IMG/VR virus record: IMGVR_UViG_3300014914_000003
Span: 1-64,000 of that record
From: a virus
DNA: 64,000 bases
Strand: one strand, 5' to 3'
A model generated the notes under the pieces. That model saw only the letters and a program-made list of their open reading frames with translations. It had not been told where the DNA came from and ran no database searches. The number at the start of each line of letters is the position of its first letter. Position 1 is the first letter of the stretch. A program made the translations under genes and the position numbers. Shown here in pieces: positions 1-64,000 of this stretch.

Positions 1-47
1 CAACGGGACCGGACAGATAGTCTTGTTTACCTCGTCTAAGATTAGGG

Positions 48-248
48 GTGGTCGTCGCGGGTGATGATGCTCGGGAAGCCATCGATGAAGTTGTGGACGC
101 TCTGCGTGGTTACGACTTCCGTCTGGAAAGGGTGGAAGCTACTGGGCAAGTAATGGCAATAGCGCGCAAGTTAAGACCTGTAGCTAGAACAAGTCCAACA
201 CGCCAGGAATCTCAAAGTACCACTGGGCGGTCCACCAAAGTACCTTGA
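48..248 (+). CDS. Hypothetical protein, 66 aa, GTG start
   Basis: Open frame starting at GTG 48 and ending at 248. I recognise no family. The first 45 residues have a helix-like mix of charged and hydrophobic residues (AREAIDEVVDALRGY), and the last 20 are low-complexity Ser/Thr/Arg. There is no clear ribosome binding site. Another frame is open from base 2 to a TGA at 62-64 and could be the tail of a gene entering from the left. Start and reality are both uncertain. Confidence 0.3.
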   Translation: MVVAGDDAREAIDEVVDALRGYDFRLERVEATGQVMAIARKLRPVARTSPTRQESQSTTGRSTKVP

Positions 249-258
249 GTAGTGCCCT

Positions 259-477
259 TCATTCAGCTTCGGTGACTTCGCCGTCAGTCAGTGACTCGAC
301 GATCTTGTCAACGACGCTAGACTCAATCTCGACCTTGGCTGGTTCTTCACTGAGTTGTCTTGTGCGGATACCGCCATAGACTTCCCAGCTAGCCTCACCT
401 GTCGTAGTGAAAGCACAACCCGTAGCCCCGACCGCCAAACAAACGGTCAACAGTAATGTCGCAAGTCTCTTGGTCAT
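259..477 (-). CDS. Small lipoprotein, only convincing minus-strand gene
   Basis: A 72-residue protein with an N-terminal MTKR, a hydrophobic stretch LATLLLTVCLAVGATG and a lipobox-like VGATGC. This predicts signal peptidase II cleavage, lipidation and anchoring in the host envelope. The mature part is about 50 residues, acidic, with no recognised domain. On the minus strand a strong Shine-Dalgarno (AAGGAGG) lies just before the ATG. Almost everything else in the window runs the other way, so this gene is divergently transcribed from the block starting at 604 and may be a separately regulated moron. Function unknown. Confidence 0.7.
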   Translation of the reverse strand: MTKRLATLLLTVCLAVGATGCAFTTTGEASWEVYGGIRTRQLSEEPAKVEIESSVVDKIVESLTDGEVTEAE

Positions 478-603
478 AATGACCTCCTTTTTTCTACCCT
501 TTTATACACCAAACAGGTATCGATTCATCCGGCCTAAAACTTCAACGAATTCGTCGTGTGTCATATCCCATTTCATGTGAATACACCGACAGGAGGGGAC
601 GAT
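478..603. promoter_or_regulatory. Divergent intergenic region
   Basis: These 126 bases separate the minus-strand lipoprotein from the + strand block. They should hold both divergent promoters. The + strand Shine-Dalgarno AGGAGGGG is just before ATG 604. On the minus strand a TATAAA-like hexamer lies in TGGTGTATAAAAGGG, but no convincing -35 box is seen at 17-18 bases. The repeated promoter motif found elsewhere in the window is not present here. Confidence 0.35.
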
Positions 604-813
604 ATGGTGTTAAAACGGCGTCACTTGGTAAAGTCGATAACATGGCGAGTCTGTTCCACTGCTGTTACCGTCTTGATAGCAATCGCTGTCACCCGCGATG
701 TGAATGTTGGTCTCATTATAGGACCGATCGACCTCGTGGTTAAAGTTGTGCTGTATTATTGGCACGAAAAACAGTGGAGCAAGACTACATGGGGGATCAA
801 AAATGGAAACTGA
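604..813 (+). CDS. DUF2061-like small membrane protein
   Basis: A 69-residue protein that fits the DUF2061 family of predicted integral membrane proteins. It starts with a basic KRRHLVKSITWR segment, followed by one hydrophobic helix (CSTAVTVLIAIAVT), a GxxxGxxD turn region, a second hydrophobic segment (DLVVKVVLYYWHE) and a polar tail. ATG 604 was preferred to the upstream ATG 556 because AGGAGGGG lies 5-12 bases before it and family members begin near the basic motif. Its role in phages is unknown. The next gene overlaps its 3' end, suggesting coupled translation. Confidence 0.75.
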   Translation: MVLKRRHLVKSITWRVCSTAVTVLIAIAVTRDVNVGLIIGPIDLVVKVVLYYWHEKQWSKTTWGIKNGN

Positions 814-1033
814 TGTCATAGTCGAACACCCGACGTTCGGCACAGGAGAAATCACGGAAGTCAGCTACGACATGGGAGACCCGCTCGTCTCTGTCCAGTG
901 GGACGATGGTCGTCGAGGCTGTTACTGGGTCGAGGAACTGGAATTCTTAGCAGTCCAGCGGCAAGAAGGAGATGACACGAAAACAGAGAATCTTGGAGAA
1001 TGCGTCGAACAAACGTGGAAGTTTGGCGTATAA
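803..1033 (+). CDS. Small Tudor/KOW-like beta-barrel protein
   Basis: A 76-residue protein. Residues 5-45 follow a VEHPTFGTGEI ... VQWDDG ... LEFL pattern that resembles the small SH3-like or Tudor-like barrels at the C-terminus of UvrD/PcrA helicases and in CarD-like proteins, which bind RNA polymerase or nucleic acid. The rest is acidic and unstructured-looking. ATG 803 lies inside the end of the DUF2061 gene and has GGGGGA upstream. A promoter-like motif covers its stop codon. The fold assignment is inference from a short motif. Confidence 0.6.
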   Translation: METDVIVEHPTFGTGEITEVSYDMGDPLVSVQWDDGRRGCYWVEELEFLAVQRQEGDDTKTENLGECVEQTWKFGV

Positions 1034-1034
1034 T
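1005..1034 (+). promoter_or_regulatory. Recurrent phage promoter motif, copy 1
   Basis: TCGAAC at 1005-1010, an 18-base spacer, then TATAAT at 1029-1034 followed by GAGGT. This is one of six copies in the window of a TGGAAC-N18-TATAAT signature. The predicted start near 1041 gives a leader of about 60 bases to the gene at 1102. Confidence 0.6.
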
Positions 1035-1101
1035 GAGGTACAGGCGACTGGTTGCGTATAGCCGGTCATGAGGTTCTGTCAAAGAACAGGGAGTGATAAA
1101 G

Positions 1102-1398
1102 ATGTCAGAGACACAGCAGGTCGAATGGGGTGAGGAAGTTCGGAACGATCCAGCTTTCGAGGTGATCGAAGTCAACACCGCGACTGGTGAAACCACCATC
1201 ATTGTTCAGAAGGGAATCGTTGGTGCCATGGCCAACCAGTTGAAGAACACCAGCAATCGGAGGAAGGGCGCGAGCATTCTCCGAAAGATGGGGTACGTCC
1301 TGTCTGATTGTGGCGATGTCCAGTACGGAGGCGATGTCGGCGAGACCGACCTGGACCCCAGCAAGGTCACTGACGAACTGTATGACGACGACGAATAG
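1102..1398 (+). CDS. Hypothetical protein, 98 aa
   Basis: Starts at MSETQQ with GGGAGTG upstream. An in-frame ATG nine bases earlier (1093) is less well placed. The protein is polar with an acidic C-terminus (ELYDDDE). The middle contains a basic, glycine-containing stretch (NTSNRRKGASILRKMGY) that could contact nucleic acid. No family recognised. It is driven by promoter copy 1 and ends at a strong terminator, so it looks like a monocistronic, well-expressed early gene. Confidence 0.6.
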   Translation: MSETQQVEWGEEVRNDPAFEVIEVNTATGETTIIVQKGIVGAMANQLKNTSNRRKGASILRKMGYVLSDCGDVQYGGDVGETDLDPSKVTDELYDDDE

Positions 1399-1423
1399 GC
1401 AAGAACGGATCATCTTTCTTACC

Positions 1424-1454
1424 GGGTCGGGCCAAAAGGCCCGACCCCTTTTTT
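1424..1454 (+). terminator. Rho-independent terminator
   Basis: A perfect 10-bp stem, GGGTCGGGCC (1424-1433) with GGCCCGACCC (1438-1447), closed by an AAAA loop and followed by CTTTTTT. It lies 26 bases after the stop of the gene at 1102. This is the clearest intrinsic terminator in the window. Confidence 0.92.
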
Positions 1455-1472
1455 GCCCGCTAAGGAGAAAAC

Positions 1473-2051
1473 ATGAACACGTTAACTACAGAAGAACGAC
1501 AACGCATCAGCAGTCATTTCCAAACACACGTCGATCGTAGCTCTCGGCAGGCGATGATTGAATTTCTGTCTGACCATTTTCGCTATGACACCATGAATAG
1601 TTGGAACAGAAGTACGAGCTACGCCCACTGTATCAAAATCCATCATGATCTTGGCCTTCCTGATAACATAAAGGATGTCAAGTGGGACATGGTGTTCAAC
1701 AATGGGTGGACTGATCATCTTCGTGATCTGCTAGACCAGTTCGATGAGCATCATGATCACAACTGGCAGGTCGGGACCAACGGTCGGTCTGGTGGCTACC
1801 TTGTTCTTTATCAGGGTGGCACCAAGAATGGAAAAATCGTCTGCTATCCAGGTAAGTCTATGGATCAAAACGAGGATTTCCAGGATTGGGATATGGACCA
1901 ACTTCGTGCGAAGGTTGATTTGGTCTGCGACTTCGACATGCTGGCTGCTGATATCACGATAGATTTCGCCGACTTTTGTCGGACCTACAATGTCGTAGAG
2001 GAAACAGTCATGGTACCAAAGAAAGTCCATGTGCTGAAGAAGAAATCATGA
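1473..2051 (+). CDS. Hypothetical protein, 192 aa
   Basis: ATG preceded by TAAGGAGAAAAC, a near-ideal ribosome binding site. The protein is hydrophilic and rich in His, Asp and Trp (for example FDEHHDHNWQVGTNGRSGGY), with predicted alpha/beta character and no signal or membrane segment. It resembles uncharacterised phage proteins in general style only and I cannot name a family. The next gene starts inside its stop codon (ATGA), indicating translational coupling. Confidence 0.65.
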   Translation: MNTLTTEERQRISSHFQTHVDRSSRQAMIEFLSDHFRYDTMNSWNRSTSYAHCIKIHHDLGLPDNIKDVKWDMVFNNGWTDHLRDLLDQFDEHHDHNWQVGTNGRSGGYLVLYQGGTKNGKIVCYPGKSMDQNEDFQDWDMDQLRAKVDLVCDFDMLAADITIDFADFCRTYNVVEETVMVPKKVHVLKKKS

Positions 2052-2812
2052 TGACACATGCGGAAGCAGCAGCCAAGTTTAAGAGGTGTCGCAACAAAGA
2101 GGTGGGATACCGTCTCGGGAAAGCAACCCTACTACAAAAGAGAGGTAGGGCATTCGCCATCAAGTTCCATGACACCGATGTCGTCATGATCCGTCCAGAT
2201 GGTACGTATCGACTCCATAGTGGTAGTTGGAATACGGTAACCACCAAAGATAGGATCAACAGGTTCTCTCCGTGTTGTCTCAGCCAAACCCATGGGATGT
2301 GGCACATCTACAGCGTACCGTTTACAGACGGGATGTTGATTGACTCTGGTGGGAAACCAATCGACCCACCAACCTATACAATCGACGACGTGTGGAAGCT
2401 GAAGCGGCGAGTCGATAGATTGTTCAACAAGTTTGTCAAGATCGTCGCAAAGGCGGCAAGGTACCAAGATATCGGCAAGTGGCAACCCCACGGCGGTCGC
2501 AAAGTCCCCCAACCTACAACCAAACCACATCTTACCAAGTTGTGGAACGCCATCTTGGTCGAAACATCAAAGAAGGGCGAATGGGCTAATGGTCCTGGCC
2601 ACTTGTTTCAATGGATTCACCTTGCAGTCAGGAATGTTGGATGGGGAAACAAACAACAAGTAATCGACCTGATCCAGAGTGACGCAATGAATGGCAACGA
2701 CAGCCATTTCCTGTTGGACAGTCTCAGAGTTCTGGGTCGTCGAAGGAAGCCACATATCGTCAACATGATCCTGGCAGGGGAGTTGTCGGATGGAACAGTG
2801 CGAGTTTCCTAG
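2048..2812 (+). CDS. Hypothetical protein, 254 aa
   Basis: Begins at ATG 2048, which overlaps the previous stop (ATGA). A longer frame from 1976 would overlap the previous gene by 75 bases and lacks an RBS. The N-terminal 110 residues look like an all-beta module with a conserved-looking motif around IRPDGTYRLHSG. The C-terminal half is basic and helical, with an LLDSLRVLGRRRKPH segment. Small proteins with similar N-terminal layout occur in environmental phages without known function. No enzyme motif is visible. Confidence 0.6.
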   Translation: MMTHAEAAAKFKRCRNKEVGYRLGKATLLQKRGRAFAIKFHDTDVVMIRPDGTYRLHSGSWNTVTTKDRINRFSPCCLSQTHGMWHIYSVPFTDGMLIDSGGKPIDPPTYTIDDVWKLKRRVDRLFNKFVKIVAKAARYQDIGKWQPHGGRKVPQPTTKPHLTKLWNAILVETSKKGEWANGPGHLFQWIHLAVRNVGWGNKQQVIDLIQSDAMNGNDSHFLLDSLRVLGRRRKPHIVNMILAGELSDGTVRVS

Positions 2813-2984
2813 ATGTAGAGGTTACGCCGAGTTCGGATATATCGGACGTGATGTCTGCGCCTCCCACTGGTCACAGCTTTGTGATGCCGATAGCAAGACA
2901 GAAAAGAAGCTGCTGAAGAAGATCGGCCTAGTCAGGGACAAAAGCGGTGCTGTGGTTCCGATAACTCCCGCTGAAAAAGATTAG
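2790..2984 (+). CDS. Small Cys/His protein, 64 aa
   Basis: Contains CEFPRC near the N-terminus and CASHW at residues 24-28, spacing that could bind one zinc ion, followed by a Lys-rich helix (KTEKKLLKKIG). It overlaps the preceding gene by 23 bases. Function unknown. The short C-terminal tail ends just before promoter copy 2. Confidence 0.5.
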   Translation: MEQCEFPRCRGYAEFGYIGRDVCASHWSQLCDADSKTEKKLLKKIGLVRDKSGAVVPITPAEKD

Positions 2985-2992
2985 GGTTTTCG

Positions 2993-3022
2993 TGGAACAA
3001 AAGGCTTGGTTGGATGTACAAT
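2993..3022 (+). promoter_or_regulatory. Recurrent phage promoter motif, copy 2
   Basis: TGGAAC at 2993-2998, an 18-base spacer and TACAAT at 3017-3022, followed by AAGGT. The ATG of the next gene starts at 3028, five bases after the -10 hexamer, so a transcript from this promoter would be leaderless or nearly so. Confidence 0.6.
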
Positions 3023-3027
3023 AAGGT

Positions 3028-3243
3028 ATGAACCAGAAACAAGTCATAGCCAAGTTGAGAGCGATCCTTGATCGAGCGGATGTCGAGGCCGATGGTTTGG
3101 TCAATCGGAAAATATCGTCACAGCACGAGAGCGAGGTTGAAGTCCTGTTGGAGCATATCTCGCTGTTGGTGGCCGACCTGCGATTCAACGTCACAGCCAC
3201 TCGGAACGAACTGTTTGAGGTGCGTTGCCTGCTCGAAGAGTAG
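3028..3243 (+). CDS. Hypothetical helical protein, 71 aa
   Basis: A small, acidic, probably all-helical protein (MNQKQVIAKLRAILDRAD ... VEVLLEHISLLVADLRF). No family recognised. Its start lies immediately after promoter copy 2, suggesting leaderless translation. The next gene downstream is an HNH endonuclease with its own RBS-like AGGGAC. Confidence 0.5.
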   Translation: MNQKQVIAKLRAILDRADVEADGLVNRKISSQHESEVEVLLEHISLLVADLRFNVTATRNELFEVRCLLEE

Positions 3244-3292
3244 GGGTTGTGTGTCTCTTTTTTTGCCCACCTTGGTTTTAAGGGACAAGAAA

Positions 3293-3814
3293 ATGAATGA
3301 AATCTGGAGGAATGCCGTTGGCTACGAAGATTCTTATCAGGTTTCAAGTCTTGGAAAAATCAAGAGGACGGTTGGCGGAAGGGGCGTGTGTGTCGCTGGT
3401 CGGATACTCAAACCACAAACCAAACCCGATGGACATCTGCATGTTCGACTTCATAAAAATGGAATAGGAACAACTCGGCTGATTCATCAGTTGGTTCTTG
3501 AGGCGTTTGTCGGCCCATGTCCTTTGGGTGTGGAAGTGAGACATTTGGACGGGAATGGACACAACAACAATCTGTCTAACCTAGTTTATGGCACCAGATC
3601 AGAGAACGTGTTTGATTCCGTTAAACATGGGGGTCGGGTGAATACTAGGGATTCTGGTCATGGACAATCCAAGCTCTCAGAAAAGGCAATACCACAGATA
3701 AGAGAAATGCTGAGAGATGGATATACGCAGAAAGAGATAGCCAAGTTGTTTGGTGTCGGACGAACAACCATCCAAAAGATTCATAACGGCCAAAGTTGGA
3801 AACACGTTAAATAG
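3293..3814 (+). CDS. NUMOD4-HNH homing endonuclease
   Basis: A 173-residue free-standing homing endonuclease. Order: NUMOD4 module (EIWRNAVGYEDSYQVSSLG, residues 3-21), HNH core around LIHQLVLEAFVG and RHLDGNGHNNNLSNL (about 65-100) and a C-terminal helix-turn-helix (YTQKEIAKLFGVGRTTIQKI) ending in WKHVK. Such enzymes nick or cut a cognate gene lacking the insertion and spread by repair. The start at 3293 was chosen over 3068 because NUMOD4 begins there and the longer frame overlaps another gene. It sits between a small gene and the AAA ATPase. AT-richer than its neighbours. Confidence 0.88.
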   Translation: MNEIWRNAVGYEDSYQVSSLGKIKRTVGGRGVCVAGRILKPQTKPDGHLHVRLHKNGIGTTRLIHQLVLEAFVGPCPLGVEVRHLDGNGHNNNLSNLVYGTRSENVFDSVKHGGRVNTRDSGHGQSKLSEKAIPQIREMLRDGYTQKEIAKLFGVGRTTIQKIHNGQSWKHVK

Positions 3815-3824
3815 GAGAATATTG

Positions 3825-5384
3825 ATGACAGAATTCCACGAAAACATGTGTGACTACATTTGTTCTGGTCATGCACTGTTGCACGTCGATACCTTCGAGA
3901 AGGATCGTGCCATCAGTGAGATCATAGATGTAGCAGAGGCCACAGATCGAAAGGTCCATATCTGGTCTATTGCGCAGGGGTGGACAGGCGTGAAGGGCAC
4001 GTCGGTCTGCGAGGTCAAAGAGACAGCCCCGGTTGAAGATCAACTTCGGGCAATCCTCGACTTCCCAGAGGGTGTCATTTGTGTGTTGCGTGACTTCGGT
4101 GGGTATCTGAAGCACGAAACATACCCAGGCTACGACATCGTCATCGGTTGGCTGGACGAACTTCGCAGAATCGTGTCGTCAGTCAGGCAGACCATCGTCT
4201 TCGTCGGGCCGGATTTCAACATCCCCAAGGCGCTGCTTCACGACATCACACAGATCGACTTCAGCCTCCCCGACAACGAACAGATCGGCGAACGAATCAA
4301 GTTTGTGTGTAGCGATGTTACAAAAGCGGATGGAACAAAGTTCAAGCCCAACAAGGCTATCATCCCACAGATCGTCGATGCATGTCGTGGCATGACTTCG
4401 CAACAGACAGTTGACAGAGTGGCGTTGGCGCTGCGTAAACACAAAGACTTGGACTCCGACGCTGTGCGCACCATCATCAGGGAAAAGGCTGGTGTCATCC
4501 GTGCATCTGGCCTACTGACCTACATCGAACCACCGAAGGGTGGGCTGGCTAACGTTGGTGGGTACGATGCATTGAAAGAACACGTCTTGCTCGATCAGCC
4601 ATGTTTCACCCAGGATGCAAGAGACTTCGGCATCGAATTCCCACGAGGTCTGATGTTGGTTGGTATTCCAGGTTGTGGGAAGACGCTGTTGTCACTGGCA
4701 ATAGCATCGGAACTCGGCCTGCCTCTTGTTGCTATGGATGTGGGCAATCTGATGGACAAGTTCGTCGGTGAGTCTGAGAGCAACATGAGGGAAGCAATCA
4801 AGATGTTGGAAAGCATCTCGCCTTGCGTCTTGCAGCTTGACGAGATCGAAAAGGGTTTCGGTGGCGCTGGTGATATGGATGGTGGTGCGTCTCGTCGAGT
4901 CTTCGGCACCTTCATCAAGTGGCTCAACGACAGACAGTCTCCTGTGTACGCGGTTGCTACTGCCAACCAAGTCCAGTCACTCCCACCTGAATTCTGTCGT
5001 AAAGGTCGTTTCGACGAAATCTATGGACTCGACCTACCCAACACGGTGGAGCGTCAGGAAATCTTCTGTATCCATCTCTCCAAAAGGGATAGGGAACCGG
5101 GCTCTTTCGACTTGAAGGGGCTGGCAAAAGCAACAGGGGGGTACACTGGGGCTGACATCGAACAGATCATCAAGCTCGGTCTCAAGATTGCATTTGCAGC
5201 GGGTAAGCAACTCGGGCAGGAATACCTGGACCAAGCTGTTCCTGAAATCATTCCGTTGTCAAAGACGGAAGCACAACGTATCGCGGACACTAAGCAGTGG
5301 TGTGATCGCCACGCTAAGCCTGCGAATCCACCAAAGAAGAGCCCGCCACCCAAGATTGGAGGGAGGAAAGTCACACTTAGTTAG
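3825..5384 (+). CDS. Ycf46-like AAA ATPase
   Basis: A 519-residue AAA+ ATPase. The N-terminal 230 residues resemble the Ycf46 N-terminal domain (CDYICSGHALLHV, then VHIWSIAQGW). The AAA module carries Walker A GIPGCGKT (about 280-287), Walker B LQLDEIEKG (about 336), sensor-1 ATANQ (about 378) and arginine-finger region CRKGRFDE (about 391). ATG 3825 follows AGGAGAATATTG. Ycf46 proteins are known from cyanobacteria, plastids and phages, with roles linked to CO2 response in cyanobacteria and no defined phage role. DUF1257 and DUF2997 proteins, its usual neighbours, are encoded nearby at 7613 and 10838, so the three probably act together. HNH genes flank it on both sides. Confidence 0.85.
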   Translation: MTEFHENMCDYICSGHALLHVDTFEKDRAISEIIDVAEATDRKVHIWSIAQGWTGVKGTSVCEVKETAPVEDQLRAILDFPEGVICVLRDFGGYLKHETYPGYDIVIGWLDELRRIVSSVRQTIVFVGPDFNIPKALLHDITQIDFSLPDNEQIGERIKFVCSDVTKADGTKFKPNKAIIPQIVDACRGMTSQQTVDRVALALRKHKDLDSDAVRTIIREKAGVIRASGLLTYIEPPKGGLANVGGYDALKEHVLLDQPCFTQDARDFGIEFPRGLMLVGIPGCGKTLLSLAIASELGLPLVAMDVGNLMDKFVGESESNMREAIKMLESISPCVLQLDEIEKGFGGAGDMDGGASRRVFGTFIKWLNDRQSPVYAVATANQVQSLPPEFCRKGRFDEIYGLDLPNTVERQEIFCIHLSKRDREPGSFDLKGLAKATGGYTGADIEQIIKLGLKIAFAAGKQLGQEYLDQAVPEIIPLSKTEAQRIADTKQWCDRHAKPANPPKKSPPPKIGGRKVTLS

Positions 5385-5393
5385 GAGTGTGTG

Positions 5394-5909
5394 ATGACAG
5401 GGCGATGGAAAGATATTGATAGCCACCAAGGTATATACCAAGTATCTGATCTTGGTCGTGTCAAAAGGATAATTGATGGATGGGGAACCAAGGCTGGTAA
5501 AATACTTAAACCGCGAATTAAGAGTGATCAATATCTTCAAGTTGCCCTATGGTACAACGGAAAACGAATTGATAGACCAATTCATCGATTGGTTTTAGAA
5601 GCCTTCGTTGGCCCACAACCAAAAGGAATGGAGTGTCGTCGCCCAGATGGTGCCAGACAAAATAATCATCTAACAAATTTACAATGGGGAACTCGCTCTG
5701 AAAATCAAAGAGACTCAATTCGACACAATACCAAATACCAACCACGGGGAGAACAACATGGTATGACCAAAACAACAGCAATCCAAATCAAACACGTCAA
5801 ACAATTGTTGGCGAAAGGCCATACAGCAAAAGAGATTGCTGTCGTCACAGGAGTAGGCGTCCACGTCATTTATGACGCGAAGAGAAACAAAACGTGGAAA
5901 CATATTTAA
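5394..5909 (+). CDS. NUMOD4-HNH homing endonuclease
   Basis: 171 residues. NUMOD4 start (RWKDIDSHQGIYQVSDLG), HNH core (PIHRLVLEAFVG, then CRRPDGARQNNHLTNL) and a C-terminal HTH (HTAKEIAVVTGVGVHVI) ending TWKHI. The first core residue is R-P-D where relatives have H-L-D (RHLDGN), so the second core His is replaced by Pro and activity may be reduced. ATG 5394 is preceded by TTAGGAGTGTGTG. Strongly AT-rich compared with the ATPase gene upstream. The first ~290 bases of the DUF3150 gene downstream are also AT-rich, consistent with co-conversion during homing. Confidence 0.85.
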   Translation: MTGRWKDIDSHQGIYQVSDLGRVKRIIDGWGTKAGKILKPRIKSDQYLQVALWYNGKRIDRPIHRLVLEAFVGPQPKGMECRRPDGARQNNHLTNLQWGTRSENQRDSIRHNTKYQPRGEQHGMTKTTAIQIKHVKQLLAKGHTAKEIAVVTGVGVHVIYDAKRNKTWKHI

Positions 5910-5922
5910 GGAGAACAAAGAT

Positions 5923-6930
5923 ATGAGTGTAACAACCATAAACAAATCAAAAGTAGATCGAGATACAATTAACCTCTTCGAGGTCGGCTGTCTCGTCAAT
6001 CTAAAAATTCGTATGTGGAGTGCTCGCAAGATGCTCACAAGAACCGATTTGGTTCGTGTGGGCTATGATCCTAACAACTTACCAGAAGAAATTGTCAATC
6101 TAGGAAGAAAACTTTTGGTACCAAAATCTGAGTTGCAAGCACTAACTCAAATTGAACAAAGAGCAAGGAAATCGCTAGAAAGATGGTCAACACCATTTGG
6201 TATTAGTAGTTCCCACTTCGTCCCAGCAAAGATGCTGCCGACAGTCGAGCAGCAGATCGGAGGACTCAAGGAAGAGTTTTTCAAGCGGGTGGACAGCTTC
6301 ATTACTCGTTTCGATGACCTGATCAGCAAGGCCAGAGACGCACACCCGGATTTCTGGGACAAGTGTCTGAAGGGCCACTACCCGGCCAACCCCAAGGCTC
6401 TACGTGAACGGTTCCAGTTTGACTGGTTCACATTCCGAATTGCTGGGATGGGGTCTATCGAGGCGACGAGCGCCGAAGAGGTAGTCGCCCGGCAGAAGGT
6501 GCAAGACGAGAAAGAGGCTGAGTTGCGGCGTCAGATGCAGGCGGAAGTCGGTGAGTTTGTTGGCGAGTACGTGACTTCTATGCGGGATGAGACAGTACGG
6601 TTCTGTGAGCTTATGGCGGCTCGCATCAACGGTAAGCCGTATGGCGACGAGGATGACGCGAAAAAGCTCACGCCGAAATCGATCTCGTGCTTCCGCAACT
6701 ACGTCGATCGCTTCAGGTCGATGAATATCTTTGGGGACGGCGAGGTTGAGAAGATGCTCGTCGAATTCAGAGAGACGTTCTTGGATTCAGGGGTCGCCCC
6801 GAAAGACTTCGAATCGGCTACAGTCAAGGGTAGTGTCACCAAGTCGCTCGAAGCTATTCGTAACAAGGCTGCTGAAGGTCAGAGTGGAAGCCAGTTTATT
6901 GGCGAACTAAAACGAAAGGTGATTCTGTAA
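5923..6930 (+). CDS. DUF3150 family protein
   Basis: 335 residues, matching the layout of phage DUF3150 proteins: an N-terminal (V)NLKIRMWSARKMLTRTDL motif, a Pro/Gly-rich linker with FGISSSHFVPAKMLP, then a long helical region (EEFFKRVDSFITRFDDLI ... HPDFWDKCLKGHYP). DUF3150 is common in phage genomes, often next to AAA ATPases and VWA proteins, with no experimentally settled function known to me. ATG 5923 has AAGGAGAAC upstream. The first ~290 bases are AT-rich and then the composition shifts abruptly near 6,210, which I read as a homing co-conversion tract from the HNH gene just upstream. Confidence 0.75.
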   Translation: MSVTTINKSKVDRDTINLFEVGCLVNLKIRMWSARKMLTRTDLVRVGYDPNNLPEEIVNLGRKLLVPKSELQALTQIEQRARKSLERWSTPFGISSSHFVPAKMLPTVEQQIGGLKEEFFKRVDSFITRFDDLISKARDAHPDFWDKCLKGHYPANPKALRERFQFDWFTFRIAGMGSIEATSAEEVVARQKVQDEKEAELRRQMQAEVGEFVGEYVTSMRDETVRFCELMAARINGKPYGDEDDAKKLTPKSISCFRNYVDRFRSMNIFGDGEVEKMLVEFRETFLDSGVAPKDFESATVKGSVTKSLEAIRNKAAEGQSGSQFIGELKRKVIL

Positions 6931-7526
6931 TGAAGATAACACAATGGGAAGCCGGTGACAATCCTCACGAAGACAGTGGTAGGATGGCTCTGGTTACAAA
7001 ACAGGAGGCTCTCCAGATCATCCGAAGTCTAGTCCATCAGCTAGAGAGGCTAGACGCCGGTCTGGACCCCAACGACGTGAGGGTTGAGTTCTATCCACAC
7101 GATGAGAAGTATGGATACTTCAGCATCGCTATCTCCAACGACCCCGAGGCTCTGTTCCGCAGAGAAAAGGTGGGAGATGTCGATTGTGCCTGCGGCTGTC
7201 CTGGGGATTGTTCAATGGCTGATGTCGCCAAGTGTGGCCGCTGTGGCACGAACAACCGTGTCGAAGACGACACCTTGTGTGGAGATTGTATCGATGACGA
7301 CACTTGTCTAGACTGCGATGAGCGATATGAAGATTGCTGTTGCGACGATGAATATGGTGATAATGATTGCATCAACTGCGGACTCGACCCAGAAACGTGC
7401 GGTTGTTGGGATCATAGCGATGGCGATTGTCAGGATGAACTTGATCAAGAGAATGTCGCCGACACGTTCCGTCCGATGAACGCTTTCGTTCGGGCAAGGT
7501 GGCTTATGGCAAGGAGAAAGCTTTGA
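6930..7526 (+). CDS. Cys-rich, acidic zinc-binding protein
   Basis: 198 residues. The N-terminal half is ordinary (LVTKQEALQIIRSLVHQL). Residues ~85-170 carry more than 20 cysteines in CxC and CxxC pairs (CACGCPGDC, CGRCG, CGDC, CLDCD, CCCDDE, CINCG, CGCW), interleaved with Asp/Glu. This suggests several zinc ribbons or a metal cluster. It starts by TAATG overlap with DUF3150. The C-terminus runs into sequence derived from an HNH gene remnant, so the last residues may not be original. Function unknown. Confidence 0.65.
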   Translation: MKITQWEAGDNPHEDSGRMALVTKQEALQIIRSLVHQLERLDAGLDPNDVRVEFYPHDEKYGYFSIAISNDPEALFRREKVGDVDCACGCPGDCSMADVAKCGRCGTNNRVEDDTLCGDCIDDDTCLDCDERYEDCCCDDEYGDNDCINCGLDPETCGCWDHSDGDCQDELDQENVADTFRPMNAFVRARWLMARRKL

Positions 7527-7528
7527 TG

Positions 7529-7600
7529 CTCAAACACGGTCACGCTTGTAATAATGATACATCAGAGAAGGCTCTCACGACACCCGCAAAAAAAGAAACG
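7529..7600 (+). pseudogene. HNH endonuclease remnant, N and C ends fused
   Basis: In the frame leading into the DUF1257 gene, translation gives KHGHACNND and then SEKALTTPAKKE. KHGHA matches the middle of the CxC-type HNH proteins here (KHGHARHKK at 12,313; KHGHTTGY at 48,219). SEKALTTPAK matches the extreme C-terminus of the intact gene at 48,219 (AEKALTTPAK). Everything between has been deleted. This is a scar of a homing endonuclease between the Cys-rich gene and DUF1257. Confidence 0.65.
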
Positions 7601-7612
7601 GAGAAACAAAAA

Positions 7613-8026
7613 TTGAGTCGCTACTGCACCGTAAATACGGAGTTCAAGGACGGCGATGCCCTTGTCGACGCCCTCATGGAAACCAGCAAATGGACTGCGG
7701 CACAGATAGAGGTCCACGAGACCCCACAGAACCTATTCGGGTATCATGGTGACAAGCGTTCTCAGAAGGCACATATCATCATACGTCGCCAGCATGTGGG
7801 TGGTGCCTCCAACGACCTTGGATTTGTCAAGAGTGAGAATGGCAACTACAAGGCAATCGTATCTGAGTACGATTCTCGCAGGTATGGCAAAGATTGGGTT
7901 GGCCGACTGACGGGAAACTATGCGTACCACAAGGTGCGAAGAGAACAGGAGGCTCGTGGTCGTCATGTTTCCAGGGAACGTTGTCCAAACGGTCGTCAAC
8001 GAGTTGTGGTCACTGGCTACAGGTAG
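7613..8026 (+). CDS. DUF1257 (Ycf35-like) protein
   Basis: 137 residues, a near full-length match in style to DUF1257/Ycf35: SRYCTVNTEFKDGDALVDAL at the start, then EVHETPQNLFGYHGDKR, AHIIIRRQHVGGASNDLGF, SEYDSRRYGKDW and a C-terminal QRVVVTGYR. The family usually begins with M-S-x-Y-C-T, so the start is TTG 7613 (read as Met) with GGAG 13 bases upstream. The open frame extends back to 7499 through an HNH scar, so a longer fused product is possible. It normally accompanies Ycf46 and DUF2997, both present here. Biochemical function unknown. Confidence 0.82.
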   Translation: MSRYCTVNTEFKDGDALVDALMETSKWTAAQIEVHETPQNLFGYHGDKRSQKAHIIIRRQHVGGASNDLGFVKSENGNYKAIVSEYDSRRYGKDWVGRLTGNYAYHKVRREQEARGRHVSRERCPNGRQRVVVTGYR

Positions 8027-8031
8027 AAAAC

Positions 8032-8409
8032 ATGGCTCTGAAATTCATCAACGAAGATACCGGTGTTTTGAAAACGGCGGTGTTCTGCTTCACTGGTAGG
8101 TCGCCGAAGACTCGCCCTGAGATGGAAGCTATCGCTATAAATGCTGGGGCACAAGTCTCCTCGTCCGTGAATGGACGGACAACTATCTTAGTTATAGCTG
8201 ACGCAAATAGTCTGTCATCCAAAGCACAGAGCGCAAGAGATAGGGATATCGACCTAATCAGTCCAGCACAGTTCTTTCTAATGTGCGGCTCTGCCACTGC
8301 GTCCAATGGCGATGGCCGAATCAGCCAGGTCAAGATCAGGAAACCTAAGCCGGTCACCAAACCAACAGAGAAGAGGAAGCATTCGTCTGTTCGACGAATA
8401 GAACTATAG
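8032..8409 (+). CDS. BRCT-domain protein
   Basis: 125 residues. Residues ~15-85 fit a BRCT domain like that at the C-terminus of NAD-dependent DNA ligase: VFCFTGRSP, then AGAQVSSSVNGRTTILVIAD, KAQSARDRDIDLISPAQF. BRCT domains mediate phosphopeptide or DNA-end contacts. The C-terminal 35 residues are basic (VKIRKPKPVTKPTEKRKH), consistent with DNA binding. No ligase catalytic domain is attached, so this is a stand-alone BRCT protein, perhaps an adaptor for the phage replication or repair machinery. It starts six bases after DUF1257. Confidence 0.75.
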   Translation: MALKFINEDTGVLKTAVFCFTGRSPKTRPEMEAIAINAGAQVSSSVNGRTTILVIADANSLSSKAQSARDRDIDLISPAQFFLMCGSATASNGDGRISQVKIRKPKPVTKPTEKRKHSSVRRIEL

Positions 8410-8422
8410 GGAATTACTGTAC

Positions 8423-10018
8423 ATGATAATTGGAAAAGCTACACAAGATGGAACACCTATTGTTGAATTAAGACCATATTCTCGCAAATTGGTTCGTAGA
8501 AAATGCGACAACTGTGGAAAAATTGATTGGACAAGATATGGACACATCACTACCTGTAGACTTAGACACCATAGACAATCTGATTATTGCCACAAGTGTG
8601 GAACTAGTCTGGCTACAAAAGGAGATAAAAATGCAGCAAAAAGGCCCGAAGTGCGGCAAAAAATATCGAAAGCATTGAGGGGGAAAAGCAGGAAATTCAA
8701 GGACGGGGAAAATCCCAGAATACTTACCAGAAAAAAAACAACCACAGGCTCCATATTGGTGTATGATGAACAACAAAAACAATACCAACACGAACACAGA
8801 ATGGTTGTATCTCATCATATTGGAAGAGAACTCACAAATGAAGAAGTTGTTCATCATATAAATGGTGACAAGACCAATAATGAAATAGATAATCTTCATC
8901 TCTTCCAAGATAATAGAGCACATATGAAGTGTCACCAACAACTACAACATATCGCACTTGATCTGGTTGAGCGAGAAATTGTTCTTTTCGATAAAAATAC
9001 GGGTCAGTATTTTGTTGACCCAACACTTAGTCTGCATCGCCCACAATATAGCGTCGGATTTAACCAGGTTAGTATAGCTCAAGCAAAAAATGTTTGCGAA
9101 TCTAGATTGTCTGTGGATGTGTCGTCGGAAATAATTCGTGGAATTACGAGACCCATACCAATATTGGCATCCAATATGTCAACAGTGGTAGACCCAGATT
9201 TCTGTATTGCTCTGTATCGCTTTGGTGCTCTGGGTATAATGCACAGGGCATTACCAGCAGGAGAAATAGCTGATTCCATCAAGAAAATAGCAGAGCAATG
9301 CGAAATAGTTTGTGCCTCAGTTGGCGTAGATAAAAACAGTTTTGATGAAGCAAAATCAAACATCAGAAACGGTGCCAACGTAATTTTTGTCGATGTCGCA
9401 CATGGCTATAGCAATGCGGTTCTCACCCTAGGCAAAAGAATTAAACACTACTCACCATCAACCAAAATAGTTATAGGAAATACCATCAATCCAGATATCA
9501 TTCTTGAGTCATATGATTTTGTCGACGCCATCAAAGTGGGTATAGGCCAAGGACTTGCGTGCGAGACCGCAATAACTGCTGGATGCACAGAACGACAATT
9601 TTCTGCTGTATTAAAATTCAAGGCACTAGCAGCTAAGTTTGGAATTCCTGTTATAAGTGATGGTGGAATAAGAAAACCATCCGACTTTGTTAAAGCAATA
9701 GCTGCTGGAGCCAGTTCTGTTATGGCCGGATCAATATTTTGTGCATGTCCAGAAAGCGCTGGACAGACCGTCGTCATAAACGGCATGTCTAAAAAGCAAT
9801 ATGCCGGTATGGCATCGAGATTTATCCAGGAAAAATGGAAAGGCAGACTAAAACCAGGCACATGCCCAGAGGGCAAAATCATATACCTAGATATCGGAGA
9901 AAACGCATGTTCATTGTTAGAGAGATATGGAGGAGCATTGCGTTCTGGTATAACATATGCTGGAGCTAATAATATATCATCGTTCCACAGAAATGTAAAA
10001 TTTTTGTTTACCAAATAG
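8423..10018 (+). CDS. HNH endonuclease fused to IMPDH/GMP reductase barrel
   Basis: One uninterrupted 531-residue frame. Residues 28-59 hold CxxC pairs (CDNCG, CHKCG). Residues 67-95 resemble a NUMOD3 DNA-binding segment. Residues 123-170 are an HNH core (HEHRMVVSHH, VVHHINGDKTNNEIDNLHL). From about residue 205 it becomes an IMP dehydrogenase/GMP reductase TIM barrel without CBS domains: ILASNMSTVVD, the catalytic loop VGIGQGLACET with Cys380, then VISDGGIRKPSDF and AAGASSVMAGS. At ~325 residues the barrel is GMP-reductase sized. GMP reductase makes IMP from GMP; IMPDH does the step before GMP synthesis; I cannot separate them here. The whole frame is AT-rich, suggesting transfer as one unit. 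No internal RBS precedes the barrel, so a fusion protein is the simplest reading. Confidence 0.85.
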   Translation: MIIGKATQDGTPIVELRPYSRKLVRRKCDNCGKIDWTRYGHITTCRLRHHRQSDYCHKCGTSLATKGDKNAAKRPEVRQKISKALRGKSRKFKDGENPRILTRKKTTTGSILVYDEQQKQYQHEHRMVVSHHIGRELTNEEVVHHINGDKTNNEIDNLHLFQDNRAHMKCHQQLQHIALDLVEREIVLFDKNTGQYFVDPTLSLHRPQYSVGFNQVSIAQAKNVCESRLSVDVSSEIIRGITRPIPILASNMSTVVDPDFCIALYRFGALGIMHRALPAGEIADSIKKIAEQCEIVCASVGVDKNSFDEAKSNIRNGANVIFVDVAHGYSNAVLTLGKRIKHYSPSTKIVIGNTINPDIILESYDFVDAIKVGIGQGLACETAITAGCTERQFSAVLKFKALAAKFGIPVISDGGIRKPSDFVKAIAAGASSVMAGSIFCACPESAGQTVVINGMSKKQYAGMASRFIQEKWKGRLKPGTCPEGKIIYLDIGENACSLLERYGGALRSGITYAGANNISSFHRNVKFLFTK

Positions 10019-10028
10019 GAGACGTAAT

Positions 10029-10298
10029 ATGAAAGTCGTTCTAGAAATTGACAAAGAAGGAAATATGCATGGTTTATACACAGACGAGATCGACCTCTTT
10101 TCTGTCGGGCGGGTTACCGACGTGCGTAAGGCGTCGAATGTGGAGTTCAATCAAAACGAGCAAGTGTGGGAGGTATCATCACTGGGTGGGGATATCTTGT
10201 ATAAGAATTCCAACCGCAACGCAGCAATCGACTGGGAAATAGTGGCGTTTTCGCCCGGTGGTTCACATTATGAACAACCGAAGATATCAAGGCGTTGA
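10029..10298 (+). CDS. Hypothetical protein, 89 aa
   Basis: ATG 10029 after AGGAGACGTAAT. Begins MKVVLEIDKEGNMHGLYTDE, a beta-hairpin style opening that superficially echoes DUF2997, but the rest (VGRVTDVRKASNVEFNQNE) does not. A beta-rich small protein of unknown function. It lies between the HNH-GMPR fusion and a set of very small genes. Confidence 0.6.
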   Translation: MKVVLEIDKEGNMHGLYTDEIDLFSVGRVTDVRKASNVEFNQNEQVWEVSSLGGDILYKNSNRNAAIDWEIVAFSPGGSHYEQPKISRR

Positions 10299-10317
10299 GA
10301 AAACAAAGGAGAAAGTC

Positions 10318-10488
10318 ATGAGAAAGGTACACTACAAAGTCGTACTTGATGTGCTTGTCCACGAGGATGAGGAAGCGGACGGGAACGAGGCTTTGATGTG
10401 CGCCGACTTCTTTCCTAACGTGGATGGAGACGACCTTGATGTGATGGACGTTGAGATCGAGAGTGTCGAGGCGACTGACTCACGATAG
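10318..10488 (+). CDS. Hypothetical acidic protein, 56 aa
   Basis: ATG 10318 with AAAGGAGAAAGTC directly upstream, preferred over an upstream in-frame start at 10258 that overlaps the previous gene. The sequence is a short basic start (MRKVHYKVVLDVLVHED) and a very acidic rest (PNVDGDDLDVMDVEIESVE). It could be a DNA mimic or a partner-binding peptide, but no family is recognised. Confidence 0.6.
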   Translation: MRKVHYKVVLDVLVHEDEEADGNEALMCADFFPNVDGDDLDVMDVEIESVEATDSR

Positions 10489-10498
10489 GAGAAAATTC

Positions 10499-10735
10499 AT
10501 GAAAGTGTTCAAAGGATGGTATCGCAAGTCATTGGTTTCCCGAAACATTGTCTGGCATCGTGTCTCTCATGTTGATTCAATCCTAGAGAATCGACAAATG
10601 GCGCACACGGCGTGTGGAAGAAGTATCTCTACCACCAATTGTGATTTCGACATGAAACCGAATCGCAAGTGTGTGCAATGTGAGAAGTCATCGGGAAGGA
10701 TCGTAGAGACGGGTCGTGGGTTTGTGACGTGTTAG
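10499..10735 (+). CDS. Small basic Zn-ribbon-like protein, 78 aa
   Basis: ATG 10499 after ATAGGAGAAAATTC. Basic, with HTACG near residue 38 and a NRKCVQCEKSSG CxxC near residue 58, compatible with a single zinc site (Cys/His at 36-40 with CVQC). No family recognised. It is part of a run of small genes each with its own good RBS. Confidence 0.55.
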   Translation: MKVFKGWYRKSLVSRNIVWHRVSHVDSILENRQMAHTACGRSISTTNCDFDMKPNRKCVQCEKSSGRIVETGRGFVTC

Positions 10736-10833
10736 CGTCTAAGGCAAAGAAACGAAGAGGTGGCAAGGGACGCACGACAGAAACAGAGCGGATAGAGTGC
10801 TTCCTGGCACTCTTGACCAAAGCGGAGAAGTAA
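10729..10833 (+). CDS. Very small basic ORF, 34 aa
   Basis: GTG 10729 overlaps the stop of the preceding gene (GTGTTAG). The 34-codon frame encodes a Lys/Arg-rich start (ASKAKKRRGGKGR) and a helical tail (ERIECFLALLTKAEK). It fills the gap before the DUF2997 gene exactly. No RBS of note. Supported only by position and composition. Confidence 0.35.
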   Translation: MLASKAKKRRGGKGRTTETERIECFLALLTKAEK

Positions 10834-10837
10834 CGAC

Positions 10838-11044
10838 ATGCGTGGAAAGAAACAGATCGTGATTGATATAGACCCGGAAGGGAACTGTTCAATCGACGGT
10901 GAGGGATTTGTGGGGCCAGAGTGCGGTCACTTCATCGGGGAGATAGAAGAGTCTTTGGGTAAGCGGGTGTCACAAAAGGACAAACCGGAGTATCGTCAAC
11001 GTCGCACTACCAGCAACAGGAATCGTCAAGTCGGAGGTAGGTAA
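10838..11044 (+). CDS. DUF2997 family protein
   Basis: 68 residues. KQIVIDIDPEGNCSIDGEGF followed by GPECGHFIGEIEESLG and KPEYRQ matches the compact DUF2997 family, in which an IxIxxxG hairpin is followed by a Cys-containing helix. In cyanobacteria and phages DUF2997 is found with Ycf46-type ATPases and DUF1257, both encoded upstream in this window. The C-terminal tail is basic (RRTTSNRNRQ). Molecular role unknown; a shared pathway with the ATPase is inferred from gene association. Confidence 0.75.
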   Translation: MRGKKQIVIDIDPEGNCSIDGEGFVGPECGHFIGEIEESLGKRVSQKDKPEYRQRRTTSNRNRQVGGR

Positions 11045-11232
11045 TGGCAAGCATCTTGAACAATGCAGCAACAAAGAAGTTCATCCTTGCGAAGTTCCAG
11101 AGTATGAGGCCGGGTATGCCGATCACTAGGGTGTCCAAGGACGCCTTGGAGAAGCTGGAAGCCCGTTTGCGAGCTTGGATCGTCGAAGAGGTACAGAGAT
11201 GTCCGTCTATCGGAAAGACGTTCAAGCTCTAA
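11044..11232 (+). CDS. Hypothetical protein, 62 aa
   Basis: Starts by TAATG overlap with the DUF2997 gene. Sequence is helical and basic: ATKKFILAKFQSMRPG, then ITRVSKDALEKLEARLRAWIVEEV and GKTFKL. The pattern of two helices around a TRVSKDAL turn is reminiscent of a small histone-fold or DNA-binding dimer, but this is inference from style only. Confidence 0.6.
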   Translation: MASILNNAATKKFILAKFQSMRPGMPITRVSKDALEKLEARLRAWIVEEVQRCPSIGKTFKL

Positions 11233-11251
11233 GTGAATGTCGATGCTTGGT

Positions 11252-11343
11252 GCGATACGGGGATTGGTCAAGTGGTGTCAAAGACCATCGGACCGTGGTT
11301 CGAGGCAACACACCCGTATGCGGGTTCGAATCCCGCTATCGGC
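11252..11343 (+). ncRNA. tRNA-like structured element, possibly degenerate tRNA
   Basis: Contains a perfect T-arm (GCGGG-TTCGAAT-CCCGC, 11320-11336) and a D-arm-like hairpin (GGTC 11266-11269 with GACC 11283-11286, loop containing AAGTGGT). A CGATA/TATCG pairing (11253-11257 with 11337-11341) could close it, but the first acceptor pairs do not match and I cannot place a clean 7-base anticodon loop. An alternative 7-bp helix, ATACGGG (11255-11261) with CCCGTAT (11313-11319), is also possible. It lies in a gap between small genes. Either a decayed tRNA or an unusual one. Confidence 0.35.
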
Positions 11344-11424
11344 TTTGGACCTTGCGCGGTTTGGTTCGCCGCCACCAGTCATCGCCAGTTTATCGTGTGT
11401 GTGTTTTCCGAACGGAGTCACGGA

Positions 11425-11586
11425 ATGGGAAAGAAGAAAACAGAAAGGCAAAAGCTCAACCAGATTGTCGTGGGTGGTCTACGGGAAGCAATCCGTGCCC
11501 ATGGTCCGATAACCAAGTTGTTGATTGGCAGCGCCGCTAAGAGAATCACCGGCACGCTACTCGCCAAGGAGAAAAAGGATGGATGA
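11425..11586 (+). CDS. Hypothetical basic protein, 53 aa
   Basis: ATG 11425 with GGAGTCACGG upstream. An upstream in-frame GTG at 11233 would translate through the tRNA-like element and was rejected. The protein is short and basic (MGKKKTERQKLNQIVVGGLREAIRAHGPI ... in outline), with helix-forming character and no recognised family. It ends by overlapping the next gene. Confidence 0.5.
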   Translation: MGKKKTERQKLNQIVVGGLREAIRAHGPITKLLIGSAAKRITGTLLAKEKKDG

Positions 11587-11812
11587 TCTGCTACCGACCG
11601 TCGCCAGATGTCGTGTCAACGGAATTACACTGGAGGTCTATCACGGTGAGATACCGGACGTATGCAGGCTACTTCGGTTCGATCCGATCACGGAGTTCGA
11701 GTTGCCAGACGCAAAAGCTAGCGATGAGGACTTCGAGGACTGGTTGGCCCTTTATCGTCATGCCAAACCTTGGTTCGCTGGTATGCTACTGGAGGAAGCA
11801 AAATGCAACTGA
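11579..11812 (+). CDS. Hypothetical protein, 77 aa
   Basis: Starts at ATG 11579 after AAGGAGAAAAAGG. An acidic small protein (DDLLPTVARCRVNGITLEVY, FELPDAKASDEDFEDW) with an aromatic-rich C-terminus (LYRHAKPWFAG). No family recognised. It overlaps the start of the peptide deformylase gene by ten bases, so the two are probably co-translated. Confidence 0.6.
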   Translation: MDDLLPTVARCRVNGITLEVYHGEIPDVCRLLRFDPITEFELPDAKASDEDFEDWLALYRHAKPWFAGMLLEEAKCN

Positions 11813-12300
11813 TACATTACCCGGACCCAAGACTGCTGAACGTATGTCCACCGGTTGAAGGCCAGCTTGATCTCAAAGAGAGAAGGGCGTTGGTCGCAAG
11901 TATGTTCGGTGTCATGAGTAAGCATCATGGAGGCGTTGGGCTGGCAGCACCGCAGGTTGGTCTGAATGTACGCATGTTCGTATGGATGCAGAAGGGATTC
12001 GGTCAGGCAATCTGGAATCCGGTCCTAAGCTGCCTCAGTGGTTGCATGGAATCAACAGAAGGATGCCTTTCGTTGCCGAAAGTCAACGTAACCATACAAA
12101 GGGCAACATCGTCAATCATAACTGGTGTTGGGGTCAACGGGAAGCCTCTCAGACTTATCGGGGATCAGAACACAACCCGAATTTGGCAGCACGAGATCGA
12201 CCACCTGGACGGCAAACTGATCATCGACAACATGGGTCTCGACGACAGGAATTCCAACAGAGATGCTCTGAGAACGCTGTTGAAGAACACTGTGGCTTAG
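11803..12300 (+). CDS. def: Peptide deformylase
   Basis: 165 residues with all three deformylase motifs: GVGLAAPQ (44-51), EGCLSLP (86-92, metal ligand Cys88) and HEIDH (130-134, two metal-binding His and the catalytic Glu). The enzyme removes the N-formyl group from nascent proteins using a metal ion, usually Fe2+. Phage-encoded deformylases are known from cyanophages and other marine phages. ATG 11803 has GGAGGAAGC upstream. Length is typical of the family. Expressed with small genes upstream; an HNH fragment follows. Confidence 0.93.
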   Translation: MQLIHYPDPRLLNVCPPVEGQLDLKERRALVASMFGVMSKHHGGVGLAAPQVGLNVRMFVWMQKGFGQAIWNPVLSCLSGCMESTEGCLSLPKVNVTIQRATSSIITGVGVNGKPLRLIGDQNTTRIWQHEIDHLDGKLIIDNMGLDDRNSNRDALRTLLKNTVA

Positions 12301-12312
12301 AGAGGAAGGTCT

Positions 12313-12678
12313 ATGTTAGATTTGACCAATCTTCGATTTGGCAGACTCACAGCAGTAAAAAGAGTCGGCGTTGCCAGCAGCCGACATGTGCTATGGTTGT
12401 GTACGTGTGACTGCGGCAATGTGGCCACGGTTCAGTCGAGCAAACTAAAAATGGGCTTATCTACAAGCTGTGGTTGCAATCGCACAAAACACGGTCATGC
12501 GAGACACAAAAAGGTGTCGAAAATCTACGAAATATGGGCATCGATGATTCAAAGATGCACCAATAAGAAGTGTGAGTATTATTCTCACTACGGTGGTCGT
12601 GGGGTCATGGTATGTGCCGTCGAAAAGTCGCTGACCCACAAGGCTAAAGTAAAAATAGACAGTCAACAGCAAGAATGA
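12313..12678 (+). pseudogene. CxC-type HNH endonuclease, C-terminally truncated
   Basis: 121 residues. The N-terminal part is intact for this endonuclease type: DLTNLRFGRLTAVKRVG, WLCTCDCGN and TSCGCNRTKHGHA, then a YEIWASMIQRCTN and YGGRGVMVC segment. After VMVC the frame runs into unrelated sequence (AVEKSLTHKAKVKIDSQQQE), missing the IDRIDN-type core and the C-terminal module seen in the full-length gene at 48,219. It is therefore probably inactive. AGAGGAAGGTCT precedes the ATG. Confidence 0.75.
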
Positions 12679-13046
12679 ACAATTGTGTCAAATATCAGGC
12701 GAAAGAAGATTTTTACGATTTTCTTGGAGCGCTTTTGCGATTTTGGACTCTCTATACTTACAGAGTATCATAGTTTTCTTTCGAACCGAACTACCAGCGC
12801 AACAGGTCATCGAATCGGAGTGGTGGTCAACACCAACCACCGTACAGGTGAACATGACTATTCTAAACATGGCATACCTTTCTTGTCTAGCCAGGATGTT
12901 TCTAGTGATTTATTCACTAACAGACAAGAGGCAATCGGTTCGAATCGTAGCAATTCGATACAGCGCTCAGAATCGAAGATTCCAGTAGATAGGAATTCAA
13001 GAGCAGTATAGAAAAAAACGGCGGTGCGCGCGAGGAGGTCTCTCTG
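12679..13046. other. 368-base stretch without a supported gene
   Basis: Follows the truncated HNH gene. Two weak frames exist: a 32-codon ORF from ATG 12675 overlapping the HNH stop, and a GTG frame 12685-13011 containing KHGIPFLSSQDV. Neither has an RBS or recognisable domain. Probably debris left by loss of the 3' part of the HNH element. The only clear signal is the strong RBS GAGGAGGTC just before the gene at 13047. Confidence 0.5.
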
Positions 13047-13304
13047 ATGAAATGTCTAGTCTGTCGCCAAAAAATAAAGCCAGGGCAGTATGTTCTGGTG
13101 GGGGCGGCTGCGCTGTGTAGCGGCCCCGGAGAAGACGATTTCGACCACGTAGAGGCCGAGAACGATCTGGAGGGTGTCGTACACCTATCTTGCCTTGAAA
13201 GTCCAGCAGAAGCCGCGAGAACGCCAGATACGGCGGCTCCTGGGCCTGTTGAAGAAGAGTCGGCGGTACAGCGATCGGACGCGCTAGCACTTTTCAATCT
13301 GTAG
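13047..13304 (+). CDS. Small zinc-binding protein, 85 aa
   Basis: ATG 13047 follows CGAGGAGGTCTCTCTG, a strong RBS. Begins MKCLVCRQKIKPGQYVLVG, then HLSC near residue 65, giving CxxC plus HxxC ligands spaced like a split zinc ribbon. The C-terminal third is Ala/Pro/Glu-rich and probably disordered. No family recognised. It is followed at once by an HNH fragment. Confidence 0.6.
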   Translation: MKCLVCRQKIKPGQYVLVGAAALCSGPGEDDFDHVEAENDLEGVVHLSCLESPAEAARTPDTAAPGPVEEESAVQRSDALALFNL

Positions 13305-13309
13305 GAGAA

Positions 13310-13474
13310 ATGACAAAATTGATCGACTTGATAGGTAATAGATTCGGTAGACTATTGGTTCTCGAACGGGTGCTAAACGACAAGTGGGGATCGCACAAGT
13401 GGCCGTGTCAGTGCGACTGTAAAAACATTAAAACAATCCGTGGGAACGATCTACGTCGGCGGAAAAAACTATGA
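13310..13474 (+). pseudogene. CxC-type HNH endonuclease, N-terminal fragment only
   Basis: GTAGGAGAAATG start followed by 54 codons: LIDLIGNRFGRLLVLERV, then KWPCQCDCKN and a short basic end before TGA. This is the N-terminal module of the same endonuclease type as 12,313 and 48,219. The SCGC, KHGH, HNH and C-terminal parts are absent. It is a remnant between the Zn protein and the BrxL-like gene. Confidence 0.7.
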
Positions 13475-13503
13475 CAACACCAGTTGGTAAATGGAGAAAA
13501 TAA

Positions 13504-14961
13504 ATGGTCCATACAGGAAACAAACAAAAGATTGCCGCCATTTTTCCCGAACGCGGAGTTATGGTAGACAAAAGTCTCGCCCACCTCAGCGAGCAATTCC
13601 GCAAGCTCCCAACGTTCGTTGTAGATTACTTGATTTCCGAGATGGTTAACCCGACAGACCCGACCCCCGGCTTGGAGCGTATCAGCAAGTTGTTGAGCGA
13701 TCATTTCATGGAGTCAGACCAGAAGGAGTTGGTCAAAAGTCGGATAAGGGAGCATGGAGAGTACACCCTAATTGGTCGTATTCGTTGTCGGTTTGATGAG
13801 GGCAAGGATGAGTATTGGGTAGATGTTACATCGTTGGGGAACCAGTATGTCCGAATCAATCCACACCTCATAGCCGAATACGGAGATACGCTGTTGACGA
13901 CTGGGGCGTGGGGTGTTTTCAAAATCGTGTACGATGAATCTTACGTCATGAGGAAGAAGCTGTACCCATTCCTGGTAACAGAGTTCCGCCCCATGCAGAT
14001 CACGGGCATCAGCCTGGATACTTGGGTAAAGCGTCGTGAACAGTTCACCGACGACGAATGGCTCGATCTGATGATTACCAGCATAGGTTTCGATCCAGAG
14101 TGTCTTTCTCGCCAAGAGAAGCTGTTGTACATGGTCAGGTTGGTTCCGTTCATCGAAGCCAACGTCAACCTCTGTGAGCTAGGCCCGCCAGAAACAGGGA
14201 AGACCTTTGCTTACCAGTCTCTTAGTTCTCACGGCTTCGTTGTCTCTGGTGGCCAGACTACGGTTGCTTCTCTCTTCTATGACAAGCTGAGGCGTCAACT
14301 TGGTCTTGTTGGGTATCGTGATGTTGTCATGTTCGACGAATTCGCTAGCGGACGTAACGGCAACAAATGGTCTGGGCAGGGTGACTTGATCGATATGCTG
14401 AAGGACTTTATGAACAGCGGTCGATTCGGTCGTGGAACAGCAGAGTTTGCGTCTGGTTGTTCTATCATGTTCGCTGGCAATATCGATTGCGATCGAACGA
14501 AGAAGGCTGTCGCAGCCAGGTATCGAAGCTTGTTCGCCCCACTGCCTCAAGCAGTCAATCAGGATCGGGCTTTTCTTGACCGTGTGCATGGATTCATTCC
14601 AGGATGGGAGATACCGCAGATACGAGAATCCAAACTTGCCAAGGGGCTTGGGTTCATGGCGGATTATGTCAGTGAGATCATGCACCGCATGAGGGACAGG
14701 AACTATGCGCCTGCCATCCTAGAGAACGTGTGTTTTGGAGATATGTCCCAGAGGAATCAGCGATCCCTAGTCCGCATAGGGTCTGGGTTGCTGAAGCTGA
14801 TGTTTCCACATCGCACATCAAAGACAGTAGAACCAAACGAGTTGAAAGTCGTGTTGGACATGGCCCTGGATTTGAGACAGAGGGTCGTGGATCAACTTGC
14901 TGTGATTTTGCCGAGTGAGTTCAGCGGTGTCAAGCTGGCCTATGAAATCAAGGGAGAATAG
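13504..14961 (+). CDS. BrxL-like AAA+ protein lacking the Lon-type domain
   Basis: 485 residues with the signature of BrxL, the Lon-like component of BREX phage defence: Walker A GPPETGKT (227-234), VSGGQTTVASLFYDKLRRQ (247-265), Walker B VVMFDEF (274-280), a MNSGRFGRG segment, MFAGNID and DRVHGFIPGWEIP. BrxL proteins known to me are about 650-700 residues with a C-terminal Lon-like domain; here the frame stops after the AAA+ part, so that domain is missing. ATG 13504 follows TGGAGAAAATAA. No other BREX gene (brxA, brxB, brxC, pglX, pglZ) is in the window. It may interfere with host BREX or act in phage DNA metabolism; both are inference. Confidence 0.75.
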   Translation: MVHTGNKQKIAAIFPERGVMVDKSLAHLSEQFRKLPTFVVDYLISEMVNPTDPTPGLERISKLLSDHFMESDQKELVKSRIREHGEYTLIGRIRCRFDEGKDEYWVDVTSLGNQYVRINPHLIAEYGDTLLTTGAWGVFKIVYDESYVMRKKLYPFLVTEFRPMQITGISLDTWVKRREQFTDDEWLDLMITSIGFDPECLSRQEKLLYMVRLVPFIEANVNLCELGPPETGKTFAYQSLSSHGFVVSGGQTTVASLFYDKLRRQLGLVGYRDVVMFDEFASGRNGNKWSGQGDLIDMLKDFMNSGRFGRGTAEFASGCSIMFAGNIDCDRTKKAVAARYRSLFAPLPQAVNQDRAFLDRVHGFIPGWEIPQIRESKLAKGLGFMADYVSEIMHRMRDRNYAPAILENVCFGDMSQRNQRSLVRIGSGLLKLMFPHRTSKTVEPNELKVVLDMALDLRQRVVDQLAVILPSEFSGVKLAYEIKGE

Positions 14962-14962
14962 A

Positions 14963-15787
14963 ATGAGTTTTGTCACTGAACCGAGAGTTGCGTTGGTTGG
15001 AAAACCGGTGCTGGAAATCGATGGGATTATGGAGTTCCTCGATGAGCATGGGTACGAATGGCCAGAGCTTACCGAGAAGCTCGAATCCATGATGAGTCTC
15101 GGCGATGACGACGGAGAGTGGCTCGTTGAATTCGCTGGTCGCATGTGCTACCAGTCCTGGCCGGAGCAGGGCGAGACAGCAAAGGGAAGGTCTCACGAGG
15201 AACACATCAAGCATCTGATCGAAGTTAGGCATGGTGCGTGTATCGAGCACGCCACGTTCAATTTCGCCATGTGGAACATCTCTCGTAGTCTGACCCACGA
15301 GTTGGTTCGTCATCGTATCGCGTCGTATTCTCAGTTGAGCCAACGGTACGTGGATTCGTCTAACGTCGCCTTCATCGTCCCGCCTGCTATCCAAGAACTG
15401 GCGAATACCGATCCCGACGCTTACCGAATGTGGGTAGAGCACTGCGAGCGGTCAAGGCAGCTTTACGAGGAGCTGACAGGCAAGTTGTCGGCAATGTACA
15501 GTGACATCGAAAGTGGGCTTGAGCGGCGCAAGAAGGCTCGTCAGGCCGCACGGTCGGTTCTGCCGAACGCGACTGAGACCAAGATTGTCGTCAGCATGAA
15601 CGCCAGGGCTGTTCGCCATCTGATCGAACTTCGCGCCAACCCGGCAGCGGATGTTGAAATTCGTGCTCTTGCTGTCAAGGTGTGCCGCATCCTACAGGAC
15701 AAAGCACCCCTGTTTGCCCACGGATTGGGGATTGTCAAGCTCGAAGACGGCACAGAGGGTGTCGAGTCCACGCATCGTCGGGTGTAA
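14963..15787 (+). CDS. thyX: Flavin-dependent thymidylate synthase ThyX
   Basis: 274 residues with the ThyX motif RHRIASYSQLSQRYV (116-130; family RHRxxSxxxxSxRY) and conserved FNFAMWNISRSLTHELVRH before it, plus the C-terminal RAVRHLIELRANPAADVEIR region. It converts dUMP to dTMP with FAD, NADPH and methylene-tetrahydrofolate. An N-terminal extension of ~50 residues precedes the core. ATG 14963 has AGGGAGAATAG upstream. Its substrate can come from the phage dCMP deaminase at 33,789. Promoter copy 3 lies just after its stop. Confidence 0.93.
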   Translation: MSFVTEPRVALVGKPVLEIDGIMEFLDEHGYEWPELTEKLESMMSLGDDDGEWLVEFAGRMCYQSWPEQGETAKGRSHEEHIKHLIEVRHGACIEHATFNFAMWNISRSLTHELVRHRIASYSQLSQRYVDSSNVAFIVPPAIQELANTDPDAYRMWVEHCERSRQLYEELTGKLSAMYSDIESGLERRKKARQAARSVLPNATETKIVVSMNARAVRHLIELRANPAADVEIRALAVKVCRILQDKAPLFAHGLGIVKLEDGTEGVESTHRRV

Positions 15788-15806
15788 GAAAAAAAACGAG
15801 AATGTG

Positions 15807-15836
15807 TGGAACAATCGCAGGAGTTGGACGTATAAT
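15807..15836 (+). promoter_or_regulatory. Recurrent phage promoter motif, copy 3
   Basis: TGGAAC at 15807-15812, an 18-base spacer, TATAAT at 15831-15836. It lies between thyX and an HNH gene. The predicted start near 15843 puts the HNH ATG at 15847 within a few bases, and the recombinase, ClpP and sigma genes follow in the same operon. Confidence 0.65.
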
Positions 15837-15846
15837 GAATGAGGAC

Positions 15847-16353
15847 ATGACGACTAAATTCAAAAATATCCAAGGATTTGATGGCTATCGGATTGGCGAT
15901 GACGGATCGGTCTGGAGCAAACGAAAAATTAAGGAAAAATGGCAGCGACTTAAACCATGGCCAAACCAGAAGGGTTATCTCCAAGTTAATTTATATCGCA
16001 ACGAACAGGGACACACTAGAAAGGTCCATCGTCTCGTATTGGAAGCATTTGTTGGACTATGCCCTCCCGATATGGAATGTCGTCATCTAGATGGTAATAA
16101 AATCAATAACCAATTGGAAAATTTACAATGGGGAACCAGTAAAGAAAATAAAGACGATATGAATAAACATGATATGACATGCAAGGGAAAGCGAAATGGA
16201 CAAGCTAAGCTGACAGAGGAAGGGGTTGTTGCAATTCGTGAAACATATCGTTGTGGTAATATCTCCCATAGACAACTCGCTAAGCTTTACGGTGTAAGTA
16301 AAAGTGCGATAACCAGTCTTCTTCGAAAAGAATCATGGAAGCATTTATCATGA
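15847..16353 (+). CDS. HNH homing endonuclease with C-terminal HTH
   Basis: 168 residues. NUMOD4-like opening (FKNIQGFDGYRIGDDGSVWS), HNH core (KVHRLVLEAFVG, CRHLDGNKINNQLENLQWGT) and HTH (ISHRQLAKLYGVSKSAITSL) ending SWKHLS, closely similar in plan to the genes at 3293 and 5394. ATG 15847 is preferred over 15835 because 15835 lies inside the -10 hexamer of promoter copy 3. The core HLDGN...NN is intact, so this copy may be active. AT-rich. Its stop overlaps the start of the recombinase gene. Confidence 0.85.
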   Translation: MTTKFKNIQGFDGYRIGDDGSVWSKRKIKEKWQRLKPWPNQKGYLQVNLYRNEQGHTRKVHRLVLEAFVGLCPPDMECRHLDGNKINNQLENLQWGTSKENKDDMNKHDMTCKGKRNGQAKLTEEGVVAIRETYRCGNISHRQLAKLYGVSKSAITSLLRKESWKHLS

Positions 16354-17228
16354 TTAAAAAATTCCAAACTTATATATTAACAGAACTAGGATTATCTCAA
16401 GAAACACTAGTTGCGTATACAAGAGATGCACGAGAATTCCTGGATTTTATCGGGGCACAAGAATTGACTGCCCAATCAATCGAAACCTTCGTAAGTCATC
16501 TCAACAGACGTGGGCTGAAGCCTGCCACGGTGAGGCGAAAGTGTATGTCCGTGAGATGTCTGTGTCATCATCTCATCAGCCTGGGTCTTCTCGACCCCAA
16601 CACCCTGGAAAAGATCGATTCTGTCCGTGTAAGTAGGAGGACTCCCGATGCCTTGGACTCTCAAGCCGTGGATGCTCTTGTGGCCGCCGTGGAAAAGCGT
16701 CTACCCGTATGCAGAACCACTAACGTTCGCAGGGATGTCGCGGTTATACTGACCATGTATCACAGTGGGCTGCGAGTTTCGGAATTGTGCGGCCTCAGTT
16801 TACCCGATGTCAATTTGTCAAACAGGGTGATCAGAGTAAGGGGGAAAGGGGGCCGAGAAAGGATGGTCCCCACAACCCCCGAATGCGCAGATGCAATCCA
16901 AGCATACATCGATCAAGAACGACGATCTGAGACGAACGCTTTATTCGTCAAATCAAATGGTCAGCGGATAACCCGCCGTGCTGTCAGCGACATGCTGGTG
17001 TCTTTTTCTCGTCGGGCGGGTGTCGAACACACCACAGCCCACATGTTGCGTAGAAGTTGTGCTACATCACTGATGAATCGTGGTGTAGACCTGGAACTCA
17101 TACAGGTTTTGTTGGGTCACCGACACTTGTCAACAACGCAGACATACTTATCTATAAGCCACGACAGATTGAAACAAATACATCAATCTTGTCATCCTTT
17201 TGGCGATAAACATGCGGAAATCAATTGA
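16350..17228 (+). CDS. Tyrosine recombinase (XerC/D- or integrase-like)
   Basis: 292 residues. N-terminal SAM-like core-binding domain (residues 5-85) and a catalytic domain with the full residue set: Arg142 (SGLRVSELCGL), Lys166 (RGKGGRER), His231 and Arg234 (HMLRRSCAT), His257 (LLGHRHL) and nucleophile Tyr266. Xer-like in size, so it could resolve genome multimers or integrate the phage. The start overlaps the HNH stop (ATGA). The first ~130 bases are AT-rich and then composition changes, consistent with co-conversion from the HNH gene upstream. No att site could be identified by eye. Confidence 0.9.
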   Translation: MIKKFQTYILTELGLSQETLVAYTRDAREFLDFIGAQELTAQSIETFVSHLNRRGLKPATVRRKCMSVRCLCHHLISLGLLDPNTLEKIDSVRVSRRTPDALDSQAVDALVAAVEKRLPVCRTTNVRRDVAVILTMYHSGLRVSELCGLSLPDVNLSNRVIRVRGKGGRERMVPTTPECADAIQAYIDQERRSETNALFVKSNGQRITRRAVSDMLVSFSRRAGVEHTTAHMLRRSCATSLMNRGVDLELIQVLLGHRHLSTTQTYLSISHDRLKQIHQSCHPFGDKHAEIN

Positions 17229-17762
17229 TATAACTGGACAGAAATTTGGCCAACTTTTGGTAATTAAGATGGTTGGCAAAAATAAATGGGGAAAATATCT
17301 GTGGCTGTGTCGATAACTGGGAGTGATTTGAGAAATGGTAAAACAAAAAGCTGTGGTTGTTCCAGAATCATACATGGACATGCAACAAAACGTGTGAATT
17401 CAAAAATTTATCGAGCATGGGCTGACATGATTCAAAGATGTACAAACAGTAGTCACCGTGCTTATCAAAACTATGGTGGAAGAGGAATTTCTGTTTGTAT
17501 CAGATGGTTGAGATTTGAAAACTTTTTGCAGGACATGGGGAATCCCCCAAATTGTCAATGGACAACATCAAAAATAAACAACCGAAATAGACGGAACAAC
17601 CACATGATCACTTTTCGTGGAAAAACTAAATGCTTACAAGAATGGGCAAAAGAAATGGGGCTTTCACATCAAATAATTCTATGGCGACTCAATCACGGTT
17701 GGTCGGTATCGCAATCATTGACAGAGTCAATCGGGGCTAGAAGCTGGAAGGGGAGAGAATGA
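17212..17762 (+). pseudogene. CxC-type HNH endonuclease, frameshifted and core-deleted
   Basis: Starts at ATG 17212 inside the recombinase end with DITGQKFGQLLVIKMVG and WLCR, then stops at TGA-like frame loss near 17,312. The sequence continues in another frame from about 17,300: ITGSDLRNGKTKSCGC, HGHATKRVNSKIYRAWADM, YGGRGISVC. After DMGNPPN it jumps to CQWTTSKINNRNRRNN, lacking the LDRIDNDGDYCKEN-type core present at 48,219. It keeps the C-terminal ITFRGKTKCLQEWAKEMG module. Two lesions, so not a functional nuclease. The stop overlaps clpP. Confidence 0.8.
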
Positions 17763-18412
17763 AGCTTAACACAAAGAAACGAAGAAGCAACTGCGAGCCC
17801 GAAACGGAATTAGAGGTCGAGCCGGAACCGGCTGTGCCGATCCAATTAGACGAAATAATCGAAGAGTTTCTTGTGAGAACTCGCCGTCTGTTGGTCGTTG
17901 GAGAGATCAATGAGATAGCGTCTGCACATATATGTAGCTACTTACAGCTATTCTCTCTAAGACCTGATCCAGTATATATGTACATCAACAGCCCTGGTGG
18001 ATGTCTTGCTTCTGGGTACGCCATCATAGACCAGATGTTGGCGTGTCGTTGTCCAGTCCACACCATTGTCCGTGGGCAGGGACACTCTATGGCGGCGATG
18101 ATTGCCGCATTTGGCGAGAAGGGTCACCGGTATTCTACTCCGAACTCATCCCTTATGCTGCACTCGATAATCATTCATAATGCTCCCGACTCAATTGAGC
18201 GGCATGGTCAGATGACCGGGTATCTCGAAGAGGACTACCGCAAAAAAGTCACAGCCCTGGCACGGAGGATGAAGGTAACTGCTAAGCAGTTGAGGGAACT
18301 GATGAATCAAACAAAGTGGATGTCGCCACAGCAGGCTATGAAGATAGGTTTGGTTGACGGCATCTGGACTCCACGTATGGAACAGAAACTCAACAAAGGA
18401 TTTGGCAAATGA
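17759..18412 (+). CDS. ClpP-like serine protease
   Basis: 217 residues. After a charged 30-residue N-terminus comes the ClpP fold: VYMYINSPGGCLASGYAI (oxyanion strand), nucleophile Ser110 in GQGHSMAAM, catalytic His135 in SLMLHS and a C-terminal MSPQQAMKIGLVDGI. The third triad residue of ClpP, normally Asp in an ERDRF-type motif before MS, is replaced by Thr (NQTKWMS), so activity may be altered. ClpP rings degrade unfolded proteins with ClpA/X ATPases; phage ClpP homologues also act as prohead proteases in some families. No capsid gene is adjacent. ATG 17759 follows AAGGGGAGAGA. Confidence 0.85.
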   Translation: MKLNTKKRRSNCEPETELEVEPEPAVPIQLDEIIEEFLVRTRRLLVVGEINEIASAHICSYLQLFSLRPDPVYMYINSPGGCLASGYAIIDQMLACRCPVHTIVRGQGHSMAAMIAAFGEKGHRYSTPNSSLMLHSIIIHNAPDSIERHGQMTGYLEEDYRKKVTALARRMKVTAKQLRELMNQTKWMSPQQAMKIGLVDGIWTPRMEQKLNKGFGK

Positions 18413-18921
18413 TGAAACGGCAACGCCGTATAACCAAAGCTTATTTCGACGCAGCCTGTCTCCAGTATGTTCCGTTGATACAGAAGCTAGCGTTCCAAAT
18501 AGGGACTGACGATGCGCAAATCGATGATATGAAGGCTTGCGCCAAAGAAGAATTGCTCAAATGTATGATCTGCTACCGTCGCAGCGGCTCATTTATCACG
18601 TTTTTCCACGGTAGGCTGGCTGGTAGGTTTAGGCATATGCGGGACGCAGAACAGAGGGCAAAAAGGGTTCAGGTGTTGTCGTTGGAGGCAATGTCTCATC
18701 TAGCGGGGCCAAACCGTGACGCAGACACACACATGATGGTCGAGGAACTGATGGGGTGTCTGAACGAAGAAGAGCGTGCTGTTATAACTGGGTTGTTCTT
18801 CGACGAAAAGACTATGAGAGAAGTCTCCCAGGACCAAGGGATAGTCCCATCTACTGTCTGTCGCATAAAGAGTATGGCGATCGACAAGATGAGACAGAAA
18901 TGTGAAACGGGGAAGGAGTAA
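18409..18921 (+). CDS. Sigma-70-like transcription factor
   Basis: 170 residues arranged as a short sigma factor. Residues 20-95 resemble region 2 (YVPLIQKLAFQIG ... FITFFHGRLAGRFRHMRDAEQ). Residues 115-165 form a region-4-like helix-turn-helix (LNEEERAVITGLFFDEKT, REVSQDQGIVPSTVCRIKSM). It starts by ATGA overlap with clpP. It is a candidate reader of the six-copy TGGAAC-N18-TATAAT promoters, but the near-consensus -10 could also be read by host sigma-70. Small phage sigma factors usually direct middle or late transcription. Confidence 0.75.
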   Translation: MMKRQRRITKAYFDAACLQYVPLIQKLAFQIGTDDAQIDDMKACAKEELLKCMICYRRSGSFITFFHGRLAGRFRHMRDAEQRAKRVQVLSLEAMSHLAGPNRDADTHMMVEELMGCLNEEERAVITGLFFDEKTMREVSQDQGIVPSTVCRIKSMAIDKMRQKCETGKE

Positions 18922-18924
18922 GTC

Positions 18925-19254
18925 GTGGCAGATAAAAGAGGTTGCGACAAAAAGAAGAGAGAGCAGAAAAAGATTGAGCGACTGAAGATATTGCTTGGTA
19001 TCGATCTGTGTGCCTGCGGCGGGGGACACCAGTTGAAGTGCCAGGGGGCGTGTAAAGAAACCCACACGAATCCCAAGACGGGTCGAACCGAGTGTGGCGA
19101 GTGTTACCAGATCGACCGTTCAGTTGTCAAGCAAGACGGGCCTCGCCGACCAAGGCGCACCTGGAAATACGGTCGTCAAAAAGAGGGAAACGAAAACAAA
19201 CAAGCCAAGGATCAGCGTCGTGAAAGATGGCAAAGAGATCAGTCGAGTGACTGA
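18925..19254 (+). CDS. Cys-containing basic protein, 109 aa
   Basis: GTG 18925 after GGGGAAGGAGTAAGTC. Lys/Arg-rich N-terminus (KRGCDKKKREQKKIERLK), then CACGGGHQLKCQGACK and CGECYQ, enough Cys/His for one or two zinc sites, and a basic Gln-rich tail. Possibly nucleic-acid binding. No family recognised. It follows the sigma-like gene by three bases and may be coupled to it. Confidence 0.6.
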   Translation: MADKRGCDKKKREQKKIERLKILLGIDLCACGGGHQLKCQGACKETHTNPKTGRTECGECYQIDRSVVKQDGPRRPRRTWKYGRQKEGNENKQAKDQRRERWQRDQSSD

Positions 19255-19314
19255 TCCACGGTGTATAAACCTCTAACGGGTCTGTTGTCTCCCGATGAAC
19301 AGGAAGGTGGAAAA

Positions 19315-19767
19315 ATGAAGAAGTGGTGGATCGTTTCGGTATTGTTGGTAGCCATGTCGCTACCTATGGTGGGTTGTGCTACGCTCGGGGGTGGCGGTGG
19401 CGGGTGGCAGGACAATGTTCCCAAGCTCAAGGCCGGTATCAACATGTTCTCAAAGCTGGCGACTCGAATCGCCTTGACCGAGGCGAAGATGCCAGCGGAG
19501 GATGTGGAACTAGTCAAGGGGTATCTGGTTGCCCTGCGAGACCTTCTGGCAGTGCCCGGTCAGCCAGACTTTACCGGCGCTCGGGCGCTTGTGGGCGTAA
19601 AGCTCCCACAGAAGTATCAAGTTTACGGTTTAACCATCATCGATGTGATTGAGCGGTATCTGAATTCCGCCGATCTGAATATCACGGAAGATCAGGAATT
19701 GATCGTTGCTCTTGTGTCTTCAGCCATCGACGGCGCACTCGCCGCCGTAGAAGAATTCGCGGGGTAG
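19315..19767 (+). CDS. Lipoprotein, 150 aa
   Basis: Signal peptide (KKWWIVSVLLVAMSLPMVG) with lipobox LPMVGC and a Gly-rich linker (GGGGGG) after the lipidated Cys, then a helical domain of ~115 residues. Predicted to be anchored in the host membrane, facing the periplasm or cell surface. ATG 19315 follows AGGAAGGTGGAAAA. It is followed by a terminator-like hairpin and by the secreted protease. It may belong with superinfection exclusion or lysis functions, but nothing in the sequence proves this. Confidence 0.7.
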   Translation: MKKWWIVSVLLVAMSLPMVGCATLGGGGGGWQDNVPKLKAGINMFSKLATRIALTEAKMPAEDVELVKGYLVALRDLLAVPGQPDFTGARALVGVKLPQKYQVYGLTIIDVIERYLNSADLNITEDQELIVALVSSAIDGALAAVEEFAG

Positions 19768-19784
19768 TCGAACAAATCATGTGG

Positions 19785-19822
19785 GGCGGCTCTCGGTCGG
19801 GGGTCGCCTCACTTTCTTTTTC
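19785..19822 (+). terminator. Terminator-like hairpin
   Basis: GGCGGC (19785-19790) can pair with GTCGCC (19803-19808, one G-U), followed by TCACTTTCTTTTTCT. Located just after the lipoprotein stop and before the protease RBS. The T-tract is interrupted, so efficiency is uncertain. Confidence 0.5.
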
Positions 19823-19840
19823 TGAAGGGGGTGCGATGTT

Positions 19841-20728
19841 ATGAGTAGGTGGAAAACCTGCCTCGTCTCAATTATGGTGGTTTTTTTCTGTGTAGGGTCG
19901 GTGGCCATAACCCAAGATGGGCGTGGTGAAAATCCTCCACAGGAAACTACAGTGGTCGATGCAGGATCAACAGCAGTCGAAGAAACAGTAGAGACGGAAG
20001 TTTTACCACCAGTAGTAGACGAGATAACACTCAAACAAAACGAAATGCGGGACACTACGGTCCTTGTACAAACACGTCAGGGGAGTGGCTCCGGGACCAT
20101 TATTGAATGCCTTGAGACTGACACAGATGGAATGTTCAGATATATCGTGCTGACCAACGCACATGTTACACACAGTAGGTTCGTTACTATTCTACATGCG
20201 GTCGATTCATTAACCGGCAAAGTCAGGGCAGAAAGAGTCGATACTGGTTGCGGTGTCATTGCCTTCGATCACGAGAAGAGAGATTGGTTCCAATATACTA
20301 CAACAGTGGTGGCAGAAGACATGCAATACGATTTAGCGCTGTTGTCGTTTTTTACTGAGCAAAAGTTGGCTGTGGCAAGACTGGCCGACAACGAAATGTT
20401 AGACCAAGTGCGTGTCTTCGATGAGGTATTCGCAATCGGATGTCAACTTGGGAGAGCCCCATCGCCAACTACTGGCATTGTTTCACAGATAATCACGGGG
20501 AACAATGGAGAGAAAGAATGGGTCATCTACGGCAACACAGCCCAGATTACCCCAGGATCAAGCGGTGGCGGATTATTCAAGAAGTACGAAGGACATTACT
20601 ATATGATAGGAATCCCATTCCGTGTTGTTATAGCTGGCAACGGTCAGATTATTCCACACTTATCACACGCCATCTCGATCGGAGTCGCAATGGATTTCAT
20701 TGACCAGAATTCGGTAACCTGTCCATGA
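19841..20728 (+). CDS. Secreted trypsin-like serine protease
   Basis: 295 residues. A signal peptide or anchor (CLVSIMVVFFCVGSVA) precedes a Pro/Thr/Glu-rich linker, then a trypsin/HtrA-like catalytic domain with His108 (LTNAHVT), Asp164 (QYDLALLS) and Ser241 (ITPGSSGGGLF). No PDZ domain follows, so it is closer to stand-alone S1 or glutamyl-endopeptidase-like enzymes than to full DegP. It should act outside the cytoplasm. Secreted proteases are unusual cargo for phages; it could process envelope proteins, support lysis or mature virion proteins. RBS GAAGGGGGTGCG. Confidence 0.82.
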   Translation: MSRWKTCLVSIMVVFFCVGSVAITQDGRGENPPQETTVVDAGSTAVEETVETEVLPPVVDEITLKQNEMRDTTVLVQTRQGSGSGTIIECLETDTDGMFRYIVLTNAHVTHSRFVTILHAVDSLTGKVRAERVDTGCGVIAFDHEKRDWFQYTTTVVAEDMQYDLALLSFFTEQKLAVARLADNEMLDQVRVFDEVFAIGCQLGRAPSPTTGIVSQIITGNNGEKEWVIYGNTAQITPGSSGGGLFKKYEGHYYMIGIPFRVVIAGNGQIIPHLSHAISIGVAMDFIDQNSVTCP

Positions 20729-21363
20729 AAACAGTAGACGCGATCATTCTTGGGATGCAGGCGGGTGGCTTGCCTAGCGACTACTGGGCGACTCCAGATG
20801 GGGAGTTCCCAGAACTAGAGAGCACCCGTCTAGTCATCCAGAGGAATGGTCAGTCTGTCTGGGAACACACGATGTCGGTCATAGATTTGATCACACCCAA
20901 AAACCCCATCACTTTGTTGTCTGGCCTGTTCCACGATTTGGGTAAGTGTGACGTGCAGCCAATGGATGATCCTTCCCTGCCTAGATTCCCAGGTCACGCC
21001 ATAGGGTCGGCCAACATTGCTGAGGCCAAACTTACAGAATGGCAAGCATCACCGGATATCATCGACAGGGTTGTTCGTTTGATAACGATGCACATGTATG
21101 ATGTCGGCAACGCCGCTAGGGAAAAGACAATCCGCAAGTTTGTAGCAGATGTCGGACCAACCAATATCGACAACTGGTTCGCTCTACGTATTGCAGATTC
21201 TCGTTCGTATGCTGCACAGCAACAATATCGCAGCCACTTCATAGAACCGTTTAGGACTCTAGTCACGTCGTATTTGTCACAGCAACCCGGTACAGATCAG
21301 CCAACATTTGAGACCCACGGGAACGCGGGGGGTATGCAGATAGAAGGGGGAGAGGCTTCGTGA
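20725..21363 (+). CDS. HD-domain phosphohydrolase
   Basis: 212 residues. The HD signature is visible: His48 (VWEHTMSVIDL), His70-Asp71 (LFHDLGK) and a downstream FPGHAIGSANIAEAKL with a later RIADS segment. The layout is like the HD domain of bacterial tRNA nucleotidyltransferases and related nucleotidases or phosphodiesterases, without the nucleotidyltransferase part. Substrate unknown. ATGA overlap with the protease and a 4-base overlap with the RNR gene (GTG 21360) place it in the nucleotide operon, so a nucleotide substrate is a reasonable guess. Confidence 0.75.
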   Translation: MKTVDAIILGMQAGGLPSDYWATPDGEFPELESTRLVIQRNGQSVWEHTMSVIDLITPKNPITLLSGLFHDLGKCDVQPMDDPSLPRFPGHAIGSANIAEAKLTEWQASPDIIDRVVRLITMHMYDVGNAAREKTIRKFVADVGPTNIDNWFALRIADSRSYAAQQQYRSHFIEPFRTLVTSYLSQQPGTDQPTFETHGNAGGMQIEGGEAS

Positions 21364-24300
21364 GTATAGCAGTATACGATCCAGATGGATTCGCTCTGCA
21401 AATTTTCCGGGATAGGTATGCTATCCATGCGGAAGAAACGTTTGGGCAGGCTTGTGAAAGAGTCTCCAGATCGATTGCTGATGCAGAAATGGGGACCAAG
21501 CGTGATGAATACTTTGCTAGGTTCTTAGATATCTTGCAGACGAATCGTTTTTCTCCAGGTGGTCGTATCTGGAGAGGCGCTGGCCGTCAGCGCGGGCAAA
21601 TGCTCAACTGCCTACAGGGGGACACCCTTGTCCACACAAAAGAGTATGGATTGATACCAATCAAACTGTTAGCTGGGACCAACGCTGACGTTCTGTCGAA
21701 CGACGGTGTCTTTCGGCACGCTGTGTGGTTTTCTGGTGGTGTGCAACAGCTATATAAGATTACGCTCAAGAATGGAGATACACTGTTTGCAACAGCCGAA
21801 CATGAATGGCCAGTAGCTAAAAAAGGTTTTGGCATTGTAAAGAAAAAGACCACAGAGCTTATGGGGGAAGACAATAAGAGGGGGGCATATTGTCTCTTGG
21901 TCCAACACAGAGATAGTTTTGAAATCAAAAATGAGGGTGAATACAAACAGGGAATCAGGCATGGTCTTGTTTTTGGCGATGGCTCTTTATACTGTAACGA
22001 CAGACTATCTAGAATGCCACAGTTCGGGAATAGCAAACATTTAGTTGAAGATCATTTCAATGACATTACACACTGGCCTTCAATCAATGCCACTGTAGCA
22101 ACTAAATTGCCAGCAAGTTTCAAGAAACTGCCGTGCATTATAGATGAGACTCAAGACTATTTACGAGGCTTTGTCGCTGGATGGATTGCTGCTGATGGAT
22201 GTGTAGATTCCCGAGGAATGGTGATGGGGTATAACAAAGACCTAGAGACCATACGACAAATACGTAGGATATGTGCAGAGGTCGGGATAGCAACATCTTC
22301 TATTAAATTGGATCGTGACACGAATCCATTCAATGGGGAGTCATCTACTTTATATAAATTGACTTTTGCAAAACAATCATTTTTCAATGAAGGAAAACAA
22401 GATAACAAGCTTATTTTGAAGAATAAGCATAGAGATAATTTTGCTACAACGGCAGAAAAAAAACGCAACAGACATTCAGTCAAAGTTGTTGGCGTTGAGC
22501 CCACAGATAGATTTGAAGAAGTTTTTTGCTGTGAAGAATCGGACACACATACATTCGTTGTTGAAGAAGGGTGTTATTTGACAGGCAATTGTTTTGTGTG
22601 GACAGATGACCTTGATTCCAGGGAGGGGTGGGGAGACGCACTGCGAGCAGTGACTATCATCTCTGGAACCGGTGGTGGTATAGGGCTCAATTTCTCAAGA
22701 GTCAGACCACGGGGCTCGGCAATCCGAGGTACCGGTGGTGAAGCCACCGGGGCTGTATCTCTTATGAGGTGCATCAATGCGGTGTGTAACGAGCTACGAG
22801 AAGGTGGCGGCAGGCGGTCGGCTCTAATGTTCTGTCTCAAGTACGACCACCCCGATCTGATGGAATTCCTCGAAGCGAAACTCGACAAGGGTGAGCTAAG
22901 CAACGCCAACATCTCAGTCTGTATTGACGACGCCTTCCTGAAGTTGCTAGACGAAGAAGGGGAGGTCGTTTTCAGGTGGCAGGGTGAGGAACGTGGCAGG
23001 GTTGCTGCCAAGGACATCTGGGACAAGATCGTACACAACGCTTGGGAGAGTGGAGACCCAGGAGTATTAAACATCGGCCTAGCCAATACGATGAACACTG
23101 TCTCATACCGACACGATTTGGTTAGCACCAATCCATGTTTTACCGGCGAAATGAGGTTACACACCGGACAAGGAATGCTTCAACTTAAAACCTTAGCAGA
23201 TACTGGCGGTGTGCAGAACATTCAGGTAACTACTGATGACAGATGTATCAGTTCTGTCCTACAGGGTACTACCATACGACCCGCAAGCCAAGTTGAGAAA
23301 ACGGGTAAGCAGCAGCAAATATATGCACTTACTACGTCTCATGGTCATAAGATACGATGTACGGAATACCATGAATTTATCACACCTACAGGTCGTAGAC
23401 CATTGAAAATGCTTGGGGCTGGAAGTGAATTATATCTACAATCCGGAGAAGGTGCCTGGGGGTGTGTCGGTGATTATGGGGATGGATTGATTATTGGATC
23501 GTTTACAGGAGATGGGACGACAGCGAAGACCGACCATGGTATCCAAATGTGTCTAGACTATTGGAATGAAGACAAATTGTGTGATAAAGTTTTAGACTTT
23601 GTTAACGCCAAAATAGCCGATGGACAACTCACACAGACGACAAGAAATTATGGCCCCGTGGTGTCCAGAAAATGTTCAGAACCGGGGAAAAGACGTATTT
23701 CATCAATAAGATTATCTAGATATTTTTACAACAAATTTTGCGCAGATATTGAAGTGTTTAAGAATCGTGTCCCAGAATTAGTTTGGTCAGGATCGAGAGA
23801 ATTGGTGAAGGGATATCTGGCAGGACTATTTCAGGCTGGCGGTTCTGTTCAACTGAAGGATCGCGGTACTAAAGGAACTCTTTCTGTTCGACTTTCTCAA
23901 AGCAATTTTCTACTGTTACAGGATGTGCAAATTCTTCTTGGCAATTTTGGCATAGTATCCAGCGTATACAAGAGAAGGGATCAGCAGTATAGAAATTTGC
24001 CAGATGGCCATGGTGGTCTTAAACCGTTCTTATGTAAAACACAATATGAACTGATAATCAATAGACCAAATGCGATTGTTTTTGAAGAGCTTATTGGTTT
24101 TGCAGGAGACAAACAGAAACAACTCACTCAATTGTTAGACCAGAGAGGAAGAGAGTGCAGAAAGCCGGAAAGATTTACAACAAAAATCAAATCAATTAAG
24201 AAAGATGGAATTGAAGATGTATATTGCCTAAATCAACCGAGTCACCATTGTATCGTGGTTAACGGAGTTGTTACGGGACAATGTGGTGAGATTTGGATGC

Positions 24301-25268
24301 CCCCCTACGACTGTTGTTGTCTTGGTGCGGTCAATCTACACACCCACGTAGTCGATGGTGATATCGATTGGGACTTGCTCGAAGAAACTGTAGCCATGAG
24401 TGTGCGATTCTTGGATGACGTTCTAGATCAGAACAACTATCCAATGTCGATCATCCAGGAGACGTGTCAGAAGTATCGCAGGGTTGGCCTGGGTGTCATG
24501 GGGTTGCACGACATGCTGCTCGAACTGGGACTCAAATACTCAAGCAAGGCGGCGAGAGAAGTTGTTGACAAGGTAATGGATTTCGTGAAGAAACAAGCTT
24601 ACCATGCAAGTATTACCTTGGCAATAGAAAAGGGGTCGTTCCACGCATTCGATGTAGACCAGCATATCAAAACTGGATTTGTAAAGAAGTGTTTGCCTCG
24701 CAGACATCATCGGCTTATCAAAGAACATGGGTTGCGCAATTGTGCTTTGTTGACCATAGCGCCCACCGGAACAATCTCTATTGTCGCAGGTTGCTCTTCT
24801 GGAATAGAACCATTGTTCCAACCCGTCTATGAAAGACGTTTCAACAAACACAAGGATATGCATGACGATAGTAAAAGGGATAGGGCTGTTGAGGTTGTGG
24901 TACATCCACTACTAAAGCAATTCCTAGAATCCCGTAAGTCTACGAAACACTTCCAGGGCGCTCATGACATTACGCCAGAAGCTCACCTAGCTATGCAGGC
25001 AATTTGTCAAAAGCACATAGACAACTCTATCTCTAAGACTGTGAACCTACCAACCGATCACCCTGTAGATCAGTTGTCTAAAGAGATGAGACAATACATT
25101 GGCGAGCTGAAGGGGATAACCGTGTATCGGGATGGAAGTAAGGGCGAATCACCATTGGTCCCTGTGCCCTTATCTGAAGCAAAACAACACCTTGGGAAAA
25201 TGGAAGCGGAAGCGGCTGTCAACGATTGCCCCAGTGGTGCGTGTGAGACAACGAAAGGTGGTAGCTAG
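21360..25268 (+). CDS. Class II-like ribonucleotide reductase with two inteins
   Basis: The 1302-residue precursor splices to a ~593-residue reductase. Extein motifs: FSPGGRIWRGAG, NCFVW (redox Cys), GTGGGIGLNFSRVRPRG, NPCGE (thiyl-radical Cys), APTGTISIVAGCSSGIEP, GITVYRDGS and C-terminal CPSGAC. These fit the adenosylcobalamin-dependent (NrdJ) type; no small subunit gene is in the window. It makes dNTPs from ribonucleotides. GTG 21360 overlaps the HD gene. Intein 1 is residues 84-410, intein 2 is residues 593-974; each is inserted directly before a catalytic cysteine. Without splicing the enzyme would be dead. Confidence 0.9.
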   Translation: MSIAVYDPDGFALQIFRDRYAIHAEETFGQACERVSRSIADAEMGTKRDEYFARFLDILQTNRFSPGGRIWRGAGRQRGQMLNCLQGDTLVHTKEYGLIPIKLLAGTNADVLSNDGVFRHAVWFSGGVQQLYKITLKNGDTLFATAEHEWPVAKKGFGIVKKKTTELMGEDNKRGAYCLLVQHRDSFEIKNEGEYKQGIRHGLVFGDGSLYCNDRLSRMPQFGNSKHLVEDHFNDITHWPSINATVATKLPASFKKLPCIIDETQDYLRGFVAGWIAADGCVDSRGMVMGYNKDLETIRQIRRICAEVGIATSSIKLDRDTNPFNGESSTLYKLTFAKQSFFNEGKQDNKLILKNKHRDNFATTAEKKRNRHSVKVVGVEPTDRFEEVFCCEESDTHTFVVEEGCYLTGNCFVWTDDLDSREGWGDALRAVTIISGTGGGIGLNFSRVRPRGSAIRGTGGEATGAVSLMRCINAVCNELREGGGRRSALMFCLKYDHPDLMEFLEAKLDKGELSNANISVCIDDAFLKLLDEEGEVVFRWQGEERGRVAAKDIWDKIVHNAWESGDPGVLNIGLANTMNTVSYRHDLVSTNPCFTGEMRLHTGQGMLQLKTLADTGGVQNIQVTTDDRCISSVLQGTTIRPASQVEKTGKQQQIYALTTSHGHKIRCTEYHEFITPTGRRPLKMLGAGSELYLQSGEGAWGCVGDYGDGLIIGSFTGDGTTAKTDHGIQMCLDYWNEDKLCDKVLDFVNAKIADGQLTQTTRNYGPVVSRKCSEPGKRRISSIRLSRYFYNKFCADIEVFKNRVPELVWSGSRELVKGYLAGLFQAGGSVQLKDRGTKGTLSVRLSQSNFLLLQDVQILLGNFGIVSSVYKRRDQQYRNLPDGHGGLKPFLCKTQYELIINRPNAIVFEELIGFAGDKQKQLTQLLDQRGRECRKPERFTTKIKSIKKDGIEDVYCLNQPSHHCIVVNGVVTGQCGEIWMPPYDCCCLGAVNLHTHVVDGDIDWDLLEETVAMSVRFLDDVLDQNNYPMSIIQETCQKYRRVGLGVMGLHDMLLELGLKYSSKAAREVVDKVMDFVKKQAYHASITLAIEKGSFHAFDVDQHIKTGFVKKCLPRRHHRLIKEHGLRNCALLTIAPTGTISIVAGCSSGIEPLFQPVYERRFNKHKDMHDDSKRDRAVEVVVHPLLKQFLESRKSTKHFQGAHDITPEAHLAMQAICQKHIDNSISKTVNLPTDHPVDQLSKEMRQYIGELKGITVYRDGSKGESPLVPVPLSEAKQHLGKMEAEAAVNDCPSGACETTKGGS
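21609..22589 (+). mobile_element. RNR intein 1 (327 aa, LAGLIDADG)
   Basis: Begins Cys (CLQGDTLVHTKE, block A), has a block B-like ATAEHEWP, two DOD endonuclease motifs (LVFGDGSL and FVAGWIAADG) and block F/G ending VEEGCYLTGN before extein Cys. The penultimate residue is Gly rather than His. It interrupts QMLN|CFVW, the N-terminal active-site cysteine region of the reductase. AT-richer than the exteins. Confidence 0.9.
23136..24281 (+). mobile_element. RNR intein 2 (382 aa), C-terminal Gln
   Basis: Begins CFTGEMRLHTGQG, has CTEYHEFITPTG as block B, LIIGSFTGDG as the first endonuclease motif and a weaker GLFQAGG second motif, and ends IVVNGVVTGQ before extein Cys. The last intein residue is Gln instead of Asn and the penultimate is Gly, both non-standard. 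It splits NP|CGE, immediately before the thiyl-radical cysteine. Confidence 0.88.
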
Positions 25269-27176
25269 ATGGCTAAGGATAAACCCAGACTAGACGAGCA
25301 GACTCAGGAAGTTATTAGGCTTATTCGGCTTCACAACCGAACAGGTAGCGCTGGCGTTCTTCGAGAAGAAGTTGCCAGCGAATTAGGGGTGACGGTCTGG
25401 AAGGCAAGGAAGCTTATCACCCAGGCTGAAACGATCATGGCTGGAATCCCACAGGTTGGCATCGATCCGAGCGACCCGTTGTTTCGATCGGAAGTGGCTA
25501 GGCGCATCAAGAAAGCTACGACAGCGGCCAAGGTTGCGGAGAAGATGCATTCTACCGAAGAAGATGTGATGGCTGTTGTTGACGACATGGAAGAGCGCGG
25601 ATACATCATTCAGAGACGAGGCAGCACAGTCCAGCTAGGCAAATCTGCTGAACAGTCGAGCGGTAGTATCGTTATCGCAAATCACTTCCACGACAAACCA
25701 ATCTCGTTTGGTGTTATTGCAGATATGCACCTATGCAGCAAAGCAGAGAGACTGGATGTCATGAATGCTGCCTACGATGAGTTCGCAGCACGAGGTATCA
25801 CTACAGTATTCTGTCCAGGCAACTATATCGACGGTGAATGTCGTTTCAATACCCACGAACTCCTGGCACACGGTATCGCAGATCAATGTCAGTACGCCAT
25901 CGATCACTGGCCTGCTCGCCCAGGTATCAAAACCTACTTTGTTGACGGAGACGACCACGAGGGTTGGTTCCAACAGAGAGAAGGGATCGAGTTTGGTCGC
26001 TTTCTGATGCTTGAAGCACAGGCACAGGGCCGAGAAGACCTTGTGTATATGGGATACATGGAGGCCGACTTTGAACTGAAGGCCCCCGAAGGCAAGGCTA
26101 TTGTCAAAGTGATCCATGCCGGTGGTGGTAGTTCATACGCATTCTCGTACGCTAGCCAGAAGTTGGTCGAATCATTCCAAGGTGGAGAAAAGCCCGCAGT
26201 TTGTATCATCGGCCATTACCACAAACAAGAATACTGTGTAAGCTTGGATTCAGAAATACTTACCCAACACGGATGGAAAAGGTATGACAATATTAAAAGG
26301 GGAAATCGTGTTCTGGGATATAATCTAGAGACAGGAAAACTAGAGTGGACAACATTGAGAAATATCAATATTACACCACCAACGCAGCTTGACTATTATG
26401 AAAACGCAAAATTTGCAGTAAACTGTACCCCGGATCATAAATGGGTTTGGGAACAAAATGGAAAAAGGTTCTTGGCTCCAATGAGCGACGTAGGGCCAAA
26501 AGCTGATAATACTAGGCCCAATCTGATTCAAGCGGCACATGGTCCTGATGGTTCAGGAATTGGAAAATTCAAATATTCAGATTTCCTAGACAAAGAATTA
26601 GCTATTGATAGAGTCCTCCGAATGACTTCTGGAGAACGAAAAGCGTTTGTTTTTGGATTGATGGTAGGAGAAGGAACAAGGGCTCATAAAACTCTCTCAT
26701 TTGCTCAAAATGCCGGACCAGTAAACGACGCATTTACTCTTGCAGCATTTATGGAAGGGATAGCTACTGGAAAACCATATCTAATTCAAGATTCACAAAC
26801 ATTAAGAACTTCATTATTTCAGAAACCATACAGAGATTATCGTATACGAGAATCTCTGATAAAATCGTCCAATGAACGAACATGGTGTCCGACAACCGAT
26901 CTAGGCACGTGGGTTATGAAACAAAATGGACAAATCACAATAACTGGTAATTGCTTCCCCCGCAATGTTCACTGTGTCCAGGCTGGTTGCACACAGGACC
27001 AGACAAGATTCATGCGTAAGCGTAAGCTTGCTGCCCACGTCGGCTTCTGCATCGTGACACTACAGCAGGACATCAAAGGCAGCATCACCAGATTTTCACC
27101 CGAGTTCTTCCCGTTCTGGGACCGGGGCTACTACTTGAACCGCGATGGAATTGGCGAGAGACTTCAAAGTGGGTAA
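25269..27176 (+). CDS. Metallophosphoesterase with N-terminal HTH and one intein
   Basis: The 635-residue precursor gives a ~396-residue mature protein. Residues 10-125 resemble winged helix-turn-helix modules (VLREEVASELGVTVWKARKL, EEDVMAVVDDMEERGYI). The calcineurin-like phosphoesterase domain has ADMHL (D152, H154), GNYIDG (184-189; the usual GD is GN), GDDHEG (227-232; the usual GNHE is GDDHE) and GHYH (315-318). Such phage enzymes may be nucleases or phosphatases on DNA. The intein lies after GHYHKQEY, four residues past the last metal ligand. It starts immediately after the RNR stop. Confidence 0.8.
   Translation: MAKDKPRLDEQTQEVIRLIRLHNRTGSAGVLREEVASELGVTVWKARKLITQAETIMAGIPQVGIDPSDPLFRSEVARRIKKATTAAKVAEKMHSTEEDVMAVVDDMEERGYIIQRRGSTVQLGKSAEQSSGSIVIANHFHDKPISFGVIADMHLCSKAERLDVMNAAYDEFAARGITTVFCPGNYIDGECRFNTHELLAHGIADQCQYAIDHWPARPGIKTYFVDGDDHEGWFQQREGIEFGRFLMLEAQAQGREDLVYMGYMEADFELKAPEGKAIVKVIHAGGGSSYAFSYASQKLVESFQGGEKPAVCIIGHYHKQEYCVSLDSEILTQHGWKRYDNIKRGNRVLGYNLETGKLEWTTLRNINITPPTQLDYYENAKFAVNCTPDHKWVWEQNGKRFLAPMSDVGPKADNTRPNLIQAAHGPDGSGIGKFKYSDFLDKELAIDRVLRMTSGERKAFVFGLMVGEGTRAHKTLSFAQNAGPVNDAFTLAAFMEGIATGKPYLIQDSQTLRTSLFQKPYRDYRIRESLIKSSNERTWCPTTDLGTWVMKQNGQITITGNCFPRNVHCVQAGCTQDQTRFMRKRKLAAHVGFCIVTLQQDIKGSITRFSPEFFPFWDRGYYLNRDGIGERLQSG
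26235..26951 (+). mobile_element. Metallophosphoesterase intein (239 aa, reduced)
   Basis: Starts CVSLDSEILTQHGWK (block A), has NCTPDHKWVW (block B) and ends QITITGN before Cys. Only one endonuclease-like motif (FGLMVGEG) is visible, and the intein is short, so the homing endonuclease is probably degenerate. AT-rich relative to the exteins. Confidence 0.85.
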
Positions 27177-28125
27177 GAAAATCGAACTTACATACGCCTG
27201 GAGTGAGTCCAGGGTCAAATGCCTTCGTGAATGTATGTGGAGATATTTCCTCACATATTTTCAGGCCTGGGAGGGATGGCTTGCTAGTGCTCCACAGGAG
27301 AAGCAGAGAGCCTACACTCTCAAGAATATGACCAATATGCCAATGTGGGTTGGGTCTATTGTTCACGATGTGATCGAAGATGTGATTACCACCGGTCGGA
27401 ACACCGGACAGTGGTGCACACTAGAACAGGCACAACACGCTGGCGTTCGAGCTCTTCGCAAAGGTTGGAAACAATCGGTTGATAAGAGATGGCAAGGAAG
27501 CCCTAAGAAGAATATCAATCTCGCCGAACACTTCTACCAGGAAGAGATTGAAAAGGACCGGCTAAGTTCATTCAAACAGAAGGTATTGGCATCCCTCAAG
27601 GCATTCTGTGACATGCCTTTGTTCAAAATTCTACAGGGCCTTGAAAAAGACGACTGGCTAACTCTCGAAGATTTCCAGAAATTCCGACTAAACACAGGGG
27701 AAGAGGTTACAGTAAAGATCGACTGCGGATTCCGATACAGGGGTAAGGTGTATCTACTGGATTGGAAAACAGGTCGTGTTAGCGAAAGTGTGATCGATCA
27801 ATTGGTCACCTATTCTATGTACGCTATGAAACAGGGGTGGGCAAAGAAGCCTGAAGATATCGTAATCATCCCGGTGTACCTAGCGGCATACGCAGACCTG
27901 GGAGAACGGGCAACGCCCCATCTCAATGTTACCATGCAACATATGAAGCGGCAGGCTGGTATCATTCGTAGCGAGTACCCATTGCTAACAGAAGCATTTG
28001 AACACAAAGATGATCCATCCTACTTCAAACGGACAGACAATGAGCACGCCTGCGCAAGATGTTTCTTCAGGGATATGTGTGAGGGAGCAAAGACTGAGGT
28101 CGGAGAGGGGGAAACTCCGTTTTGA
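27145..28125 (+). CDS. PD-(D/E)XK nuclease with Fe-S cysteines
   Basis: 326 residues. Nuclease motifs: GSIVHDVIE (motif I region, ~71-79), VKIDCGFRYRGKVYLLDWKTG (D...DxK) split over ~190-212, and a following QLVTYSMYA. Cys at ~26-30 together with CARCFFRDMC near the C-terminus form the one-plus-three pattern of Cas4/AddB-type nucleases with a [4Fe-4S] cluster. Likely a 5'-3' or end-processing exonuclease for recombination with RecA. ATG 27145 overlaps the previous gene by 32 bases; GTG 27169 is an alternative. A second protein of the same design is at 39,976. Confidence 0.82.
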   Translation: MELARDFKVGKKIELTYAWSESRVKCLRECMWRYFLTYFQAWEGWLASAPQEKQRAYTLKNMTNMPMWVGSIVHDVIEDVITTGRNTGQWCTLEQAQHAGVRALRKGWKQSVDKRWQGSPKKNINLAEHFYQEEIEKDRLSSFKQKVLASLKAFCDMPLFKILQGLEKDDWLTLEDFQKFRLNTGEEVTVKIDCGFRYRGKVYLLDWKTGRVSESVIDQLVTYSMYAMKQGWAKKPEDIVIIPVYLAAYADLGERATPHLNVTMQHMKRQAGIIRSEYPLLTEAFEHKDDPSYFKRTDNEHACARCFFRDMCEGAKTEVGEGETPF

Positions 28126-28583
28126 TGGAAGCTACTTTGTATTTTGACGGAGGAATTCGTGAAGGCATCATGGCGTATGGATGGCTTCTCTGCAACTCGG
28201 ACGACGAAAGTGAGGTGATCGCATCTGGTCATCGGACGTGCGGCACAGGCACATCCAACATCGCCGAATATCGTGCGTTGATAGCTGGTCTGCAAGGGAG
28301 TCTCAAAACTGGAGTTGACATCATCCACATCATTGGAGATAGCCAGCTTGTTGTAAAGCAGGTGACCAAGGCCTTCAAGGTCAACAAACCAGAACTCAAG
28401 AGGCATCGTAATCGCGTACTCGAACTATTAGAACAGCTTGAGGATTTCACAATCAAGTGGGTGCCACGGAGAAAAAACAAACGAGCAGATGCTTTGGTGA
28501 ACGAAGTATTCGAAAGGCGGAAAGGAAAATGTTCAAAGCAAAAACGAAAACGGCATCGCAAGGACTTGCGGCAGCGGTCTTAG
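28125..28583 (+). CDS. RNase HI-like protein
   Basis: 152 residues with the carboxylate tetrad of RNase HI: Asp8 (LYFDGG), Glu48 (NIAEYRAL), Asp72 (GDSQLVV) and Asp122 (KRADALVN). It cleaves RNA in RNA-DNA hybrids, so it may remove primers at phage forks. The C-terminal 25 residues are very basic (KGKCSKQKRKRHRKDLRQ). ATG 28125 overlaps the stop of the nuclease gene (TGATG). The next gene starts inside its 3' end. Confidence 0.88.
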   Translation: MEATLYFDGGIREGIMAYGWLLCNSDDESEVIASGHRTCGTGTSNIAEYRALIAGLQGSLKTGVDIIHIIGDSQLVVKQVTKAFKVNKPELKRHRNRVLELLEQLEDFTIKWVPRRKNKRADALVNEVFERRKGKCSKQKRKRHRKDLRQRS

Positions 28584-29110
28584 CCCTACTCTTTTGTGTC
28601 GTGCCAGGGTGCGTAGCACCTGAAGCGGTCAAGACTGAGATTCAGGGTATACGTAATGACATGGGGCAGCTTGAGAAGGTGGTCGAGCAGAAGGCCGATA
28701 ATACCGTGGTTGCTGAGCAGGTAGACGAAATCAACAACAAGATCGAGCAGACGACACAGCTTGCTGAGGAACTATCCGTCTGGCGAAAAAGCGTGCAAGC
28801 GGAAACTATCAACTACGGTGGTGCTGGCTGGGTGGTGGTCGGAACCGGTGTCATAGCTTTGATCTTCATCGGGGCTGGTTTCTTGCTGATCCGAGCGTTT
28901 ATGAAACGAGGTAGCCTGTTGACTCTCTTGACGTGTGCTGTGCAGAAGGTTGGGAAACGTTCACCGGAAGCTGTACAGGCAATCAAAGAGCAACTGAAGG
29001 CCGAAGTGTCTAACGGTGGTCCGTTTACCGAGCAGGACCGAAAGAATCTTGGTCACTTCGCCAAGAAAAGAGGAACTTTCGCGGAACAAAAGCCAGATTC
29101 GGAGGTATAA
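28529..29110 (+). CDS. Membrane lipoprotein with coiled coil, 193 aa
   Basis: Signal peptide (GLAAAVLALLFCVVPGC) with a lipobox ending in Cys, then a 60-residue heptad-like coiled coil (GIRNDMGQLEKVVEQKADNT, QVDEINNKIEQTTQLAEEL), a transmembrane helix (VVVGTGVIALIFIGAGFLLI) and a charged cytoplasmic tail. The mixture of lipid anchor, coiled coil and transmembrane helix is reminiscent of spanins or envelope-interacting phage proteins. ATG 28529 follows GGAAAGGAAA and overlaps RNase H by 55 bases. Promoter copy 4 lies over its last codons. Confidence 0.68.
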   Translation: MFKAKTKTASQGLAAAVLALLFCVVPGCVAPEAVKTEIQGIRNDMGQLEKVVEQKADNTVVAEQVDEINNKIEQTTQLAEELSVWRKSVQAETINYGGAGWVVVGTGVIALIFIGAGFLLIRAFMKRGSLLTLLTCAVQKVGKRSPEAVQAIKEQLKAEVSNGGPFTEQDRKNLGHFAKKRGTFAEQKPDSEV

Positions 29111-29111
29111 T
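29082..29111 (+). promoter_or_regulatory. Recurrent phage promoter motif, copy 4
   Basis: CGGAAC at 29082-29087, an 18-base spacer, TATAAT at 29106-29111 followed by AAGGT. It sits inside the end of the lipoprotein gene and drives the small-gene block from 29130. Identical in plan to the other five copies. Confidence 0.62.
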
Positions 29112-29129
29112 AAGGTACGAGGAAATGGT

Positions 29130-29309
29130 ATGGTGGAATGCGAGTTGTTGGACGGCAAGAATATGGCGTGGAAACGCGGGGACGATGTTGCAATCCGAAT
29201 CGATAGCCCCAAATACGGGGTCCAGACCGCATTTGCGCCATTTGCGGCGAAAGCTGTCCGAGACGCAGGCGGAACCCGAGAAGGTATCAAGGCTGCGGCT
29301 CAAATTTAA
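29130..29309 (+). CDS. Hypothetical protein, 59 aa
   Basis: ATG 29130 after ACGAGGAAATGGT, 18 bases past the -10 hexamer of promoter copy 4. A small basic protein (MVECELLDGKNMAWKRGDDV, then IRIDSPKYGVQTAFAPFAAK). No family recognised. The first gene of an operon of small proteins leading to RecA. Confidence 0.55.
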   Translation: MVECELLDGKNMAWKRGDDVAIRIDSPKYGVQTAFAPFAAKAVRDAGGTREGIKAAAQI

Positions 29310-29323
29310 GGAAGATACTTGGT

Positions 29324-29653
29324 ATGCCAACTTACGACTACAAATGCGAAGCGTGTGGTCATGAGCTTGAGGCGTTCCATGCTATGTCGGCTGAGCCGCT
29401 TGCGGAGTGCCCTGAGTGTCACGAACCTAAGCTGATCAAGCTGATTGGCATGGGTAGTGCTGTGATCGTCAGGGGCACCGAAAATCCATGCTATGGCGGC
29501 AGGGGTGGCACGACGAAGAAAACTCCCAAGAAACTAGACCGGCTTGGCGAAGGAAAGAACAAGGGTGAGATACCTCCCTGGAGAGATGGTCCCGTCAATA
29601 AAGACGTGCTGAAAGACCCGGTGAGGTATATTAAGGAAGGGAAGGTAGACTGA
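29324..29653 (+). CDS. FmdB-type zinc-ribbon protein
   Basis: 109 residues. The start PTYDYKCEACGHELEAFHAM, followed by LAECPECHEPKLIKLIG, is the FmdB regulatory-protein zinc ribbon (two CxxC knuckles at 8-11 and 29-32). The rest is a basic low-complexity tail. FmdB-like ribbons are common in bacteria and phages, with putative regulatory or RNA/DNA-binding roles. It overlaps the next start by one base (TGATGG arrangement). Confidence 0.8.
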   Translation: MPTYDYKCEACGHELEAFHAMSAEPLAECPECHEPKLIKLIGMGSAVIVRGTENPCYGGRGGTTKKTPKKLDRLGEGKNKGEIPPWRDGPVNKDVLKDPVRYIKEGKVD

Positions 29654-29985
29654 TGGACAAGCAGGAGTTACGTGCTAATCAGGTCAGTGCTGACGACAAG
29701 GAATTGAAGGGTCTGCAAAACAAGGGTGTCGTCGAACTTGAATGTGCCGATTGTGGCGAGAAATTGCTTTGCTTGCAGCTAGCGGGTGTCAGCGGGGATG
29801 TCAAGGCTCAAGTCCTTACGAGGGTGGCTGTCAAGTGCGGCATCTGCGAAGGCTTTTCTTATGTCAAGCAGGTACCTGGGACGTTCTACCCTGGTGCCCC
29901 GAGCGACCAGATGGCGTTCGATGTTGCCGACGACACCATAGGCGCTCCAGAGGCAGACGTGCTGTTTAAGGCGTGGCGAAAATGA
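29653..29985 (+). CDS. Zinc-ribbon hypothetical protein, 110 aa
   Basis: Starts in the stop region of the FmdB-like gene. ECADCGEKLLCLQLAG and VAVKCGICEGFSYV give two CxxC pairs about 35 residues apart, compatible with a zinc ribbon. The C-terminal part (FYPGAPSDQMAFDVADDTIG) is acidic. Similar small proteins occur in phages without known role. Confidence 0.6.
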   Translation: MDKQELRANQVSADDKELKGLQNKGVVELECADCGEKLLCLQLAGVSGDVKAQVLTRVAVKCGICEGFSYVKQVPGTFYPGAPSDQMAFDVADDTIGAPEADVLFKAWRK

Positions 29986-30293
29986 AAGTGATTGCTGTTG
30001 ACATCAACGGTACACCCCACGAAGTCGAAAAGGGTGCGCAGCCAAGTTTCGACGTTTTAGCCCGATGGTCTGGAGAGAGATATCTGGTACTTGCTTCTAA
30101 TGAGGGCGACCTATTCGATCCGTTGGATGCGAACAACAGCATACATAAGCGAGACAGAGAACGTGGTGGATTGTTTTGGAAGCTGAGAACGTGTAGCCAA
30201 GAGTGTTATCAGCAGTACACTACTTTCCTTCGCAGCAAGAATAGAACACCGTATCTCTTGGCACAACGGAGATTCCGCAATGACGTTCGATGA
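29982..30293 (+). CDS. Hypothetical protein, 103 aa
   Basis: ATG 29982 overlaps the preceding stop (ATGA). Sequence MKVIAVDINGTPHEVEKG starts with a beta-strand pair; the C-terminal half is basic (RDRERGGLFWKLRTCSQECY, LAQRRFRNDVR). No recognised family. Function unknown; position in the small-gene block upstream of recA. Confidence 0.55.
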   Translation: MKVIAVDINGTPHEVEKGAQPSFDVLARWSGERYLVLASNEGDLFDPLDANNSIHKRDRERGGLFWKLRTCSQECYQQYTTFLRSKNRTPYLLAQRRFRNDVR

Positions 30294-30633
30294 GTTCAAG
30301 GCAGACTTTTTGGCATTTCTAGAAGGCTCTACTGTGAATCTGGGTCGCAAAGGGACAAAGACCCGGCAAGCATTCATTGAAACTGCAACAGCAAAGCTCG
30401 ACGCTTTTGTGGCAAAGGATACGGTGTTCGAGGCTGTTGAGGAAGACACGCTCCCTGTCAATCCGATGGGCGGAAGCGTCATGTGTATCAAGCCGGGTGA
30501 TCGCAACAAGGCGTTGGACGCGGGGAAGGGTGTCCATGCTATGACTCCGAGCGAATCGATGCGGGCCGATGAACAGTTGGATCGTTCTCCATTCGGAGCC
30601 AAGTCTGGGGAAAAGGGAACGAGTGATGAGTAA
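30280..30633 (+). CDS. Hypothetical protein, 117 aa
   Basis: Overlaps the previous gene by 14 bases. Helical N-terminus (TFDEFKADFLAFLEGS ... TRQAFIETATAKLDAFVAKD) and a polar, probably disordered C-terminus. No family or motif recognised. The stop overlaps the start of the next gene. Confidence 0.55.
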   Translation: MTFDEFKADFLAFLEGSTVNLGRKGTKTRQAFIETATAKLDAFVAKDTVFEAVEEDTLPVNPMGGSVMCIKPGDRNKALDAGKGVHAMTPSESMRADEQLDRSPFGAKSGEKGTSDE

Positions 30634-31054
30634 CACAGTCAATGACAATTTAGTGTCATTTGTGGTTGTGCCCTATACGCCGAAGATACGATTCCTAGCG
30701 TCGTTGTCTGATGGTCGCACGGTCATTCAGGATAACCGACCAAACCAAAGACATGCTTGGGCTCGACTCGCTCAATGGTTGAAAGAGAATCCTGACGTTT
30801 CTATCACAGGAGTCCGACTACAGGCTCCGAATAGAATCGATGTCAAAATGCCCCCCGGCCAGAAGGGGTATTTCTTCGGACAGAAACAGCACGCTGTTTG
30901 GGGTGGTTCTCAATACAACTATCTTGGCATAGGCTATTACGACGGGAAGATGGTCAATGTGGCTTGGTACCGACAGGCAAAGTTTGATCATTCGTTTACA
31001 GAAGAAAGAACACTCGAAAGCGCTGGCTTCTTTGTGATACAGACTACTCAATGA
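30626..31054 (+). CDS. Hypothetical protein, 142 aa
   Basis: ATG 30626 with GGAACGAGTG upstream; a longer frame from 30569 lacks an RBS. Beta-rich, with RFLASLSDGRTVIQDNRPNQ, a HAWARLAQWLKENPDV helix and repeated aromatic residues (QYNYLGIGYYDGKMVNVAWY). No family recognised. The stop overlaps the next start (ATGA). Confidence 0.6.
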   Translation: MSNTVNDNLVSFVVVPYTPKIRFLASLSDGRTVIQDNRPNQRHAWARLAQWLKENPDVSITGVRLQAPNRIDVKMPPGQKGYFFGQKQHAVWGGSQYNYLGIGYYDGKMVNVAWYRQAKFDHSFTEERTLESAGFFVIQTTQ

Positions 31055-31521
31055 CAGCAAGGCGTCAACCACAAAGCGAAAAGCATCCGTATGCATCCCC
31101 GACAACTCCGGGGTTGTATGTGGCATTCCGCGACTACATCATCGAGCTAGTGTGTCTCAACACCAATCCCAAGATCGGTCCACGGTTTTGGTCTGATCAA
31201 AGCTACTGGTCACCGAAATACAGGAGAGAGGTGCGAGGGGTCGCGAATCTCGGCGCAGAACTCGATCTCACCGACACCCTGACACAAACGGCATTGGTCC
31301 AGATCATCAAGGAATATCGCATCAAAGCGCTTGTCGCAAAGAAAACCAAAGAGAGGGTGGTGCGATTCACTCGGCGAAGAAGACAGCACCTAGTAGAACA
31401 ACGGGCGTCGTTGGCCACAACACAACCGGTAGCACCCATCGACACAAAGAAGAACTCCACGTTCGTAGACACTGGTGAAAAGAACACTTTGGCAAAGATA
31501 AGGGAAGCAGAGAATGGCTAA
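31051..31521 (+). CDS. Hypothetical basic protein, 156 aa
   Basis: ATGA-coupled to the previous gene. Basic with a cluster RVVRFTRRRRQH near residue 105 and a polar C-terminus. Aromatic pair FWSDQSYWSPKYRREV in the middle. No known domain. It overlaps recA by eight bases, so it is translated with it and may be a recombination accessory, but that is only positional. Confidence 0.55.
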   Translation: MTARRQPQSEKHPYASPTTPGLYVAFRDYIIELVCLNTNPKIGPRFWSDQSYWSPKYRREVRGVANLGAELDLTDTLTQTALVQIIKEYRIKALVAKKTKERVVRFTRRRRQHLVEQRASLATTQPVAPIDTKKNSTFVDTGEKNTLAKIREAENG

Positions 31522-33787
31522 GAGAAAACCCAAGATCGCAGACGAGTCACTCGATGCCTTTCTAACGAGGATGCATGGTAAAGGCATTATTGCCACAGCA
31601 GCAGAAGCCCTACCTCCAAGAACAAGAGACATACTACCCACACCATTGTCTCTGGACATTGCCCTGAGTGGCGGCATCCCCGATGGTACAATTTGTCTGA
31701 TTACCGGAAAACCAAAGAGTGGAAAGTGCGTTGACTCCAAGACTACTTTTGCAGTAACAAATCACGGACTATTGAATCTCGAAGAATTGAAAACGTTATC
31801 AAAAATTATGGTTGTTTCTAGTACGGGCGAAGTCCAAAGAGTATCATCTTGGTATGATAATGGAATAGATGATGTTGTTAAAATCAATACAAAATTTGGA
31901 TCGGCCATTAGTGTCACACATAACCACCCGTTGATGATACTAGATAATGATGGTATTCAGAGATGGAAAAACGGACAAGATATTAAAATAGGAGACATTC
32001 TGCTGTGTCGCAGGGGAGACAATGTATGGGGAAATAGGTCAATTGATAACGGAGACGCTTATGTCTATGGTCTTTTGATAGGCGATGGTCATATAACTTC
32101 CAGCAGAATACAGTTGTCAACCAAAGATTCTGTTTGCTATAAAGCTTTTGTCGATTTTGTGACTAGAAGGGGTGGTAAAGTCTTAACATATGCAGGTAAG
32201 GACCACCATTTCAACTCTACAAAACACGGGACGATACTATTAAGAGAAGGATTTTACATAAAGAAATACAAACAAGTACCAACATTTATTCGTACATGCA
32301 ATATTAACAACATATGCAATATGTTGTCTGGGTATTTTGATGCTGATGGAACAGTTGAGAAAAGCAGAGTAAACGCTACAACAAATTCTGAGACCCTTGC
32401 AATACAAATAAAGACTATTTTGATGAATTTAGGAATATTGTCGAATATTAGAATACGACACATTATTCCTCCAGGACAGATAGAGAGTCGTAAGTATTGG
32501 GAAATAAGTATACAAAATATTGAATCAATCAAAATGTTCAAAGACTGTATTGATTTTCGTATCCCAAGGAAAAGAAAAGCGTTGGAGTCACTTTGTAACA
32601 GAAAATCATCTACTAAATGTGACACGGTTCCACACCTGAACAAGCCAATAACCGCTTTACAAACAGCAGTTGTCGCGGATCGCGGATATTTTCTTCCAAA
32701 AACAATGAACAACTTGAGAACAACTATCAATAGATGGAAACGGGGGGATCGCAAAGCCCGTAGAGATATGGTCCGAAAGATGCTTGACCAATTTTTTGAT
32801 TATAGACATACAAAAGAATATCAAGCGATTGAATTATTGATCGATCCACATTTGTTTTTTGACCAAGTTACGTCATTAGACATTGATACTGTACACACAG
32901 CAGATTTAAGTGTACCTATTGGCAAATCATTTTTAGCAAACGGGATAGTGAATCACAATACAACACTGTGTCTTGAGTTGCTCAGGAACGCTCAGATATT
33001 GGATCGCCCAGCATTCTACATCAACATTGAGAAGAGATGTACTCCAGCACTCTTGTCTACTATCCAGGGGTTAGACCCAAAGAAGCTTCAGGTTGTGCCG
33101 CACCAGATAGACAAACCATTGACAGCCGAAGACTATCTCAACATCATCGAACGTATTGCGAAGACTCAAGAGAAGGCTGTTGTCGTTGTCGATAGTATAG
33201 CAGCGCTCTCGACCATGACGGAGCAGGAAGAGCAAATCGGTTCCAACAAAGACATGGCCGGACCAGCCAAGCTGCTGTCGGCATTCTTCCGACGTGCTCA
33301 GCAAATCGTTGATTCCAAGAATGTGATCCTGATTTTCATATCACAAATGATGAGCAATAGAGAGCCCCGTGGCCCCAAATATGTGGAAAAAGGTGGCGTA
33401 GCGGTTCAGTATGCTTGTTCAGTGTGGCTCAAAGTAACCTGGACTCAGCAGTGGGAAAGGAATGCAGAAACCAATGCCCCAGACGGCCACGACATGCACA
33501 TCACAGTACAATCATCTGCTATGGGACGACCACTATTGCCATGTGTTCTGCCACTCCGGTATGGTATCGGGATCGATGTTGTCAAGGATATCGTAACCAC
33601 AGCCGAGAATCTTGGGTTGATTGAAAAAGCGGGTGCGTGGTACTCGATACCGATGTTCGCTGGTGACGGCGACCCGCCGAAGTTTCAAGGGCTTGCACGA
33701 CTGTCGAACTTTCTCAAAGAAAACCCCGACAAACTGAAACAACTGGAGACTGAAGTGAGGGATGTTGTGCTCCCAACAGGAGAATAA
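31514..33787 (+). CDS. recA: RecA-like recombinase with P-loop intein
   Basis: The 757-residue precursor splices to ~346 residues. Extein: LSGGIPDGTICLITGKPKSGK then, after the intein, TTLCLELLRN, reconstituting Walker A GKPKSGKT; Walker B is VVVVDSIAAL; QMMSNREPRGPK and AVQYACSVWLKV follow. It forms filaments on ssDNA and exchanges strands. It is shorter at the N-terminus than bacterial RecA, as in phage versions. The intein (residues 72-482) is inserted between Lys and Thr of the P-loop, so unspliced protein cannot bind ATP. ATG 31514 follows AGGGAAGCAGAGA. Confidence 0.9.
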   Translation: MAKRKPKIADESLDAFLTRMHGKGIIATAAEALPPRTRDILPTPLSLDIALSGGIPDGTICLITGKPKSGKCVDSKTTFAVTNHGLLNLEELKTLSKIMVVSSTGEVQRVSSWYDNGIDDVVKINTKFGSAISVTHNHPLMILDNDGIQRWKNGQDIKIGDILLCRRGDNVWGNRSIDNGDAYVYGLLIGDGHITSSRIQLSTKDSVCYKAFVDFVTRRGGKVLTYAGKDHHFNSTKHGTILLREGFYIKKYKQVPTFIRTCNINNICNMLSGYFDADGTVEKSRVNATTNSETLAIQIKTILMNLGILSNIRIRHIIPPGQIESRKYWEISIQNIESIKMFKDCIDFRIPRKRKALESLCNRKSSTKCDTVPHLNKPITALQTAVVADRGYFLPKTMNNLRTTINRWKRGDRKARRDMVRKMLDQFFDYRHTKEYQAIELLIDPHLFFDQVTSLDIDTVHTADLSVPIGKSFLANGIVNHNTTLCLELLRNAQILDRPAFYINIEKRCTPALLSTIQGLDPKKLQVVPHQIDKPLTAEDYLNIIERIAKTQEKAVVVVDSIAALSTMTEQEEQIGSNKDMAGPAKLLSAFFRRAQQIVDSKNVILIFISQMMSNREPRGPKYVEKGGVAVQYACSVWLKVTWTQQWERNAETNAPDGHDMHITVQSSAMGRPLLPCVLPLRYGIGIDVVKDIVTTAENLGLIEKAGAWYSIPMFAGDGDPPKFQGLARLSNFLKENPDKLKQLETEVRDVVLPTGE
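31727..32959 (+). mobile_element. RecA intein (411 aa, LAGLIDADG)
   Basis: Begins CVDSKTTFAVTNHGLLN, block B SVTHNHPLMIL, endonuclease motifs GLLIGDGH and GYFDADG, C-terminal VNHN before Thr. It is strongly similar to the DnaB intein at 36,360: both share LLCRRGD/LVCRRGD, LMNLGILS/LLNLGILS, HIIPPG/HVIPPG and CDTVPHL/HDTVPHL in order. Markedly AT-rich. Confidence 0.92.
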
Positions 33788-33788
33788 A

Positions 33789-34343
33789 ATGAGTAGCATC
33801 ACAAAAGGATTAGAGTGGCTTCCACGTCCGTTGGTTTTGACAACCAGCGAGACAGCTAGGGACATACTCCAAGATGTATACCAATACGCGAACGAAGTCA
33901 GTCCAGACCCAAACACAAAGAACGGTGCAGTCTTGGTTGGCCCAGACGGGAATGTCCTGACATATGGCGTCAACAAGTTCCCGACCGGCGTTGCCGCAAC
34001 CGAAAGTCGCCTGACAGACAAAGAGACCAAGTATCGCTTGGTGGTTCACGCAGAGAATGGCGCTGTGTTCAACGCAGCCAAGCATGGAAAGATGGCACAA
34101 GGTGCAACCTTATATTGTCCATTCTATGCATGTTCTGAATGTGCCAAGGCGATTATTCAGGGAGGTATCATTCGGGTTGTGGGTCATGCACAACTAATGG
34201 CGTTGGCATCTGAGCACACCACTTGGGTCAAATCGATTACCGATGCATGGGACGTATTGCACGAAGCTGGAGTGCAATGTGAGTTATACGATGGCGTTGT
34301 TGGTGTTACTACCAGATTCAACGGCCAAGATATTCCGGTGTAA
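33789..34343 (+). CDS. dCMP deaminase-like protein
   Basis: 184 residues with the zinc-dependent deaminase signature: HAENGAV (His87, Glu89) and PFYACSECAKAI (Cys115, Cys118). N-terminal YANEVSPDPNTKNGAVLVGP is typical of phage dCMP deaminases. It converts dCMP to dUMP, feeding the phage ThyX. ATG 33789 has ACAGGAGAATAA upstream and follows recA directly. Related zinc deaminases such as riboflavin-type enzymes are possible, but length and context favour dCMP. Confidence 0.85.
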   Translation: MSSITKGLEWLPRPLVLTTSETARDILQDVYQYANEVSPDPNTKNGAVLVGPDGNVLTYGVNKFPTGVAATESRLTDKETKYRLVVHAENGAVFNAAKHGKMAQGATLYCPFYACSECAKAIIQGGIIRVVGHAQLMALASEHTTWVKSITDAWDVLHEAGVQCELYDGVVGVTTRFNGQDIPV

Positions 34344-34344
34344 C

Positions 34345-34704
34345 ATGGAAGTGCGACTACTCAGTGGTGGTACCGCAAGGTTACGTCTCAGCAATAAGCG
34401 GCTTCGAACCAAAGGGAAATCGAAGTCGCAATTTCAGTATGATGTAGGACAACAGTTATCACAGGAGTATCCTCACGATGTGATCTTTGAGGAAGTATCT
34501 ATACCGAGAGATGGGTTCATCCTGGACTTCTTTATCCCGTCCCTTGACTTGGTGGTCGAATGCCATGGTAGACAACATACAGAACATGTCAAGCATTTCC
34601 ACAAGACAAAGCAGGATTTCCACAACCAGCAAGATGTAGACCAAAAGAAGCGAGACTGGTGCGAACTCAATGGATTCCGCTTGATAGAGGTTTATGATGA
34701 GTAG
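34345..34704 (+). CDS. Vsr/DUF559-like PD-(D/E)XK endonuclease
   Basis: 119 residues. FILDFFIPSLDLVVECHGRQ (D...ExxGxQ) followed by KRDWCELNGFRLIEV is the compact core shared by DUF559 and very-short-patch-repair endonucleases, where a conserved Asp and Glu/Gln bind metal. The N-terminus is basic (NKRLRTKGKSKSQFQ). Likely a nicking or structure-specific nuclease. ATG 34345 was chosen because the upstream frame overlaps the deaminase. ATGATG overlap with the next gene. Confidence 0.72.
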   Translation: MEVRLLSGGTARLRLSNKRLRTKGKSKSQFQYDVGQQLSQEYPHDVIFEEVSIPRDGFILDFFIPSLDLVVECHGRQHTEHVKHFHKTKQDFHNQQDVDQKKRDWCELNGFRLIEVYDE

Positions 34705-35113
34705 TCTCGGAGACGAAACGGCAGTTTACAAGGATCAACTTGATCGATGGATCGAGACCTTGGGATTGCCGCAGCATCAGCCAGCGAATAACGAAGTCGA
34801 GACTATCTTGGGATTCACCAGAGATACCATGAGAGAGCGGTCGTCTGTGCAGTTGTCTGAAGACGCTATTATCCTGGCTCAGTATGCACTCTTCATGCAA
34901 CAGAAAGCCAACGAATGTCAGACATTCATCAAGTGGTCTAATCAGGTGATGAATCGTCTACTTGGGGATGATCGTCCCAGGCTGAACCAGTGGGTGCGGC
35001 AAGCAGAATTGAGACTTGAGCGGATACAGTATCTTGCTCGTCGGATTGAACTTGTGGGGCAAAGCATCAGTGGTCTAGTGAGATCGCGGTATAACGAAGG
35101 GAGCAATCGATGA
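34694..35113 (+). CDS. Hypothetical helical protein, 139 aa
   Basis: Starts ATGATG inside the end of the endonuclease gene. Predicted mostly helical: KDQLDRWIETLGLP, LSEDAIILAQYALFMQQKA, EECQTFIKW-like segments and RQAELRLERIQYLARRIELV. No signal or enzymatic motif. Genes of this size and style sit next to recA and dnaB in other phages; I cannot name the family. ATGA overlap with the next gene. Confidence 0.58.
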   Translation: MMSSLGDETAVYKDQLDRWIETLGLPQHQPANNEVETILGFTRDTMRERSSVQLSEDAIILAQYALFMQQKANECQTFIKWSNQVMNRLLGDDRPRLNQWVRQAELRLERIQYLARRIELVGQSISGLVRSRYNEGSNR

Positions 35114-35691
35114 GTCCAATAGAGTATATTGCGGAAGGCATACGACAAGGGAACTGGGAAACTGTTTGTGAAGGATATGAACGGCTCACTGGCAAAGCCT
35201 TGCCACTTCCGACCACAATGGCTACAACAGACGGCGCTGGAGATGCACTCCGACAGATTGCAGATATTGCATCTTCTGTTTTAGATGGACCGACAGCAGA
35301 GATTTGTGACACGGCCAAAAAACCAGTGAAGAAAAAGCCCGGTCGCCCGAAGGGGGGTGGGAAAAAGAAAAAGAAGAAGAAAGCCACGGTAAACAAAAAC
35401 GGTGAGGATTCTTCCATCCAGATAGATGAAGACAAAAGGACCATCGTACAAAAGGAAACTGGTGGCACCCAGTTAATCACCAACGACGCAGACCCAGAAG
35501 AGGTGGAACGCAACAAGGCTAAGGCAGCAAAAGCAAACAAGAACAAGGTGAAGCTAAATCGCCAAGCTGCCAGAAAGTACAAAGTCAAGTGCAACGAATG
35601 CGGAGAGACATTCGAGTCTGATCGCAAGGGCGGTGAGATGGGTCAAAAGTGTCCGGGTTGTCTCAAGGAAAAGAAGAGTAGGTTCGCTTAA
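35110..35691 (+). CDS. AT-hook and zinc-ribbon protein, 193 aa
   Basis: A short helical N-terminus (IEYIAEGIRQGNWETVCEGY) precedes a Lys-rich segment with an AT-hook-like KKPGRPKGGGKKKKKKK (residues ~75-91) and a C-terminal zinc ribbon (CNECGETF, then KCPGCL). Predicted to bind DNA, in the minor groove of AT-rich tracts through the GRP core. It lies directly upstream of the DnaB gene (TAATG overlap), so a role as a replication accessory is plausible. No full-length family recognised. Confidence 0.65.
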   Translation: MSPIEYIAEGIRQGNWETVCEGYERLTGKALPLPTTMATTDGAGDALRQIADIASSVLDGPTAEICDTAKKPVKKKPGRPKGGGKKKKKKKATVNKNGEDSSIQIDEDKRTIVQKETGGTQLITNDADPEEVERNKAKAAKANKNKVKLNRQAARKYKVKCNECGETFESDRKGGEMGQKCPGCLKEKKSRFA

Positions 35692-38396
35692 TGGGTACAA
35701 AGACTAACGCCATCTTGCAAGATTCCGGTATGGAGCGAGCAGTCCTTGCTGGAATCACAACGTATGGGGCAGATTGCTTCTTCGAGGTCGAAGACATAAT
35801 CGGAGTCGCAGACTTCTATTGGCCTTGCAACCAAGAGCTTTTCACGATTCTGTCACACTTAGTACACAAAGAAGATGCCAAGACATTCGACACACCAAGC
35901 ATCCAGGCGGCGGCGAAAATCCTCGGGCACACAGACTTCACCAGTGGTGGTAAGCATTCTGATTATCTGAGTGACATCATCGACGAAGTCGGTTCTTCTA
36001 AAGACAACATCCGATCTCTTGTTGTCGCCGTCTACAAACTGTCATTAGCCCGTCGTGGTTGGCTAGCCGCCAAGACAGTCCAAAACAATCTGAAAAAGGT
36101 GACAGGTGCGGAAGATGTGGATAGCATCATTGGTCAAATCGAAGAACCCATATTTGAGTTCACCGGCCAAATCATGACACAGGGTGCTGGCGTGGTCTCT
36201 CTTGGACAACGATTCAAGAATGTGATGACCACGTTGTCAGAAACACCTCAAGACATCATTGGGCTACCCACAGGCTTTCCAGCGTGGGACACAGCAATCG
36301 GCGGCGGTTTAAGACCCGCAACAGTCAATGTGGTGGGAGCAAGACCAAAACAGGGAAAATGCCACGGTTCATTCGACACAATAGTATTGACAAATAGCGG
36401 TCTTCTGATGCCCTATGAGATGTTCGATGCCAAAAACAGTAAGGGGAAGATTAGTTGCGGCGACTTAAAAGTCCTAAGCAAAGATGGTGAACAAAAAACA
36501 CCAGCATATTGGTGGAATAATGGATTCGCCAACGTGATAAAAATATCGACCAGATACGGGAATACGCTGTCTGCAACACCCAACCACCCTGTCAGGATTT
36601 TGGATACCGATGGAGAAATCAAATGGAGAAACGCAGAAGGCCTGAAGCTTGGAGATCATTTAGTCTGTCGCCGTGGAGATAGATTCTGGGGAAAAACGGA
36701 GATGCATGACGATGACGCATATGTACTGGGCCTACTAGTCGGGGATGGGTACATAGGCGAGAGAATAGTTGACTTAGCTTCCACAGATGAGACGTGCAGA
36801 GAACAATTCAAAGCTTTCGTACACAGATATGGTGGCGACGTAGGTACAGAAGACTGCTACCACACAAGGTGTAACAGAACAGATGTCGCAAAGCGAATAT
36901 CATCACTCGGATTCTACGACAAAAACAGAAAGAAAATTTTCCCAATTAGTGTGCGTACAGGAAAAGAAGGGGTCGTGAGACAGGCGCTTTGTGGGTATTT
37001 TGATGCAGACGGATGCGTCGAACACATAGGAGTAACAGCTACTACCGATTCACAACGATTAGCTATTCAGCTAAAAGCAATGTTGTTAAATTTGGGCATA
37101 CTGTCAAGAACCAAAACTAAACATGTCATTCCACCAGGACACACAGAGCCCCGTGACTATTTTGAGGTAGCTATACAAAATACAGAATCTATCAGAATCT
37201 TCAAACAGCTAATAGGCTTCCGTATTGCCAAAAAGCAAGAAAAACTGGATATACTGTGCGACAAGAAGCCGTCCGCGAAACACGACACGGTTCCTCATCT
37301 ACGTTTGCCATTACTTGAGTTAAAGAAACTTATCGTCGAGCATCGGGGATATTTTCTCCCTGGCAATATAAATGGATTACGAGACAATGTCAACAGATGG
37401 ATCAGAGGAACCAGACTCGCGAGAAGAGATGTTGTCCAGAAACTGTTGGATGTACTGTCTGAATACAAGCACCTACCTGCATATATCGCCATACACAATT
37501 TAATAGACAGGCATCTGCTTTTCGACCCAATAGTGGACTTGTCGTCTGGGCAAGAATGGACATGCGATTTTTACGTACCAGACGGTCACAGCTTTGTTAC
37601 TAACGGGTTCATAAGCCACAACAGTTTCTTCTGTATGAATGTGGCTCGCAACGTAGCGGAAAACGGAATCCCAGTGTTGTATCTGGATACCGAGCTTACA
37701 AGCGACACACAATTGCATCGCCTCACCTCTTTGGTGTCTGGCGTAGACCTGGATCATGTCGAGACCGGCAAGTTTGTCAGCAATCCCCATGAATCCGAGG
37801 CGCTATGGAGTTGTCAGGACCACATTGAAGGTCTATCCATCGATCACTTTTCTGTAGCTGGCTTGGCGCCACACGCTATCATGTCGATAGCAAGACGATG
37901 GCTATCCAAGACGGTCGGTTTCACAAGCAGTGGGGCAGCAAAGCCGTGTTTGATCGTCTATGATTATCTGAAGCTTATGGATGATGGTAGCTTCAAGAAC
38001 AACCTACAAGAATATCAGCTACTTGGTTTTCTCATCACGGCACTACACAACTTTGCCGTCAAGTTCAAACTCCCAGTCTTGGCGACTGTTCAACTCAACC
38101 GCGACGGCGTTGAGAAAGAGGGTGCAGAAGTTGTTTCAGGATCAGACCGGATAGTGTGGCTGTGCTCAAACTTCACGATCCTCAAGAAAAAGATTCAGAC
38201 AGAACTCAACGAAGACCCACCATCTAACGGAACAAAAAAGCTGGTCGTCACAGACACGCGGTTCGGGGGTGGGATGGAGAGCGGTGAGTACATCAACGTG
38301 AAAGACGAACTGTCAGTAGGTAAGCTGGCCGAAGGCCAACCATTCTCAATGGTAACACAAGCTGCCCTGGAGAATCAGTCGAATGAAGCGGTTTAG
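35691..38396 (+). CDS. dnaB: Replicative DNA helicase DnaB with P-loop intein
   Basis: The 901-residue precursor splices to ~480 residues. The N-terminal domain (residues 12-150) starts MERAVLAGITTYGADCFFEV, like DnaB. The RecA-type motor has IGLPTGFPAWDTAIGGGLRP, Walker A GARPKQGK|S, CLIVYDYLKLM (Walker B), PVLATVQLNRDG and a SGSDRIVWL region. It unwinds DNA ahead of the split DnaE polymerase. The intein (residues 224-644) sits between Lys and Ser of the P-loop, the position equivalent to that in RecA. The primase gene overlaps its 3' end. Confidence 0.9.
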   Translation: MGTKTNAILQDSGMERAVLAGITTYGADCFFEVEDIIGVADFYWPCNQELFTILSHLVHKEDAKTFDTPSIQAAAKILGHTDFTSGGKHSDYLSDIIDEVGSSKDNIRSLVVAVYKLSLARRGWLAAKTVQNNLKKVTGAEDVDSIIGQIEEPIFEFTGQIMTQGAGVVSLGQRFKNVMTTLSETPQDIIGLPTGFPAWDTAIGGGLRPATVNVVGARPKQGKCHGSFDTIVLTNSGLLMPYEMFDAKNSKGKISCGDLKVLSKDGEQKTPAYWWNNGFANVIKISTRYGNTLSATPNHPVRILDTDGEIKWRNAEGLKLGDHLVCRRGDRFWGKTEMHDDDAYVLGLLVGDGYIGERIVDLASTDETCREQFKAFVHRYGGDVGTEDCYHTRCNRTDVAKRISSLGFYDKNRKKIFPISVRTGKEGVVRQALCGYFDADGCVEHIGVTATTDSQRLAIQLKAMLLNLGILSRTKTKHVIPPGHTEPRDYFEVAIQNTESIRIFKQLIGFRIAKKQEKLDILCDKKPSAKHDTVPHLRLPLLELKKLIVEHRGYFLPGNINGLRDNVNRWIRGTRLARRDVVQKLLDVLSEYKHLPAYIAIHNLIDRHLLFDPIVDLSSGQEWTCDFYVPDGHSFVTNGFISHNSFFCMNVARNVAENGIPVLYLDTELTSDTQLHRLTSLVSGVDLDHVETGKFVSNPHESEALWSCQDHIEGLSIDHFSVAGLAPHAIMSIARRWLSKTVGFTSSGAAKPCLIVYDYLKLMDDGSFKNNLQEYQLLGFLITALHNFAVKFKLPVLATVQLNRDGVEKEGAEVVSGSDRIVWLCSNFTILKKKIQTELNEDPPSNGTKKLVVTDTRFGGGMESGEYINVKDELSVGKLAEGQPFSMVTQAALENQSNEAV
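36360..37622 (+). mobile_element. DnaB intein (421 aa, LAGLIDADG)
   Basis: Starts CHGSFDTIVLTNSGLL, block B SATPNHPVRIL, endonuclease motifs GLLVGDGY and GYFDADGCV, ends FISHN before Ser. It is a paralogue of the RecA intein in the same genome, aligning along nearly its whole length. GC is higher than in the RecA intein and closer to the host gene, suggesting longer residence. Confidence 0.92.
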
Positions 38397-39546
38397 GTCT
38401 CAGGATATTCCATTCATACAAGCTCGTGCCTGCGAGCGGGTAGCCGAAGTATTCGATGCGCTCGGTATCGATTACATCGAACGGCACGACTACTTGCAGG
38501 CTGCGTGTCCCGTACACGAGGGGGACAACCAAAGAGCGATGTTCTGGGCTATCAGGTCTAACCACTGGCAGTGCAAGACCAGAGGGTGCCATTGTGACCC
38601 CGTTACTGGTCCGTCTAGCAGTATCTTTGGTCTGGTTCGTGGGACCATGAGCCGCAAGACAGGAAAGGAATGGGGCTTTCAGCAGGCGGTCAAATTCGTA
38701 GCTCAGGCTTTGGGGTTGGAGCAGTGTAGGGCTGATTCTGTTACCGCACAAGACATCGAGATAGCCAAGATTATCAAGCGAAACCGGAAGAAGCAGAACG
38801 TCGTCCAAGGTCAAGGGGTACCGCTAGCCACCATGGTTCAACACCTAAAGCCCGATCAAGTCTACTATCCAAATCGTGGTATATCGCCAGAGATCATAGC
38901 TCGGTATCACATATCGTTCTGTAATACCAAGGGCAAGCCCATGTACAAGCGGGCGTTCTTTCCTGTTCTCGACGCTACTGGGCGACACGTTGTCGGGTGG
39001 TCTGGCAGAAGTATCTACGACAAATGTCCGAAATGTGGAATGCACCATCACCCAGAACGGGCGTCGTGTCCAGACGCCCAGTATGGTGGAGTGTACACGA
39101 AGTGGAAGCACTCCAAAGATTTCCACGGAGAACTGTGTCTCTACAATCTATGGTATGCGAAACCGTTTATTAGCAAGACTGGAACAGTCATTCTCTGTGA
39201 AGGTCCAGGTGATGTATGGGCATACGAGGCAGCGGGTATACGTAACAGCGTAGCTCTGTTGGGGCTCAGTATGTCTCGTCAGCAACGGCTCATGTTGCAG
39301 AACGCAGGAGCGCTCACAGTAGTATGTACATTCGATAACGACGAAGCTGGTCGGAAGGCTATGCGGAAATTGGATCGGGACTTGACGCACTACTTCAGAG
39401 TATTTTGTGTGACACCCGATACTGTAAAGGACGTTGGTGACATGTTTGCTGAAGATATCGCGGCGAAGATTGGCCCTATCTTGCAACAAGCATCTAGAGC
39501 AGAAATGCTATCCGATGGCTACGGAGCCGGGGAGGAAATTCGATGA
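38383..39546 (+). CDS. DnaG-type DNA primase
   Basis: 387 residues. An N-terminal zinc-binding domain with CPVH (42-45) and CKTRGCHC (64-71), followed by a core with the primase motif YPNRGIS-EIIARYHI, and a TOPRIM domain: LCEGPGDVWAYEA (catalytic Glu) and TFDNDEAGRKAM (DxD). A further CPKCGMHHH knuckle lies between. It makes RNA primers for lagging-strand synthesis. Shorter than bacterial DnaG and lacking the DnaB-interacting C-terminal domain, as usual in phages. Overlaps dnaB by 14 bases. Confidence 0.88.
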   Translation: MKRFRSQDIPFIQARACERVAEVFDALGIDYIERHDYLQAACPVHEGDNQRAMFWAIRSNHWQCKTRGCHCDPVTGPSSSIFGLVRGTMSRKTGKEWGFQQAVKFVAQALGLEQCRADSVTAQDIEIAKIIKRNRKKQNVVQGQGVPLATMVQHLKPDQVYYPNRGISPEIIARYHISFCNTKGKPMYKRAFFPVLDATGRHVVGWSGRSIYDKCPKCGMHHHPERASCPDAQYGGVYTKWKHSKDFHGELCLYNLWYAKPFISKTGTVILCEGPGDVWAYEAAGIRNSVALLGLSMSRQQRLMLQNAGALTVVCTFDNDEAGRKAMRKLDRDLTHYFRVFCVTPDTVKDVGDMFAEDIAAKIGPILQQASRAEMLSDGYGAGEEIR

Positions 39547-39989
39547 AGAAGAAAGACACAAACCCTAAAGACAGAATGGCTACCACCAGATTAGATTTGA
39601 GCCTATTTCCAACTACGGCAAAAGCATACGGCGCTTTGGCAATGACCGAAGGAGATTTGAAATATGGCGGCTTCAACTACAGGAGCGCTGGCGTTAAGGC
39701 TTCAGTCTATTACGCAGCAGCAAACCGCCATATGGACAAATGGTTCAATGGAGAATGGGCGGATGACAAAACAGGGGTGCCTCACCTTGCAAGCGCCCTG
39801 GCGTGTATCGGTGTTCTTATCGACGCTATAGAGTGCGACAAGTTGAACGATGATCGTCCACCGAAATGCGATATGGCCGCTCTACTCAACGACATGGAAG
39901 AGAAAGTCATCCATCTTCAAAAGCTGTTCCCCGATGGGCCAGATCGTCACAAAGAAACAGACAAGGAAGGCACTGATGAGAGTAGTTAA
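39543..39989 (+). CDS. dATP/dGTP diphosphohydrolase-like (MazG-like) protein
   Basis: 148 residues. NPKDRMATTRLDLSLFP, KYGGFNYRSAGVKASVY, AANRHMDKWFNGEW and VPHLASALACIGVLIDA match the phage dATP/dGTP diphosphohydrolase N-terminal family, MazG-like all-helical pyrophosphatases with acidic metal ligands. Relatives hydrolyse dATP and dGTP to monophosphates and in some phages support 2-aminoadenine genome synthesis, but no PurZ is present in the window, so a general dNTP-balancing role is safer. ATGA-coupled to the primase. Confidence 0.72.
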   Translation: MKKKDTNPKDRMATTRLDLSLFPTTAKAYGALAMTEGDLKYGGFNYRSAGVKASVYYAAANRHMDKWFNGEWADDKTGVPHLASALACIGVLIDAIECDKLNDDRPPKCDMAALLNDMEEKVIHLQKLFPDGPDRHKETDKEGTDESS

Positions 39990-40923
39990 GTGTAGCGCTA
40001 GCGCAATAGGGCTGTACAACCATTGTCCGTTTTCGTACTTCATGCACTACATTCTTGGCATGGAGTCGAAGGCTGGCAAGGCGGCACTCCAGGGTACGAT
40101 TGTTCACCAAGCCCTAGAGTGGATGACCAAATTGCGCAAGCGTGGAAAAACCAATGTCGATCCGATGTGGCTGCTACATCGTGCGTGGGATGAGCACACA
40201 GCGGCTACACCAGAGATAAGTATTCGCAAAGTGACTACTCGCATAGACAAAGAGACTGGTGAGTTCAAGGAAGCGGCAGATTTCAAGAAGTGCAGGGTAG
40301 CACTAGAAACTGTGCTCAACGACCCGTATTACAATCCATACAAGATCAAACCGATTGATTCTGAAAGATGGTTTGCTTTGGAGATGCCTGGGGAAGAGTG
40401 GCAGTGTCTTGACAAAGATGGCAAACTGCATCAGTTCGCCGTTCGAGGCTTCATTGACCTTGTTCACGAGATCGACGAAGACACAATCGAGATCGCTGAC
40501 TGGAAAACTGGAAGCAGAAAAGATTTCTATACTCAGCAACCTATCGACGAAGCGTTGTTGATGAGGGAGGTCCAGCCAAGGCTTTATCATCTGGCGGCAT
40601 ACTTCCTATATCCGCAGTACAAGAACATACTAATCACCTTCTACTATACCAACGACGGTGGACCAATCACAATAGCTCTGTCCCAAGATGATCTAGCGAT
40701 GACAATAGCGGGCCTCCATCGCTTCTTTACCACAATCAGACGAGATACGTTGATGCGGCGGAATCGTTGGTGGACTTGTCGCATGTGCAGCTTCAACAAC
40801 AATGGTGTCTGCCACAGAGTGTGGAGCGATCTACACACATTGGGCGGCGAATACGTGGAAGACCGTTACGCCAATCTCGACCTCGAAGGTCAGTTGGCTA
40901 TTGGCAAACCAGTGGAGGCGTAA
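39976..40923 (+). CDS. Second PD-(D/E)XK nuclease with Fe-S cysteines
   Basis: 315 residues. AIGLYNHCPFSYFMHY carries the lone N-terminal Cys; GTIVHQALEWM is motif I; FAVRGFIDLVHEID plus IEIADWKTGS gives D...DxK; VQPRLYHLAAYFL supplies the conserved Gln; and TCRMCSFNNNGVC the three C-terminal Cys of a [4Fe-4S] cluster. The design is like Cas4/AddB/RecB nucleases and like the gene at 27,145. ATG 39976 was chosen because the motifs begin there. It lies between the nucleotide hydrolase and dnaE, so replication-linked end processing is likely. Confidence 0.85.
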   Translation: MRVVKCSASAIGLYNHCPFSYFMHYILGMESKAGKAALQGTIVHQALEWMTKLRKRGKTNVDPMWLLHRAWDEHTAATPEISIRKVTTRIDKETGEFKEAADFKKCRVALETVLNDPYYNPYKIKPIDSERWFALEMPGEEWQCLDKDGKLHQFAVRGFIDLVHEIDEDTIEIADWKTGSRKDFYTQQPIDEALLMREVQPRLYHLAAYFLYPQYKNILITFYYTNDGGPITIALSQDDLAMTIAGLHRFFTTIRRDTLMRRNRWWTCRMCSFNNNGVCHRVWSDLHTLGGEYVEDRYANLDLEGQLAIGKPVEA

Positions 40924-40924
40924 G

Positions 40925-43900
40925 ATGAGCAAGACATATGTACCACTTCATGTCCACAGCTTCTATAGCCTGTTGGACGGACTCTGTTCGCCCAAGGATA
41001 TTGTTGCTAGGTGCGCAGAGCTTGGCATACCTGCATGTGCGATGACAGATCATGGCAATATCGCTGGCATGAAGGTGTTCTACGATGCTGCCAAAAAGAA
41101 AAAGGTCAAACCAATTATTGGGTGTTGTTTGCCAGGACAGGAGATAATAACTGATCGTGGTGTTAAAAAGATACAAGATATCTCAACCAAAGATATGGTA
41201 TTGACGCACAAAGGTCGATACAGGAGAGTTGTAAGCACGATGAGTCGTTATGTATCTACGACAATCTATGGATTCGACACATGGGGCGGAAGAAAAATAT
41301 GGACGACGGATGAGCATCCACTTTTAGTCCGGACATCTGAAGATGGTTTTGTTGCCAAGAACAGTTGGGTAAGAGCAGATTCAATACAACACGGAAGACA
41401 CAACAGCAACAAAAGGCTAAGATGGAAAAGTTATTTGACGATGCCCGTACATGAGAGTTCTATCCCCCTGGTAGATGCTGTGCAACTTTTAACTGATAAC
41501 GGATATGATGATCGTTATGAAGTTGTTGATGACCGTATATTCAAGATTTGCAGCAAGACAAATTCACAAGACACATGTATGGGAAAACCGTTTGATTTTC
41601 CCTGTTTTCAAATAGACGATGATTTAGCATTTTTTATTGGGACGTTCGTAGCAGAAGGTTCGTTTCAAGAATCAAAAAATGGACCACACTCTGGAATACT
41701 GACTTTTCATATCGACGAACGCGACCTGTCTCTTAGGTGTAGGCAAGCACTAAGATCACTAAAAATTGAAACCATAGAAACACTTAGGCCAGACAAAACC
41801 ACAAGAGAGCTTCATTTTCACCACAGTATATTCTGTCGTATTTTGAAATGCCTAGTGGGTTCTGGGGCAAAGACAAAGAAACTTCATCCAATATTGATGC
41901 AACAATCTCCCCATATCACCAAGTGTTTCCTGAGAGGTCTTCTGGCAGGTGACGGTGCAAAAAGAACTGATGGGTCGCAAATACTGAAATTGGCCAATGA
42001 AACTTTAATATGGCAAACAAGAACATTGTTGAGTAAATTTGGTTATACATCTCGGATAACTAAATCAAAAGCTGATAACAAGCAGGCCTGGACTATCCAA
42101 TGGAGATGGTCATCAGAAGGATATACAGATAGCGACAACCGATATGTGTATCTACCTATTAAAAACATAGAGACAAAACATTATGATGGCCCTGTTTTCA
42201 ACTTCGAGGTAGAAGAAGATCATTCTTATGTGAGTGACGTTATACTTCATAACTGCGAGATGTATATTTGTGAGCAGGAAGCCGATGTCAAAAATACCAG
42301 CAACAATAAGCGAAACCACTTGATAGTTCTCGCCAAGAATGATCAAGGTATCAAAGACTTAATGGGTTTGGTAAGTGAATCGAACAGGCCAGATTACTTC
42401 TATCGTAAGCCTCGTATCCATCTGGCGGGTATCGCCCCCTTCGCAAAACGTGGTAATCTGATATTCCTGACTGCATGTATTGCGGGCGAACTGCCTATGT
42501 CACTGTTTTCCGATTTTCGCGCAGCAATTATGGGTGGAAGAAACGGCCATGCTGACGGTGCCAGAGAATATCTGCGACCAAATTGGAAAGATGTCGGCAA
42601 GGCTATTATTCACAAACACATAGCTACTTTTGGTAAAGATAACTATTATCTCGAACTCCAGAATACCGGCATGGGCATTCAGGCATTAGTGGTTGAGTGC
42701 TTAAGAGAACTCAGTGAAGAAACAGGTGTACCAACAGTTGCGACCATCGACGCCCATTATTGTCGCAAGCAAGAAGCTGAAGACCAGAGACTTCTACTAT
42801 ACGCGCAACTCCACACCACGAAAGAAGAGCAAGAGCGGAAGCTACAGCAGACCGGCGATGTCATGGACTTCATGATATCGGATAAATACTACATCCCGTC
42901 CTACGACGAGATGAGAAAGCATTTCACAGAGGCCGAACTTCAAACGACCCTGGACATCGCAGCACAGATCGAGTATTCATCGTTGGGCCACAATCCGTAT
43001 CTACCAATTTTCACCAATGATGAATCAAAGTCTCTCAAACTTGACTCTAACGAGTACCTAAGACACCTCTGCATCGAGGGGGCAAAAGCCAAGCTGACAC
43101 ATCTGAAACCAGCACAGAAGAAGGTGTACTGGGCTCGACTACAGAGAGAGCTTATCGTTATCCAAGAGGCTGGATTGGCCGACTACTTTCTGATTGTATG
43201 GGATGCGTGCCGATTCGTTGATGAGAAAAATGGACCACGAGGGAAGGGGCGCGGTTCTGGCGCTGGCTCGTTGGTCAATTATCTGACAGGAATCACGGGG
43301 ATTGATCCAATCGAGTACGGATTGTATTTCGAACGATTCTACAACATGAGTCGTAACATTCCTCCACACTTTGATGTAGGGCAAGTTGATTTCATGTCGT
43401 GGATGTCCGACAACTTCGAGCTACTACATACCAGAGACATAGACGAAGAACGCAAGGCGGTGGCTGCGCACCTAGCAAGACGGATGAAGCAGCGTAGGGT
43501 TGAATTCACAGATATGATGAGGGAAGAGGTCGAGTGGATTGACAAGAAGAATCCACGTATGTGGATGTACCTGTACGACATGATCCAGGATAAGCCAGCG
43601 GAAAATCCTGCCAATTCACACTTGGCGTATGGGCTTGGTGCGACACTCGCTGGTCGTGACGAACTGGATGTGAAACGCAAGGTCAAGACTCATGATGGTC
43701 ACGTCAGTCTGCCTGATATCGATACGGATATTGGAGTTGTGTTCAGGAGTGAGGTAATCGCATACCTCAAAGAGAGATGGGGCGAAGAATATGTCGCACA
43801 GATGATCACGTTCGGACGCCTTCAGGGGAAGGCGGCACTCAAGGAAGTGTTCCGCGCACATCCCGATACAGTAAAGCATCTCATGAAGGTCAAGGCTCTC

Positions 43901-44395
43901 AAGGAAGGTAAAGATGCCGACGATATCTGTATGACACCCCACGATCTGTGCAATGAGATCACACAGCACATCCCCGATGAAGCGACAATCGCAGACGAGT
44001 TGAGACAGGCGAGGGCTGAGCAAGGGGACGACTATGGTATTCTTCAGTGGGCAGTCCACAATGTTGAGCAGGTCCAATCTGCGTATGAATGGTTCAAACC
44101 GCTGTTCGATCAAGCCATGCGGATCGAGGGGACTAAGAAGTCTCAGTCGAAGCACGCTGCTGGTGTGGTGATAGCAGACAGACCTATCGCAGAATTGACT
44201 CCTCTTGCCTATGACGCAAAAAACAAGGACCGCGTGGTGGGGCTGGAGATGTGCAACGCTGAAGACATGGGCGCTGTTAAGTTTGACTTCTTAGGAGTCG
44301 TAGCCCTTGACAAGCTCTGGAAAGCGCAGGACTTGATCAACGGATGCGGTGAGGAAGAGGTCTTGGAAGAGGGGTTAGTGAATGTCCCAGACTGA
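40925..44395 (+). CDS. dnaE: DNA polymerase III alpha, N-terminal half (DnaE-N) with intein
   Basis: The 1156-residue precursor splices to ~780 residues. PHP domain: LHVHSFYSLLDGLCSP, AMTDHGNIAGM. Palm: PRGKGRGSGAGSLVNYL, the two catalytic Asp in LPDIDTDIG, MITFGRLQGKAALKEVFR, SKHAAGVVIA, and the third Asp in VKFDFLG. The chain stops at VNVPD soon after, exactly where normal DnaE continues into the IPLDDP-type segment, which begins the separate gene at 51,514. So catalytic residues are complete here and the rest is on another polypeptide. ATG 40925 follows GTGGAGGCGTAAG. The intein is in the PHP domain. Confidence 0.92.
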   Translation: MSKTYVPLHVHSFYSLLDGLCSPKDIVARCAELGIPACAMTDHGNIAGMKVFYDAAKKKKVKPIIGCCLPGQEIITDRGVKKIQDISTKDMVLTHKGRYRRVVSTMSRYVSTTIYGFDTWGGRKIWTTDEHPLLVRTSEDGFVAKNSWVRADSIQHGRHNSNKRLRWKSYLTMPVHESSIPLVDAVQLLTDNGYDDRYEVVDDRIFKICSKTNSQDTCMGKPFDFPCFQIDDDLAFFIGTFVAEGSFQESKNGPHSGILTFHIDERDLSLRCRQALRSLKIETIETLRPDKTTRELHFHHSIFCRILKCLVGSGAKTKKLHPILMQQSPHITKCFLRGLLAGDGAKRTDGSQILKLANETLIWQTRTLLSKFGYTSRITKSKADNKQAWTIQWRWSSEGYTDSDNRYVYLPIKNIETKHYDGPVFNFEVEEDHSYVSDVILHNCEMYICEQEADVKNTSNNKRNHLIVLAKNDQGIKDLMGLVSESNRPDYFYRKPRIHLAGIAPFAKRGNLIFLTACIAGELPMSLFSDFRAAIMGGRNGHADGAREYLRPNWKDVGKAIIHKHIATFGKDNYYLELQNTGMGIQALVVECLRELSEETGVPTVATIDAHYCRKQEAEDQRLLLYAQLHTTKEEQERKLQQTGDVMDFMISDKYYIPSYDEMRKHFTEAELQTTLDIAAQIEYSSLGHNPYLPIFTNDESKSLKLDSNEYLRHLCIEGAKAKLTHLKPAQKKVYWARLQRELIVIQEAGLADYFLIVWDACRFVDEKNGPRGKGRGSGAGSLVNYLTGITGIDPIEYGLYFERFYNMSRNIPPHFDVGQVDFMSWMSDNFELLHTRDIDEERKAVAAHLARRMKQRRVEFTDMMREEVEWIDKKNPRMWMYLYDMIQDKPAENPANSHLAYGLGATLAGRDELDVKRKVKTHDGHVSLPDIDTDIGVVFRSEVIAYLKERWGEEYVAQMITFGRLQGKAALKEVFRAHPDTVKHLMKVKALKEGKDADDICMTPHDLCNEITQHIPDEATIADELRQARAEQGDDYGILQWAVHNVEQVQSAYEWFKPLFDQAMRIEGTKKSQSKHAAGVVIADRPIAELTPLAYDAKNKDRVVGLEMCNAEDMGAVKFDFLGVVALDKLWKAQDLINGCGEEEVLEEGLVNVPD
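41126..42253 (+). mobile_element. DnaE-N (PHP) intein (376 aa, LAGLIDADG)
   Basis: Starts CLPGQEIITDRG, block B TTDEHPLLV, endonuclease motifs FFIGTFVAEG and LRGLLAGDGA, ends VILHN before CEMYI. Two Cys codons precede LPG (41123 and 41126). If splicing used the first, the extein would read PIIGCEMY, the usual DnaE sequence; the second gives an extra Cys. The exact first residue is therefore uncertain. Confidence 0.9.
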
Positions 44396-44756
44396 TTATG
44401 CGGCACATATCAAGACTGTCTTCTGTGACCTAGATGGTTGTGTCTTCAAGCATCATGGAGACATCGCAGAGATACTGGCCAACCCGTGTGAACTGTTACC
44501 TGGGGCAAAGGATTCGTTCAAGAAATGGGGGCACAAAGGGTACACGGTTATCCTGACCACTGGCAGACCAGAGAGTATGCGAAGCATTACTGAACAACAA
44601 GTCCGTGACGCAGGTTTGTATTACCACCACCTGATCATGGACTTGCCACGGGGGCAGCGAGTCGTGATCAACGACGTAAAGCCCGGGAGAAAAGCCGATA
44701 CCGCTGCGTGCGTGAACGTTGAAAGAAACAAGGGGATGGAAAATGTTGACATCTAA
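44382..44756 (+). CDS. HAD-superfamily phosphatase
   Basis: 124 residues. Motif I VFCDLDGCVF (DxD nucleophile and acid), motif II ILTTGRPE and a downstream VVINDVKPG with an acidic residue. The small size (no cap domain) is like KdsC-type sugar phosphatases or the phosphatase part of polynucleotide kinases. Being first in a sugar-activation operon favours a sugar phosphate substrate. It starts 14 bases before the end of DnaE-N. Confidence 0.72.
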   Translation: MSQTDYAAHIKTVFCDLDGCVFKHHGDIAEILANPCELLPGAKDSFKKWGHKGYTVILTTGRPESMRSITEQQVRDAGLYYHHLIMDLPRGQRVVINDVKPGRKADTAACVNVERNKGMENVDI

Positions 44757-45762
44757 TCTCGCTTGTGGGCCGATGAGCAGAGAAATCATCGAAGCTGTTT
44801 TCCGCCATTCGCACAAGTTTGGGGCGCAGTTGATGCTGATATGCTCTCGCAATCAAGTAGACGCTAACAGTGGATACGTGTTCACGACATCGGAGTACGT
44901 AGAGTATCTGGCAAGGCTCAAAAGAGCTTATCCCCAAGCGGACGTAGTAATCTGCCGCGATCATTGTGGCCCAGGCTTCGGCACCACACCAGAAAGCGAC
45001 CTTGGCGAAACCAGGAAAACAATCCGCTGCGACCTGGAACATGGCTTCGACCTTATCCACATCGACCTTTGCCACGCGAAGATGTCCCACGACGAGAAGC
45101 TTCGTAACACAGCAGAACTGATGCGGTTCGCTCTAGAGATCAAACCAGATGTGATGTTCGAAATAGGCACCGACGAGAACGTAGGGGTCACCGAGACAGA
45201 TGTTGCAAGGATCGTTACCGACATCCAGGCATGTCAGAAAGTGGCCGACCCTGTCTTTTACGTCGTGCAAACTGGAAGCCTCGTGCGAGAGGCGTACAAC
45301 GCTGGTTCTTTCGACACCAACAGCGTAAGGGCGATGCACGCAGCATTAGCCGGGTGTGGGGTCAAACTCAAAGAACACAACGCTGATTACCTGGATACTC
45401 GACAGATCACCGCCCGCAAGGGTATTGTGGATGCTGTGAACATAGCCCCGCAACTCGGTGTAATACAGACAAGCTATCTGTTATCGCAAGCTTTGGTGTA
45501 CGGAATCAGCACGCAGCCATTCATTGACGAGGTGATACAGGGGGATAGGTGGCGCAAGTGGGTTGACCCCTCTGGTAATCCACAGCGGATGTTGTTTGTT
45601 CTCGTTGCCGGTCACTACCACTTCAACGGATCAGCCTACCAACAACTGGTAGATGAACTTGCCCTAAAGATCAACGTCAAAGAGGGTATTCTTGGTGAGA
45701 TCACAAAGGTCATCGAACATTACCTGTTTTCGTTGGAGGGATGCTATGCAGATCATCAATAA
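44743..45762 (+). CDS. GatZ/KbaZ-like TIM-barrel protein
   Basis: 339 residues. LMLICSRNQVDANSGYVFTT, VVICRDHCGPGFG, CDLEHGFDLIHIDLCHAKMS and FEIGTDENVGVTE resemble the D-tagatose-bisphosphate aldolase non-catalytic subunit family (GatZ/KbaZ), TIM barrels acting on or stabilising sugar bisphosphate aldolases. No GatY/KbaY-type catalytic partner is nearby, so it may be a distinct sugar-phosphate enzyme. ATG 44743 follows AGGGGATGGAAA. The gene overlaps its neighbours on both sides within an HAD-barrel-cupin-nucleotidyltransferase operon. Confidence 0.65.
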   Translation: MLTSNLACGPMSREIIEAVFRHSHKFGAQLMLICSRNQVDANSGYVFTTSEYVEYLARLKRAYPQADVVICRDHCGPGFGTTPESDLGETRKTIRCDLEHGFDLIHIDLCHAKMSHDEKLRNTAELMRFALEIKPDVMFEIGTDENVGVTETDVARIVTDIQACQKVADPVFYVVQTGSLVREAYNAGSFDTNSVRAMHAALAGCGVKLKEHNADYLDTRQITARKGIVDAVNIAPQLGVIQTSYLLSQALVYGISTQPFIDEVIQGDRWRKWVDPSGNPQRMLFVLVAGHYHFNGSAYQQLVDELALKINVKEGILGEITKVIEHYLFSLEGCYADHQ

Positions 45763-46072
45763 GCCATGGGGCAAAGAAGAGATCCTGGCTGTGCAGGACA
45801 AGTATGTGGTCAAGAGATTGCACATGACCAAAGGAAAGAGATGTAGTCTACAGTATCATGAGCACAAAACAGAAACGATATATGTGTTGAGCGGCGTGTT
45901 GCTATTACACCTGGACGGTCAAGTTATCACAATGAGGCCGGGCGACTTTCGCACCATCGTCCCAGGTGAAGTACATCGCATGGAGGGCGGGGAGGACGCT
46001 ATATACCTGGAGTCTTCAACAACCGAACTAGACGACGTTGTACGTGTGGAAGATGATTATGGGCGAGAGTAG
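45746..46072 (+). CDS. Cupin, mannose-6-phosphate isomerase type II-like
   Basis: 108 residues. KPWGKEEILA at the start, then KGKRCSLQYHEHKTETIYVL (HxH...E metal ligands), LSGVLLLHLDG, MRPGDFRTIVPGEVHRM (second His). This is the cupin found as the C-terminal part of bifunctional mannose-6-phosphate isomerase / GDP-mannose pyrophosphorylase enzymes. Alone it is a candidate sugar-phosphate isomerase or epimerase. ATG 45746 has GGAGGGATGCT upstream. Confidence 0.78.
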   Translation: MQIINKPWGKEEILAVQDKYVVKRLHMTKGKRCSLQYHEHKTETIYVLSGVLLLHLDGQVITMRPGDFRTIVPGEVHRMEGGEDAIYLESSTTELDDVVRVEDDYGRE

Positions 46073-47636
46073 GAAATACAAAGTATTGATTCCAACGGCT
46101 GGTGTTGGTTCTCGACTGGGCGACCATTGTGACCATGTCAATAAGACATTGGTTCCAGTGGCAAACCGTCCAATCATTTCGCACATCATCGAGAAGTTCC
46201 CGCCAGACGTAGAATTGATCATTGACCTGGGGCACAAAGGGGAACTGGTCAAAGAGTTTCTGACCCTGGCATACCCAGATCGCAATTTCACATTCATCTG
46301 GGCTAACAGGAAGGGGTTGACAGCGGACCTATGTGATTACCGGGACATCCTACAGTGCCCGTTTATCTTTTTCACGAACGACGCCATCGTGACAGAGAAC
46401 ATACCGGAACCAGATCGTGACTGGATAGGGTATGCAAACATTCGTGCTGGACATGATTATCGATCTGTTGTAGCAGATTCATGGGACTGTACGGTCGTCA
46501 AAGCTTTAGGCGAGAAGGGTGCCCACACAGAAGCCCAGGCATACATCGGGATTTGTGGCATTAACGACTACAAGGCGTTTTGGGCATCTATGGACAAAGC
46601 CATGACAGATGGCACGACGAGCCAGGGAGAATCGTTTGCCCTAGCTGAAATGGTTTCAAGCAGGCCGGTCAAAGGTTATGCGTTTACGTGGTATGATACG
46701 GGAACAGTTGAAGCACTCGCGCACGCCAACAAGGTTTTCGGGAAGGAAGATGATCCCAACATTCTGCCGAAAGCCCAGGAGCATATATGGTTTTGTAACG
46801 ATCGTGTGATCAAGTTTTCAACAGACAGAGATTTTATCACACAACGAGTCGAAAGGGCAAAGTCGCTTGCTGGGTATGTTCCGGCTATTGAGGGCAGCAC
46901 GCCGAACATGTATTGCTATAAGATGATCGAAGGAAAAGTGTTGTCAAATACGATCACAATGTCTCGATTCAAAGAATTCTTAGCATGGCTAGAAGGGCTG
47001 TGGGGAGATCGTCAACTACTGACAGCCGAAGTGAGAGAGGTCTATCGTAGGTTCTATCAAGACAAAACCCTCAAGCGAGTACAAGCGTACTTCGATCGTT
47101 TTGGCTATCAAGATTCCGAACAATGTATCAACGGCGTAGATGTGCCATCTGTGGCAGAACTGTTAGATCGTGTTGATTGGGCGTGGATATCCGAGGGGAT
47201 TCCAGTTCGCTTCCATGGAGACCTACATCCCGAGAACACTCTCGACACAGGTGGTGGTTTCAGTCTATTGGACTGGCGACAGAATTTCGGTGGGATGAGT
47301 GATTATGGAGATGTTTACTACGATCTAGCAAAGCTGTGGCACGGTATGATTGTGTCGCACGGAATTATCCACAAGGGACTTTACGAGATTGACATTGACG
47401 GGACTGTAGTCAACTTCGATTTACTAAGGCGGCAGATTCTCATCGATTGCGAAACATGGTTGCAACAATACCTGATCCGACATCATTATGATTGCCACAA
47501 AGTAAAGGTACTGACATCGCTCATCTATCTCAACATCGCAACCCTGCACCATCAGCCATATGCCGAAATGCTGTTCCATCTTGGAAAATCAATGTTGTCA
47601 AACTTACTAGAGTCTCATGGTGAAACCGAAGTTTAA
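46059..47636 (+). CDS. Sugar nucleotidyltransferase fused to a phosphotransferase
   Basis: About 525 residues. N-terminal ~230 residues: nucleotidyltransferase fold with VLIPTAGVGSRLG, NKTLVPVANRPIISHII and FFTNDAIV. C-terminal ~290 residues: an aminoglycoside/choline-kinase-like phosphotransferase with RFHGDLHPEN (catalytic loop) and LLDWRQNFGG, YYDLAKLW. The pairing could phosphorylate a sugar or amino alcohol and activate it to an NDP derivative, as in LicA/LicC-type or capsule pathways. Starts 46038, 46053 and 46059 are in frame; 46059 was chosen for GGAAG spacing. Overlaps the cupin gene. Confidence 0.78.
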   Translation: MGESRKYKVLIPTAGVGSRLGDHCDHVNKTLVPVANRPIISHIIEKFPPDVELIIDLGHKGELVKEFLTLAYPDRNFTFIWANRKGLTADLCDYRDILQCPFIFFTNDAIVTENIPEPDRDWIGYANIRAGHDYRSVVADSWDCTVVKALGEKGAHTEAQAYIGICGINDYKAFWASMDKAMTDGTTSQGESFALAEMVSSRPVKGYAFTWYDTGTVEALAHANKVFGKEDDPNILPKAQEHIWFCNDRVIKFSTDRDFITQRVERAKSLAGYVPAIEGSTPNMYCYKMIEGKVLSNTITMSRFKEFLAWLEGLWGDRQLLTAEVREVYRRFYQDKTLKRVQAYFDRFGYQDSEQCINGVDVPSVAELLDRVDWAWISEGIPVRFHGDLHPENTLDTGGGFSLLDWRQNFGGMSDYGDVYYDLAKLWHGMIVSHGIIHKGLYEIDIDGTVVNFDLLRRQILIDCETWLQQYLIRHHYDCHKVKVLTSLIYLNIATLHHQPYAEMLFHLGKSMLSNLLESHGETEV

Positions 47637-47645
47637 GAAAGGCAG

Positions 47646-48218
47646 ATGGGCATGATTTACTCTAGTTTGCAACATGGACTTACCTTACTTGATAGCAGGT
47701 ACAAGCACGTTCTAGAGTTTGGTGTATGTCGTGGAGATACCATCCGTGTTATACGACAAACACTGGATGCTTCATTTTCAGTTTTCGGATTCGACTCGTT
47801 CGTTGGACTGCCGGAAGCCTGGGTGGACAAGCATGGAGCAGTGGTTGTCCCGCCAGAATACTTCTCAACCAATGGTGTTATACCCGATGTCCCAAATGTG
47901 AAATTCTATGCTGGGTGGTTTTCGGATACGTTGCCTAAACATCTTCCAATCGCCGAACCAATAGCGTTGCTTCACGTAGATTCAGACCTCTATAGCTCTG
48001 CCAAAGAGGTGTTGTGGGCACTGAATGACCACATCGTTGCCGGAACAATCATCGTATTCGATGAATGGTTCTATAAACATGACGCTCAATACGACGACCA
48101 CGAACAACGAGCGTTCAATGAGTGGGTACTGGCATTTAACAGAAAATTTGAGATTATATGTTTCAAAGACGAAACTCCGTCTGGGGAGGAAAGAAGGATA
48201 GTGAGGATTTTGGATTAA
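47646..48218 (+). CDS. TylF/MycF-like SAM methyltransferase
   Basis: 190 residues. VLEFGVCRGDTIRVI (SAM-binding loop), FGFDSFVGLPE, ALLHVDSDLYSSAKEVLWAL and IIVFDEWF match macrocin O-methyltransferase-like (TylF) enzymes that methylate sugars. It probably decorates the glycan assembled by the neighbouring glycosyltransferases. RBS AGAAAGGCAG before ATG 47646. An HNH gene begins immediately after its stop. Confidence 0.8.
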   Translation: MGMIYSSLQHGLTLLDSRYKHVLEFGVCRGDTIRVIRQTLDASFSVFGFDSFVGLPEAWVDKHGAVVVPPEYFSTNGVIPDVPNVKFYAGWFSDTLPKHLPIAEPIALLHVDSDLYSSAKEVLWALNDHIVAGTIIVFDEWFYKHDAQYDDHEQRAFNEWVLAFNRKFEIICFKDETPSGEERRIVRILD

Positions 48219-48833
48219 ATGGTGAACTTAACCGGTCAAAAATTTGGGAAATTAACCGCCATATCGATCTCCCATAAAGATAAACGCCTTGGGGCATTTT
48301 GGATTTGCCTATGTGATTGTGGGCGCAATACGGTAGTTTATAGAGGACACCTCAAATCGGGGCATACAAAAAGCTGTGGATGTTTGTGGTCAAAGCATGG
48401 ACATACGACAGGTTATGAAAGGACAAAAGCATACTATACTTGGGTCTCCATGAGACAAAGATGTGATAATCCAAGCAACGGAGTTTACGGGAACTACGGT
48501 GGGCGAGGAATAAAAGTTTGCAGTAGGTGGATGATATTTGAAAATTTTTTAGAGGATATGGGAGAATCTCCGACAGGTTTACAGCTAGACAGAATAGACA
48601 ACGATGGTGATTACTGCAAAGAAAATTGTAGATGGGTTACCCCCGAACAGAACTCAAGAAACAAACGAGACAATCGTTTTCTTACCTTAAATGGAGAGAC
48701 AAAATGTGTGGCAGAATGGGCTGAAGAATTATGTATTAACTCCCAGACATTGTATGTAAGATTGTTTCGGGGATGGTCAGCAGAGAAAGCCCTAACGACA
48801 CCAGCAAAAACAAAGAAAGGAAAATCATGCTAA
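48219..48833 (+). CDS. CxC-type HNH homing endonuclease, intact copy
   Basis: 204 residues and the only full-length copy of this type in the window. Order: NLTGQKFGKLTAISIS, WICLCDCGRN and KSCGCLWSKHGHTTGY (zinc-like CxC and SCGC), RTKAYYTWVSMRQRC, NYGGRGIKVC, HNH core LDRIDNDGDYCKENCRWVTP, then FLTLNGETKCVAEWAEELC and SAEKALTTPAK. It serves as the reference for six broken relatives in the window. The start abuts the methyltransferase stop. AT-rich. Confidence 0.88.
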   Translation: MVNLTGQKFGKLTAISISHKDKRLGAFWICLCDCGRNTVVYRGHLKSGHTKSCGCLWSKHGHTTGYERTKAYYTWVSMRQRCDNPSNGVYGNYGGRGIKVCSRWMIFENFLEDMGESPTGLQLDRIDNDGDYCKENCRWVTPEQNSRNKRDNRFLTLNGETKCVAEWAEELCINSQTLYVRLFRGWSAEKALTTPAKTKKGKSC

Positions 48834-49672
48834 GAGTGGCTTTGTGTTTGAGCGGTATGGCGTTGCACCCCGGCAAAAAAGTCGTGGGTGGTCAGATGTG
48901 GAACGGCAAGACAGGAAAGAGGACACCGGTCGAATGGCGTAAAGGTCTAGAGCACTACCAGAGACATATGTTCGCCCATAACGACGTAGATGTGTTCATG
49001 CATACGCCGAGCCTAGCCGCAGAACAAGAGCTAAGAGATGCCTACAAGCCAAAGGCTGCGATATTCGAACCTGACCCAAAGTTCAACATTGCTGGAGCCA
49101 AGGTTGATAAGGACTACCCAGATGGCATTACCTCAAAAACCCAGATAACAATCGCCAGATGGTACAGCATACAGAAGTGTATGCAACTCAAGAAACAGTA
49201 CGAAAAGGCACAAGGATTCAAATACGACATGGTGATGATTGGCCGCTTTGATGTTGCATGGATGGTAGATGTGCATTTTGACCAGTTCGACCCAAACCAT
49301 TTCTATGCGTCCAACTGGTGTGTTATGAAGCTTCCTAACGGCCAGGGTATCAGGCACGAAGATTGGTTCCTGCACGGATGGGACAAAAAGGACAACGCCA
49401 ATCTACAACATGTTCATCTGGGATACCCCCATACACCTCACTATCAAGCACTCGCTGACTACTGGTTTTTCGGAGGAACCGAATTGATGGACAGGTTCGG
49501 CGACCTATACGACAACATAGGCAATTTTCTCAGGGCCGGTGTGCCGTCTAATCATGAATTTGCACTCAAACAATTGAGAACTACAGGACTTCTGCCAAAA
49601 CTGAAGTTCGCTTTTCACATTCATGACGATTGTTTCTTAGCCCGTTTCGTGTACTGCGATTGGAGGAAATAA
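48827..49672 (+). CDS. Putative glycosyltransferase-like protein, 281 aa
   Basis: MLRVALCLSGMALHPG opening, RWYSIQKCMQLKKQYEKAQG and YDMVMIGRFDVAW (a YDxVxxxRxD pattern) are seen in poorly described glycan-synthesis proteins of phages and bacteria. No DxD pocket can be assigned with certainty (FDVAWMVDV is a candidate). It sits in a row of glycan genes between an HNH gene and an HNH remnant. ATG 48827 overlaps the HNH stop. Fold and activity are inferred from context. Confidence 0.55.
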   Translation: MLRVALCLSGMALHPGKKVVGGQMWNGKTGKRTPVEWRKGLEHYQRHMFAHNDVDVFMHTPSLAAEQELRDAYKPKAAIFEPDPKFNIAGAKVDKDYPDGITSKTQITIARWYSIQKCMQLKKQYEKAQGFKYDMVMIGRFDVAWMVDVHFDQFDPNHFYASNWCVMKLPNGQGIRHEDWFLHGWDKKDNANLQHVHLGYPHTPHYQALADYWFFGGTELMDRFGDLYDNIGNFLRAGVPSNHEFALKQLRTTGLLPKLKFAFHIHDDCFLARFVYCDWRK

Positions 49673-49673
49673 G

Positions 49674-49727
49674 ATGAGCCGCGTGTTCTTAGACGTAGGT
49701 GCCCACCATGGGCAGACAAAACAGTAG
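49674..49727 (+). pseudogene. FkbM-like methyltransferase, first 17 codons only
   Basis: ATG after TGGAGGAAATAAG, then MSRVFLDVGAHHGQT, the characteristic start of FkbM-family methyltransferases (FLDVGANxGQT), and a stop two codons later where HNH-derived sequence begins. The rest of the gene is gone. The intact RBS and start suggest a real gene was destroyed by an HNH element insertion followed by deletion. Confidence 0.6.
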
Positions 49728-49890
49728 AAATAAACGTAATAATCACCTAGTTGCATTTAACGAAAAGATTCAATGCATTGCTGCTTGGGCTGAGGAAACC
49801 GGAATCCCCTATCACACCATTTATCGAAGAATATATAAGTTGAACTGGTCTCCGGAAAGAGCCTTAACACTACCTACGAAAAAGGAATGA
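49714..49890 (+). pseudogene. CxC-type HNH remnant, C-terminal module only
   Basis: NSRNKRNNHLVAFNEKIQCI, AAWAEETGIPYHTIYRRI and SPERALTLPTKKE correspond to the last ~60 residues of the gene at 48,219 (NSRNKRDNRFLTLNGETKCV ... SAEKALTTPAK). The N-terminal and catalytic parts are absent. It is joined to the truncated FkbM-like start. It still forms an open frame from GTG 49699. Confidence 0.75.
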
Positions 49891-49893
49891 AAA

Positions 49894-50640
49894 ATGAAAG
49901 CTAAAATTTGGCAATTTTGGGACAATCCACCTGGACACACAGAGCCTCCTGCATACATACAGTTGTGCCAAGAAACTGTACGTAAGCACTGTAGTGCAGA
50001 TTTTGATATATGTTTAGTAACCACAGAAAATGTTAAACAATTTTTACCAGATATCTCTGATTCTTTTTTCGAAATATCACAAATTAACAACAAGTCTAAT
50101 TACCTAAGATACACGTTACTGAAAGAATCTGGGGGCATATGGCTGGATGCAGATTTAATTCTGTTCAAAAGTCTGAAGCCGCTGCTTGAACTACTTACAG
50201 AAGAAATAGATTTGGTAGCCACGGCCTCTCCCACTCTTAGATATGGAGAACCGGAGTGTGGGATTTTAGTATCCAAAAAGAATGGTGCAGTAATAACCAA
50301 AGCTGTTTCTATAATAGAATATGCGTTAAGTCTCAGGGAACCTGGACACGTTTTCAAATGGGGTTCTCTGGGACCAGAGACCATACGACAAGCAGTAAAG
50401 GGAAAGAGGTACTGCCACATGGAGCACCCACTTATCATGCCTATCCCGTCCTGGGAGGCATATCGCTTCGCCGGGAAGGATTCAATAGACAAGTATTGTA
50501 ACGACGCATCATTTGGAATAATGTTGTTCCATCAGATGTTTCGACAATGCAACAGTCCTTTCTTAACTATGGGCCGACAAGAGTTATTGGACAGCCCAAC
50601 ACTGTTAGGACAAATGTTCAGAAAGGCAGTAAGTAGTTAA
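49894..50640 (+). CDS. GT32-like glycosyltransferase
   Basis: 248 residues. AKIWQFWDNPPGHTEPP at the start and SNYLRYTLLKESGGIWLDADLI (DxD metal motif) are typical of family GT32 / capsular polysaccharide synthesis sugar transferases. The gene is AT-rich along its length, unlike the next one, and directly follows the HNH remnant, so it may have come in or been converted with that element. RBS AAAAAGGAATGAAA. Confidence 0.82.
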   Translation: MKAKIWQFWDNPPGHTEPPAYIQLCQETVRKHCSADFDICLVTTENVKQFLPDISDSFFEISQINNKSNYLRYTLLKESGGIWLDADLILFKSLKPLLELLTEEIDLVATASPTLRYGEPECGILVSKKNGAVITKAVSIIEYALSLREPGHVFKWGSLGPETIRQAVKGKRYCHMEHPLIMPIPSWEAYRFAGKDSIDKYCNDASFGIMLFHQMFRQCNSPFLTMGRQELLDSPTLLGQMFRKAVSS

Positions 50641-51473
50641 TGGCTACTCCTAGCGAAAACAAGATGTGTTTCATGACAGTGGCCAATCGACCGTATCAAA
50701 AATACGTCCCATGGTTCTTGTATTTCCTGAACAGGGCTTACCCAGAGGCGCACAAGCTGGTCTTACTTGACGGAGCTATGGCTGACAACGTTCGTCAGAT
50801 GCTCACTTTGCTGTCTGGCAATTTCGAGGTACGCGAGCGAGCGTTCCCGGAATATACCCACACGGACGCAAATACCATCAAGTGTCTGAGATGGCTCGTC
50901 TACGAACCGGCGTTCGAGCAATACGACTGTATGTCAATCGGTGATGTTGATATGGCGACCTATGTAGAGACCCCACCGTATATGGATCAACATCTCGCAC
51001 ATTGTGACCAGTTGGGAATCCCGTACAGTAATTTCGTCAGACCGCCCAATGCCGGGCCAAGGCGCATGAGTGGAATACACGTCATCAAACCAAGAGAGTG
51101 GTTCGCTACAATGAGGCCGATAATAGACAAGTACCGTCCAATGCTCAAGGCTGGCAAGATCAGTCTCCCAGAACAGGGATTCAACGAACAGCTTTTGCTA
51201 CGAATGATCATCGAGTCTGATCTTGGCGAGCCGCCAGCCAACTTGTTCGACACCTACTGGCCCTCTCTGGCAACATCAAACCATCATGGGACACATATCC
51301 GTCTGGCAGAATGTGGCGGGATCAGAGGGCTTCAGGGTGCCAAGGGATATCGGACCCATAAGCCAGAGGTTCTGGCTGCTGTCAAGACACCGCTGTTCAG
51401 CCAATTATCGGCCATGTCGCCTCAAATCGGCGGTATGCTGCAAGCGATAGCCAGGGCGTACAAAAATTTCTGA
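50640..51473 (+). CDS. Putative GT-A glycosyltransferase, 277 aa
   Basis: MCFMTVANRPYQKYVPWFLYF opening, a LVLLDGAM strand and SIGDVDMATYVE (candidate DxD), SGIHVIKPREWF and EQGFNEQLLL match the layout of GT-A fold transferases. TAATG overlap with the GT32 gene. GC-rich compared with it. Promoter copy 5 follows 6 bases after its stop and reads into DnaE-C, so this gene closes the sugar module. Confidence 0.65.
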   Translation: MATPSENKMCFMTVANRPYQKYVPWFLYFLNRAYPEAHKLVLLDGAMADNVRQMLTLLSGNFEVRERAFPEYTHTDANTIKCLRWLVYEPAFEQYDCMSIGDVDMATYVETPPYMDQHLAHCDQLGIPYSNFVRPPNAGPRRMSGIHVIKPREWFATMRPIIDKYRPMLKAGKISLPEQGFNEQLLLRMIIESDLGEPPANLFDTYWPSLATSNHHGTHIRLAECGGIRGLQGAKGYRTHKPEVLAAVKTPLFSQLSAMSPQIGGMLQAIARAYKNF

Positions 51474-51478
51474 TTTTG

Positions 51479-51508
51479 TGGAACAACAAGCCGACTTAGA
51501 GGTATAAT
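51479..51508 (+). promoter_or_regulatory. Recurrent phage promoter motif, copy 5
   Basis: TGGAAC at 51479-51484, 18-base spacer, TATAAT at 51503-51508, then GGAGT and ATG 51514. The start codon is five bases after the -10 hexamer, so the DnaE-C message would be leaderless. It gives the second polymerase half its own promoter, distinct from the operon carrying DnaE-N. Confidence 0.65.
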
Positions 51509-51513
51509 GGAGT

Positions 51514-54500
51514 ATGATTGAGTTCACCAATTGCAAATGCAATGTAGAGAAGGGTAAATTTAGTATCAACGATATCCCTCTCGATTGTCCTGCCGCATGG
51601 CGACTCGTTTCGGGTGGTCACACGGTTGGGGTGTTCCAACTTGAGAAGAGCCTTGGTCAAGATTGGGCCAAAAAAGTACGACCTAGCAATATTGAAGAAT
51701 TGGCTGCTTTGGTAAGTTTACTACGACCCGGACCCCTTGAGGCAGGATTAAGTCAAGATTATGTAGATATTAAATTTGGAAAGAAAAAAATCTCCTATCT
51801 ACATCCATCTTTGAAGCCCATATTAGAATCAACATATGGCCAAATGATATACCAAGAACAAGCTTTGCGTATCGCCACCGATATAGCTGGATTTAGTCCA
51901 GAAAATGCAGATGAATTAAGAAAATGTGTCACTAAAGACACTTTGTTCTTGTCTAAACAAAGGGGTTGGGTTTCCATCGATACGTTAATAAAAACTGGAT
52001 ATGACAAAGATTTATTTTTAACTATGAATTCTCAAGGAATCAAACAATGGAAAAAAATCTCTTCGATATGGTCAAACGGAATTAAGACCACCAGAACCGT
52101 CGAATCCAGAACTGGTTTAAGCATTAACACAACTAAGCATCATCAATTTTTGACATCCAGTGGCTGGAAAGCTAGAAGACGACTAAATAATAATAGTTAT
52201 CTGATTACGACAAAATGTGTTAATTATGACGGCATAGATGTTATTTCACCAGAGATGGCAATCATTGTTGCTGGAATCGTAGCAGAAGGATATTTCACTA
52301 AAAACACGAGCAGAACTTTTACCATGTTTGATAAAGGAATGATGGATCGTTTCTGTCAGTGCTTTGAAAAGGAATTTAAGGAATTGCCCAGTATGTCCAG
52401 TGCCAAGGGTATTGCTAACAGGGTTGCCAGAATAAGAGACAAACATGCACATAAATTACATAAATACGTAGGATATGCTTTGTCTGCAAATAAAAAATTA
52501 CCTGAAATAATGATGGGCATGACCGTAGAAAGTACCAGAAAATTTCTTTCATATTTATTGGTATGTGACGGTGGTGTCAGTAAAAATTCAAAACAATTTA
52601 CATATACATCAAAATCTAAAAAATTAGCCCAACAGATACAACTTCTACTTTTGAGATTCGGTATTAGATCAACAATCAATCCAAAAAATGTAAAAAATTA
52701 TGGAATTTATTATGTGTTATCTGTTTGCGATTTTGGTTGTCAACAAAAATTGCAACAAGAACTTACATGTGAATGGCCAGATAATAAAAAAGAAGCACTA
52801 CAAAGTATCTTAAACAACAAGAGACAAGAACAATTTACAATAGATATTATACCAAATGAACTGGTAATCAAAATGCTTGATCAATATCCATTTGTTGCAA
52901 ACAACGAAAGTGGAACAGCTTGGACTTCTAATATTTCTAGAAATAGGTTTTTGAAAATGTCAAATCAAACCAATGATCAATATTGGATAAATATTGCACA
53001 AAATGAACAATTTTATGATCAAGTCAAATCTATTGATCAAAAGTCTGTTGTTGAGGTTTTCGATTTTTCTATGGAAGATACTAACATACCGTACATAGTA
53101 GCAAATGGGATAGTAATACACAATAGTATCGGGAAAAAGAAGCCCGAACTCATGGCAAAGCTCAAGGACAAGTTCGTCAAGGGTGCCCAGTCGCACGGGA
53201 AAATCGCTCGCAGCGTAGCAGAGGAAATCTTTGGATGGATCGAGAAGTGCCAGCGTTATAGCTTTAATAAATGTGTGTCTGGGAAAACAATAATCCGTCG
53301 TGGAGCAAAAGGCAAACATCTCAAAACAGATGGCTATACTGTAGAGCATATGTATAGAATTAAAAATAGTATCCAATATGCCAAAAAACATGGACATGAA
53401 TCTCTAAGACGCAAATGGAATCGTCTTGGCCATTACGGTACTGGATTATCATTATGTGATGATGGTAGAATCCGTCAGAATATTATTAGAGATATACAAT
53501 CAGCAGGAATGCGCAATGTATACAAAATTACCCTAGAGAATAATGGCACGATTTCTGTTACTGCTAACCACAAGTTTCCTACTGTAGATGGTAAAAAAAC
53601 AGTGGGTCAACTATTAGTTGGAGATGAATTATATGTTTGTGGACCATATGAAGAGTCTGATTTTAATACGATAAATAGATTCAGTCAACAAAATGAATTT
53701 ACTCATAAATCATATGGTCAAAGATGTGGTTTTCCAGTAGGTAGAGACAATCCTGCTTATACGAATGGATCATATACAGATTTTCAATTATACAAAAATA
53801 GTAAACCAAATACCTGCGAACAATGTGGCAAAGAAAATTGTAGAATTGAAATAGCACATTTGAATGGAGATAGGACGAATAGCAAACCATCAAATTTGAA
53901 AAAGCTTTGCGTGTCTTGCCATAAGAAACACGATTATGTTTTAGGAAGAACTAAGCGGGGCGAAAAGGGATATCCCGCCAAGAGGGTAAAAATTATATCT
54001 ATAGAGCCAGAAGGAATAGAACATGTTTGGGATGTTACTATGGATGGACCAAATCATAATTTTACTATTGATAATGGAATCATCACTTGTAACTCACACG
54101 CTGTCAGCTACGGTATGATCGCCTATCAGACCGCATGGCTGAAGTGTCACTTCCCACATGAATTTTTCACCAGCTACCTGACGTATTCCCAATACAAGGG
54201 TGATCCCAAGGAAGAGATTTATAAACTGGTACAGGATGCCCGGCTGTTCGGTGTGGATATTCTGCCACCTGATATTCGTCGCGGCAACGTCCATTTCCAG
54301 ATGACCGAAGAACCACAAAAGGGCGTAGCATTCGGCCTGGCGCACGTCAGGGGTGTCGGAGCCTCAGCTATCGAGAAGATCGTCTCAGCGGCCTCTACAA
54401 CGCCAGGGGCGGGCTCTCTGGAGACTTGGGCCAGCTTCCTCGCAGCGGTTCCAGACTTCCATAGGAACGTAGGGATTGCTCTGATCAAATCTGGTGCTTG

Positions 54501-55383
54501 TGACTGCTACGGGATGGAGCGTAGCGAAATGGTGCGCGAGCTTGAGGTGGTTCTTGGGACTACCTCACATGACTCAACCGGCAAAAGGGTCGAGGTTAAG
54601 GGATTGACCAGTAAAGAGAGGGTATACTTTTTCGAACAGCTACAACAGGGTGCAATGACCACCCAAGAAATTCTATCCCAGATGTCCCAACCCCCAGGTG
54701 AAAAGACGAAGACCATGGGTCAAATGGTCAAGAAAGAGTTGGTCGCAGCGGCGGTGGGATATCTCGATCAGGCCGATTCGGCTTTCGACGGCATCGTGGA
54801 CGGTGACAGTAAATTCGTGTATACGTCTCCATCAGAGAAAGAGGCGTGGCTCGGAAACCTTGGGAATCGCACCAAGAAACAACTCGAAGCACTGATGGTC
54901 CAAAACGGTTACCAGGATGTGGCTGTCAAACCACCATGCTCCAATGACGCAAGACGCAATATAGTCTCAGCCAAAGCCGCGATGCTAGAACAACCCCTAA
55001 GTGATACCAATACGGCTAGCGCTGCTGCCGAAAAGTACTTCCTGGGTATTGCCTTATCGTGTTCCCCTGCTGATGATGCCAACGACACCCTGGCGACCCA
55101 TACGTGTTTGGAAATCGCTAAGGCACCGAACAACGAAGCGATTGCCGTCTGCGCTATCGTCGATGGCGTCAAGCACACAAAAACCAAGCGTGGTAGTAAC
55201 CCTGGTCAACCGATGTGCTTTCTGACGATCTCAGATTCTACGTACTCCATCGATCACGCAGTGGTTTTCCCAGATGTATTTGAACGCCTGAAGGCGTTTT
55301 GTAAGGATGACTTGATCTGTCTTGTGTATGGGCAGAAGAAAAACGGAAGTTTTATCATTCGTGACATCCAGAAGTTGATGTGA
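51514..55383 (+). CDS. dnaE: DNA polymerase III alpha, C-terminal half (DnaE-C) with two inteins
   Basis: The 1289-residue precursor splices to ~615 residues. It begins where DnaE-N ends: INDIPLDCPAAWRLVSGGHT, VGVFQLE, LRPGPLEAGL, ATDIAGFSPENADELRK|SIGKKKPELMAK, RYSFNK|SHAVSYGMIAYQTAWLK, then LLPPDI-type linker (VDILPPDIRRGNVHF), helix-hairpin region (HVRGVGASAIEKIV) and a C-terminal OB fold (VCAIVDGVKHTKT ... GSFIIRDIQKLM). No split-intein half is at its N-terminus. It must associate with DnaE-N non-covalently. Intein a is residues 138-537, intein b residues 587-860. Confidence 0.92.
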   Translation: MIEFTNCKCNVEKGKFSINDIPLDCPAAWRLVSGGHTVGVFQLEKSLGQDWAKKVRPSNIEELAALVSLLRPGPLEAGLSQDYVDIKFGKKKISYLHPSLKPILESTYGQMIYQEQALRIATDIAGFSPENADELRKCVTKDTLFLSKQRGWVSIDTLIKTGYDKDLFLTMNSQGIKQWKKISSIWSNGIKTTRTVESRTGLSINTTKHHQFLTSSGWKARRRLNNNSYLITTKCVNYDGIDVISPEMAIIVAGIVAEGYFTKNTSRTFTMFDKGMMDRFCQCFEKEFKELPSMSSAKGIANRVARIRDKHAHKLHKYVGYALSANKKLPEIMMGMTVESTRKFLSYLLVCDGGVSKNSKQFTYTSKSKKLAQQIQLLLLRFGIRSTINPKNVKNYGIYYVLSVCDFGCQQKLQQELTCEWPDNKKEALQSILNNKRQEQFTIDIIPNELVIKMLDQYPFVANNESGTAWTSNISRNRFLKMSNQTNDQYWINIAQNEQFYDQVKSIDQKSVVEVFDFSMEDTNIPYIVANGIVIHNSIGKKKPELMAKLKDKFVKGAQSHGKIARSVAEEIFGWIEKCQRYSFNKCVSGKTIIRRGAKGKHLKTDGYTVEHMYRIKNSIQYAKKHGHESLRRKWNRLGHYGTGLSLCDDGRIRQNIIRDIQSAGMRNVYKITLENNGTISVTANHKFPTVDGKKTVGQLLVGDELYVCGPYEESDFNTINRFSQQNEFTHKSYGQRCGFPVGRDNPAYTNGSYTDFQLYKNSKPNTCEQCGKENCRIEIAHLNGDRTNSKPSNLKKLCVSCHKKHDYVLGRTKRGEKGYPAKRVKIISIEPEGIEHVWDVTMDGPNHNFTIDNGIITCNSHAVSYGMIAYQTAWLKCHFPHEFFTSYLTYSQYKGDPKEEIYKLVQDARLFGVDILPPDIRRGNVHFQMTEEPQKGVAFGLAHVRGVGASAIEKIVSAASTTPGAGSLETWASFLAAVPDFHRNVGIALIKSGACDCYGMERSEMVRELEVVLGTTSHDSTGKRVEVKGLTSKERVYFFEQLQQGAMTTQEILSQMSQPPGEKTKTMGQMVKKELVAAAVGYLDQADSAFDGIVDGDSKFVYTSPSEKEAWLGNLGNRTKKQLEALMVQNGYQDVAVKPPCSNDARRNIVSAKAAMLEQPLSDTNTASAAAEKYFLGIALSCSPADDANDTLATHTCLEIAKAPNNEAIAVCAIVDGVKHTKTKRGSNPGQPMCFLTISDSTYSIDHAVVFPDVFERLKAFCKDDLICLVYGQKKNGSFIIRDIQKLM
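51925..53124 (+). mobile_element. DnaE-C intein a (400 aa, LAGLIDADG)
   Basis: Starts CVTKDTLFLSKQRGW, block B NTTKHHQFLTS, endonuclease motifs VAGIVAEGYF and SYLLVCDGGV, ends NGIVIHN before Ser. Inserted in LRK|SIGKKK. Very AT-rich, and the ~230 bases of extein just upstream are AT-rich too while the downstream extein is not, suggesting recent arrival with one-sided co-conversion. Confidence 0.9.
53272..54093 (+). mobile_element. DnaE-C intein b (274 aa, HNH-type)
   Basis: Starts CVSGKTIIRRGAKGK, block B VTANHKFPTVDG, ends IDNGIITCN before Ser; penultimate Cys rather than His. The insert domain is an HNH nuclease: CEQCGKENCRIEIAHLNG, then LCVSCHKKHDYV, not LAGLIDADG. Inserted in SFNK|SHAVS, three residues from the cyanobacterial DnaE split-intein site (Y|CFNKSH). 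Confidence 0.88.
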
Positions 55384-55386
55384 TCA

Positions 55387-55797
55387 ATGAATGACTTATC
55401 TGATAGAACATTCGGCAGACTGACCGTTCTAGAACGGTGCGGGTCAAACAATGATCAACGGGCACTCTGACTGTGCGGTTGTACTTGCGGGAACCAAGTA
55501 GTGGTAAGCGGAAAACTACTTCTGAATGGAGACACCAAAAGCTGTGGATGCTTGCAGATAGAGGGTGTAACAAAACAGGGATACTGCAAATCTAACTGCA
55601 AATGGTCAACCACAAAACAGCAATCGAGAAATCGGCGAGATAATTTGACTATTACACATCATGCCAAGGCGCAGTGTTTAGCAGATTGGGCCGAAGAAGT
55701 CGGGATAAATAGGGAAACCCTTAAATATCGCCTTGACCGAGGTTGGTCGACTCAAAGGGCGTTCGGACAGCCTGTAAGAAAATTGAAGAAATCGTGA
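55387..55797 (+). pseudogene. CxC-type HNH remnant with in-frame TGA and core deletion
   Basis: ATG 55387, DLSDRTFGRLTVLERCG, then TGA at 55468-55470 in the place of the expected Trp of WLCxCxCGN; reading continues in the same frame with LCGCTCGNQ, TKSCGCLQIEGVTKQ, then jumps to GYCKSNCKWSTTKQQSRNRR and ends with the AQCLADWAEEVG and STQRAFGQ module. The KHGH-to-IDRIDN core is deleted in frame. Both lesions make it non-functional as a nuclease. Confidence 0.8.
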
Positions 55798-55803
55798 TTT
55801 TGG

Positions 55804-55833
55804 TGGAACAAACACTCGACTTGGACGTATAAT
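55804..55833 (+). promoter_or_regulatory. Recurrent phage promoter motif, copy 6
   Basis: TGGAAC at 55804-55809, 18-base spacer, TATAAT at 55828-55833 followed by AAGGT. Predicted start near 55840 gives SSB a ~35-base leader with a normal RBS (AAAGGTGAACAAA). Confidence 0.65.
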
Positions 55834-55874
55834 AAGGTGAGTGGATTGGTCTCTTAACCCTAAAGGTGAACAAA

Positions 55875-56300
55875 ATGGCAGAGCTAGGTGTATTTGGCGT
55901 CGGTGTCGCTACGGCAGACCCCGAGCTACGGAATGTCGGAGAGAAGCAGACGGCTGTATGTACCGTCAGCTTGGCCTTCAATCGCAGCTACCAGAACAAG
56001 GAACGCAAGTGGGAGACCGAACCTTGTTTTCTGAGGGCTCAGGTTTGGGGTGCCCGCGCAGAGCGGATGGCGGAATTGGTCAAGAAGGGCCAGCCGATCT
56101 ACGTGTGTGGGTACCTGAAGCAGGATTCGTGGGAGAAAGATGGCCAGAAGCGGGTTTCGTACTCGATCACTCTCCGCGATTTCCAGTTGTGCCAGAAGAA
56201 CGGGAAGAAGAAGTCTGCTGACGAGCCGCAGCCAGCAAATGCGACGACAGCCCCGGCTTCTGCACCCGCCGACAATGGCGACGACGACATCCCGTTCTAG
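55875..56300 (+). CDS. ssb: Single-stranded DNA-binding protein
   Basis: 141 residues. An OB fold (VFGVGVATADPELRNV, VCTVSLAFNRSYQ, EPCFLRAQVWGARAERMAEL, KKGQPIYVCGYLKQDSW) and a Pro/Ala-rich linker leading to an acidic tip DNGDDDIPF, the classic C-terminal peptide by which bacterial SSB recruits partners. ATG 55875 was preferred to GTG 55866. Coats ssDNA at the phage fork. It has its own promoter (copy 6). Confidence 0.9.
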   Translation: MAELGVFGVGVATADPELRNVGEKQTAVCTVSLAFNRSYQNKERKWETEPCFLRAQVWGARAERMAELVKKGQPIYVCGYLKQDSWEKDGQKRVSYSITLRDFQLCQKNGKKKSADEPQPANATTAPASAPADNGDDDIPF

Positions 56301-56314
56301 GAAGTGTTCCATTG

Positions 56315-56902
56315 ATGAGTCGAAAGCAGTCGCTCAATAGGTTCATCTCTTGCTTAGCACGGAAGATTGCGACTGTTTATCCCAGCAATTGTGCTGACGA
56401 GGAAGACTATATCCAGGTCGGACACATGACACTAGCCGAGATCAGCAGGGATGAACATAACCATCGCAATTTCCGAGCCTATGCAATTGTGGCGGTGGCC
56501 AACACAATGAGGAACGCCGCCCTAGATGCGATGTGCGCCACATCGGCTCCCCGGAGAGTGAAAAAGCGTGCGCATAAGGTCGAGATGCTTTTGGCCGGTG
56601 GCTACACAGAACAGGAGATATGCAGGGAATTGAAAATCACCAGAAAGACACTTGCAAGTTTGCGATCCCTAATCAGTGCAGAATCCTGGCACATGCTGTT
56701 TCAAGAGCCCACCAAAGACTCAGAACCATTCTCTGTCTGTGAAGACCTGTTGTCGTCTAGCGGCCTGACGGAGGAAGACAGGGCGTTCATCCGAGCCCAG
56801 TTGAATGGTACTGTCGAGGAACTTGGATTGAGCAGGAAACAGAGATACTCAAAGGCCAAGAGCCTTCGCCCCAAATTGGCACGGAGTGGTTATGGAATCT
56901 GA
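56315..56902 (+). CDS. Sigma-factor-like / HTH protein
   Basis: 195 residues. CADEEDYIQVGHMTLAEI and FRAYAIVAVANTMRNAALDAM resemble sigma region 2; an HTH follows (YTEQEICRELKITRKTLASL), and a second C-terminal HTH-like stretch (TVEELGLSRKQRYSKAKSL). Resembles small phage sigma factors or terminase-small-subunit-like DNA-binding proteins; region 2 features favour the former. Second such protein after the one at 18,409. It follows ssb by 14 bases and overlaps the glycosyltransferase. Confidence 0.6.
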   Translation: MSRKQSLNRFISCLARKIATVYPSNCADEEDYIQVGHMTLAEISRDEHNHRNFRAYAIVAVANTMRNAALDAMCATSAPRRVKKRAHKVEMLLAGGYTEQEICRELKITRKTLASLRSLISAESWHMLFQEPTKDSEPFSVCEDLLSSSGLTEEDRAFIRAQLNGTVEELGLSRKQRYSKAKSLRPKLARSGYGI

Positions 56903-59900
56903 TCGCAAACGTCGTGTTTTGTTCATTGGTGAGGCTAACTTCTTAGCCACCGGTTTCAGTACGTATTGGCATGAGGTGATTAAACGACTGCACGAAACGG
57001 GTGAGTTTGAGATTGCCGAACTTGGTAGTTACGCTCACGACGATGACCAGCGATGCAGACAAGTGCCGTGGAAGTTCTATCCCGTCGCCCCTGCTCGAAG
57101 CAATCAGCAGGCGATGCAAAAGTACATGGCCAACCAGACAAGCCAATTCGGAGAGTGGCGGTTTGATGATGTGTGCTTAGACTTCAAGCCGGATATTGTT
57201 TGCGTTCCTCCTGAAACAAAAGTCGAAACGCCAAACGGTGTTAGAAATATAGAAAATATCGTTGTGGGCGATACGGTTATTTCTCACACTGGGAAAAAAC
57301 GTCGAGTTATTCGCACCATGCGCAGTCAACACAATGGCATGGTGGTGAAAATATACCCACATAATGACAATCAGTGTTATACGTTTACACCGAACCATCC
57401 CATTCTAGCCATAAAAAGCAAAAAACGCACATGTAAACAAAGAGATGTACAGTCGAGACACAATATCGAGGATGCTGAATTTGTAGAAGCGAAAGACCTG
57501 TGCCAAGGCGACTATGTATTGATTCCTATATATAGGCCGGATGTTTGGACATCCCAAGACATTTCAATTACTCATTTTTTGAAGCAATTTATAACCAAGG
57601 ATGGATTTGCTTATCCAGTAGGTCATGAAAACTTTGAAAGGGATAACGGCATACCTGAATTTATACAGTATTCAAGTGATTTTGGTAGATTACTAGGTTA
57701 TTATTGTGCCGAAGGTTCTGGTTCAGGAAGTGGTGTGCAGTTTTCTTTTAATGTAAGTGAGAAAGAATATATAGAAGATGTTTTACGGTTGATGTCAAAA
57801 TATTTCAAAATAGACGGTCAAGTATTCACTAGCGAGAATTGTTCAAATGTAAGATTCAACTCCGTACTACTTGAAGAATTGTTCAAAAATTGGTTTGGTG
57901 GAAACGCACATGAAAAACATATACCAGAATTTGTGTATACTACCCAACGAGATAAATTCCTAGAAGAGTTTCTTAGTGGATACATAAAAGGGGATGGGTG
58001 TTATAAAAGCGATACAGTTTCTTGCTCTACTGCCTCCAATGTGTTAGCAAGACAAATCAGACAATTATTTGCAAGATTGGGTGTAAAAACATCTATCGCT
58101 AGAAAACTTAATAAGCCCACGAATCTTGTAAAAACCTATCGCACATCATTTGAAATTGAATGTTATGGACAGTACGCACGTATTGCTCATGGGTTTATTG
58201 CCAAGCATTCTGAATTACCTTCTAGAAAATCGGATGACCCCAAATGGATAGACAAAGGGAGTGCCGGATGGATAAATGAGAATTACATTATCGTTCCAAT
58301 TCGAAGAGTAAGAACAGAACCATACAGAGGTCAAGTATATAATCTCGAAGTAGAAAATGATAATAGCTATGTGACAGGATTTGCTGTACATAACTGCGGA
58401 ATCCGAGACTGGTGGATGGACGAGTTTGTGCTGAGGTCTCCGTTCCGCCAGAACTTTTCTTTCGTATGGATGCCAACCATAGACGGCGAACCACAGCGGG
58501 AGTTGTGGCTTGACTCGTACCGTCAGTGCGACCGTATTCTGACATACTCTGAGTACGGGATGGACCTGCTCCGCAAAACCGCTCGCCGTGGAACCGACCT
58601 TGTTACGATAGCGTCTCCAGGCGCAGACCTCGAAACATTCAAGCCGCCAGACAACAAAAGAGACCATAAGGCGAGATTGGGTATCGACCCCAATTCGCTG
58701 ATTGTCGGCACGGTCATGAGAAACCAGAAGCGTAAACTGTACTACGATCTTATCGAAGCTTTCAGTCGATGGCTCAATCATTCCAAGACCAAGGGTCACG
58801 TAGACCTGACCAAGCGCACATTCCTTTATCTTCACACCAGCTATCCCGATGTCGGCTATGACATAGGCAAAGCTATTCGGGATTTCAAGATCGGCAACAA
58901 GGTGATCATGACTTACCTGTGCAGCAATTGCCAAACCGCTTATCCGTCGTTTTTTGCTGGTGAGCTAATGGTGTGTCGCAAGTGTGGCAAGCTAGCCGCC
59001 CATCCTCCGAATGCCAATCATTCATGCCCCCGAAACGTATTAGCAGACATCATAAAGGTGTTTGATTTGTATGTTCAGTATTCCATCTGTTTACACCCAG
59101 AGACTCCGATCATGACAGCTAATGGATGGGAAGACATCGGCAACATTGTTGTTGGAGATAAGGTTGTTGGCAGGGATGGCAAATTGCATCGTGTATACAA
59201 AACTCTGCGAAATAAGCCAGGCAAGTGTTTTGACATCAAAGTTAAAGGTAGGCCATGGTCGGCAACGGCAACAGATAATCATCCTTGGCTTATTGTCGAT
59301 AGAACTGGATTATCTAAGAGCATAGAAAGTGTCGTTAATCGTGAACGTTATCACAGAAATCGTGGGACAGAATGCCCCAAATTGCAATTTGCATACAAAA
59401 GAACCGACGAACTTCGTCCAGGAGACTTGTTGGCTAGCCGTATCCCCACGGAAGAGGTCTTGCCCGACTACGATTTGCCGCTTATGGACGAGAACATGGC
59501 TTATTACATTGGTCTATTCGCTGCTGACGGTCACGCGAATGAAACGTGTGGGCAGTGTACAATAACATCTCATAGCTCCGAGGCAGATGATGTATTGAAG
59601 ATTTCTCACAAAATTGCACAACTTGTTGATAAAAATGCGCATCAACAATCAACGGGTAGTTGTGATGCGGTGGTGACAAACATATGCGACACAGGACTGA
59701 GGGATGCATTCAGGGCGATGTGTTATCATGCAGATAGAACAAAGCAGTTGCCTATTGGGTGTCATCTATGGCCCATCAAACTACAACAAGCATTGATTCA
59801 AGGACTCATGTACGGAGACGGCCACCAGAAGAAAGAATGGCTCAATGTGTACTGCACGACATCTGTGCATATAGCTAAAATGGTAGGTCCGATTCTTGAG

Positions 59901-60842
59901 CGTCTTGGGTGGTACTATTCGTGCTCGGTACAGTATCGAGACGGTAATCGCCCAATGTATCGTTTTGAAATTCGGACAGATGGACAGAGAAAATCACACG
60001 AGACTCTATACAGAGATGGTTTTGTATTGACCAAAGTGGAATCCTCCAACCAAAGCGATTTTGATGGAGACGTTATAACCATAGATGTTGAGGATGATCA
60101 TAATTACAACACTATATGTGGTATGTCCCATAATTGCGAGGGTTTTGGGATGCCCTGTGTAGAAGCACAAGCATGTGGTGTTCCTGTTGCCGCTGTCGAT
60201 TACTCGGCGATGCAAGATCATCTGAAGTGTCCTGGTTCAATAACCGTAGATGTAGAGAGGTTTTTCTGGGAAGCCATTATCGAGACTGAGCAAAAACGAG
60301 CTTTACCCAGCAACACAGACTTTGTGAGCAAGCTTGACAAATTCCTCAAACAAAGCGAAGCCGTAAGAGACGAAAAGGCGAAGCAGACAAGGGCGTATAT
60401 CGAAGAGTTGGTCACAACCTATGGACAGGAAGTCCCCATGCGTCGTCGTGGATGGGAAAGAACGGCGGCTATCTGGGGTCAGGTAATCAGAGAAACCAAG
60501 ATCAAAGACCAGCAGACGACTTGGCTTTGTCAGACCTCTAAAGCCCATCATCCGAATTTGGTTCCTCCTAGTAGCGACATGAACAATAGCGAATTCGTCA
60601 ACTGGGTCATAGGGAAAGTGTGGAACCGTCCAGACATGCTCAGGACACATTTTGCTGGCGAATGGCTCAAGTCCCTCAATAGTGGTTCTAAGACTGCTGG
60701 TGACAGACGAGTTCCGTTCGATCGCAAGGCGTTCGTTGAACACTTCATGGAAATGGTACAACAAGCTAACGTGGTCGAAGAAAAACGACTGGCCTCTCTG
60801 AAGCGAGAAATCTTAGACCAAGTGAATGTGACGGTGATATAG
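56892..60842 (+). CDS. GT4-type glycosyltransferase with two inteins
   Basis: The 1316-residue precursor splices to ~569 residues. N-terminal Rossmann part: RRVLFIGEANFLATGFSTY, FKPDIV|CGIRDWW. Middle: RILTYSEYGMDLLRK, ASPGADLETFKPP, and an inserted zinc knuckle (CSNCQ...CRKCG). C-terminal domain: SI|CEGFGMPCVEAQACG, the EX7E motif that binds the donor phosphate in GT-B enzymes. Inteins occupy residues 104-501 and 733-1081. Inteins are rare outside nucleic-acid enzymes, so this is striking. ATG 56892 (RBS CGGAG) overlaps the sigma-like gene. Confidence 0.85.
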   Translation: MESDRKRRVLFIGEANFLATGFSTYWHEVIKRLHETGEFEIAELGSYAHDDDQRCRQVPWKFYPVAPARSNQQAMQKYMANQTSQFGEWRFDDVCLDFKPDIVCVPPETKVETPNGVRNIENIVVGDTVISHTGKKRRVIRTMRSQHNGMVVKIYPHNDNQCYTFTPNHPILAIKSKKRTCKQRDVQSRHNIEDAEFVEAKDLCQGDYVLIPIYRPDVWTSQDISITHFLKQFITKDGFAYPVGHENFERDNGIPEFIQYSSDFGRLLGYYCAEGSGSGSGVQFSFNVSEKEYIEDVLRLMSKYFKIDGQVFTSENCSNVRFNSVLLEELFKNWFGGNAHEKHIPEFVYTTQRDKFLEEFLSGYIKGDGCYKSDTVSCSTASNVLARQIRQLFARLGVKTSIARKLNKPTNLVKTYRTSFEIECYGQYARIAHGFIAKHSELPSRKSDDPKWIDKGSAGWINENYIIVPIRRVRTEPYRGQVYNLEVENDNSYVTGFAVHNCGIRDWWMDEFVLRSPFRQNFSFVWMPTIDGEPQRELWLDSYRQCDRILTYSEYGMDLLRKTARRGTDLVTIASPGADLETFKPPDNKRDHKARLGIDPNSLIVGTVMRNQKRKLYYDLIEAFSRWLNHSKTKGHVDLTKRTFLYLHTSYPDVGYDIGKAIRDFKIGNKVIMTYLCSNCQTAYPSFFAGELMVCRKCGKLAAHPPNANHSCPRNVLADIIKVFDLYVQYSICLHPETPIMTANGWEDIGNIVVGDKVVGRDGKLHRVYKTLRNKPGKCFDIKVKGRPWSATATDNHPWLIVDRTGLSKSIESVVNRERYHRNRGTECPKLQFAYKRTDELRPGDLLASRIPTEEVLPDYDLPLMDENMAYYIGLFAADGHANETCGQCTITSHSSEADDVLKISHKIAQLVDKNAHQQSTGSCDAVVTNICDTGLRDAFRAMCYHADRTKQLPIGCHLWPIKLQQALIQGLMYGDGHQKKEWLNVYCTTSVHIAKMVGPILERLGWYYSCSVQYRDGNRPMYRFEIRTDGQRKSHETLYRDGFVLTKVESSNQSDFDGDVITIDVEDDHNYNTICGMSHNCEGFGMPCVEAQACGVPVAAVDYSAMQDHLKCPGSITVDVERFFWEAIIETEQKRALPSNTDFVSKLDKFLKQSEAVRDEKAKQTRAYIEELVTTYGQEVPMRRRGWERTAAIWGQVIRETKIKDQQTTWLCQTSKAHHPNLVPPSSDMNNSEFVNWVIGKVWNRPDMLRTHFAGEWLKSLNSGSKTAGDRRVPFDRKAFVEHFMEMVQQANVVEEKRLASLKREILDQVNVTVI
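57201..58394 (+). mobile_element. Glycosyltransferase intein 1 (398 aa, LAGLIDADG)
   Basis: Starts CVPPETKVETPNGV, block B TFTPNHPILA, endonuclease motifs LLGYYCAEGS and LSGYIKGDGC, ends VTGFAVHN before Cys. Canonical HN|C end. AT-rich compared with the exteins. Confidence 0.92.
59088..60134 (+). mobile_element. Glycosyltransferase intein 2 (349 aa, LAGLIDADG)
   Basis: Starts CLHPETPIMTANGWED, block B TATDNHPWLIV, endonuclease motifs YIGLFAADGH and IQGLMYGDGH, ends CGMSHN before Cys. Inserted immediately before the EX7E motif (CEGFGMPCVE). Shares the IVVGDxVxxxxGK opening with intein 1, so the two are probably related. Confidence 0.92.
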
Positions 60843-62021
60843 ATGAAACTGTGCTACCTTAGTGTTTTCAGAGATGGTACCGGCTACGCAAATCAGGCGA
60901 TCCACAATATGCTTGCTATGGAAGCTGGTGGCATCGATGTTGTCGCCAGAGCTATCAAGCTGTCCCCTACCAGCAACCACGAGTTGGCAAAAAGTGTCGA
61001 ACACCTTGAGCAGAAGTCTACAGACGATGTCGATGTGGTCGTGCAACATGTGCTGCCGCATCAATTCGAGTACAAGGCCGGGGTGAAGAACATAGGGATG
61101 TTTGACTGGGAGACGACACACTTTAGGCGGTCGAATTGGACCCATTGTTGTAATCTCATGGATGAGATATGGGTGCCGTCCCTACAAAACGCCCGGGCTG
61201 TAATGGACAGCAATGTTACGGTTCCGATTCGAGTATTCCCCTGTGCCTGTAACGTAGCCAGATTCGCAAACCCGCCTGACCCACTAGATGTCCCACAACT
61301 CAAAGACAAGTGCGTATTCTATGTTGTCGGAGAGATGACACGCCGAAAGAATCTGGTTGCTGTTTTGAGGGCATTCTACACAGCATTCAGCCTTCGTGAC
61401 GATGTCTCGCTGGTAATCAAAACCAACATCCCAGGCAAATCGCCCGAAGAAGCGATCGAAACACTGAAATCTACTATTGACGACGTGAAGAAGTCCCTAC
61501 ACACATACGTAAGACATCCGTACTATCCTCCAGTAGCGTGTATCACAGAATTCTTACCAGACAAAAAGCTCGATCAGCTTCACATGGCGTGCGACGTTTT
61601 TGTCCTGGCTAGTCATGGAGAAGCCTGGGGTATCCCGGCCCATGACGCTATGGGATTTGGCAACCCCGTGATACTCAGCAATTGGGGGGCATTCCCTGAA
61701 TTGACTTACGAACAAGCGTCTCGGTATTGGGAACCAGATGCCTGTAAGTTCAAGTGGCCGGGGGACATTGATTGCGGATGGTTGGTCAAAGGGCAACTGA
61801 CCCCATGCTTCGGTCACACAGAAAGTTTCCCAGACCTCTACACGGGTGATGAGCTTTGGTTCGACCCAGATATGGAGCATTTGATTGCCTGTATGAGACA
61901 GGCATACGAATCATGGAATGACGGCTCTATAGACCGTCGCAAACAAGCTGCGAGCAAACGTGCGGCTAAGTTCAGCTACGACAGAGTTGGCGTAATAGCT
62001 AGGAAGTTATTGAATATCTAA
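60843..62021 (+). CDS. GT4-type glycosyltransferase
   Basis: 392 residues. LCYLSVFRDGTGYANQAI start, IGMFDWETTHF, VGEMTRRKNLVAVLRAF, then SHGEAWGIPAHDAMGFGNPV (EX7E variant with E and D), a GT-B fold glycosyltransferase. It directly follows the intein-bearing GT and probably adds another sugar to the same glycan. The start codon follows the previous stop without a gap. Confidence 0.85.
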   Translation: MKLCYLSVFRDGTGYANQAIHNMLAMEAGGIDVVARAIKLSPTSNHELAKSVEHLEQKSTDDVDVVVQHVLPHQFEYKAGVKNIGMFDWETTHFRRSNWTHCCNLMDEIWVPSLQNARAVMDSNVTVPIRVFPCACNVARFANPPDPLDVPQLKDKCVFYVVGEMTRRKNLVAVLRAFYTAFSLRDDVSLVIKTNIPGKSPEEAIETLKSTIDDVKKSLHTYVRHPYYPPVACITEFLPDKKLDQLHMACDVFVLASHGEAWGIPAHDAMGFGNPVILSNWGAFPELTYEQASRYWEPDACKFKWPGDIDCGWLVKGQLTPCFGHTESFPDLYTGDELWFDPDMEHLIACMRQAYESWNDGSIDRRKQAASKRAAKFSYDRVGVIARKLLNI

Positions 62022-62305
62022 TGAAAACATCTTGGAGAGATGTCGTTGGATACGAAGGAATCTATCAAGTTTCTAACATTGGTCACGTAAAAAGAGTAAC
62101 CAAAGGCCGTCGCACCAGAGTTGGAAAGATATTGAAACAAAGTTTGCGGGGAAGAAAAAACCACCAATATTTATGTGTCTGCCTTTATAGGAATGGACAA
62201 AAGAAGGTGATACAAGTTTACACGCTAGTTGCGCATCGGTTCGGCGTTTTGCAAACAACCATATCTCGTGTCGTTCTTAGGCTCACTTGGAAACATATAA
62301 ATTAA
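62021..62305 (+). CDS. NUMOD4 protein with HNH core deleted in frame
   Basis: 94 residues. Starts with the NUMOD4 module (SWRDVVGYEGIYQVSNIG, VGKILKQSLRG) and ends with the HTH half seen in the full-length relatives (RFGVLQTTISRVV ... TWKHIN). The segment from the first HNH strand (VYTLVAH) to the HTH is missing without breaking the frame. It cannot be a nuclease but may keep both DNA-binding parts. It overlaps the GT stop by one base. AT-rich. Could be decay or a retained DNA-binding protein. Confidence 0.75.
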   Translation: MKTSWRDVVGYEGIYQVSNIGHVKRVTKGRRTRVGKILKQSLRGRKNHQYLCVCLYRNGQKKVIQVYTLVAHRFGVLQTTISRVVLRLTWKHIN

Positions 62306-62316
62306 GGAGAACTTTT

Positions 62317-63336
62317 ATGGCAGCGCAGTTATCGTCAGCATTAAGAAGCATTAATAGAAACCGAGAACGTCCTCTAAATATACTGTTTGCTAATAACCAT
62401 GAAGGCTACTCAGCCACCTTAGCGAAAACTGGTCACAATTTCTATCTGTTACAACACCCAAAGTTCCATCCATGGGATGCCAAAGAACGACCATTGCCAC
62501 CCAATTTCTTCATATTAACCGGTCAGGAGATAAGCCAACAACTGAAAACCGATGTGGCGTTTGACTTGGTATTGACACAGAATAGGGTTGATCACTATCC
62601 GATCATGGTGCAGTTGGCGGCACAGCTTAGCTGTCCTCTGCTCCAGATGGAACACACACTGCCGTGGCCAGACTGGGATGACGAGACAACTAAGCGTATG
62701 GGGCATCTTGTATGCGATCACAATATCTTCGTGGCCAATTTCTCTGTTGGGGCGTGGTTCCACGACCCAAGCGATCCAGATGTACAGATCATCCATCACG
62801 GAATGGACACCGATTATTGGGACGGATGGATCGGTGGCGACGGCAAGGTCATGACAGCGGTGTGGGATTACGTTCGTAGAGATCGTATATGTGGTTTCTC
62901 GCTATGGAAAGAAGTCACGAAGGGTCTCGAAGTCAATCCGTGGGGCGAGTCTCCCGGCCTATCAAAGATGGCAGACAGTACAGACCACCTACGAGAACTC
63001 TACCGCCACGCATCAGTATTTCTAAACACCACCCTTTGGTCGTCTTGCCCATTCTCTCTGCTGGAAGCTATGTCGGTAGGTTGTCCGATTGTGACCACTG
63101 CAACAACATCTATCCCTGAATTCATTGAAGATGGTGTCAATGGCTTTATCACAAACGACCCAAGGACCATGAGAAAACGGCTGGAGGAACTGATCAAAGA
63201 TCAAGACATGGCTCGTGAAATCGGTGCTGCTGGAAGAAAAACCGTACTGGAGCAATTTGGACAACAGCGATTCCTTGATGAATGGAACGAGGCATTCTGG
63301 AAAGTAGCACAGTGTCCCGCAGGCAGATGGGCATAA
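62317..63336 (+). CDS. GT4-type glycosyltransferase
   Basis: 339 residues. NILFANNHEGYSATLAKTG opening, QMEHTLPWPDW, HHGMDTDYWDGW, then LWSSCPFSLLEAMSVGCPIV (EX7E-like region with S-x-P-F-S-x-x-E), EFIEDGVNGFIT. ATG 62317 follows TTAAGGAGAACTTTT. The 5' ~110 bases are AT-rich and resemble the HNH side in composition. Third GT-B glycosyltransferase in this run. Confidence 0.83.
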   Translation: MAAQLSSALRSINRNRERPLNILFANNHEGYSATLAKTGHNFYLLQHPKFHPWDAKERPLPPNFFILTGQEISQQLKTDVAFDLVLTQNRVDHYPIMVQLAAQLSCPLLQMEHTLPWPDWDDETTKRMGHLVCDHNIFVANFSVGAWFHDPSDPDVQIIHHGMDTDYWDGWIGGDGKVMTAVWDYVRRDRICGFSLWKEVTKGLEVNPWGESPGLSKMADSTDHLRELYRHASVFLNTTLWSSCPFSLLEAMSVGCPIVTTATTSIPEFIEDGVNGFITNDPRTMRKRLEELIKDQDMAREIGAAGRKTVLEQFGQQRFLDEWNEAFWKVAQCPAGRWA

Positions 63337-63347
63337 GGAGATAAGCG

Positions 63348-63818
63348 ATGAAATTGAACTTGGGATGTGGAAACGACGTGAGACCCGGCTATGTCAATAT
63401 AGACCGTTTACCACCCGGTCAGATACCGCCCGACCTGTACAAGCAGGGGGATATCCAAACCCTCGATTGGCTGACCGAAGACGACAAGGTCGATGAAATT
63501 GTGGCGATCGACTGTATCGAGTATCTGCCGATGAATGCTGTCAAACAGGCTCTTGCCAATTGGGCTCAAAAGCTGGTGGCTGGCGGGACGCTGAAGATTC
63601 TGATGCCAGACTGCCATGCGATCGCCCAATCATTTGCCCAAGGGCAGTTCGACCTCAAAGAGTTTGCGCAGATGCTTCTGGGTACCCAAGAGGGGAACGA
63701 CAACCGTTTGTCCGTAATGGATACGGCGACTCTGTTGAGCACTCTTCAAGAGGTCGGTCTTAGCATCTCTCTCAAGAGATACGAGGGTGTTGCTATTTAT
63801 GTTGAGGCAGTGAAATGA
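63348..63818 (+). CDS. SAM-dependent methyltransferase
   Basis: 156 residues. LNLGCGNDVRPGYVNID is a class I methyltransferase SAM-binding loop; DEIVAIDCIEYLP and GTLKILMPDCHAIA complete the Rossmann core. This compact type occurs in glycan clusters, often beside glycosyltransferases. RBS AAGGAGATAAGCG before ATG 63348. ATGA-coupled to the next gene. Confidence 0.82.
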   Translation: MKLNLGCGNDVRPGYVNIDRLPPGQIPPDLYKQGDIQTLDWLTEDDKVDEIVAIDCIEYLPMNAVKQALANWAQKLVAGGTLKILMPDCHAIAQSFAQGQFDLKEFAQMLLGTQEGNDNRLSVMDTATLLSTLQEVGLSISLKRYEGVAIYVEAVK

Positions 63819-64000
63819 TAACAACCGGTTGCGAAGGATGCTGTTTCCTACAAGAAAATGATGGCAGTAAGGGATGCGCTGCCCAACAGTTGTGTTGTCT
63901 TAAGGACGACAAAGTGTTGGCCCCCGGATATTGCCGAACATGTCGTAGCCATAGATGGGCTAAGCGACAAAAGACAACGGATTTATCAGCACTTTACAAA
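63815..64000 (+). CDS. Cys-rich protein, truncated by window end
   Basis: ATG 63815 overlaps the methyltransferase stop and the frame is open to the last base (62 codons). CEGCCFLQEN, CAAQQLCC and YCRTCRSHRW give seven or more cysteines, a zinc-knuckle type N-terminus like those preceding some glycosyltransferase domains in phages. The rest lies outside the window. Confidence 0.6.
   Translation, partial: MITTGCEGCCFLQENDGSKGCAAQQLCCLKDDKVLAPGYCRTCRSHRWAKRQKTTDLSALYK

Follow-up and report, generated by a model that had tools for sequence, protein, structure and literature searches.

Two genes for one DnaE-type polymerase in a phage lineage: a probable ancient fission between palm and fingers

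Replicative polymerases, to our knowledge, nearly always have their catalytic subunit on a single chain. The window analysed here, a stretch of 64,000 nucleotides comprising positions 1 to 64,000 of the 160,023-base IMG/VR virus record IMGVR_UViG_3300014914_000003, contains instead a DNA polymerase III alpha subunit (DnaE) in two parts. This raises the question of how the gene came to be divided and whether its halves work as two chains, are rejoined, or no longer work together. The original prediction described two separated halves lacking a split intein, with sugar genes between them, that must work as two chains. Such a divided DnaE is a natural test of a replicative polymerase working in pieces.

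The first gene, dnaE-N (positions 40925 to 44395, plus strand, ATG at 40925), encodes 1,156 aa with its intein and about 780 aa without it. It comprises the PHP domain and the complete palm of a C-family polymerase, identified by Pfam as PHP (PF02811) and as DNA_pol3_alpha (PF07733) up to the last profile position, 260. The PHP site is HHDHEHCDH, the three catalytic Asp of the palm are present and the C-terminal end reads KFDFLGVVALDKLWKAQDLINGCGEEEVLEEGLVNVPD before the stop. The second gene, dnaE-C (51514 to 55383, plus strand, ATG at 51514), encodes 1,289 aa with its inteins and 615 aa without them, starts with MIEFTNCKCNVEKGKFSINDIPLDCP and comprises the fingers (DNA_pol3_finger, PF17657, from profile position 17), HHH (HHH_6) and a C-terminal OB-like region. 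In PDB profile searches DnaE-N aligned to Taq Pol III alpha over residues 6-639, and DnaE-C to E. coli Pol III alpha over residues 578-908. These residue ranges place the break in the loop that separates the fingers from the palm helix following the third catalytic Asp, and the Pfam and profile alignments to full-length Pol III alpha agree with the break predicted after that residue. Chains of DnaE type far outscored PolC for both halves, in PDB profiles and in Foldseek, and the predicted models of each half, made separately and of moderate confidence (mean pLDDT 78 each), match Pol III alpha structures. Judged by their homologous PHP, palm and fingers, the two halves are those of a C-family DNA polymerase of the DnaE type. 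They are separated by 7,118 bp, and the 160,023-base record contains one copy of each and no second palm or second finger domain. The predicted separation is thus borne out, and no full-length dnaE was identified elsewhere in the record.

All related IMG/VR contigs of sufficient length to include both halves have the same fission, and none of these relatives, among the matches listed, has an undivided dnaE. The scan with the C chain gave ten records at 62-90% identity and the N-chain scan gave more; in the phage collection no record was above 60% identity to either chain. Near-complete records present one copy of each half. Among close relatives (loci designated L) the gap is 5.0 kb in L005, 5.1 kb in L028, 6.8 kb in L009, 8.3-8.5 kb in L003, L004 and L010, 9.1 kb in L012, 9.7 kb in L030 and about 10.6 kb in the record of L007. 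L011 belongs to a 168 kb record with the N half near its start and the C half near its end, as circular permutation would give. The wider lineage was taken as the best 80 loci of an alignment-based scan, of which 78 were new (L045-L122), so that it comprises at least 78 loci; among the matches listed, these are at 31-56% identity to the window chains. Profile searches identified no ORF holding both halves among L045-L122, and in L046 and L048-L122 the halves lie in separate ORFs 0.6-2.1 kb apart. In the control set of bacterial and phage comparison loci, N and C were found in one ORF in 84 of 90. The exceptions are L174 and L194 (contig ends), L208-L210 (relatives of the window) and L138, a bacterial dnaE interrupted by introns. 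An assembly error at the break is practically excluded, since the arrangement recurs in many independent metagenome assemblies. Pseudomonas phages appeared from BLAST counts to be without the N half and were rejected as candidates; in the one record inspected DnaE is undivided, 1,035 aa long and divergent at its N-terminus.

The phylogeny was obtained with FastTree from 905 profile columns and 75 taxa, the divided members being drawn from the best matches. The 52 divided DnaEs in the sample all group in one clade (support 1.0, stem branch 0.587); this support comes from FastTree alone and from the best 80 matches, so that an undivided DnaE nested within it could have escaped. Outside it are undivided phage and bacterial DnaEs and three that are cut otherwise, with PHP apart from the palm. 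The clade of the window (support 0.997) is sister to L046 (support 0.937), followed by L045 and L047 (support 1.0). The tree fits a single ancient fission.

The explanation that we consider very probable is an ancient gene fission that gave a two-chain C-family polymerase, whose chains are predicted to associate non-covalently. A single early cut, in the loop between palm helix and fingers, would have divided a phage replicase of the DnaE type, which would have been inherited since then as two genes throughout a large phage lineage. The N chain would contribute the complete active site of the palm together with the exonuclease site of PHP, and the C chain the fingers, HHH and the OB-like end. 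Each chain would fold separately before the two associate into one working polymerase, the three inteins inside them being ordinary ones that would splice out in cis. Most of the lineage carries a DnaQ-like exonuclease gene in the gap, and the subclade of the window has sugar cassettes there and a conserved promoter motif of its own for the C gene.

The gap of the window is a cassette of ten co-directional ORFs (44382 to 51473, plus strand). By family matches the first five are HAD-like, GatZ/aldolase-like, a cupin, a large protein with an APH-like C-terminal part and a TylF-like methyltransferase. The next four are an HNH endonuclease (phrog_374; 48219 to 48833, plus strand), a DUF7796-like protein, an HNH endonuclease fragment (49699 to 49890, plus strand) and a capsule-type glycosyltransferase. 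The last ORF has no family match, yet is conserved in the gaps of relatives. Nine sugar genes had been predicted here; the sugar character holds for most, not all, of about eight non-HNH genes, and the count does not hold. Gaps in the clade of the window measure 5-11 kb and contain mostly sugar genes and no gene for a DnaQ-like exonuclease. Between some subgroups of close relatives the gene content is wholly different, with unchanged flanks. The halves of L045 and L047 lie about 12 and 14 kb apart, and the genes between them look like a sugar cassette; the gap of L046 is 0.9 kb, with genes for a macro-domain protein and a uracil-DNA glycosylase. In the wider lineage the commonest gap gene is a family of 73 ORFs (among the matches listed) of DnaQ-like exonucleases; the four members tested all match RNase_T and one matches 'DNA polymerase exonuclease subunit'. 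The earlier view of an isolated split enclosing a sugar module was too narrow: the fission is old, its carriers form one clade, and the gap outside the subclade of the window is mostly DnaQ-like. The sugar cassette looks like a later filling of a pre-existing gap, and we infer the order in which the gap contents arrived.

The origin of the cut may be sought in a homing endonuclease that inserted in the gene, divided it and was later lost, a possibility that concerns the origin only, is compatible with an ancient fission and is in our opinion somewhat doubtful. Genes of T4-type phages have been split by homing endonucleases, nrdA of Aeh1 being a described case (PMC2988022), and by analogy the HNH gene and the HNH fragment in the window gap, along with HNH-like genes in some other gaps of the lineage, might be traces of such an event. 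Against this, the HNH family of the window has a homologue in the gap of one relative only within its clade (L009), and the usual gap gene of the wider lineage is the DnaQ-like exonuclease.

Strong purifying selection acts on both halves. The dN/dS ratio (Nei-Gojobori) is 0.031-0.053 in pairs with unsaturated synonymous sites and is similar in both halves; for the pairs nearest the window it is 0.034 in N and in C alike. The two halves of one record have close replacement rates, of 0.057 and 0.066, 0.128 and 0.123, 0.116 and 0.124, and 0.155 and 0.157. Wherever they are covered, in the window and in its relatives, the three palm Asp are intact. The PHP site is HHDHEHCDH throughout the clade of the window, a motif counted as an active site (PMC12926913), and no RNase_T (DnaQ) exonuclease was identified in the eight records of this clade that were searched. 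The DnaQ-bearing group includes one subclade with a destroyed PHP site, in which the palm Asp are still kept. An intact PHP site without DnaQ in the first case, and a destroyed one in a DnaQ-bearing subclade in the second, fit a scheme in which proofreading would come from either PHP or DnaQ.

The fission left two new chain ends. The C-terminal tail of DnaE-N after DLIN (44342 to 44395, plus strand) is variable in sequence and length among relatives. The start of DnaE-C is an N-terminal cap (51514 to 51591, plus strand) with Cys-x-Cys and a further Cys (MIEFTNCKC...LDC), identified in divided DnaEs only. Its consensus is MIxFxxCxCxVExGxF in the clade of the window and often F-x-CGC-x-F elsewhere. 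A pattern search of 88 rows identified CxC together with the further Cys, before a conserved aromatic residue, in 46; the further Cys alone was present in 6 and CxC alone in one, which differs only by Phe for Trp. Neither element was identified in the other 35, two of them merely because no head was captured. None of 90 comparison DnaEs not cut at this site presented CxC or the further Cys. The cap and an intact PHP site mostly occur together, which shared ancestry may explain. As a guess, the cap may stabilise the new N-terminus or the contact between palm and fingers, with a metal-binding or docking role.

The two genes are probably expressed from different starts. A promoter-like element of dnaE-C (GGAACA, 17 nt, TATAAT, 5 nt and ATG; 51480 to 51508, plus strand) is conserved: TATAAT followed by 5 nt (6 in L028) and ATG was identified in all 11 aligned members of the clade, most of them with a weak -35-like GRAACA 17 nt upstream. 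The only other TATAAT of the window with an ATG 3-8 nt downstream lies inside a gene. The promoter assignment rests on this conservation across the clade and not on the consensus promoter scan of the window, which did not list the element and gave sites no more numerous than in shuffles. The spacing would put the transcript start at the ATG, which supports a putative leaderless promoter, as had been predicted. Because dnaE-N and the following gene overlap at the dnaE-N stop and dnaE-C has the conserved motif, dnaE-N is probably read together with the cassette and the genes upstream of it, and dnaE-C from a start of its own. The promoter, with the intact PHP site, could also be taken to mean that the chains act separately during part of the cycle, DnaE-N for example as a PHP exonuclease, with the dnaE-C promoter timing the formation of the polymerase. 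We regard this as improbable since palm Asp and fingers are conserved as in a polymerase, the two halves change at equal rate and the palm Asp are retained even where the PHP site is lost.

Rejoining of the halves is more improbable still, either in RNA by a split, trans-spliced intron or in protein by a cryptic split intein. It is suggested by a genome rich in inteins, by the cyanobacterial DnaE, which is rejoined by split inteins (PMC3919608), and by the start of the C chain, where MIEFTN before Cys superficially resembles the last residues of an intein. The window indeed contains three whole inteins within the halves, which the original prediction had left unmentioned, and none is near the break. 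The first (41126 to 42253, plus strand, 376 aa, LAGLIDADG) follows IIGC within the DnaE-N PHP domain and is present also in L034 and missing from the other relatives. The second (51925 to 53124, plus strand, 400 aa) is in DnaE-C between ELRK and SIGKKK, and the third (53272 to 54093, plus strand, 274 aa) between SFNK and SHAVSYG, the latter being present also in L011. Intein presence varies among close relatives whereas the fission is constant; the record of L035 and L003 has no intein in either half. No intein half was identified at the end of DnaE-N or at the start of DnaE-C, as predicted. A split intein at the break was rejected: the 17 residues of DnaE-N after DLIN are too few for an intein N half, and relatives vary (N, K, Q or S) in the residue that precedes the first Cys of the cap. 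As for introns, no Rfam family was above threshold in the window, and a permissive search of 43900-52000 gave one irrelevant weak match and no intron. The same library detects the group II introns of L138, and with this positive control no group I or group II part of a trans-spliced intron was recognisable at the break. The overlap of the dnaE-N stop with the following gene is a further argument against rejoining.

The reading in which the gene is decaying, with the halves as remnants in a phage that uses the host polymerase, or in which the split is an assembly error, is refuted for practical purposes. In its favour, a two-chain replicase is unusual, and a search of the record gave no beta clamp, so that some parts for replication must come from the host in any case. 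Against it, both halves have dN/dS of about 0.03-0.05 with nearly saturated synonymous sites, the catalytic residues are kept and the same arrangement is present across many independent assemblies.

The predicted working of the enzyme as two chains is thus supported by a lineage-wide fission, purifying selection, intact catalytic residues and the lack of an intein half or recognisable intron at the break; from these genes we infer the assembly and activity of the two-chain polymerase and the role of its cap. More tentatively, the lineage might possess an obligate two-chain replicase in which the C chain docks by its new Cys cap (CxC...C, metal-binding or redox-sensitive), so that expressing the chains separately could set its assembly, which in most members would go along with a DnaQ proofreader encoded between them. 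A stable lineage with palm and fingers on separate chains would make the assembly and evolution of a C-family replicase testable. The break would offer a site, split in nature, at which to build a conditional Pol III alpha. The gap is a recurrent home for DnaQ exonucleases and sugar cassettes. The fission would also be a marker for a broad, apparently uncultured phage group, of which no cultured member was found.

Split replicases of the B family (gp43A/B), the cyanobacterial DnaE split by an intein and phage pairs annotated in GenBank that are cut elsewhere are already known. An intein-free fission of a C-family polymerase between palm and fingers was not found described in a literature search that covered few subscription papers. 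The closest phage cases are likewise DnaEs in two ORFs: gp65 and gp67 of Gordonia phage Terapin and the L015, L017 and L020 group, cut with PHP apart from the palm, and Staphylococcus phage RQ1, cut inside the palm beside an endonuclease gene. Moorella phage MTATph1 (176 kb) has an undivided DnaE in one ORF of about 1,070 aa. It also has a DnaB-like helicase nearby, and the gene directly before its DnaE, annotated as a 'CRISPR/Cas system associated protein', may be compared with the gene for a PD-(D/E)XK nuclease that precedes dnaE-N.

The cyanobacterial DnaE is also encoded in two separated parts, divided at a site that we take to be near the SHS/FNK motif, about 180 residues downstream of the break in the window. 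There the parts are rejoined by protein splicing, whereas the window DnaE has no intein half at its break. The two sites differ, as had been predicted, the break described here being at the palm/finger boundary and FNKSHA lying within DnaE-C, where it carries a whole intein.

Other phage enzymes are split and work as separate chains, such as NrdA of Aeh1 and the T4 topoisomerase of genes 60 and 39 (PMC2988022). They are different enzymes, with the endonuclease still at the break, and are found in few phages. The direct precedent, by analogy, for a two-chain phage polymerase is gp43A and gp43B of phage 25, which co-purify and have polymerase activity (PMC2988022). It is also a phage replicative polymerase on two genes with no described intein, of the B family and of unrelated fold, and its gap is a seg-type endonuclease or a short untranslated sequence. 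The gene structure of these enzymes in pieces, gp43A/B and NrdA, fits that of the window DnaE, a candidate for a further enzyme of this kind.

The DnaE-N of the window's clade (window 40925-44395) contains a palm insertion of roughly 110 residues immediately ahead of the catalytic PDIDTD, at residues about 430-550 counted without the intein. Undivided relatives lack this insertion, and model confidence in its predicted structure is low in part. One subclade of the divided DnaEs has lost the PHP metal site of DnaE-N and retained the palm Asp. This subclade comprises the loci L049, L080, L082-L083, L085-L090, L092-L093, L095-L104, L107-L108, L110 and L112-L122, most of them with a DnaQ-like gene located between the DnaE halves. 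Absence of the PHP site roughly coincides with absence of the Cys cap at the N-terminus of DnaE-C.

The phage record is rich in inteins, with matches identified in ribonucleotide reductase-like, RecA-like, DnaB-like helicase and glycosyltransferase-like genes and in both DnaE halves. The regions of the window with such matches are 21360-25268, 31514-33787, 35691-38396, 40925-44395, 51514-55383 and 56886-60842, and the minus strand has further matches beyond the window, around 131 kb (G000 130705-131811). The second intein of DnaE-C (window 53272-54093), also present in the clade member L011, is inserted at SFNK|SHAVSYG; a few residues separate this position from the site of the split intein in cyanobacterial DnaE.

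Other dnaE genes are also cut or interrupted. Alicyclobacillus phage MMB025 (L205 3132-7494) and Staphylococcus phage RQ1 (L218 4983-9906) each encode DnaE as two ORFs separated by an endonuclease gene. The MMB025 cut approximately matches the position, ahead of SIGKKK, at which the window's DnaE-C carries its first intein, and the arrangement is possibly a split or interrupted intein. The RQ1 cut falls within the palm, and no intron match was found at this locus with Rfam. Group II introns interrupt the bacterial dnaE of Lachnospiraceae bacterium MGB1 (L138 8308-10105) at two sites, one near the palm/finger boundary.

Another kind of DnaE division was identified in L015, L017, L019, L020, L022, L023 and Gordonia phage Terapin (L217); in Terapin, both ORFs carry the annotation DNA polymerase III alpha subunit. 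The tree places this type outside the window's lineage. The cut here sets apart a PHP ORF of about 310-325 aa, and palm and fingers stay joined in another ORF.
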